Source: Saccoglossus kowalevskii
Lineage: Eukaryota > Hemichordata > Enteropneusta > Harrimaniidae
Direction of reading: 5' to 3'
Assembly (NCBI RefSeq): GCF_000003605.2
Contig: NW_003135246.1
Coordinates: 1-46,031 of the forward strand
Length of the DNA: 46,031 bases
The position numbers and the translations under genes were made by a program. Within the stretch, counting starts at the first letter, position 1. Each line of letters begins with the position of its first letter. Of the stretch, positions 1 to 46,031 are shown piece by piece. Below the pieces are notes generated by a model. That model was given only the letters and a program-made list of their open reading frames with translations, was not told the origin of the DNA and ran no database searches.

Positions 1-222
1 CCAATAAACTGTATTCACTCCATTAAAGCACATCTCGAATATAAGTGCATACACTGTATTCACTCCATTAAAGCACATCTCGAATATAAGTGCATATACT
101 GCATTCTTGAATAGAAGTGCACACACTGTATTCACTCTATTAAAAGCACATCCTAATATAAGTGCATACACTGTATTCACTCTATTAAAGCACATCTCGA
201 ATAGAAGTGCACACACTGTATT

Positions 223-850
223 CACTATTAAAAGCACATCCCAATATAAGTGCATACACTGTATTCACTCTATTAAAGCACATCTCCAATATAAGTGCAT
301 ACACAGCATTCACTCTATTAAAGCACATCTTGAATAGAAGTGCATACACTGTATTCACTCCATTAAAGCACATCTCGAATAGAAGTGCACACACTGTATT
401 CACTCTATTAAAAACACATCCCAATATAAGTGCATACACTGCATTCACTCTATTAAAGCACATCTCGAACAGAAGTGCACACACTGTATTCACTCTATTA
501 AAAGCACATCCCAATATAAGTGCATACACTGTATTGATTATGAAAAGCACATCTCCAATAGAAGTGCATACACTGTATTCACTCTATTAAAGCACATCTC
601 GAATAGAAGTGCACACACTGTATTCACTGTATTAAAAGCACATCTCCAATAGAAATGCATACACTGTATTCACTCTATTAAAGCACATCTCCAATAGAAG
701 TGCACACACTGTATTCACTCTATTAAAAGCACATCCTAATATAAGTGCATACACTGTATTCACTCTATTAAAGCACATCTTGAATAGAAGTCCATACACT
801 GTATTTACTCTATTAAAGCACATCTCGAATAGAAGTGCACACACTGTATT
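223..850. repeat. A-family 14-monomer higher-order repeat, unit 1 (628 bp)
   Basis: Fourteen distinguishable monomers in fixed order. Diagnostic members are a 43-bp one beginning CACTATTAAAAGC, one with CATCTTGAATAG, one with CTCGAACAG, a 44-bp one beginning GATTATGAAAAGC, a 46-bp one with CACTGTATTAAAAGC and AGAAATGCATAC, and one with AGTCCATACAC. Their lengths (one 43, one 44, one 46, eleven 45) add to exactly 628, the spacing from the 43-bp monomer at 223 to its counterpart at 851. The same order recurs at 24957, and parts of it at 6313, 6898, 10684 and 32662. Confidence 0.88.
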
Positions 851-1343
851 CACTATTAAAAGCACATCCCAATATAAGTGCATACACTGTATTCACTCTA
901 TTAAAGCACATCTCCAATATAAGTGCATACACTGCATTCACTCTATTAAAGCACATCATGAAAAGAAGTGCATACACTGTATTCACTCCATTAAAGCACA
1001 TCTCGAATAGAAGTGCACACACTGTATTCACTCTATTAAAAACACATCCCAATATAAGTACATACACTGCATTCACTCTATTAAAGCACATCTCGAACAG
1101 AAGTGCACACACTGTATTCACTCTATTAAAAGCACATCCCAATATAAGTGCATACACTGTATTGATTATGAAAAGCACATCTCCAATAGAAGTGCATACA
1201 CTGTATTCACTCTATTAAAGCACATCTCGAATAGAAGTGCACACACTGTATTCACTGTATTAAAAGCACATCTCCAATAGAAATGCATACACTGTATTCA
1301 CTCTATTAAAGCACATCTCGAATAGAAGTGCACACACTGTATT
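851..1343. repeat. A-family higher-order repeat, unit 2, partial (11 monomers, 493 bp)
   Basis: This repeats monomers 1-11 of the unit at 223-850 in the same order. It differs by scattered substitutions, for example CATCATGAAAAG near 955 where unit 1 has CATCTTGAATAG, and AAGTACATAC near 1058. After the eleventh monomer, at 1344, the expected three closing monomers (135 bp) are replaced by other A monomers, so the 14-monomer period is broken here. 493 equals 628 minus three 45-bp monomers. Confidence 0.85.
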
Positions 1344-1541
1344 CACTGTATTAAAAGCACATCCCAATATAAGTGCATACACTGCATTCACTCCATTAAA
1401 GCACATCTCGAATATAAGTGCATATACTGCATTCACTCTATAAAGCACATCCCCAATATAAGTGCATACACTGTATTCACTATGAAAAGCACATGTCCAA
1501 TAGAAGTGCATACACTGTATTCACTCCATTAAAGCACATCC

Positions 1542-2240
1542 CAATAGAAGTGCATACGCTGTATTCACTCTATTAAAGCACATCTCGAATAGAAGTGCAC
1601 ACACTGTATTCACACTATTAAAAGCACATCCCAATAGAAGTGCATACACTGCATTCACTCTATTAAAGCACACCTTGAATAGAAGTGCACACACTGTATT
1701 CACTATTAAAAGCACATCCCAATATAAGTGCATACACTGTATACACTCTATTAAAGCACATCTCCAATATAAGTGCATACACTGCATTCACTCTATTAAA
1801 GCACATCTTGAATAGAAGTGCATACACTGTATTCACTCCATTAAAGCACATCTCGAATAGAAGTACACACACTGTATTCACTCTATTAAAAACACATCCC
1901 AATATAAGTGCATACACTGTATTCACTCTATTAAAGCACATCTCGAATAGAAGTGCACACACTTAAAAGCACATCCCAATATAAGTGCATACACTGCATT
2001 CACTCTATTACAGCACATCTCGAACAGAAGTGCACACACTGTATTCACTCTATTAAAAGCACATCCCAATATAAGTGCATACACTATATTGATTATGAAA
2101 AGCACATCTCCAATAGAAGTGCACACACTGTATTCACTGTATTAAAAGCACATCTCCAATAGAAATGCATACACTGTATTCACTCTATTAAAGCACATCT
2201 CGAATTGAAGTGCACACTCTGTATTCACTGTATTAAAAGC
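1542..2240. repeat. Recurrent block D, copy 1
   Basis: About 700 bp of A monomers matching 8213-8910 at a constant spacing of 6670. The 300-bp core, 1663-1962, recurs at 8333, 15691, 22912, 28256 and 41657. A landmark is the shortened monomer junction CACACACTTAAAAGC near 1958, which lacks 13 bp relative to the normal form (the stretch around GTATTCACTCTAT). Another is CTCGAATTGAAG near 2200 followed by GCACACTCTG. This copy is cut at its 3' edge by the switch to family B; the 8.3-kb copy continues in family A. Confidence 0.85.
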
Positions 2241-2541
2241 ACATTTCCAATAGAAGTGCATACACTGTATTCACTATGAAAAGCACATCTCCAATAGAAG
2301 TGCATACACTGTATTCACTATGAAAAGCTCATCTCCAATAGTAGTGCATACACTGTATTCACTCTATTAGAAGCACATTTCCAATAGAAGTGCATACACT
2401 GTATTCACTATGAAAAGCACATCTCCAATAGAAGTGCATACATAGTATTCACTCTATTAGAAGCACATCCCCAATAGAAGTGCATACATAGTATTCACTC
2501 TATTAGAAGCACATCCCCAATAGAAGTGCATACACTGTATT

Positions 2542-3172
2542 CACTCTGTTAAAGCACATCTCCAATAGTAGTGTATACACTGTATTCACTCTATTAGAAG
2601 CACATTCCCAATAGAAGTGCATACACTGTATTCACTATGAAAAGCACATCCCAATAGAAGTGCATACAGTGTATTCACTCTATTAGAAGCACATTTCCAA
2701 TAGAAGTACCTACACTGTATTCACTATGAAAAGCATATTTCCAATAGAAATGCATACACTGTATTCACTCTATTAGCAGCACATCTCAAATAGAAGTGCA
2801 TACACTGTATTCACTCTATTAGCAGCACATCTCGAATAGAAGTACATACACTGTATTCACTATGAAAAGCACATCTCGAATAGAAGTACATACACTGTAT
2901 TCACTATGAAAAGCACATCCCCAATAGAAGTGCATACACTGTATTCACTCTATTAGAAGTACATCCCCAATAGAAGTGCATACACTGTATTCACTTTATT
3001 AAAGCACATCTCCAATAGTAGTGCATACACTGTATTCACTCTATTAGAAGCACATTTCCAATAGAAGTGCATACACTGTATTCACTATGAAAAGCACATC
3101 TCCAATAGAAGTGCATACATAGTATTCACTCTATTAGAAGCACATCCCCAATAGAAGTGCATACACTGTATT
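2542..3172. repeat. B-family 14-monomer higher-order repeat (631 bp)
   Basis: The reference B unit, counted from the monomer CACTCTGTTAAAGC with AGTAGTGTATACAC. In order, the key variants are: GTGTATACAC; CATTCCCAATAG; CATCCCAATAG with CAGTGTATT; AGTACCTACAC; CATATTTCC with AGAAATGC; TAGCAGC with CTCAAATAG; TAGCAGC with CTCGAATAG and AGTACATAC; CTATGAAAAGC with CTCGAATAG; CTATGAAAAGC with CCCCAATAG; TAGAAGTACATCC; CACTTTATTAAAGC; TAGAAGCACATTTCC; a 44-mer ending CATAGTATT; TAGAAGCACATCCCC. The lengths sum to 631 with a 43-bp CCC form of the third monomer; the CCCC form gives 632. Confidence 0.9.
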
Positions 3173-3643
3173 CACTCTGTTAAAGCACATCTCCAATAGT
3201 AGTGTATACACTGTATTCACTCTATTAGAAGCACATTCCCAATAGAAGTGCATACACTGTATTCACTATGAAAAGCACATCCCCAATAGAAGTGCATACA
3301 GTGTATTCACTCTATTAGAAGCACATTTCCAATAGAAGTACCTACACTGTATTCACTATGAAAAGCACATTTCCAATAGAAATGCATACACTGTATTCAC
3401 TCTATTAGCAGCACATCTCAAATAGAAGTACATACACTGTATTCACTATGAAAAGCACATCTCGAATAGAAGTACATACACTGTATTCACTATGAAAAGC
3501 ACATCCCCAATAGAAGTGCATACACTGTATTCACTCTATTAGAAGTACATCCCCAATAGAAGTGCATACACTGTATTCACTTTATTAAAGCACATCTCCA
3601 ATAGTAGTGCATACACTGTATTCACTCTAGTAGAAGCACATTC
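3173..3643. repeat. B-family higher-order repeat, partial unit
   Basis: This starts with the same CACTCTGTTAAAGC monomer and follows the B order, with two differences from the preceding unit. The CATATTTCC monomer reads CACATTTCC, and the two TAGCAGC monomers are fused into one that starts as CTCAAATAG and ends AGTACATAC, a loss of 46 bp. It stops after the CACTTTATTAAAGC monomer. This fused-monomer form recurs at about 14111, 14851, 22070, 38606 and 40945, so it is an inherited variant and not a local event. Confidence 0.85.
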
Positions 3644-4543
3644 CCATTATAAGTGCATACACTGTATTCACTCTATTGAAAGCACATCTCCAATATAAGT
3701 GCATACACTGCATTCACTCTATTAAAGCACATCTCGAATATAAGTGCATACACTGTATTAACTATGGAAAGCACATCTCGAATATAAGTGCATACACTGT
3801 ATTCACTCTATTAAAGCACATCTCGAATAGAAGTGCACACACTATATTCACTCTATTAAAGCACATCTCGAATAGAAGTGCACACACTATATTCACTCTA
3901 TTAAAAGCACATTCCCCATTATAAGTGCATACACTGTATTGATTATGAAAAGCACATCTCCAATATAAGTGCATACACTGTATTCACTCTATTAAAACCC
4001 ATATCCAATATAAGTGCATACACTGTATTCACTCTATTAAAGCACATCTCGAATAGAAGTGCATACACTGTATTCACTCTATTAAAGCACATCCCAATAT
4101 AAGTGCACACACTGTATTCACTCCATTAAAGCACATCCCAATAAACTGTATTCACTCCATTAAAGCACATCTCGAATATAAGTGCATACACTGTATTCAC
4201 TCCATTAAAGCACATCTCGAATATAAGTGCATATACTGCATTCTTGAATAGAAGTGCACACACTGTATTCACTCTATTAAAAGCACATCCTAATATAAGT
4301 GCATACACTGTATTCACTCTATTAAAGCACATCTCGAATAGAAGTGCACACACTGTATTCACTATTAAAAGCACATCCAAATATAAGTGCATACACTGTA
4401 TTCACTCTATTAAAGCACATCTCCAATATAAGTGCATACACAGCATTCACTCTATTAAAGCACATCTTGAATAGAAGTGCATACACTGTATTCACTCCAT
4501 TAAAGCACATCTCGAATAGAAGTGCACACACTGTATTCACTCT
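3644..4543. repeat. Family A segment 2, copy of 24241-25140
   Basis: About 900 bp of A monomers. It matches 24241-25140 at a constant spacing of 20597, including the clipped GCATTCTTGAATAG junction and CCAATAAACTG. From 4138 it also matches the first ~400 bases of the window at spacing 4137; one difference is CATCCAAATATAAG near 4377 in place of CATCCCAATATAAG. Monomers with CACACACTATATTCAC (twice) and GATTATGAAAAGC are present. It is interrupted at about 4541, where CACTCTATTAGCAGC begins family B. Confidence 0.88.
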
Positions 4544-5345
4544 ATTAGCAGCACATCTCAAATAGAAGTGCATACACTGTATTCACTCTATTAGCAGCAC
4601 ATCTCGAATAGAAGTACATACACTGTATTCACTATGAAAAGCACATCTCGAATAGAAGTACATACACTGTATTCACTATGAAAAGCACATCCCCAATAGA
4701 AGTGCATACACTGTATTCACTCTATTAGAAGTACATCCCCAATAGAAGTGCATACACTGTATTCACTTTATTAAAGCACATCTCCAATAGTAGTGCATAC
4801 ACTGTATTCACTCTATTAGAAGCACATTTCCAATAGAAGTACCTACACTGTATTCACTATGAAAAGCACATTTCCAATAGAAATGCATACACTGTATTCA
4901 CTCTATTAGCAGCACATCTCAAATAGAAGTGCATACACTGTATTCACTCTATTAGCAGCACATCTCGAATAGAAGTACATACACTGTATTCACTATGAAA
5001 AGCACATCTCGAGTAGAAGTACATACACTGTATTCACTATGAAAAGCACATCCCCAATAGAAGTGCATACACTGTATTCACTCTATTAGAAGTACATCCC
5101 CAATAGAAGTGCATACACTGTATTCACTTTATTAAAGCACATCTCCAATAGTAGTGCATACACTGTATTCACTCTATTAGAAGCACATTCCCAATAGAAG
5201 TGCATACACTGTATTCACTATGAAAAGCACATCCCCAATACAGTGTATTCACTCTATTAGAAGCACATTTCCAATAGAAGTACCTACACTGTATTCACTA
5301 TGAAAAGCACATTTCCAATAGAAATGCATACACTGTATTCACTCT
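4544..5345. repeat. Family B island 2
   Basis: B monomers enter at the TAGCAGC position of the B order, so this island lacks the first half of a B unit. It then runs twice through the second half of the order and ends with the shortened monomer CCCCAATACAGTG at 5233, which lacks 10 bp (GAAGTGCATA) relative to its full-length relative. The same terminal series closes the islands near 15128, 22349, 31436 and 38887. CTCGAGTAG near 5009 is a private variant. Confidence 0.88.
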
Positions 5346-7789
5346 ATTAGCAGCACATCTCGAATAGAAGTGCATACACTGTATTCACTCGATGAAAGCA
5401 CATCTCAAATAGAAGTACATACACTGTATTCACTCTATTAAAAACACATCCCAATATAAGTGCATACACTGCATTCACTCCATTAAAGCACATCTCGAAT
5501 ATAAGTGCATATACTGCATTCACTCTATTAAAGCACATCCCCAATATAAGTGCATACACTGTATTCACTATGAAAAGCACATCTCCAATAGAAGTGCATA
5601 CACTGTATTCACTCCATTAAAGCACATCCCAATAAAAGTGCATACACTGTATTCACTCTATTAAAGCACATCTCGAATAGAAGTGCATACGCTGTATTCA
5701 CTCTATTAAAGCACATCTCGAATAGAAGTGCACACACTGTATTCACACTATTAAAAGCACATCCCAATAGAAGTGCATACACTGCATTCACTCTATTAAA
5801 GCACATCTCGAATAGAAGTGCACACACTGTATTCACTGTATTAAAAGCACATCTCCAATAGAAATGCATACACTGTATTCACTCTATTAAATCACATCTC
5901 GAATAGAAGTGCACACACTGTATTCACTGTATTAAAAGCACATCCCAATATAAGTGCATACACTGTATTCACTCTATTGAAGCACATCTCGAATAGAAGT
6001 GCACTGTATTCACTATGAAAAGCACATCTCCAATATAAGTACACACACTGTATTCACTCTATTAAAACACATCTCGAATAGAAGTGCATACACTGTATTC
6101 ACTCTATTAAAGCACATCTGGAATAGAAGTGCATACACTGTATTCACTCTATTAAAGCACATCCCAATATAAGTGCACACACTGTATTCACTCCATTAAA
6201 GCACATCCCAATATACTGTATTCACTCCATTAAAGCACATCTCGAATATAAGTGCATACACTGTATTCACTCCATTAAAGCACATCTCGAATATAAGTGC
6301 ATACACTGTATTCACTCTATTAAAGCACATCTCCAATATAAGTGCATACACAGCATTCACTCTATTAAAGCACATCTTCAATAGAAGTGCATACACTGTA
6401 TTCACTCCATTAAAGCACATCTCGAATAGAAGTGCACACACTGTATTCACTCTATTAAAAACACATCCCAATATAAGTGCATACACTGCATTCACTCTAT
6501 TAAAGCACATCTCGAACAGAAGTGCACACACTGTATTCACTCTATTAAAAGCACATCCCAATATAAGTGCATACACTGTATTGATTATGAAAAGCACATC
6601 TCCAATAGAAGTGCATACACTGTATTCACTCTATTAAAGCACATCTCGAATAGAAGTGCACACACTGTATTCACTGTATTAAAAGCACATCTCCAATAGA
6701 AATGCATACACTGTATTCACTCTATTAAAGCACATCTCGAATAGAAGTGCACACACTGTATTCACTCTATTAAAAGCACATCCTAATATAAGTGCATACA
6801 CTGTATTCACTCTATTAAAGCACATCTTGAATAGAAGTCCATACACTGTATTTACTCTATTAAAGCACATCTCGAATAGAAGTGCACACACTGTATTCAC
6901 TATTAAAAGCACATCCCAATATAAGTGCATACACTGTATTCACTCTATTAAAGCACATCTCCAATATAAGTGCATACACTGCATTCACTCTATTAAAGCA
7001 CATCATGATAGAAGTGCATACACTGTATTCACTCCATTAAAGCACATCTCGAATAGAAGTGCACACACTGTATTCACTCTATTAAAAACACATCCCATAT
7101 ATAAGTGCATACACTGCATTCACTCTATTAAAGCACATCTCGAACAGAAGTGCACACACTGTATTCACTCTATTAAAAGCACATCCCAATATAAGTGCAT
7201 ACACTGTATTGATTATGAAAAGCACATCTCCAATAGAAGTGCATACACTGTATTCACTCTATTAAAGCACATCTCGAATAGAAGTGCACACACTGTATTC
7301 ACTGTATTAAAAGCACATCTCCAATAGAAATGCATACACTGTATTCACTCTATTAAAGCACATCTCCAATATAAGTGCATACACTGTATTCACTCTGTTA
7401 AAGCACATCTCGAATAGAAGTGCACACACTATATTCACTCTATTAAAAGCACATTTCCCAATATAAGTGCATACACTGTATTAATTATGAAAAGCACATC
7501 TCCAATATAAGTGCATACACTGTATTCACTCTATTAAAACACATATCCAATATAAGTGCATACACTGTATTCACTCTATTAAAGCACATCTCGAATAGAA
7601 GTGCATACACTGTATTCATTCTATTAAAGCACATCCCAATATAAGTGCACACACTGTATTCACTCCATTAAAGCACATCCCAATATACTGTATTCACTCT
7701 ATTAAAGCACATCTCGAATATAAGTGCATACACTGTATTCACTCTATTAAAGCACATATTCAATATAAGTGCATACACTGTATTCACTC
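5346..7789. repeat. Family A segment 3
   Basis: This opens with the recurrent B-to-A exit, CACTCGATGAAAGC at 5387-5400. About 430 bp then match 15242-15670 at spacing 9895. A four-base-shortened monomer, GAAGTGCACTGTATTC, lies near 5997. The deletion monomer CCCAATATACTG appears near 6210 and 7680. A-type higher-order sequence occupies 6313-7389. A private insertion gives CATCCCATATATAAG near 7091. The rest (7390-7789) is ordinary A monomers, ending at the entry landmark ATTCAATATA (7758). No gene is supported. Confidence 0.88.
6313..7389. repeat. A-family higher-order repeats, hybrid unit plus second unit
   Basis: From 6313 the monomer order matches 266 onward at spacing 6047 and keeps that spacing to about 7000. 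The first unit here begins with the second monomer of the A order, because the 43-bp CACTATTAAAAGC monomer is absent and replaced upstream by CACTCCATTAAAGC monomers. The 43-bp monomer is present at 6898 and starts the next unit. In this second unit CATCATGATAGAAG (near 7003) is shorter than the CATCATGAATAG seen at 25690, and the nearby CATCCCATATATAAG carries extra bases. Confidence 0.8.
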
Positions 7790-8130
7790 TATTAGAAGCA
7801 CATCTCCAATAGAAGTGCATACACTGTATTCACTCTATTAAAGCACATCTCCAATATAAGTGCATACACTGTATTCACGCTATTAGAAGCACATCTCGAA
7901 TAGAAGTGCATACACTGTATTCACTATGAAAAGCACATCTCCAATAGAAGTGCATACACTGTATTCACTATGAAAAGCTCATCTCCAATAGTAGTGCATA
8001 CACTGTATTCACTCTATTAGAAGCACATTTCCAATAGAAGTGCATACACTGTATTCACTATGAAAAGCACATCTCCAATAGAAGTGCATACATAGTATTC
8101 ACTCTATTAGAAGCACATCCCCAATAGAAG
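7790..8130. repeat. Short family B island 3
   Basis: About 340 bp of B monomers follow the entry landmark ATTCAATATA (7758). They include TATTAGAAGCACATC with AATAGAAG, a monomer with CACGCTATTAGAAGC (private, near 7877), CTATGAAAAGC, CTATGAAAAGCTCATC, TAGAAGCACATTTCC and the 44-mer ending CATAGTATT. It returns to family A near 8130 through CACACTATTAAAAGC. It looks like the start of a B island, with the main 14-monomer units deleted. Confidence 0.82.
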
Positions 8131-8212
8131 TGCATACACTGTATTCACACTATTAAAAGCACATCCCAATAGAAGTGCATACACTGCATTCACTCTATTA
8201 AAGCACATCTCG

Positions 8213-8910
8213 AATAGAAGTGCATACGCTGTATTCACTCTATCAAAGCACATCTCGAATAGAAGTGCACACACTGTATTCACACTATTAAAAGCACATC
8301 CCAATAGAAGTGCATACACTGCATTCACTCTATTAAAGCACACCTTGAATAGAAGTGCACACACTGTATTCACTATTAAAAGCACATCCCAATATAAGTG
8401 CATACACTGTATTCACTCTATTAAAGCACATCTCCAATATAAGTGCATACACTGCATTCACTCTATTAAAGCACATCTTGAATAGAAGTGCATACACTGT
8501 ATTCACTCCATTAAAGCACATCTCGAATAGAAGTACACACACTGTATTCACTCTATTAAAAACACATCCCAATATAAGTGCATACACTGTATTCACTCTA
8601 TTAAAGCACATCTCGAATAGAAGTGCACACACTTAAAAGCACATCCCAATATAAGTGCATACACTGCATTCACTCTATTAAAGCACATCTCGAACAGAAG
8701 TGCACACACTGTATTCACTCTATTAAAAGCACATCCCAATATAAGTGCATACACTATATTGATTATGAAAAGCACATCTCCAATAGAAGTGCAAACACTG
8801 TATTCACTGTATTAAAAGCACATCTCCAATAGAAATGCATACACTGTATTCACTCTATTAAAGCACATCTCGAATTGAAGTGCACACTCTGTATTCACTG
8901 TATTAAAAGC
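8213..8910. repeat. Recurrent block D, copy 2
   Basis: Matches 1542-2240 at spacing 6670 and 15571-16043 at spacing 7358. It contains the 13-bp-shortened CACACACTTAAAAGC monomer near 8628. TATCAAAGC near 8243, in place of TATTAAAGC, is a private difference. Unlike copy 1 it continues into A-type sequence at its 3' end (8911-9900), and that continuation matches 16436-17425 at spacing 7525. Confidence 0.85.
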
Positions 8911-9935
8911 ACATCCCAATATAAGTGCATACACTGCATTCACTCTATTAAAGCTCATCTCGAACAGAAGTGCACACACTGTATTCACTCTGTTAAAAGC
9001 ACATTCCCCAATATATATGCAAACACTGTATTGATTATGAAAAGCACATCTCCAATAGAAGTGCATACACTGTATTCACTCTATTAAAGCACATCTTGAA
9101 TAGAAGTGCACACACTGTATTCACTGTATTAAAAGCACATCCCAATATAAGTGCATACACTGTATTCACTCTATTGAAGCACATCTCGAATAGAAGTGCA
9201 GTGTTAACTATGAAAAGCACATCTCCAATATAAGTACATACACTGTATTCACTCTATTAAAGCACATCCCAATATAAGTGCACACACTGTATTCACTCCA
9301 TTAAAGCACATCCCAATATACTGTATTCACTCTATTAAAACACATCTCCAATATAAGTGCATACACTGTATTCACTCTATTAAAGCACATCTCGAATAGA
9401 AGTGCATACACTCTATTAAAGCACATCCCAATATAAGTGCACACACTGTATTCACTCCATTAAAGCACATCCCAATATACTGTATTCACTCCATTAAAGC
9501 ACATCTCGAATATAAGTGCATACACTGTATTCACTCCATTAAAGCACATCTCGAATATAAGTGCATACACTGTATTCACTCTATTAAAGCACATCCCCAA
9601 TATAAGTGCATACACTGTATTCACTCTATTAAAGCACATCTCCAATAGAAGTGCATACACAGTATTCACTCCATTAAAGAACATCCCAATAGAAGTGCAT
9701 ACACTGTATTCACTCTATTAAAACACCTCTCGAATAGAAGTGCATACACTGTATTCACTCTATTAAAGCAAATACCAATATAAGTCCATACACTGTATTC
9801 ACTCTATTGACGCACATCCCAATAGAAGTGCATAGACTGTATCCGCTCTATTAAAGCACATCTCGAATAAAAGTGCATACACTGTTTTCACTCTATTAAA
9901 AGCACATCCCAATATAAATAAGTGCATACATTGTA

Positions 9936-11140
9936 TTCACTCTTTGAAAGCACATCCCAATATAAGTGCATACATTGTATTCACTTTATTGAAAGCACAT
10001 CCCAATATAAGTGCATACACTGTATTAACTCTATTAAAGCACATCCCATTATAAGTGCATACACTGTATTCACTCTATTGAAAGCACATCTCCAATATAA
10101 GTGCATACACTGCATTCACTCTATTAAAGCACATCTCGAATATAAGTGCATACACTGTATTAACTATGAAAAGCACATCTCGAATATAAGTGCATACACT
10201 GTATTCACTCTATTAAAGCACATCTCGAATAGAAGTGCACACACTATATTCACTCTATTAAAGCACATCTCGAATAGAAGTGCACACACTATATTCACTC
10301 TATTAAAAGCACATTCCCCAATATAAGTGCATACACTGTATTGATTATGAAAAGCACATCTCCAATATAAGTGCATACACTGTATTCACTCTATTAAAAC
10401 ACATATCCAATATAAGTGCATACACTGTATTCACTCTATTAAAGCACATCTCGAATAGAAGTGCATACACTGTATTCACTCCATTAAAGCACATCTCGAA
10501 TATAAGTGCATACACTGTATTCACTCCATTAAAGCACATCTCGAATATAAGTGCATATACTGCATTCTTGAATAGAAGTGCACACACTGTATTCACTCTA
10601 TTAAAAGCACATCCTAATATAAGTGCATACACTGTATTCACTCTATTAAAGCACATCTCGAATAGAAGTGCACACACTGTATTCACTATTAAAAGCACAT
10701 CCCAATATAAGTGCATACACTGTATTCACTCTATTAAAGCACATCTCCAATATAAGTGCATACACAGCATTCACTCTATTAAAGCACATCTTGAATAGAA
10801 GTGCATACACTGTATTCACTCCATTAAAGCACATCTCGAATAGAAGTGCACACACTGTATTCACTCTATTAAAAACACATCCCAATATAAGTGCATACAC
10901 TGCATTCACTCTATTAAAGCACATCTCGAACAGAAGTGCACACACTGTATTCACTCTATTAAAAGCACATCCCAATATAAGTGCATACACTGTATTGATT
11001 ATGAAAAGCACATCTCCAATAGAAGTGCATACACTGTATTCACTCTATTAAAGCACATCTCGAATAGAAGTGCACACACTGTATTCACTGTATTAAAAGC
11101 ACATCTCCAATAGAAATGCATACACTGTATTCACTCTATT
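9936..11140. repeat. Block shared with 24131-25413
   Basis: 9936 to about 10470 match the 24.1-kb region at spacing 14195. About 10480 to 11140 match at spacing 14273. The 78-bp shift reflects a deletion in this copy: the 24.7-kb copy has extra sequence containing CCCAATATAAG, GTGCACACAC and the AATAAACTG monomer. Landmarks are CTCTTTGAAAGC near 9943, CATCCCATTATAAG near 10042, two CACACACTATATTCAC monomers and GATTATGAAAAGC. The first half also matches 19785-20110. Confidence 0.85.
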
Positions 11141-12550
11141 AAAGCACATCTCGAATAGAAGTGCACACACTGTATTCACTGTATTAAAAGCACATCCCAA
11201 TATAAGTGCATACACTACATTCACTCTATTAAAGCTCATCTCGAACAGAAGTGCACACACTGTATTCACTCTATTAAAATCACATCCCGATATAAGTGCA
11301 TACACTGTATTGATTATGAAAAGCACATCTCCAATAGAAGTGCATACACTGTATTCACTCTATTAAAGCACATCTCGAATAGAAGTGCACACACTGTATT
11401 CACTGTATTAAAAGCACATCTCCAATGGAAATGCATACACTGTATTCACTCTATTAAATCACATCTCGAATAGAAGTGCACACACTGTATTCACTGTATT
11501 AAAAGCACATCCCAATATAAGTGCATACACTGTATTCACTCTATTGAAGCACATCTCGAATAGAAGTGCACTGTATTCACTATGAAAAGCACATCTCCAA
11601 TATAAGTACATACACTGTATTCACTCTATTAAAACACATCTCGAATAGAAGTGCATACACTGTATTCACTCTATTAAAGCACATCTCGAATAGAAGTGCA
11701 TACACTGTATTCACTCTATTAAAGCACATCCCAATATAAGTGCACACACTGTATTCACTCCATTAAAGCACATCCCAATATACTGTATTCACTCCATTAA
11801 AGCACATCTCGAATATAAGTGCATACACTGTATTCACTCCATTAAAGCACATCTCGAATATAAGTGCATACACTGTATTCACTCTATTAAAACACATCCC
11901 CAATATAAGTGCATACACTGTATTCACTATGAAAAGGACATCTCGAATAGAAGTGCATACACTGTATTCACTCTATTAAAGCACCTCTCGAATAGAAGTG
12001 CATACACTGTGTTCACTCTATTAAAGCAAATACCAATACAAGACCATACACTGTATTCACTCTATTGAAGCACATACGAATAGAAGTGCATAGACTGTAT
12101 CCGCTCTATTAAAGCACATCTCGAATAGAAGTGCATACACTGTTTTCACTCTATTAAAAGCACATCCCAATATAAGTGCATACATTGTATTCACTCCATT
12201 GAAAGCACATCCCAATATAAGTGCATACATTGTATTCACTTTATTGAAAGCACATCCCAATATAAGTGCATACACTGTATTAACTCTATTAAAGCACATC
12301 CCATTATAAGTGCATACACTGTATTCACTCTATTGAAAGCACATCTCCAATATAAGTGCATACACTGCATTCACTCTATTAAAGCACATCTCGAATATAA
12401 GTGCATACACTGTATTAACTATGAAAAGCACATCTCGAATATAAGTGCATACACTGTATTCACTCTATTAAAGCACATCTCCAATATAAGTGAATACACT
12501 GTATTCACTCTGTTAAAGCACATCTCGAATAGAAGTGCACACACTATATT
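10684..12550. repeat. Long duplication, copy 1 (about 1.87 kb, partner 25585-27451)
   Basis: Five landmarks hold an exactly constant spacing of 14901 to the partner region: the 43-bp CACTATTAAAAGC monomer at 10684, the region 11093-11326, the C core at 12057-12299, and positions 12333 and 12419. This is the longest co-linear pair I could follow by eye. Differences are substitutions, for example CACTACATTCAC near 11213 here versus CACTGCATTCAC in the partner, and AAAAGGACATC near 11934 here versus AAAAGCACATC. The match ends near 12550, where this copy has CACACTATATTCAC and the partner CACACTGTTTTCAC. Confidence 0.85.
12025..12312. repeat. C module core, copy 1
   Basis: A run of distinctive A-type monomers: ACCAATACAAGACC, CACATACGAATAG, GTATCCGCTC, CTGTTTTCAC, two with CATTGTATTCAC and TTGAAAGC, and CTGTATTAACTC followed by CATCCCATTATAAG. 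The same run lies at 20814-21101 (spacing 8789), 26926-27213 (14901) and 42842 to about 43108 (30817), and in shorter or altered form near 33865 and 29735. Related cores with ACCAATATAAGTCC instead lie near 9765, 17293 and 19620. Most of the rare extra CpG sites of the array sit in this module. Confidence 0.82.
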
Positions 12551-13260
12551 CACTCTATTAAAAGCACATTCCCCAATATAAGTGCATACACTGTATTGAT
12601 TATGAAAAGCACATCTCCAATATAAGTGCATACACTGTATTCACTCTATTAAAACACATATCCAATATAAGTGCATACACTGTATTCACTCTATTAAAGC
12701 ACATCTCGAATAGAAGTGCATACACTGTATTCACTCTATTAAAGCACATCCCAATATAAGTGCACACACTGTATTCACTCCATTAAAGCACATCCCAATA
12801 TACTGTATTCACTCTATTAAAACACATCTCGAATATAAGTGCATACACTGTATTCACTCTATTAAAGCACATATTCAATATAAGTGCATACACTGTATTC
12901 ACTCTATTAGAAGCACATCTCCAATATAAGTGCATACACTGTATTCACTCTATTAAAGCACATCTCCAATAGTAGTGCACACACTGCATTCACTCTATTA
13001 GAAGCACATTTCCAATAGAAGTGTATACACTGTATTCACTATGAAAAGCACATCTCCAATAAAAGTGCATACACTGTATTCACTATGAAAAGCTCATCTC
13101 CAATAGTAGTGCATACACTGTATTCACTCTATTAGAAGCACATTTCCAATAGAAGTGCATACACTGTATTCACTATGAAAAGCACATCTCCAATAGAAGT
13201 GCATACATAGTATTCACTCTATTAGAAGCACATCCCCAATAGAAGTGCATACACTGTATT

Positions 13261-13892
13261 CACTCTGTTAAAGCACATCTCCAATAGTAGTGTATACACT
13301 GTATTCACTCTATTAGAAGCACATTCCCCAATAGAAGTGCATACACTGTATTCACTATGAAAAGCACATCCCAATAGAAGTGCATACAGTGTATTCACTC
13401 TATTAGAAGCACATTTCCAATAGAAGTACCTACACTGTATTCACTATGAAAAGCACATTTCCAATAGAAATGCATACACTGTATTCACTCTATTAGCAGC
13501 ACATCTCAAATAGAAGTGCATACACTGTATTCACTCTATTAGCAGCACATCTCGAATAGAAGTACATACACTGTATTCACTATGAAAAGCACATCTCGAA
13601 TAGAAGTACATACACTGTATTCACTATGAAAAGCACATCCCCAATAGAAGTGCATACACTGTATTCACTCTATTAGAAGTACATCCCCAATAGAAGTGCA
13701 TACACTGTATTCACTTTATTAAAGCACATCTCCAATAGTAGTGCATACACTGTATTCACTCTATTAGAAGCACATTTCCAATAGAAGTGCATACACTGTA
13801 TTCACTATGAAAAGCACATCTCCAATAGAAGTGCATACATAGTATTCACTCTATTAGAAGCACATCCCCAATAGAAGTGCATACACTGTATT
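13261..13892. repeat. B-family 14-monomer unit (632 bp)
   Basis: Same monomer order as 2542-3172, starting at CACTCTGTTAAAGC. The length is 632 and not 631 because the second monomer has one extra C (CATTCCCCAATAG). The 43-bp CCC form of the CAGTGTATT monomer and separate CTCAAATAG and CTCGAATAG TAGCAGC monomers are both present, as in the 2.5-kb unit. Confidence 0.88.
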
Positions 13893-14614
13893 CACTCTGT
13901 TAAAGCACATCTCCAATAGTAGTGTATACACTGTATTCACTCTATTAGAAGCACATTCCCAATAGAAGTGCATACACTGTATTCACTATGAAAAGCACAT
14001 CCCCAATAGAAGTGCATACAGTGTATTCACTCTATTAGAAGCACATTTCCAATAGAAGTACCTACACTGTATTCACTATGAAAAGCACATTTCCAATAGA
14101 AATGCATACACTGTATTCACTCTATTAGCAGCACATCTCAAATAGAAGTACATACACTGTATTCACTATGAAAAGCATATTTCCAATAGAAATGCATACA
14201 CTGTATTCACTCTATTAGCAGCACATCTCAAATAGAAGTGCATACACTGTATTCACTCTATTAGCAGCACATCTCGAATAGAAGTACATACACTGTATTC
14301 ACTATGAAAAGCACATCTCGAATAGAAGTACATACACTGTATTCACTATGAAAAGCACATCCCCAATAGAAGTGCATACACTGTATTCACTCTATTAGAA
14401 GTACATCCCCAATAGAAGTGCATACACTGTATTCACTTTATTAAAGCACATCTCCAATAGTAGTGCATACACTGTATTCACTCTATTAGAAGCACATTTC
14501 CAATAGAAGTGCATACACTGTATTCACTATGAAAAGCACATCTCCAATAGAAGTGCATACATAGTATTCACTCTATTAGAAGCACATCCCCAATAGAAGT
14601 GCATACACTGTATT
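13893..14614. repeat. B-family expanded unit, 16 monomers (722 bp)
   Basis: The B order with an internal repeat of two monomers. After CACATTTCC/AGAAATGC and the fused TAGCAGC monomer (CTCAAATAG, AGTACATAC, near 14123-14163), the order steps back to CATATTTCC/AGAAATGC and runs through separate CTCAAATAG and CTCGAATAG TAGCAGC monomers. The extra 44 + 46 = 90 bp accounts exactly for 722 versus 632. It reads as a crossover between the two inherited forms of the B unit (fused and unfused). Confidence 0.87.
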
Positions 14615-15690
14615 CACTCTGTTAAAGCACATCTCCAATAGTAGTGTATACACTGTATTCACTCTATTAGAAGCACATTCCCAATAGAAGTGCATACACT
14701 GTATTCACTATGAAAAGCACATCCCCAATAGAAGTGCATACAGTGTATTCACTCTATTAGAAGCACATTTCCAATAGAAGTACCTACACTGTATTCACTA
14801 TGAAAAGCACATTTCCAATAGAAATGCATACACTGTATTCACTCTATTAGCAGCACATCTCAAATAGAAGTACATACACTGTATTCACTATGAAAAGCAC
14901 ATCTCGAATAGAAGTACATACACTGTATTCACTATGAAAAGCACATCCCCAATAGAAGTGCATACACTGTATTCACTCTATTAGAAGTACACCCCCAATA
15001 GAAGTACATACACTGTATTCACTTTATTAAAGCACATCTCCAATAGTAGTGCATACACTGTATTCACTCTATTAGAAGCACATTCCCAATAGAAGTGCAT
15101 ACACTGTATTCACTATGAAAAGCACATCCCCAATACAGTGTATTCACTCTATTAGAAGCACATTTCCAATAGAAGTACCTACACTGTATTCACTATGAAA
15201 AGCACATTTCCAATAGAAATGCATACACTGTATTCACTCTATTAGCAGCACATCTCGAATAGAAGTGCATACACTGTATTCACTCGATGAAAGCACATCT
15301 CAAATAGAAGTACATACACTGTATTCACTCTATTAAAAACACATCCCAATATAAGTGCATACACTGCATTCACTCCATTAAAGCACATCTCGAATATAAG
15401 TGCATATACTGCATTCACTCTATTAAAGCACATCCCCAATATAAGTGCATACACTGTATTCACTATGAAAAGCACATCTCCAATAGAAGTGCATACACTG
15501 TATTCACTCCATTAAAGCACATCCCAATAAAAGTGCATACACTGTATTCACTCTATTAAAGCACATCTCGAATAGAAGTGCATACGCTGTATTCACTCTA
15601 TTAAAGCACATCTCGAATAGAAGTGCACACACTGTATTCACACTATTAAAAGCACATCCCAATAGAAGTGCATACACTGCATTCACTCTA

Positions 15691-15990
15691 TTAAAGCACA
15701 CCTTGAATAGAAGTGCACACACTGTATTCACTATTAAAAGCACATCCCAATATAAGTGCATACACTGTATTCACTCTATTAAAGCACATCTCCAATATAA
15801 GTGCATACACTGCATTCACTCTATTAAAGCACATCTTGAATAGAAGTGCATACACTGTATTCACTCCATTAAAGTACATCTCGAATAGAAGTACACACAC
15901 TGTATTCACTCTATTAAAAACACATCCCAATATAAGTGCATACACTGTATTCACTCTATTAAAGCACATCTCGAATAGAAGTGCACACAC
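15691..15990. repeat. Block D core, copy 3
   Basis: A 300-bp core with the same monomer order as 1663-1962 (spacing 14028), 8333-8632 (7358) and 22912-23211 (7221). It carries a private AAAGTACATC near 15872 in place of AAAGCACATC. It is followed directly by a 167-bp tandem duplication that shifts all later spacings by 167 bp. Confidence 0.85.
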
Positions 15991-16210
15991 TTAAAAGCAC
16001 ATCCCAATATAAGTGCATACACTGCATTCACTCTATTAAAGCACATCTCGAATAGAAGTACACACACTGTATTCACTCTATTAAAAACACATCCCAATAT
16101 AAGTGCATACACTGTATTCACTCTATTAAAGCACATCTCGAATAGAAGTGCACACACTTAAAAGCACATCCCAATATAAGTGCATACACTGCATTCACTC
16201 TATTAAAGCA
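15877..16210. repeat. Local tandem duplication, 2 x 167 bp
   Basis: 15877-16043 and 16044-16210 read the same, each starting CATCTCGAATAGAAGTAC and each containing the shortened CACACACTTAAAAGC monomer (near 15989 and 16153). This is the only place where that marker occurs twice within 200 bp. The spacing to the 28.3-kb copy changes from 12565 before the duplication to 12398 after it, a difference of exactly 167. It is a recent event, because I saw no difference between the two units. Confidence 0.9.
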
Positions 16211-16519
16211 CATCTCGAACAGAAGTGCACACACTGTATTCACTCTATTAAAAGCACATCCCAATATAAGTGCATACACTATATTGATTATGAAAAGCAC
16301 ATCTCCAATAGAAGTGCACACACTGTATTCACTGTATTAAAAGCACATCTCCAATAGAAATGCATACACTGTATTCACTCTATTAAAGCACATCTCGAAT
16401 TGAAGTGCACACTCTGTATTCACTGTATTAAAAGCACATCCCAATATAAGTGCATACACTGCATTCACTCTATTAAAGCTCATCTCGAACAGAAGTGCAC
16501 ACACTGTATTCACTCTATT

Positions 16520-17470
16520 AAAAGCACATTCCCCAATATATATGCAAACACTGTATTGATTATGAAAAGCACATCTCGAATAGAAGTGCATACACTGTAT
16601 TCACTCTATTAAAGCACATCTCGAATAGAAGTGCACACACTGTATTCACTGTATTAAAAGCACATCCCAATATAAGTGCATACACTGTATTCACTCTATT
16701 GAAGCACATCTCGAATAGAAGTGCAGTGTTAACTATGAAAAGCACATCTCCAATATAAGTACATACACTGTATTCACTCTATTAAAGCACATCCCAATAT
16801 AAGTGCACACACTGTATTCACTCCATTAAAGCACATCCCAATATACTGTATTCACTCTATTAAAACACATCTCCAATATAAGTGCATACACTGTATTCAC
16901 TCTATTAAAGCACATCTCGAATAGAAGTGCATACACTCTATTAAAGCACATCCCAATATAAGTGCACACACTGTATTCACTCCATTAAAGCACATCCCAA
17001 TATACTGTATTCACTCCATTAAAGCACATCTCGAATATAAGTGCATACACTGTATTCACTCCATTAAAGCACGTCTCGAATATAAGTGCATACACTGTAT
17101 TCACTCTATTAAAGCACATCCCCAATATAAGTGCATACACTGTATTCACTCTATTAAAGCACATCTCCAATAGAAGTGCATACACAGTATTCACTCCATT
17201 AAAGAACATCCCAATAGAAGTGCATACACTGTATTCACTCTATTAAAACACCTCTCGAATAGAAGTGCATACACTGTATTCACTCTATTAAAGCAAATAC
17301 CAATATAAGTCCATACACTGTATTCACTCTATTGACGCACATCCCAATAGAAGTGCATAGACTGTATCCGCTCTATTAAAGCACATCTCGAATAAAAGTG
17401 CATACACTGTTTTCACTCTATTAAAAGCACATCCCAATATAAGTGCATACATTGTATTCACTCTTTGAAA
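16520..17470. repeat. Tandem 2.3-kb repeat block, copy 1 (partner about 18803-19798)
   Basis: 16560-16745 matches 18843-19028 at spacing 2283. 16985-17209 matches 19313-19537 at spacing 2328. The 45-bp change is one extra monomer in the downstream copy near 19150-19190. Landmarks are ATATATATGCAAACAC, GAAGTGCAGTGTTAAC, the 9-bp-shortened GCATACACTCTATT near 16931, CATTAAAGAACATC near 17200 and CTCTTTGAAAGC near 17461. The same series also lies at 9000-9950 and, in part, at 28920-29400. Confidence 0.83.
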
Positions 17471-17649
17471 GCACATCCCAATATAAGTGCATACATTGTA
17501 TTCACTTTATTGAAAGCACATCCCAATATAAGTGCATACACTGTATTAACTCTATTAAAGCACATCCCATTATAAGTGCATGACACTGTATTCACTCTAT
17601 TGAAAGCACATCCCCAATAGAAGTGCATAGACTGTATCCGCTCTATTAA

Positions 17650-18440
17650 AGCACATCTCGAATAGAAGTGCATACACTGTTTTCACTCTATTAAAAGCAC
17701 ATCCCAATATAAGTGCATACATTGTATTTACTCTATTGAAAGCACAATCTCCAATATAAGTGCATACACTGCATACACTCTATTAAAGCACATCTTGAAT
17801 AGAAGTGCATACACTGTATTCACTCTATCAAAGCACATCTCGAATAGAAGTGCACACACTGTATTCACTCTATTAAAAGCACACCCCCAATATAAGTGCA
17901 TACACTGTATTAACTATTAAAATCACATCTCGAATATAAGTGCATACACTGTATTCACTCTATTAAAGCACATGTCAAATATAAGTGCATACACTGTATT
18001 AACTATGAAAAGCACATCTCGAATATAAATGCATACACTGTATTCACTCTATTAAAAACACATCCCAATATAAGTGCATACACTGTATTCACTCTATTAA
18101 AGCACATCTCGAATAGAAGTGCACACACTTAAAAGCACATCCCAATATAAGTGCATACACTGCATTCACTCTATGAAAGCACATCTCGAACAGAAGTGCA
18201 CACACTGTATTCACTCTATTAAAGCACATCTCGAATAGAAGTGCACACACTGTATTCACTGTATTAAAAGCACATCTCCAATAGAAATGCATACACTGTA
18301 TTCACTCTACTAAAGCACATCTCGAATTGAAGTGCACACACTGTATTCACTGTATTAAAAGCACATCCCAATATAAGTGCATACACTGCATTCACTCTAT
18401 TAAAGCTCATCTCGAACAGAAGTGTACACACTGTATTCAC
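17650..18440. repeat. Block shared with 27416-28206
   Basis: Constant spacing of 9766 across TATCAAAGC (17826), CACACCCCCAATATAAG (near 17880), the AACTATTAAAATCAC monomer (near 17910), the CACACACTTAAAAGC marker (near 18124) and 18089-18292. A private extra A gives AGCACAATCTCC near 17741 here, where the partner reads AGCACATCTCC. CATGTCAAATATAAG near 17971 differs from CATCTCAAATATAAG in the partner. Confidence 0.83.
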
Positions 18441-20813
18441 TCTATTAAAAGCACATTCCCCAATATATATGCATACACTGTATTGATTATGAAAAGCACA
18501 TCTCCAATAGAAGTGCATACACTGTATTCACTCTATTAAAGCACATCTCGAATAGAAGTGCACACACTGTATTCACTGTATTGAAAGCACATCCCAATAT
18601 AAGTGCATACACTGTATTCACTCTATTGAATCACATCTCGAATAGAAGTGCACTGTGTTCACTATGAAAAGCACATCTCCAATATAAGTACATACACTGT
18701 ATTCACTCTATTAAAACACATCTCCAATATAAGTGCATACACTGTATTCACTCTATTAAAGCTCATCTCGAACAGAAGTGCACACACTGTATTCACTCTA
18801 TTAAAAGCACATTCCCCAATATATATGCAAACACTGTATTGATTATGAAAAGCACATCTCCAATAGAAGTGCATACACTGTATTCACTCTATTAAAGCAC
18901 ATCTCGAATAGAAGTGCACACACTGTATTCACTGTATTAAAAGCACATCCCAATATAAGTGCATACACTGTATTCACTCTATTGAAGCACATCTCGAATA
19001 GAAGTGCAGTGTTAACTATGAAAAGCACATCTCCAATATAAGTACATACACTGTATTCACTCTATTAAAGCACATCCCAATATAAGTGCACACACTGTAT
19101 TCACTCCATTAAAGCACATCCCAATATACTGTATTCACTCTAATAAAACACATCTCCAATAGAAGTGCACACACTGTATTCACTGTATTAAAAGCACATC
19201 CCAATATAAGTGCATACACTGTATTCACTCTATTAAAGCACATCTCGAATAGAAGTGCATACACTCTATTAAAGCACATCCCAATATAAGTGCACACACT
19301 GTATTCACTCCATTAAAGCACATCCCAATATACTGTATTCACTCCATTAAAGCACATCTCGAATATAAGTGCATACACTGTATTCACTCCATTAAAGCAC
19401 ATCTCGAATATAAGTGCATACACTGTATTCACTCTATTAAAGCACATCCCCAATATAAGTGCATACACTGTATTCACTCTATTAAAGCACATCTCCAATA
19501 GAAGTGCATACACAGTATTCACTCCATTAAAGAACATCCCAATAGAAGTGCATACACTGTATTCACTCTATTAAAACATCTCTCGAATAGAAGTGCATAC
19601 ACTGTATTCACTCTATTAAAGCAAATACCAATATAAGTCCATACACTGTATTCACTCTATTGACGCACATCCCAATAGAAGTGCATAGACTGTATCCGCT
19701 CTATTAAAGCACATCTCGAATAAAAGTGCATACACTGTTTTCACTCTATTAAAAGCACATCCCAATATAAGTGCATACATTGTATTCACTCTTTGAAAGC
19801 ACATCCCAATATAAGTGCATACATTGTATTCACTTTATTGAAAGCACATCCCAATATAAGTGCATACACTGTATTAACTCTATTAAAGCACATCCCATTA
19901 TAAGTGCATACACTGTATTCACTCTATTGAAAGCACATCTCCAATATAAGTGCATACACTGCATTCACTCTATTAAAGCACATCTCGAATATAAGTGCAT
20001 ACACTGTATTAACTATGAAAAGCACATCTCGAATATAAGTGCATACACTGTATTCACTCTATTAAAGCACATCTCGAATAGAAGTGCACACACTATATTC
20101 ACTCTATTAAAGCACATCTCGAATAGAAGTGCACACACTGTATTCACTGTATTAAAAGCACATCTCCAATAGAAATGCATACACTGTATTCACTCTATTA
20201 AATCACATCTCGAATAGAAGTGCACACACTGTATTCACTGTATTAAAAGCACATCCCAATATAAGTGCATACACTGTATTCACTCTATTGAAGCACATCT
20301 CGAATAGAAGTGCACTGTATTCACTATGAAAAGCACATCTCCAATATAAGTACACACACTGTATTCACTCTATTAAAACACATCTCGAATAGAAGTGCAT
20401 ACACTGTATTCACTCTATTAAAGCACATCTCGAATAGAAGTGCATACACTGTATTCACTCTATTAAAGCACATCCCAATATAAGTGCACACACTGTATTC
20501 ACTCCATTAAAGCACATCCCAATATACTGTATTCACTCCATTAAAGCACATCTCGAATATAAGTGCATACACTGTATTCACTCCATTAAAGCACATCTCG
20601 AATATAAGTGCATACACTGTATTCACTCTATTAAAGCACATCCCCAATATAAGTGCATACACTGTATTCACTATGAAAAGCACATCTCGAATAGAAGTAC
20701 ATACACTGTATTCACTCTATTAAAAACACATCCCAATATAAGTGCATACACTGCATTCACTCTATTAAAGCACCTCTCGAATAGAAGTGCATACACTGTA
20801 TTCACTCTATTAA

Positions 20814-21101
20814 AGCAAATACCAATACAAGACCATACACTGTATTCACTCTATTGAAGCACATACGAATAGAAGTGCATAGACTGTATCCGCTCTATTA
20901 AAGCACATCTCGAATAGAAGTGCATACACTGTTTTCACTCTATTAAAAGCACATCCCAATATAAGTGCATACATTGTATTCACTCTATTGAAAGCACATC
21001 CCAATATAAGTGCATACATTGTATTCACTTTATTGAAAGCACATCCCAATATAAGTGCATACACTGTATTAACTCTATTAAAGCACATCCCATTATAAGT
21101 G
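20814..21101. repeat. C module core, copy 2
   Basis: Same monomer run as 12025-12312, at spacing 8789. Upstream, the shortened GTGCACTGTATTC monomer (about 20312) is at spacing 8744 from its counterpart at about 11568. The 45-bp difference is one extra monomer here (with TATTAAAAACACATCCC near 20720). Within 120 bp downstream, family A stops and family B begins at 21257. Confidence 0.8.
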
Positions 21102-21256
21102 CATACACTGTATTCACTCTATTGAAAGCACATCTCCAATATAAGTGCATACACTGCATTCACTCTATTAAAGCACATCTCGAATATAAGTGCATACACT
21201 GTATTAACTATGAAAAGCACATCTCGAATATAAGTGCATACACTGTATTCACTCTA

Positions 21257-22461
21257 TTAGAAGCACATTTCCAATAGAAGTGCATACACTGTATTCACTA
21301 TGAAAAGCACATCTCCAATAGAAGTGCATACATAGTATTCACTCTATTAGAAGCACATCCCCAATAGAAGTGCATACACTGTATTCACTCTGTTAAAGCA
21401 CATCTCCAATAGTAGTGTATACACTGTATTCACTCTATTAGAAGCACATTCCCAATAGAAGTGCATACACTGTATTCACTATGAAAAGCACATCCCAATA
21501 GAAGTGCATACAGTGTATTCACTCTATTAGAAGCACATTTCCAATAGAAGTACCTACACTGTATTCACTATGAAAAGCATATTTCCAATAGAAATGCATA
21601 CACTGTATTCACTCTATTAGCAGCACATCTCAAATAGAAGTGCATACACTGTATTCACTCTATTAGCAGCACATCTCGAATAGAAGTACATACACTGTAT
21701 TCACTATGAAAAGCACATCTCGAATAGAAGTACATACACTGTATTCACTATGAAAAGCACATCCCCAATAGAAGTGCATACACTGTATTCACTCTATTAG
21801 AAGTACATCCCCAATAGAAGTGCATACACTGTATTCACTTTATTAAAGCACATCTCCAATAGTAGTGTATACACTGTATTCACTCTATTAGAAGCACATT
21901 CCCAATAGAAGTGCATACACTGTATTCACTATGAAAAGCACATCCCCAATAGAAGTGCATACAGTGTATTCACTCTATTAGAAGCACATTTCCAATAGAA
22001 GTACCTACACTGTATTCACTATGAAAAGCACATTTCCAATAGAAATGCATACACTGTATTCACTCTATTAGCAGCACATCTCAAATAGAAGTACATACAC
22101 TGTATTCACTATGAAAAGCACATCTCGAATAGAAGTACATACACTGTATTCACTATGAAAAGCACATCCCCAATAGAAGTGCATACACTGTATTCACTCT
22201 ATTAGAAGTACATCCCCAATAGAAGTGCATACACTGTATTCACTTTATTAAAGCACATCTCCAATAGTAGTGCATACACTGTATTCACTCTATTAGAAGC
22301 ACATTCCCAATAGAAGTGCATACACTGTATTCACTATGAAAAGCACATCCCCAATACAGTGTATTCACTCTATTAGAAGCACATTTCCAATAGAAGTACC
22401 TACACTGTATTCACTATGAAAAGCACATTTCCAATAGAAATGCATACACTGTATTCACTCT
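21257..22461. repeat. Family B island 5, with an inter-unit hybrid monomer
   Basis: B monomers begin without the usual ATTCAATATA lead-in. From 21386 the normal B order runs to the CACTTTATTAAAGC monomer at about 21837. That monomer continues not with GTGCATAC but with GTGTATACAC, the tail of the CACTCTGTTAAAGC monomer. The order then resumes at the second monomer of a new unit. The hybrid therefore skips three monomers (46, 44 and 46 bp plus part-lengths). The island closes with the standard CCCCAATACAGTG (22349) and CGATGAAAGC (22506) series. Confidence 0.88.
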
Positions 22462-22911
22462 ATTAGCAGCACATCTCGAATAGAAGTGCATACACTGTAT
22501 TCACTCGATGAAAGCACATCTCAAATAGAAGTACATACACTGTATTCACTCTATTAAAAACACATCCCAATATAAGTGCATACACTGCATTCACTCCATT
22601 AAAGCACATCTCGAATATAAGTGCATATACTGCATTCACTCTATTAAAGCACATCCCCAATATAAGTGCATACACTGTATTCACTATGAAAAGCACATCT
22701 CCAATATAAGTGCATACACTGTATTCACTCCATTAAAGCACATCCCAATAAAAGTGCATACACTGTATTCACTCTATTAACGCACATCTCGAATAGAAGT
22801 GCATACGCTGTATTCACTCTATTAAAGCACATCTCGAATAGAAGTGCACACACTGTATTCACACTATTAAAAGCACATCCCAATAGAAGTGCATACACTG
22901 CATTCACTCTA

Positions 22912-23211
22912 TTAAAGCACACCTTGAATAGAAGTGCACACACTGTATTCACTATTAAAAGCACATCCCAATATAAGTGCATACACTGTATTCACTCTAT
23001 TAAAGCACATCTCCAAAATAAGTGCATACACTGCATTCACTCTATTAAAGCACATCTTGAATAGAAGTGCATACACTGTATTCACTCCATTAAAGCACAT
23101 CTCGAATAGAAGTACACACACTGTATTCACTCTATTAAAAACACATCCCAATATAAGTGCATACACTGTATTCACTCTATTAAAGCACATCTCGAATAGA
23201 AGTGCACACAC
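22912..23211. repeat. Block D core, copy 4
   Basis: Same order as the other D cores (spacing 21249 from copy 1). It shares a derived substitution, CTCCAAAATAAG (near 23011), with copy 6 at 41657-41956 only; the other four copies read CTCCAATATAAG. This groups copies 4 and 6 as sisters although they are 18.7 kb apart. Downstream TTGACTATG near 23339 replaces TTGATTATG. Confidence 0.83.
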
Positions 23212-24130
23212 TTAAAAGCACATCCCAATATAAGTGCATACACTGCATTCACTCTATTAAAGCACATCTCGAACAGAAGTGCACACACTGTATTCACTCT
23301 ATTAAAAGCACATCCCAATATAAGTGCATACACTATATTGACTATGAAAAGCACATCTCCAATAGAAGTGCATACACTGTATTCACTCTATTAAAGCACA
23401 TCTCGAATAGAAGTGCACACACTGTATTCACTGTATTAAAAGCACATCTCCAATAGATTTGCATACACTGTATTCACTCTATTAAAGCACATCTCGAACA
23501 GAAGTGCACACACTGTATTCACTGTATTAAAAGCACATCCCAATATAAGTGCATACACTGTATTGATTATGAAAAGCACATCTCCAATAGAAGTGCATAC
23601 ACTGTATTCACTCTATTAAAGCACATCTCGAATAGAAGTGCACACACTGTATTCACTGTATTAAAAGCACATCTCCAATAGAAATGCATACACTGTATTC
23701 ACTCTATTAAATCACATCTCGAATAGAAGTGCACACACTGTATTCACTGTATTAAAAGCACATCCCAATATAAGTGCATACACTGTATTCACTCTATTGA
23801 AGCACATCTCGAATAGAAGTGCACTGTATTCACTATGAAAAGCACATCTCCAATATAAGTACATACACTGTATTCACTCTATTAAAACACATCTCGAATA
23901 GAAGTGCATACACTGTATTCACTCTATTAAAGCACATCTCGAATAGAAGTGTATACACTGTATTAACTCTATTAAAGCACATCCCAATATAAGTGCACAC
24001 ACTGTATTCACTCCATTAAAGCACATCCCAATATACTGTATTCACTCCATTAAAGCACATCTCGAATATAAGTGCATACACTGTATTCACTCCATTAAAG
24101 CACATCTCGAATATAAGTGCATACACTGTA

Positions 24131-25413
24131 TTCACTCTTTGAAAGCACATCCCAATATAAGTGCATACATTGTATTCACTTTATTGAAAGCACATTCCAA
24201 TATAAGTGCATACACTGTATTAACTCTATTAAAGCACATCCCATTATAAGTGCATACACTGTATTCACTCTATTGAAAGCACATCTCCAATATAAGTGCA
24301 TACACTGCATTCACTCTATTAAAGCACATCTCGAATATAAGTGCATACACTGTATTAACTATGAAAAGCACATCTCGAATATAAGTGCATACACTGTATT
24401 CACTCTATTAAAGCACATCTCGAATAGAAGTGCACACACTATATTCACTCTATTAAAGCACATCTCGAATAGAAGTGCACACACTATATTCACTCTATTA
24501 AAAGCACATTCCCCAATATAAGTGCATACACTGTATTGATTATGAAAAGCACATCTCCAATATAAGTGCATACACTGTATTCACTCTATTAAAACACATA
24601 TCCAATATAAGTGCATACACTGTATTCACTCTATTAAAGCACATCTCGAATAGAAGTGCATACACTGTATTCACTCTATTAAAGCACATCCCAATATAAG
24701 TGCACACACTGTATTCACTCCATTAAAGCACATCCCAATAAACTGTATTCACTCCATTAAAGCACATCTCGAATATAAGTGCATACACTGTATTCACTCC
24801 ATTAAAGCACATCTCGAATATAAGTGCATATACTGCATTCTTGAATAGAAGTGCACACACTGTATTCACTCTATTAAAAGCACATCCTAATATAAGTGCA
24901 TACACTGTATTCACTCTATTAAAGCACATCTCGAATAGAAGTGCACACACTGTATTCACTATTAAAAGCACATCCCAATATAAGTGCATACACTGTATTC
25001 ACTCTATTAAAGCACATCTCCAATATAAGTGCATACACAGCATTCACTCTATTAAAGCACATCTTCAATAGAAGTGCATACACTGTATTCACTCCATTAA
25101 AGCACATCTCGAATAGAAGTGCACACACTGTATTCACTCTATTAAAAACACATCCCAATATAAGTGCATACACTGCATTCACTCTATTAAAGCACATCTC
25201 GAACAGAAGTGCACACACTGTATTCACTCTATTAAAAGCACATCCCAATATAAGTGCATACACTGTATTGATTATGAAAAGCACATCTCCAATAGAAGTG
25301 CATACACTGTATTCACTCTATTAAAGCACATCTCGAATAGAAGTGCACACACTGTATTCACTGTATTAAAAGCACATCTCCAATAGAAATGCATACACTG
25401 TATTCACTCTATT
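24131..25413. repeat. Block shared with 9936-11140 and 3644-4543
   Basis: 24241-25140 matches 3644-4543 at spacing 20597. The wider interval matches 9936-11140 at spacings 14195 then 14273, since the 10-kb copy lacks 78 bp. From 24735 it also matches the start of the window. It therefore holds the most complete version of the sequence around the clipped GCATTCTTGAATAG monomer (near 24835). Confidence 0.84.
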
Positions 25414-26126
25414 AAAGCACATCTCGAATAGAAGTGCACACACTGTATTCACTCTATTAAAAGCACATCCTAATATAAGTGCATACACTGTATTCACTCT
25501 ATTAAAGCACATCTTGAATAGAAGTCCATACACTGTATTTACTCTATTAAAGCACATCTCGAATAGAAGTGCACACACTGTATTCACTATTAAAAGCACA
25601 TCCCAATATAGGTGCATACACTGTATTCACTCTATTAAAGCACATCTCCAATATAAGTGCATACACTGCATTCACTCTATTAAAGCACATCATGAATAGA
25701 AGTGCATACACTGTATTCACTCCATTAAAGCACATCTCGAATAGAAGTGCACACACTGTATTCACTCTATTAAAAACACATCCCAATATAAGTGCATACA
25801 CTGCATTCACTCTATTAAAGCACATCTCGAACAGAAGTGCACACACTGTATTCACTCTATTAAAAGCACATCCCAATATAAGTGCATACACTGTATTGAT
25901 TATGAAAAGCACATCTCCAATAGAAGTGCATACACTGTATTCACTCTATTAAAGCACATCTCGAATAGAAGTGCACACACTGTATTCACTGTATTAAAAG
26001 CACATCTCCAATAGAAATGCATACACTGTATTCACTCTATTAAAGCACATCTCGAATAGAAGTGCACACACTGTATTCACTGTATTAAAAGCACATCCCA
26101 ATATAAGTGCATACACTGCATTCACT
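24735..26126. repeat. 1.39-kb near-identical copy of positions 1-1392
   Basis: Spacing is exactly 24734 throughout, with no indel. Reading both copies side by side I counted five substitutions, at window positions 332 (G/C), 692 (C/G), 877 (A/G), 963 (A/T) and 1060 (A/G). That is about 99.6% identity, far higher than between adjacent monomers. It includes a full 14-monomer A unit (24957-25584) and an 11-monomer partial unit (25585-26077). The match ends at 1393/26127, where CACTCCATT meets CACTCTATT. It probably continues left of the window start, because 24241-24734 has its own copy at 3644. Confidence 0.9.
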
Positions 26127-27451
26127 CTATTAAAGCTCATCTCGAACAGAAGTGCACACACTGTATTCACTCTATTAAAATCACATCTCGATATAAGTGC
26201 ATACACTGTATTGATTATGAAAAGCACATCTCCAATAGAAGTGCATACACTGTATTCACTCTATTAAAGCACATCTCGAATAGAAGTGCACACACTGTAT
26301 TCACTGTATTAAAAGCACATCTCCAATAGAAATGCATACACTGTATTCACACTATTAAATCACATCTCGAATAGAAGTGCACACACTGTATTCACTGTAT
26401 TAAAAGCACATCCCAATATAAGTGCATACACTGTATTCACTCTATTGAAGCACATCTCGAATAGAAGTGCACTGTATTCACTATGAAAAGCACATCTCCA
26501 ATATAAGTACACACACTGTATTCACTCTATTAAAACACATCTCGAATAGAAGTGCATACACTGTATTCACTCTATTAAAGCACATCTCGAATAGAAGTGC
26601 ATACACTGTATTCACTCTATTAAAGCACATCCCAATATAAGTGCACACACTGTATTCACTCCATTAAAGCACATCCCAATATACTGTATTCAATCCATTA
26701 AAGCACATCTCGAATATAAGTGCATACACTGTATTCACTCCATTAAAGCACATCTCGAATATAAGTGCATACACTGTATTCACTCTATTAAAGCACATCC
26801 CCAATATAAGTGCATACACTGTATTCACTATGAAAAGCACATCTCGAATAGAAGTGCATACACTGTATTCACTCTATTAAAGCACCTCTCGAATAGAAGT
26901 GCATACACTGTATTCACTCTATTAAAGCAAATACCAATACAAGACCATACACTGTATTCACTCTATTGAAGCACATACGAATAGAAGTGCATAGACTGTA
27001 TCCACTCTATTAAAGCACATCTCGAATAGAAGTGCATACACTGTTTTCACTCTATTAAAAGCACATCCCAATATAAGTGCATACATTGTATTCACTCTAT
27101 TGAAAGCACATCCCAATATAAGTGCATACATTGTATTCACTTTATTGAAAGCACATCGCAATATAAGTGCATACACTGTATTAACTCTATTAAAGCACAT
27201 CCCATTATAAGTGCATACACTGTATTCACTCTATTGAAAGCACATCTCCAATATAAGTGCATACACTGCATTCACTCTATTAAAGCACATCTCGAATATA
27301 AGTGCATACACTGTATTAACTATGAAAAGCACATCTCGAATATAAGTGCATACACTGTATTCACTCTATTAAAGCACATCTCCAATATAAGTGCATACAC
27401 TGTATTCACTCTGTTAAAGCACATCTCGAATAGAAGTGCACACACTGTTTT
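25585..27451. repeat. Long duplication, copy 2 (partner 10684-12550)
   Basis: The downstream member of the 14901-spaced pair. It includes A higher-order monomers, the AAAATCACATCTCGATATAAG-type monomer near 26180 (partner reads AAAATCACATCCCGATATAAG), the shortened GTGCACTGTATTC monomer near 26469 and the C core at 26926-27213. CACACTATTAAATCAC near 26348 and GTATCCACTC near 27000 (GTATCCGCTC elsewhere) are private changes; the second removes a CpG. Confidence 0.84.
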
Positions 27452-28255
27452 CACTCTATTAAAAGCACATCCCAATATAAGTGCATACATTGTATTTACT
27501 CTATTGAAAGCACATCTCCAATATAAGTGCATACACTGCATACACTCTATTAAAGCACATCTTGAATAGAAGTGCATACACTGTATTCACTCTATCAAAG
27601 CACATCTCGAATAGAAGTGCACACACTGTATTCACTCTATTAAAAGCACACCCCCAATATAAGTGCATACACTGTATTAACTATTAAAATCACATCTCGA
27701 ATATAAGTGCATACACTGTATTCACTCTATTAAAGCACATCTCAAATATAAGTGCATACACTGTATTAACTATGAAAAGCACATCTCGAATATAAATGCA
27801 TACACTGTATTCACTCTATTAAAACACATCCCAATATAAGTGCATACACTGTATTCACTCTATTAAAGCACATCTCGAATAGAAGTGCACACACTTAAAA
27901 GCACATCCCAATATAAGTACATACACTGCATTCACTCTATGAAAGCACATCTCGAACAGAAGTGCACACACTGTATTCACTCTATTAAAGCACATCTCGA
28001 ATAGAAGTGCACACACTGTATTCACTGTATTAAAAGCACATCTCCAATAGAAATGCATACACTGTATTCACTCTATTAAAGCACATCTCGAATTGAAGTG
28101 CACACACTGTATTCACTGTATTAAAAGCACATCCCAATATAAGTGCATACACTGCATTCACTCTATTAAAGCTCATCTCGAACAGAAGTGTACACACTGT
28201 ATTCACTCTATTAAAAGCACATCCCAATAGAAGTGCATACACTGCATTCACTCTA

Positions 28256-29400
28256 TTAAAGCACACCTTGAATAGAAGTGCACACACTGTATTCACTATT
28301 AAAAGCACATCCCAATATAAGTGCATACACTGTATTCACTCTATTAAAGCACATCTCCAATATAAGTGCATACACTGCATTCACTCTATTAAAGCACATC
28401 TTGAATAGAAGTGCATACACTGTATTCACTCCATTAAAGCACATCTCGAATAGAAGTACACACACTGTATTCACTCTATTAAAAACACATCCCAATATAA
28501 GTGCATACACTGTATTCACTCTATTAAAGCACATCTCGAATAGAAGTGCACACACTTAAAAGCACATCCCAATATAAGTGCATACACTGCATTCACTCTA
28601 TTAAAGCACATCTCGAACAGAAGTGCACACACTGTATTCACTCTATTAAAAGCACATCCCAATATAAGTGCATACACTATATTGATTATGAAAAGCACAT
28701 CTCCAATAGAAGTGCACACACTGTATTCACTGTATTAAAAGCACATCTCCAATAGAAATGCATACACTGTATTCACTCTATTAAAGCACATCTCGAATTG
28801 AAGTGCACACTCTGTATTCACTGTATTAAAAGCACATCCCAATATAAGTGCATACACTGCATTCACTCTATTAAAGCTCATCTCGAACAGAAGTGCACAC
28901 ACTGTATTCACTCTATTAAAAGCACATTCCCCAATATATATGCAAACACTGTATTGATTATGAAAAGCACATCTCCAATAGAAGTGCATACACTGTATTC
29001 ACTCTATTAAAGCACATCTCGAATAGAAGTGCACACACTGTATTCACTGTATTAAAAGCACATCCCAATATAAGTGCATACACTGTATTCACTCTATTGA
29101 AGCACATCTCGAATAGAAGTGCAGTGTTAACTATGAAAAGCACATCTCCAATATAAGTACATACACTGTATTCACTCTATTAAAGCACATCCCAATATAA
29201 GTGCACACACTGTATTCACTCCATTAAAGCACATCCCAATATACTGTATTCACTCTATTAAAACACATCTCCAATATAAGTGCATACACTGTATTCACTC
29301 TATTAAAGCACATCTCGAATAGAAGTGCATACACTCTATTAAAGCACATCCCAATATAAGTGCACACACTGTATTCACTCCATTAAAGCACATCCCAATA
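28256..29400. repeat. Block D core copy 5 with its downstream continuation
   Basis: The core 28256-28555 matches 1663-1962 (spacing 26593). The continuation through CTCGAATTGAAG, ATATATATGCAAACAC (near 28931), GCAGTGTTAAC (near 29121) and GCATACACTCTATT (near 29328) matches 8812-9480 at spacing 19923 and 16337-17000 at spacing 12398. The CACACACTTAAAAGC marker occurs near 28552, and again at about 27892 from the neighbouring 17650-type block. Confidence 0.84.
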
Positions 29401-30610
29401 TACTGTATTCACTCCATTAAAGCACATCTCGAATATAAGTGCATACACTGTATTCACTCCATTAAAGCACATCCCAATATAAGTGCATACACTGTATTCA
29501 CTCCATTAAAGCACATCTCGAATATAAGTGCATACACTGTATTCACTCCATTAAAGCACATCTCGAATATAAGTGCATACACTGTATTCACTCTATTAAA
29601 GCACATCCCCAATATAAGTGCATACACTGTATTCACTATGAAAAGCACATCTCGAATAGAAGTGCATACACTGTATTCACTCTATTAAAGCACCTCTCGA
29701 ATAGAAGTGCATACACTGTATTCACTCTATTAAAGCAAATACCAATACAAGACCATACACTGTATTCACTCTATTGAAGCAAATACGAATATAAGTCCAT
29801 AGACTGTATCCGCTCTATTGACGCACATCCCAATAGAAGTGCATAGACTGTTTTCACTCTATTAAAGCACATCTCGAATAAAAGTGCATACACTGTTTTC
29901 ACTCTATTGAAAGCACATCCCAATATAAGTGCATACATTGTATTCACTTTATTGAAAGCACATCCCAATATAAGTGCATACACTGTATTAACTCTATTAA
30001 AGCACATCCCATTATAAGTGCATACACTGTATTCACTCTATTGAAAGCACATCTCCAATATAAAGTGCATACACTGCATTCACTCTATTAAAGCACATCT
30101 CGAATATAAGTGCATACACTGTATTAACTATGAAAAGCACATCTCGAATATAAGTGCATACTGTATTCACTCTATTAAAGCACATCTCCAATATAAGTGC
30201 ATACACTGTATTCACTCTATTAAAGCACATCTCGAATAGAAGTGCACACACTATATTCACTCTATTAAAAGCACATTCCCCAATATAAGTGCATACACTG
30301 TATTGATTATGAAAAGCACATCTCCAATATAATTGCATACACTGTATTCACTCTATTAAAACACATATCCAATATAAGTGCATACACTGTATTCACTCTA
30401 TTAAAGCACATCTCGAATAGAAGTGCATACACTGTATTCACTCTATTAAAGCACATCCCAATATAAGTGCACACACTGTATTCACTCCATTAAAGCACAT
30501 CCCAATATACTGTATTCACTCTATTAAAGCACATCTCGAATATAAGTGCATACACTGTATTCACTCTATTAAAGCACATATTCAATATAAGTGCATACAC
30601 TGCATTCACT

Positions 30611-31548
30611 CTATTAGAAGCACATCTCCAATATAAGTGCATACACTGTATTCACTCTATTAAAGCACATCTCCAATAGTAGTGCACACACTGCATTCAC
30701 TCTATTAGAAGCACATTTCCAATAGAAGTGCATACACTGTATTCACTATGAAAAGCACATCTCCAATAGAAGTGCATACACTGTATTCACTATGAAAAGC
30801 TCATCTCCAATAGTAGTGCATACACTGTATTCACTCTATTAGAAGCACATTTCCAATAGAAGTGCATACACTGTATTCACTATGAAAAGCACATCTCCAA
30901 TAGTAGTGTATACACTGTATTCACTCTATTAGAAGCACATTCCCAATAGAAGTGCATACACTGTATTCACTATGAAAAGCACATCCCCAATAGAAGTGCA
31001 TACAGTGTATTCACTCTATTAGAAGCACATTTCCAATAGAAGTACCTACACTGTATTCACTATGAAAAGCACATTTCCAATAGAAATGCATACACTGTAT
31101 TCACTCTATTAGCAGCACATCTCAAATAGAAGTGCATACACTGTATTCACTCTATTAGCAACACATCTCGAATAGAAGTACATACACTGTATTCACTATG
31201 AAAAGCACATCTCGAATAGAAGTACATACACTGTATTCACTATGAAAAGCACATCCCCAATAGAAGTGCATACACTGTATTCACTCTATTAGAAGTACAT
31301 CCCCAATAGAAGTGCATACACTGTATTCACTTTATTAAAGCACATCTCCAATAGTAGTGCATACACTGTATTCACTCTATTAGAAGCACATTCCCAATAG
31401 AAGTGCATACACTGTATTCACTATGAAAAGCACATCCCCAATACAGTGTATTCACTCTATTAGAAGCACATTTCCAATAGAAGTACCTACACTGTATTCA
31501 CTATGAAAAGCACATTTCCAATAGAAATGCATACACTGTATTCACTCT
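30611..31548. repeat. Family B island 6
   Basis: Standard entry (ATTCAATATA at 30590, CTATGAAAAGCTCATC near 30790) and standard exit (CCCCAATACAGTG at 31436, CGATGAAAGC at 31593). The interior is short. Near 30888 a hybrid monomer begins CTATGAAAAGCACATC and ends AGTAGTGTATACAC, skipping from the 44-bp monomer straight to the tail of CACTCTGTTAAAGC. TAGCAACACATC near 31157 is a private change. After the exit, from about 31681, it diverges from the other exit copies. Confidence 0.87.
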
Positions 31549-32661
31549 ATTAGCAGCACATCTCGAATAGAAGTGCATACACTGTATTCACTCGATGAAA
31601 GCACATCTCAAATAGAAGTACATACACTGTATTCACTCTATTAAAAACACATCCCAATATAAGTGCATACACTGCATTCACTCTATTAAAGCACATCTCG
31701 AATAGAAGTGCACACACTGTATTCACTCTATTAAAAGCACATCCCAATATAAGTGCATACACTGTATTGATTATGAAAAGCACATCTCCAATAGAAGTGC
31801 ATACACTGTATTAACTATTAAAGCACATCTCGAATAGAAGTGCACACACTGTATTCACTCTATTAAAAGCACATCCCAATATAAGTGCATACACTGTATT
31901 GATTATGAAAAGCACATCTCGAATAGAAGTGCACACACTGTATTCACTGTATTAAAAGCACATCTCCAATAGAAATGCATACTGTATTCACTCTATTAAA
32001 GCACATCTCGAATAGAAGTGCACACACTGTATTCACTCTATTAAAAGCACATCCTAATATAAGTGCATACACTGTATTCACTCTATTAAAGCACATCTTG
32101 AATAGAAGTCCATACACTGTATTCACTCTATTAAAGCACATCTTGAATAGAAGTCCATACACTGTATTCACTCTATTAAAGCACATCTCGAATAGAAGTG
32201 CACACACTGTATTCACTCTATTAAAAACACATCCCAATATAAGTGCATACACTGTATTCACTCTATTAAAGCACATCTCGAATAGAAGTGCACACACTGT
32301 ATTCACTATTAAAGCACATCTCGAATAGAAGTGCACACACTGTATTCACTCTATTAAAAGCACATCCCAATATAAGTGCATACACTGTATTGATTATGAA
32401 AAGCACATCTCGAATAGAAGTGCACACACTGTATTCACTGTATTAAAAGCACATCTCCAATAGAAATGCATACACTGTATTCACTCTATTAAAGCACATC
32501 TCGAATAGAAGTGCACACACTGTATTCACTCTATTAAAAGCACATCCTAATATAAGTGCATACACTGTATTCACTCTATTAAAGCACATCTTGAATAGAA
32601 GTCCATACACTGTATTTACTCTATTAAAGCACATCTCGAATAGAAGTGCACACACTGTAAT

Positions 32662-33154
32662 CACTATTAAAAGCACATCCCAATATAAGTGCATACACTG
32701 TATTCACTCTATTAAAGCACATCTCCAATATAAGTGCATACACTACATTCACTCTATTAAAGCACATCTTGAATAGAAGTGCATACACTGTATTCACTCC
32801 ATTAAAGCACATCTCGAATAGAAGTGCACACACTGTATTCACTCTATTAAAAACACATCCCAATATAAGTGCATACACTGCATTCACTCTATTAAAGCAC
32901 ATCTCGAACAGAAGTGCACACACTGTATTCACTCTATTAAAAGCACATCCCAATATAAGTGCATACACTGTATTGATTATGAAAAGCACATCTCCAATAG
33001 AAGTGCATACACTGTATTCACTCTATTAAAGCACATCTCGAATAGAAGTGCACACACTGTATTCACTGTATTAAAAGCACATCTCCAATAGAAATGCATA
33101 CACTGTATTCACTCTATTAAAGCACATCTCGAATAGAAGTGCACACACTGTATT
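32662..33154. repeat. A-family higher-order repeat, partial unit (493 bp)
   Basis: Matches 851-1343 at spacing 31811, and the match extends upstream to about 32400 (equivalent to 589). It begins with the 43-bp CACTATTAAAAGC monomer, preceded here by CTGTAATCAC (private; CTGTATTCAC elsewhere). CACTACATTCAC near 32743 replaces CACTGCATTCAC. Confidence 0.83.
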
Positions 33155-33174
33155 CACTGTATTAAAAGCACATC

Positions 33175-33200
33175 CCAATATCTCGAACAGAAGTATTCAC
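33175..33200. repeat. Doubly deleted monomer junction
   Basis: CATCCCAATA joins TCTCGAACAGAAG and then TATTCACTC. Compared with the related sequence near 11190-11280, about 36 bp are missing between CCCAATA and TCTCGAACAG and about 11 bp between AGAAG and TATTCAC. I saw this arrangement once only in the window. It sits in the stretch equivalent to the end of the A higher-order unit. Confidence 0.8.
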
Positions 33201-34650
33201 TCTATTAAAATCACATCCCGATATAAGTGCATACACTGTATTGATTATGAAAAGCACATCTCCAATAGAAGTGCATACACTGTATTCACTCTATTAAATC
33301 ACATCTCGAATAGAAGTGCACACACTGTATTCACTGTATTAAAAGCACATCCCAATATAAGTGCATACACTGTATTCACTCTATTGAAGCACATCTCGAA
33401 TAGAAGTGCACTGTATTCACTATGAAAAGCACATCTCCAATATAAGTACATAGACTGTATTCACTCTATTAAAACACATCTCGAATAGAAGTGCATACAC
33501 TGTATTCACTCTATTAAAGCACATCTCGAAGAGAAGTGCATACACTGTATTCACTCTATTAAAGCACATCCCAATATAAGTGCACACACTGTATTCACTC
33601 CATTAAAGCACATCCCAATATACTGTATTCACTCCATTAAAGCACATCTCGAATATAAGTGCATACACTGTATTCACTCCATTAAAGCACATCTCGAATA
33701 TAAGTGCATACACTGTATTCACTCTATTAAAGCACATCCCCAATATAAGTGCATACATTGTATTCACTATGAAAAGCACATCTCGAATAGAAGTGCATAC
33801 ACTGTATTCACTCTATTAAAGCACCTCTCGAATAGAAGTGCATACACTGTATTCACTCTATTAAAGCAAATACCAATACAAGACCATACACTGTATTCAC
33901 TCTATTGAAGCACATCCCAATAGAAGTGCATAGACTGTATCCGCTCTATTAAAGCACATCTCGAATAGAAGTGCATACACTGTTTTCACTCTATTAAAAG
34001 CACATCCCAATATAAGTGCATACATTGTATTCACTTTATTGAAAGCACATCCCAATATAAGTGCATACACTGTATTAACTCTATTAAAGCACATCCCATT
34101 ATAAGTGCATACACTGTATTCACTCTATTAAAGCACATCTCGAATATAAGTGCATACACTGTATTAACTATGAAAAGCACATCTCGAATATAAGTGCATA
34201 CACTGTATTCACTTTATTAAAGCACATATCCAATATAAGTGCATACACTGTATTCACTCTATTAAAGCACATCTCGAATAGAAGTGCACACACTATATTC
34301 ACTCTATTAAAAGCACATTCCCAATATAAGTGCATACACTGTATTGATTATGAAAAGCACATCTCCAATATAAGTGCATACACTGTATTCACTCTATTAA
34401 AACACATATCCAATATAAGTGCATACACTGTATTCACTCTATTAAAGCACATCTCGAATAGAAGTGCATACACTGTATTCACTCTATTAAAGCACATCCC
34501 AATATAAGTGCACACACTGTATTCACTCCATTAAAGCACATCCCAATATACTGTATTCACTCTATTAAAGCACATCTCGAATATAAGTGCATACACTGTA
34601 TTCACTCTATTAAAGCACATATTCAATATAAGTGCATACACTGTATTCAC

Positions 34651-35840
34651 TCTATTAGAAGCACATCTCCAATATAAGTGCATACACTGTATTCACTCTA
34701 TTAAAGCACATCTCCAATAGTAGTGCACACACTGCATTCACTCTATTAGAAGCACATTTCCAATAGAAGTGCATACACTGTATTCACTATGAAAAGCACA
34801 TCTCCAATAGAAGTGCATACACTGTATTCACTATGAAAAGCTCATCTCCAATAGTAGTGCATACACTGTATTCACTCTATTAGAAGCACATTTCCAATAG
34901 AAGTGCATACACTGTATTCACTATGAAAAGCACATCTCCAATAGAAGTGCATACATAGTATTCACTCTATTAGAAGCACATCCCCAATAGAAGTGCATAC
35001 ACTGTATTCACTATGAAAAGCACATCTCCAATAGTAGTGCATACACTGTATTCACTGTATTAGAAGCACATTCCCAATAGAAGTGCATACACTGTATTCA
35101 CTATGAAAAGCACATCTCCAATAGAAGTGCATACATAGTATTCACTCTATTAGAAGCACATCCCCAATAGAAGTACCTACACTGTATTCACTATGAAAAG
35201 CATATTTCCAATAGAAATGCATACACTGTATTCACTCTATTAGCAGCACATCTCAAATAGAAGTGCATACACTGTATTCACTATGAAAAGCACATCCCAA
35301 TAGAAGTGCATACAGTGTATTCACTCTATTAGAAGCACATTTCCAATAGAAGTACCTACACTGTATTCACTATGAAAAGCATATTTCCAATAGAAATGCA
35401 TACACTGTATTCACTCTATTAGCAGCACATCTCAAATAGAAGTGCATACACTGTATTCACTCTATTAGCAGCACATCTCGAATAGAAGTACATACACTGT
35501 ATTCACTATGAAAAGCACATCTCGAATAGAAGTACATACACTGTATTCACTATGAAAAGCACATCTCGAATAGAAGTACATACACTGTATTCACTATGAA
35601 AAGCACATCCCCAATAGAAGTGCATACACTGTATTCACTCTATTAGAAGTACATCCCCAATAGAAGTGCATACACTGTATTCACTTTATTAAAGCACATC
35701 TCCAATAGTAGTGCATACACTGTATTCACTCTATTAGAAGCACATTTCCAATAGAAGTGCATACACTGTATTCACTATGAAAAGCACATCTCCAATAGAA
35801 GTGCATACATAGTATTCACTCTATTAGAAGCACATCCCCA
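34651..35840. repeat. Family B island 7
   Basis: Standard ATTCAATATA entry. The interior is scrambled relative to the B order. AGTACCTACAC/CATATTTCC series appear twice (near 35170 and 35350), and a CTCAAATAG monomer is followed by CTATGAAAAGC with CATCCCAATAG (near 35285). The 44-bp CTATGAAAAGC/CTCGAATAG/AGTACATAC monomer is doubled (35504-35547 and 35548-35591). CACTGTATTAGAAGC near 35055 is private. It ends where CATCCCC is followed by AATATAAG (about 35841), not at the CGATGAAAGC exit. Confidence 0.86.
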
Positions 35841-36260
35841 ATATAAGTGCATACACTGTATTCACTCTATTAAAGCACATCTCGAATAGAAGTGCACACA
35901 CTATATTCACTCTATTAAAAGCACATTCCCCAATATAAGTGCATACACTGTATTGATTATGAAAAGCACATCTCCAATATAAGTGCATACACTGTATTCA
36001 CTCTATTAAAACACATATCCAATATAAGTGCATACACTGTATTCACTCTATTAAAGCACATCTCGAATAGAAGTGCATACACTGTATTCACTCTATTAAA
36101 GCACATCCCAATATAAGTGCACACACTGTATTCACTCCATTAAAGCACATCCCAATATACTGTATTCACTCTATTAAAGCACATCTCGAATATAAGTGCA
36201 TACACTGTATTCACTCTATTAAAGCACATATTCAATATAAGTGCATACACTGCATTCACT
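35841..36260. repeat. Short family A bridge 1
   Basis: About 420 bp of A monomers joining two B islands: a CACACACTATATTCAC monomer, CATTCCCCAATATAAG, GATTATGAAAAGC, CATATCCAATATAAG, the 10-bp-shortened CCCAATATACTG (near 36153), and ATTCAATATA (36230). The same monomer series precedes islands 4, 6, 7, 10 and 11. From here to about 36500 it repeats 34230-34890 at spacing 1609. Confidence 0.87.
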
Positions 36261-37067
36261 CTATTAGAAGCACATCTCCAATATAAGTGCATACACTGTA
36301 TTCACTCTATTAAAGCACATCTCCAATAGTAGTGCACACACTGCATTCACTCTATTAGAAGCACATTTCCAATAGAAGTGCATACACTGTATTCACTATG
36401 AAAAGCACATCTCCAATAGAAGTGCATACACTGTATTCACTATGAAAAGCTCATCTCCAATAGTAGTGCATACACTGTATTCACTCTATTAGAAGCACAT
36501 TTCCAATAGAAGTGCATACACTGTATTCACTATGAAAAGCACATCTCCAATAGTAGTGTATACACTGTATTCACTCTATTAGAAGCACATTCCCAATAGA
36601 AGTGCATACACTGTATTCACTATGAAAAGCACATCCCCAATAGAAGTGCATACAGTGTATTCACTCTATTAGAAGCACATTTCCAATAGAAGTACCTACA
36701 CTGTATTCACTATGAAAAGCATATTTCCAATAGAAATGCATACACTGTATTCACTCTATTAGCAGCACATCTCAAATAGTAGTGCACACACTGCATTCAC
36801 TCTATTAGAAGCACATTTCCAATAGAAGTGCATACACTGTATTCACTATGAAAAGCACATCTCCAATAGAAGTGCATACACTGTATTCACTATGAAAAGC
36901 TCATCTCCAATAGTAGTGCATACACTGTATTCACTCTATTAGAAGCACATTTCCAATAGAAGTGCATACACTGTATTCACTATGAAAAGCACATCTCCAA
37001 TAGAAGTGCATACATAGTATTCACTCTATTAGAAGCACATCCCCAATAGAAGTGCATACACTGTATT

Positions 37068-37878
37068 CACTCTGTTAAAGCACATCTCCAATAGTAGTGT
37101 ATACACTGTATTCACTCTATTAGAAGCACATTCCCAATAGAAGTGCATACACTGTATTCACTATGAAAAGCACATCCCAATAGAAGTGCATACAGTGTAT
37201 TCACTCTATTAGAAGCACATTTCCAATAGAAGTACCTACACTGTATTCACTATGAAAAGCATATTTCCAATAGAAATGCATACACTGTATTCACTCTATT
37301 AGCAGCACATCTCAAATAGAAGTGCATACACTGTATTCACTCTATTAGCAGCACATCTCGAATAGAAGTACATACACTGTATTCACTATGAAAAGCACAT
37401 CTCGAATAGAAGTACATACACTGTATTCACTATGAAAAGCACATCCCCAATAGAAGTGCATACACTGTATTCACTCTATTAGAAGTACATCCCCAATAGA
37501 AGTGCATACACTGTATTCACTTTATTAAAGCACATCTCCAATAGTAGTGCATACACTGTATTCACTCTATTAGAAGCACATTTCCAATAGAAGTGCATAC
37601 ACTGTATTCACTATGAAAAGCACATCTCCAATAGAAGTGCATACACTGTATTCACAATGAAAAGCTCATCTCCAATAGTAGTGCATACACTGTATTCACT
37701 CTATTAGAAGCACATTTCCAATAGAAGTGCATACACTGTATTCACTATGAAAAGCACATCTCCAATAGAAGTGCATACATAGTATTCACTCTATTAGAAG
37801 CACATCTCCAATAGAAGTGCATACATAGTATTCACTCTATTAGAAGCACATCCCCAATAGAAGTGCATACACTGTATT
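37068..37878. repeat. B-family expanded unit, 18 monomers (811 bp)
   Basis: The 14-monomer B order plus four extra monomers: a CACAATGAAAAGCTCATC type (near 37652), TAGAAGCACATTTCC, the 44-mer ending CATAGTATT, and a TAGAAGCACATCTCC monomer also ending CATAGTATT (near 37796-37840). The extra 44 + 46 + 44 + 46 = 180 bp added to 631 gives exactly 811. Confidence 0.85.
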
Positions 37879-38373
37879 CACTCTGTTAAAGCACATCTCC
37901 AATAGTAGTGTATACACTGTATTCACTCTATTAGAAGCACATTCCCAATAGAAGTGCATACACTGTATTCACTATGAAAAGCACATCCCAATAGAAGTGC
38001 ATACAGTGTATTCACTCTATTAGAAGCACATTTCCAATAGAAGTACCTACACTGTATTCACTATGAAAAGCATATTTCCAATAGAAATGCATACACTGTA
38101 TTCACTCTATTAGCAGCACATCTCAAATAGAAGTGCATACACTGTATTCACTCTATTAGCAGCACATCTCGAATAGAAGTACATACACTGTATTCACTAT
38201 GAAAAGCACATCTCGAATAGAAGTACATACACTGTATTCACTATGAAAAGCACATCCCCAATAGAAGTGCATACACTGTATTCACTCTATTAGAAGTACA
38301 TCCCCAATAGAAGTGCATACACTGTATTCACTTTATTAAAGCACATCCCAAATAGAAGTGCATACACTGTATT
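37879..38373. repeat. B-family contracted unit, 11 monomers (495 bp)
   Basis: The B order with three monomers missing (TAGAAGCACATTTCC, the CATAGTATT 44-mer and TAGAAGCACATCCCC; 46 + 44 + 46 = 136 bp; 631 - 136 = 495). The join is visible: the CACTTTATTAAAGC monomer at about 38330 continues as CATCCCAAATAGAAGTGC and leads straight to CACTCTGTTAAAGC at 38374. Confidence 0.86.
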
Positions 38374-38999
38374 CACTCTGTTAAAGCACATCTCCAATAG
38401 TAGTGTATACACTGTATTCACTCTATTAGAAGCACATTCCCAATAGAAGTGCATACACTGTATTCACTATGAAAAGCACATCCCCAATAGAAGTGCATAC
38501 AGTGTATTCACTCTATTAGAAGCACATTTCCAATAGAAGTACCTACACTGTATTCACTATGAAAAGCACATTTCCAACAGAAATGCATACACTGTATTCA
38601 CTCTATTAGCAGCACATCTCAAATAGAAGTACATACACTGTATTCACTATGAAAAGCACATCTCGAATAGAAGTACATACACTGTATTCACTATGAAAAG
38701 CACATCCCCAATAGAAGTGCATACACTGTATTCACTCTATTAGAAGTACATCCCCAATAGAAGTGAATACACTGTATTCACTTTATTAAAGCACATCTCC
38801 AATAGTAGTGCATACACTGTATTCACTCTATTAGAAGCACATTCCCAATAGAAGTGCATACACTGTATTCACTATGAAAAGCACATCCCCAATACAGTGT
38901 ATTCACTCTATTAGAAGCACATTTCCAATAGAAGTACCTACACTGTATTCACTATGAAAAGCACATTTCCAATAGAAATGCATACACTGTATTCACTCT

Positions 39000-39490
39000 A
39001 TTAGCAGCACATCTCGAATAGAAGTGCATACACTGTATTCACTCGATGAAAGCACATCTCAAATAGAAGTACATACACTGTATTCACTCTATTAAAAACA
39101 CATCCCAATATAAGTGCATACACTGCATTCACTCCATTAAAGCACATCTCGAATATAAGTGCATATACTGCATTCACTCTATTAAAGCACATCCCCAATA
39201 TAAGTGCATACACTGTATTCACTATGAAAAGCACATCTCCAATAGAAGTGCATACACTGTATTCACTCCATTAAAGCACATCCCAATAAAAGTGCATACA
39301 CTGTATTCACTCTATTAAAGCACATCTCGAATAGAAGTGCATACGCTGTATTCACTCTATTAAAGCACATCTCGAATAGAAGTGCACACACTGTATTCAC
39401 ACTATTAAAAGCACATCCCAATAGAAGTGCATACACTGCATTCACTCTATTAAAGCACATCTCGAATAGAAGTGCACACACTGTATTCAC
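39000..39490. repeat. Short family A bridge 2
   Basis: About 490 bp after a standard CGATGAAAGC exit (39044). It matches 15241-15680 at spacing 23759 and 5346-5790 at the corresponding spacing. It is then cut at about 39490, where an A monomer ending CACACACTGTATT is followed by CACTATGAAAAGC of family B. The A segment normally continues for kilobases at this point, so most of an A segment appears to be missing. Confidence 0.86.
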
Positions 39491-39577
39491 TATGAAAAGC
39501 ACATCTCCAATAGAAGTGCATACATAGTATTCACTCTATTAGAAGCACATCCCAAATAGAAGTGCATACACTGTATT

Positions 39578-40073
39578 CACTCTGTTAAAGCACATCTCCA
39601 ATAGTAGTGTATACACTGTATTCACTCTATTAGAAGCACATTCCCAATAGAAGTGCATACACTGTATTCACTATGAAAAGCACATCCCCAATAGAAGTGC
39701 ATACAGTGTATTCACTCTATTAGAAGCACATTTCCAATAGAAGTACCTACACTGTATTCACTATGAAAAGCATATTTCCAATAGAAATGCATACACTGTA
39801 TTCACTCTATTAGCAGCACATCTCGAATAGAAGTACATACACTGTATTCACTATGAAAAGCACATCTCGAATAGAAGTACATACACTGTATTCACTATGA
39901 AAAGCACATCCCCAATAGAAGTGCATACACTGTATTCACTCTATTAGAAGTACATCCCCAATAGAAGTGCATACACTGTATTCACTTTATTAAAGCACAT
40001 CTCCAATAGTAGTGGCTACACTGTATTCACTCTATTAGAAGCACATCCCCAATAGAAGTGCATACACTGTATT
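39578..40073. repeat. B-family contracted unit, 11 monomers (496 bp)
   Basis: The same size class as 37879-38373 but made differently. The CTCAAATAG TAGCAGC monomer and the TAGAAGCACATTTCC and CATAGTATT monomers are missing, while TAGAAGCACATCCCC is kept. The join lies after AGTGGCTACAC (near 40011-40021). Monomer lengths sum to 496. Two contracted units of almost equal length therefore arose by separate events. Confidence 0.84.
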
Positions 40074-40705
40074 CACTCTGTTAAAGCACATCTCCAATAG
40101 TAGTGTATACACTGTATTCACTCTATTAGAAGCACATTCCCAATAGAAGTGCATACACTGTATTCACTATGAAAAGCACATCCCCAATAGAAGTACATAC
40201 AGTGTATTCACTCTATTAGAAGCACATTTCCAATAGAAGTACCTACACTGTATTCACTATGAAAAGCACATTTCCAATAGAAATGCATACACTGTATTCA
40301 CTCTATTAGCAGCACATCTCAAATAGAAGTGCATACACTGTATTCACTCTATTAGCAGCACATCTCGAATAGAAGTACATACACTGTATTCACTATGAAA
40401 AGCACATCTCGAATAGAAGTACATACACTGTATTCACTATGAAAAGCACATCCCCAATAGAAGTGCATACACTGTATTCACTCTATTAGAAGTACATCCC
40501 CAATAGAAGTGCATACACTGTATTCACTTTATTAAAGCACATCTCCAATAGTAGTGCATACACTGTATTCACTCTATTAGAAGCACATTTCCAATAGAAG
40601 TGCATACACTGTATTCACTATGAAAAGCACAACTCCAATAGAAGTGCATACATAGTATTCACTCTATTAGAAGCACATCCCCAATAGAAGTGCATACACT
40701 GTATT
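40074..40705. repeat. B-family 14-monomer unit (632 bp)
   Basis: Complete B order with the CCCC form of the CAGTGTATT monomer, which here is preceded by AGTACATAC (near 40190) in place of AGTGCATAC. Both TAGCAGC monomers are present. The length equals the sum of the fourteen monomers. Confidence 0.87.
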
Positions 40706-41251
40706 CACTCTGTTAAAGCACATCTCCAATAGTAGTGTATACACTGTATTCACTCTATTAGAAGCACATTCAAAATAGAAGTGCATACACTGTATTCACT
40801 ATGAAAAGCACATCCCCAATAGAAGTGCATACAGTGTATTCACTCTATTAGAAGCACATTTCCAATAGAAGTACCTACACTGTATTCACTATGAAAAGCA
40901 CATTTCCAATAGAAATGCATACACTGTATTCACTCTATTAGCAGCACATCTCAAATAGAAGTACATACACTGTATTCACTATGAAAAGCACATCTCGAAT
41001 AGAAGTACATACACTGTATTCACTATGAAAAGCACATCCCCAATAGAAGTGCATACACTGTATTCACTCTATTAGAAGTACATCCCCAATAGAAGTGCAT
41101 ACACTGTATTCACTTTATTAAAGCACATCTCCAATAGTAGTGCATACACTGTATTCACTCTATTAGAAGCACATTCCCAATAGAAGTGCATACACTGTAT
41201 TCACTATGAAAAGCACATTTCCAATAGAAATGCATACACTGTATTCACTCT

Positions 41252-43770
41252 ATTAGCAGCACATCTCGAATAGAAGTGCATACACTGTATTCACTCGATG
41301 AAAGCACATCTCAAATAGAAGTACATACACTGTATTCACTCTATTAAAAACACATCCCAATATAAGTGCATACACTGCATTCACTCTATTAAAGCACATC
41401 CCCAATATAAGTGCATACACTGTATTCACTATGAAAAGCACATCTCCAATATAAGTGCATACACTGTATTCACTCCATTAAAGCACATCCCAATAAAAGT
41501 GCATACACTGTATTCACTCTATTAAAGCACATCTCGAATAGAAGTGCATACGCTGTATTCACTCTATTAAAGCACATCTCGAATAGAAGTGCACACACTG
41601 TATTCACACTATTAAAAGCACATCCCAATAGAAGTGCATACACTGCATTCACTCTATTAAAGCACACCTTGAATAGAAGTGCACACACTGTATTCGCTAT
41701 TAAAAGCACATCCCAATATAAGTGCATACACTGTATTCACTCTATTAAAGCACATCTCCAAAATAAGTGCATACACTGCATTCACTCTATTAAAGCACAT
41801 CTTGAATAGAAGTGCATACACTGTATTCACTCCATTAAAGCACATCTCGAATAGAAGTACACACACTGTATTCACTCTATTAAAAACACATCCCAATATA
41901 AGTGCATACACTGTATTCACTCTATTAAAGCACATCTCGAATAGAAGTGCACACACTTAAAAGCACATCCCAATATAAGTGCATACACTGCATTCACTCT
42001 ATTAAAGCACATCTCGAACAGAAGTGCACACACTGTATTCACTCTATTAAAAGCACATCCCAATATAAGTGCATACACTATATTGATTATGAAAAGCACA
42101 TCTCCAATAGAAGTGCACACTGTATTCACTGTATTAAAAGCACATCTCCAATAGAAATGCATACACTGTATTCACTCTATTAAAGCACATCTCGAATAGA
42201 AGTGCACACACTGTATTCACTGTATTAAAAGCACATCTCCAATAGAAATGCATACACTGTATTCACTCTATTAAATCACATCTCGAATAGAAGTGCACAC
42301 ACTGTATTCACTGTATTAAAAGCACATCCCAATATAAGTGCATACACTGTATTCACTCTATTGAAGCACATCTCGAATAGAAGTGCACTGTATTCACTAT
42401 GAAAAGCACATCTCCAATATAAGTACATACACTGTATTCACTCTATTAAAACACATCTCGAATAGAAGTGCATACACTGTATTCACTCTATTAAAGCACA
42501 TCTCGAATAGAAGTGCATACACTGTATTAACTCTATTAAAGCACATCCCAATATAAGTGCACACACTGTATTCACTCCATTAAAGCACATCCCAATATAC
42601 TGTATTCACTCCATTAAAGCACATCTCGAATATAAGTGCATACACTGTATTCACTCCATTAAAGCACATCTCGAATATAAGTGCATATACTGTATTCACT
42701 CTATTAAAGCACATCCCCAATATAAGTGCATACACTGTATTCACTATGAAAAGCACATCTCGAATAGAAGTGCATACACTGTATTCACTCTATTAAAGCA
42801 CCTCTCGAATAGAAGTGCATACACTGTATTCACTCTATTAAAGCAAATACCAATACAAGACCATACACTGTATTCACTCTATTGAAGCACATACGAATAG
42901 AAGTGCATAGACTGTATCCGCTCTATTAAAGCACATCTCGAATAGAAGTGCATACACTGTTTTCACTCTATTAAAAGCACATCCCAATATAAGTGCATAC
43001 ATTGTATTCACTCTATTGAAAGAACATCCCAATATAAGTGCATACATTGTATTCACTTTATTGAAAGCACATCCCAATATAAGTGCATACACTGTATTAA
43101 CTCTATTAAAGCACATCTCGAACAGAAGTGCACACACTGTATTCACTCTATTAAAAGCACATCCCAATATAAGTGCATACACTGTATTGATTATGAAAAG
43201 CACATCTCCAATAGAAGTGCATACACTGTATTCACTCTATTAAAGCACATCTCGAATAGAAGTGCACACACTGTATTCACTGTATTAAAAGCACATCTCC
43301 AATAGAAATGCATACACTGTATTCACTCTATTAAAGCACATCTCGAATAGAAGTGCACACACTGTATTCACTCTATTAAAAGCACATCCTAATATAAGTG
43401 CATACACTGTATTCACTCTATTAAAGCACATCTTGAATAGAAGTCCATACACTGTATTTACTCTATTAAAGCACATCTCGAATAGAAGTGCACACACTGT
43501 ATTCACTGTATTAAAAGCACATCTCCAATAGAAATGCATACACTGTATTCACTCTATTAAAGCACATCTCGAATAGAAGTGCACACACTGTATTCACTCT
43601 ATTAAAGCACATCCCAATATAAGTGCACACACTGTATTCACTCCATTAAAGCACATCCCAATATACTGTATTCATTCTATTAAAGCACATCTCGAATATA
43701 AGTGCATACACTGTATTCACTCTATTAAAGCACATATTCAATATAAGTGCATACACTGTATTCACTCTAT
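41252..43770. repeat. Family A segment 8
   Basis: Exit CGATGAAAGC (41296) followed by a version of the exit series lacking one CACTCCATTAAAGC monomer (41341-41420). Then come block D core copy 6 (41657-41956), a GTGCACTGTATTC monomer near 42385, C core copy (42842 to about 43108), A higher-order monomers (about 43110-43500), and the lead-out with CCCAATATACTG (43661) and ATTCAATATA (43736). At about 43108 the C core jumps from CTATTAAAGCACATC directly into the CTCGAACAG monomer of the A order, which is not seen in the other C copies. No gene is supported. Confidence 0.88.
41657..41956. repeat. Block D core, copy 6
   Basis: Same order as the other D cores (spacing 39994 from copy 1, 18745 from copy 4). 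It shares CTCCAAAATAAG (near 41757) with copy 4 only. A private CACTGTATTCGCTATT (near 41690) creates an extra CpG. The CACACACTTAAAAGC marker is near 41953. Confidence 0.83.
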
Positions 43771-44642
43771 TAGAAGCACATCTCCAATATAAGTGCATAC
43801 ACTGTATTCACTCTATTAAAGCACATCTCCAATAGTAGTGCACACACTGCATTCACTCTATTAGAAGCACATTTCCAATAGAAGTGCATACACTGTACTC
43901 ACTATGAAAAGCACATCTCCAATAGAAGTGCATACACTGTATTCACTATGAAAAGCTCATCTCCAATAGTAGTGCATACACTGTATTCACTCTATTAGAA
44001 GCACATTTCCAATAGAAGTGCATACACTGTATTCACTATGAAAAGCACATCTCCAATAGTAGTGTATACACTGTATTCACTCTATTAGAAGCACATTCCC
44101 AATAGAAGTGCATACACTGTATTCACTATGAAAAGCACATCCCCAATAGAAGTGCATACAGTGTATTCACTCTATTAGAAGCTCATTTCCAATAGAAGTA
44201 CCTACACAGTATTCACTATGAAAAGCATATTTCCAATAGAAATGCATACACTGTATTCACTCTATTAGCAGCACATCTCAAATAGAAGTGCATACACTGT
44301 ATTCACTCTATTAGCAGCACATCTCGAATAGAAGTACATACACTGTATTCACTATGAAAAGCACATCTCGAATAGAAGTACATACACTGTATTCACTATG
44401 AAAAGCACATCCCCAATAGAAGTGCATACACTGTATTCACTCTATTAGAAGTACATCCCCAATAGAAGTGCATACACTGTATTCACTTTATTAAAGCACA
44501 TCTCCAATAGTAGTGCATACACTGTATTCACTCTATTAGAAGCACATTTCCAATAGAAGTGCATACACTGTATTCACTATGAAAAGCACATCTCCAATAG
44601 AAGTGCATACATAGTATTCACTCTATTAGAAGCACATCCCCA
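43771..44642. repeat. Family B island 10
   Basis: Standard ATTCAATATA entry; a hybrid 44-bp monomer begins CTATGAAAAGCACATC and ends AGTAGTGTATACAC (near 44037-44075), as in islands 6, 8 and 11. Private changes are CTGTACTCAC near 43896, AGCTCATTTCC near 44181 and CACAGTATTCAC near 44206. It exits at about 44642, where CATCCCC is followed by AATATAAG, the same junction as at 35841. Confidence 0.86.
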
Positions 44643-45060
44643 ATATAAGTGCATACACTGTATTCACTCTATTAAAGCACATCTCCAATAGTAGTGCACA
44701 CACTATATTCACTCTATTAAAAGCACATTCCCCAATATAAGTGCATACACTGTATTCACTATGAAAAGCACATCCCCAATATAAGTACATACAGTGTATT
44801 CACTCTATTAAAACACATATCCAATATAAGTGCATACACTGTATTCACTCTATTAAAGCACATCTCGAATAGAAGTGCATACACTGTATTCACTCTATTA
44901 AAGCACATCCCAATATAAGTGCACACACTGTATTCACTCCATTAAAGCACATCCCAATATACTGTATTCACTCTATTAAAGCACATCTCGAATATAAGTG
45001 CATACACTGTATTCACTCTATAAAGCACATATTCAATATAAGTGCATACACTGTATTCAC
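44643..45060. repeat. Short family A bridge 3
   Basis: Equivalent to the bridge at 35841-36260, with the same entry junction and the same shortened CCCAATATACTG and ATTCAATATA (45031) landmarks. Differences: CATCTCCAATAGTAG near 44680 replaces CATCTCGAATAGAAG, the GATTATGAAAAGC monomer reads CACTATGAAAAGC with CATCCCCAATATAAG and CAGTGTATTC (near 44757-44800), and one base is missing in CTCTATAAAGC near 45016. Several of these look like gene-conversion patches from family B. Confidence 0.84.
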
Positions 45061-46031
45061 TCTATTAGAAGCACATCTCCAATATAAGTGCATACACTGT
45101 ATTCACTCTATTAAAGCACATCTCCAATAGTAGTGCACACACTGCATTCACTCTATTAGAAGCACATTTCCAATAGAAGTGCATACACTGTATTCACTAT
45201 GAAAAGCACATCTCCAATAGAAGTGCATACACTGTATTCACTATGAAAAGCTCATCTCCAATAGTAGTGCATACACTGTATTCACTCTATTAGAAGCACA
45301 TTTCCAATAGAAGTGCATACACTGTATTCACTATGAAAAGCACATCTCCAATAGTAGTGTATACACTGTATTCACTCTATTAGAAGCACATTCCCAATAG
45401 AAGTGCATACACTGTATTCACTATGAAAAGCACATCCCCAATAGAAGTGCATACAGTGTATTCACTCTATTAGAAGCACATTTCCAATAGAAGTACCTAC
45501 ACTGTATTCACTATGAAAAGCATATTTCCAATAGAAATGCATACACTGTATTCACTCTATTAGCAGCACATCTCAAATAGAAGTGCATACACTGTATTCA
45601 CTCTATTAGCAGCACATCTCGAATAGAAGTACATACACTGTATTCACTATGAAAAGCACATCTCGAATAGAAGTACATACACTGTATTCACTATGAAAAG
45701 CACATCCCCAATAGAAGTGCATACACTGTATTCACTCTATTAGAAGTACATCCCCAATAGAAGTGCATACACTGTATTCACTTTATTAAAGCACATCTCC
45801 AATAGTAGTGCATACACTGTATTCACTCTGTTAAAGCACATCTCCAATAGTAGTGTATACACTGTATTCACTCTATTAGAAGCACATTCCCAATAGAAGT
45901 GCATACACTGTATTCACTATGAAAAGCACATCCCCAATAGAAGTACATACAGTGTATTCACTCTATTAGAAGCACATTTCCAATAGAAGTACATACACTG
46001 TATTCACTATGAAAAGCACATCTCGAATATG
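45061..46031. repeat. Family B island 11, running off the window
   Basis: Repeats island 10 at spacing about 1295, including the CTATGAAAAGC/GTGTATACAC hybrid monomer (near 45335-45370). At 45824 it continues past the point where island 10 exits, into a further B unit starting CACTCTGTTAAAGC; the CACTTTATTAAAGC monomer at about 45780 is joined directly to it. The window ends inside a CTCGAATA monomer, so the array continues. Confidence 0.88.

Follow-up and report, generated by a model that had tools for sequence, protein, structure and literature searches.

The window, i.e. the whole stretch of 46,031 bp of Saccoglossus kowalevskii DNA analysed here (NW_003135246.1), is satellite DNA throughout. 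The array and the contigs carrying the same repeat are listed below.

1..46031, forward strand: whole window, a single uninterrupted array of a ~45-bp satellite in one orientation, 1038 monomers of 246 distinct sequences
Satellite contigs: C2709 (the window), 46,031 bp; C2556, 11,754 bp; C3438, 11,255 bp; C3556, 18,851 bp, reverse strand

Monomers were cut by wrap-around alignment and are mostly 44-46 bp long (912/1038). TRF reports 110-46029 as one array with periods of 45 and 90, whereby the 90-bp unit scores 57,568 and the 45-bp unit 49,963. The 90-bp dimer is also the stronger period in the autocorrelation (0.511 vs 0.495 for the monomer). A 20-base probe matches the window contig 804 times in forward and 0 times in reverse orientation. 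With up to one mismatch it is found at 1,536 places in the genome (572 Mb, 4,830 contigs), all of which fall in the four contigs listed above. Each of them is satellite from end to end without visible flank, giving a total of ~88 kb. GC skew is between -0.26 and -0.39 in every 1-kb step, a steady strand asymmetry across 46 kb. A lone relative of the satellite, one 45-bp monomer of 86.7% identity on the reverse strand, is located at C1838:131041-131085. About 18 kb of this 356-kb contig were covered and hold no further match. This monomer could be a stray, or else a remnant of the seed that gave rise to the array. An exact 20-mer of the satellite is absent from viral contigs and from bacterial and archaeal genome contigs. 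A full-text literature search returned no title or abstract opening on this satellite, though such papers may still exist.

Periods of 45 and 90 bp are divisible by three and would suit a coding minisatellite with a repeat of 15 codons. Such a coding repeat is hardly credible and was rejected for want of a long frame: the longest of 116 ORFs of at least 60 aa has only 166 aa in 46 kb, and monomers of 44 and 46 bp break the frame. A long head-to-tail array without sign of coding is, as judged by sequence, satellite DNA.

The original prediction described two units, A and B, of fourteen distinguishable monomers each and of near-equal length. Both are present, A with 628 bp and B with 631, 632 and 632 bp.

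223..850, forward strand: A unit, 14 distinguishable monomers, 628 bp (209-836 in the monomer frame)
851..1478, forward strand: block after the A unit, which shares 608 of its 628 bases
2542..3172, forward strand: B unit, 14 monomers, 631 bp (2528-3158 in the monomer frame)
13261..13892, forward strand: B unit, 14 monomers, 632 bp, identical to the unit at 2542 at 630 positions
24853..26290 (end approximate), forward strand: second A stretch, whole 14-monomer windows repeated at lag 14
40074..40705, forward strand: B unit, 14 monomers, 632 bp, identical to the unit at 2542 at 628 positions

The base alignment of the A unit (223-850) with the following block (851-1478) has 608 identities, 19 mismatches and 2 gaps. 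By monomer type this block agrees with the A unit in 9 of the first 10 labels and in 0 of the last 4. Base alignments of the three B units with the blocks following them yield 585/631, 584/632 and 590/632 identities. Within the B unit, 46-bp monomers partially alternate with monomers of 43-45 bp. Short monomers of 27-41 bp make up 83/1038 and mostly belong to recurring types (2, 28, 29, 43, 63, 67, 72, 76, 78, 86) in fixed contexts. Hence the out-of-register deletions look old and inherited.

A and B had been taken for two monomer families. Mean edit distances between monomers are 4.99 within A, 5.63 within B and 6.04 between A and B. With two clusters, the 84 common full-length types (types below 43 bp or seen fewer than three times were omitted) reach a silhouette of 0.35, and it is the TATGAAAAGC monomers that are isolated, not A from B. 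The division into two families was rejected, as the clusters are weak and fail to separate A from B. Equally, a common 14-mer ancestor was expected to reveal itself by a single best rotation of A against B. At the best of the 14 rotations the mean is 5.43 edits per monomer, a value reached by 37% of permutations and 44% of random pairs of 14-monomer windows. With this null result the common ancestor was rejected as well.

A dominant lag of 14 in both families had also been predicted. For short returns (≤40 monomers) in the window this holds, with 24/62 in A though only 25/182 in B. These short returns are a subset of all nearest returns, of which A has 147 and B 268; the A set omits types 0 and 3, since both recur elsewhere. 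In 300 shuffles lag 14 occurred on average 1.7 (A) and 3.9 (B) times, with maxima of 5 and 11. Whole 14-monomer windows repeat at lag 14 (≤2 edits per monomer) at 10 places, all in A and none in B, with starts at 119-297 and 24853-25031. The other contigs show the following picture. In C2556 the commonest return is 14 in A (8/23) and 20 in B (21/89, with 10 at 14). In C3438 it is 3 in A (3/13, 0 at 14) and 14 in B (6/8), while in C3556 returns of 13 and 14 are tied in A (12 each of 69) and 10 is the commonest in B (14/46, with 7 at 14). A preferred period of about 630 bp, the other explanation offered for the near-equal lengths, finds no support: the twelve commonest B returns span 3 to 29 monomers, and at base level the autocorrelation at 630 (0.317) is below the values at 45 (0.495) and 90 (0.511).

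The order of the monomers was analysed using 97 types, whereby rare monomers were given the nearest type with the help of their neighbours, a procedure that biases towards order. The uncertainty of the next type is 1.00 bit compared to 3.54 bits in 200 shuffles (lowest 3.49). Free of context, i.e. with the 246 raw sequences, it is 1.13 vs 2.89 bits (lowest 2.85). The types are arranged in modules with the cyclic order a, e, d, f, g, h, b, c, where the A unit lies in module a and the B unit in module b. In all four contigs together 88 of 131 module steps lead to the next module on the ring; shuffled strings reach at most 35 (60 shuffles), even with the best of all cyclic orders taken on each shuffled string. 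The eight module markers were picked by the analyst after the window had been read. The remaining 43 steps skip modules or go back on the ring. Within the window, the marker types 63-64 are present five times and delimit four turns.

5202..15096, forward strand: ring turn from one marker 63-64 to the next, 223 monomers, 9,895 bp
15097..22317, forward strand: ring turn from one marker 63-64 to the next, 164 monomers, 7,221 bp
22318..31404, forward strand: ring turn from one marker 63-64 to the next, 206 monomers, 9,087 bp
31405..38855, forward strand: ring turn from one marker 63-64 to the next, 167 monomers, 7,451 bp

The types are shared with the three other contigs. Exact copies of common window types account for 224/264 monomers in C2556, 192/256 in C3438 and 335/425 in C3556. 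Neighbour pairs also found in the window amount to 244/263, 240/255 and 388/424, respectively, with labels assigned with help of window context.

The module ring accounts for the array better than two ordinary 14-mer higher-order repeats (HORs) that expanded in tandem and were then interleaved. The latter could draw on the presence of units of the predicted lengths, on the enrichment of lag 14 in both sets and on the two A stretches that repeat whole at this lag. However, the A unit needs 19 edits to match its lag-14 neighbour but only 2 to match a copy at 24943. For the B unit at 2542, the lag-14 neighbour differs by 51 edits, the copy at 13247 (10.7 kb away) by 2 and the copy at 40060 by 4 (monomer frame). 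These more similar copies lie at least 10 kb off. Like regular (Willard-type) HORs, both units contain diverged monomers (the within-unit means given above). The near-identical tandem neighbours of such HORs are lacking: among 1,025 14-monomer windows there is not one whose best partner elsewhere, sole or tied, lies at lag 14. The best match is located at a median lag of 330 monomers and within 30 monomers in 25/1,025 windows. Moreover, instances of the B module ending in type 16 (cut by script) range from 6 to 16 monomers with exactly 14 in 3/19, and a rotation signal between A and B is absent. Of the predicted two 14-monomer HORs, the units and the enrichment of lag 14 stand; the HOR itself does not, as neighbours are less alike than distant copies. 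Within the window the reading as two HORs is largely refuted, and we consider it quite improbable. The 14-mer units rather resemble local fragments of a far longer cycle that was repeatedly cut and spliced.

The extent of this splicing was evaluated using a copying model with penalties fixed before the run, in which the own position within 100 bp was barred as source. The window is rebuilt from 94 patches with a mean of 490 bp (~11 monomers), leaving 143 mismatches in 46,031 bp (0.31%). Across jump penalties the number of patches varies from 73 to 111. A library of the window alone results in 102 patches and 195 mismatches, and one of the other contigs alone in 103 patches and 150 mismatches. 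A library holding the same monomers in random order requires 616 patches with 315 mismatches. The 93 switches comprise 6 small local indels, which were set aside, and 87 non-local switches. In 84/87 of these the monomer register is kept within 2 bp, which is partly expected because nearly the whole array is in one register. None of the inner patches returns to the previous source offset (0/92). The patches hence look like splices and not like gene-conversion tracts, which were rejected on this ground. Divergence does not increase with the distance between copies of a module (Spearman rho 0.007 for 2,233 copy pairs, which overlap and are non-independent).

A patchwork of this kind could also arise in the assembly, if repetitive reads were misjoined and the patches were absent from the chromosome. 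All four contigs matching the probe are satellite end to end (11,255-46,031 bp), and the longest exact repeats, with 839 bp in the window and a maximum of 987 bp overall, stay below 1 kb, about the size of older sequencing reads. Against this, the exact bases common to both sources at a switch have a median of 14 (upper quarter at least 38, largest 347), shorter than the overlap needed to join long reads. These few exact bases favour splicing in the DNA, guided by homology, over misjoined long reads. With three mismatches allowed per side the median shared stretch is 62 bp. In addition, the window retains 20 exact repeat pairs of at least 500 bp, and 20/20 sampled contigs are longer than 11 kb, in keeping with long reads though no proof of them. 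We regard an artefact as unlikely.

Toy simulations, unfitted including the mutation rate, were performed with 18 runs per model. Tandem duplication of short blocks places 13-68% of best matches within 30 monomers as compared to 2.4% observed, while long-range insertion places 1-9% there. The distance correlation fails to separate these models (rho -0.08 to 0.36 for tandem, -0.09 to 0.35 for long-range). Long-range copying would not be needed if entire ring turns recombined by unequal crossover, i.e. by tandem duplication of blocks of 100-200 monomers. In line with this the marker returns after 164-223 monomers, and best-match lags are similar or larger. When very long blocks (100-190 monomers) are duplicated in tandem in the simulation, near matches are also scarce (0.2-9%), the median lags are 86-275 and rho is sometimes ~0. 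However, whole-turn crossover predicts long intact tracts and adjacent turns that are most alike. The median best window has 9 edits in the array vs 0-2 with very long blocks. Identical windows of 8 monomers at a distance of 100-200 monomers make up 5% of copy pairs (13% at 200-400) vs 17-64% in the simulation. Very-long-block duplication is disfavoured mainly because long intact tracts would persist. We consider it a possible explanation, if a rather doubtful one.

Taken together, our data suggest, with a probability of roughly 70%, that a ~45-bp satellite with ~97 types in a cyclic order of modules has been shaped by in-register splicing of blocks between distant copies. Monomers would have diverged into recognisable types strung in a preferred module order with turns of 7-10 kb. 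The 14-mers would then correspond to the length of sections inside two modules, together with a small number of local repetitions. Many in-register block exchanges would join copies often many kb apart, be it by unequal crossovers or by template switches during break-induced replication. They would cut the cycle into patches of ~11 monomers, and distant copies would stay as alike as near ones. The ring order, the patchwork, its register and the flat distance curve within the window are observed, as is the presence of the window's monomer types in the three other contigs. What goes beyond in-register block splicing without distance preference in the window we infer from one finished sequence, in which unequal crossover and template switching leave identical junctions. 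The most likely mechanism is recombination-dependent replication with template switching, followed by independent unequal crossovers. Tentatively, replication might rewrite the array and switch its template in register about every half kb with no preference for near copies, although we would not count on this specific course. Template switching of this kind would keep the ring in order while no two turns agree.

The likeness of satellite copies is usually put down to exchange between neighbours. Inside the window it does not fall with distance. If the array is rewritten by template switching in the way just outlined, this satellite would be homogenised as a network and not from neighbour to neighbour. 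The fitted non-local junctions (87) are of the same order as the unmatched bases (143) in 46 kb. Along with the flat distance curve, this makes crossover versus template-switching replication a measurable matter. Moreover, a visible 14-mer period is not necessarily a higher-order repeat.

Minisatellites with variant repeats likewise have a short monomer and a map of variant monomers. In contrast to them, the present satellite occupies ~88 kb in four contigs and shows a ring-like order of ~97 types. It also differs from primate alpha satellite with its monomer of ~171 bp, as 912/1038 monomers have 44-46 bp. A CENP-B box was rejected for the array, since 1 match with 2 mismatches is rarer than the 6.2 expected by chance.

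Cascading alpha-satellite HORs or superHORs are exemplified by the 15mer of human chromosome 15 and the 58mer of the orangutan Y (PMC11050224, PMC12428378). There most units conform to a canonical copy (65% of 429 copies; 46/67 copies at 0.25% divergence). As in these examples, the unit here is long and some monomer types recur: type 0 labels 81 monomers, several per turn. A canonical unit was sought through the four turns and none was found (223, 164, 206 and 167 monomers). Unlike the cited examples, the turns thus differ in length, and the monomer has 45 bp.

For the 178-bp CEN180 of Arabidopsis, the review PMC12321929 describes precise in-frame indels of 1-31 monomers in mutation-accumulation lines. 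Insertions at the centromere stem from adjacent sequence, and conversion is short and nearby. Small indels plus conversion can build higher-order structure in simulations, and break-induced replication is argued to be the likely main mode of satellite expansion (PMC12321929). Compared with CEN180, the window differs in that distance has no effect on its copies across 46 kb, that conversion-like returns are absent and that its monomer has 45 instead of 178 bp. It resembles CEN180 in the kept register and in the size of the pieces, with patches of ~11 monomers here and indels of 1-31 monomers there.
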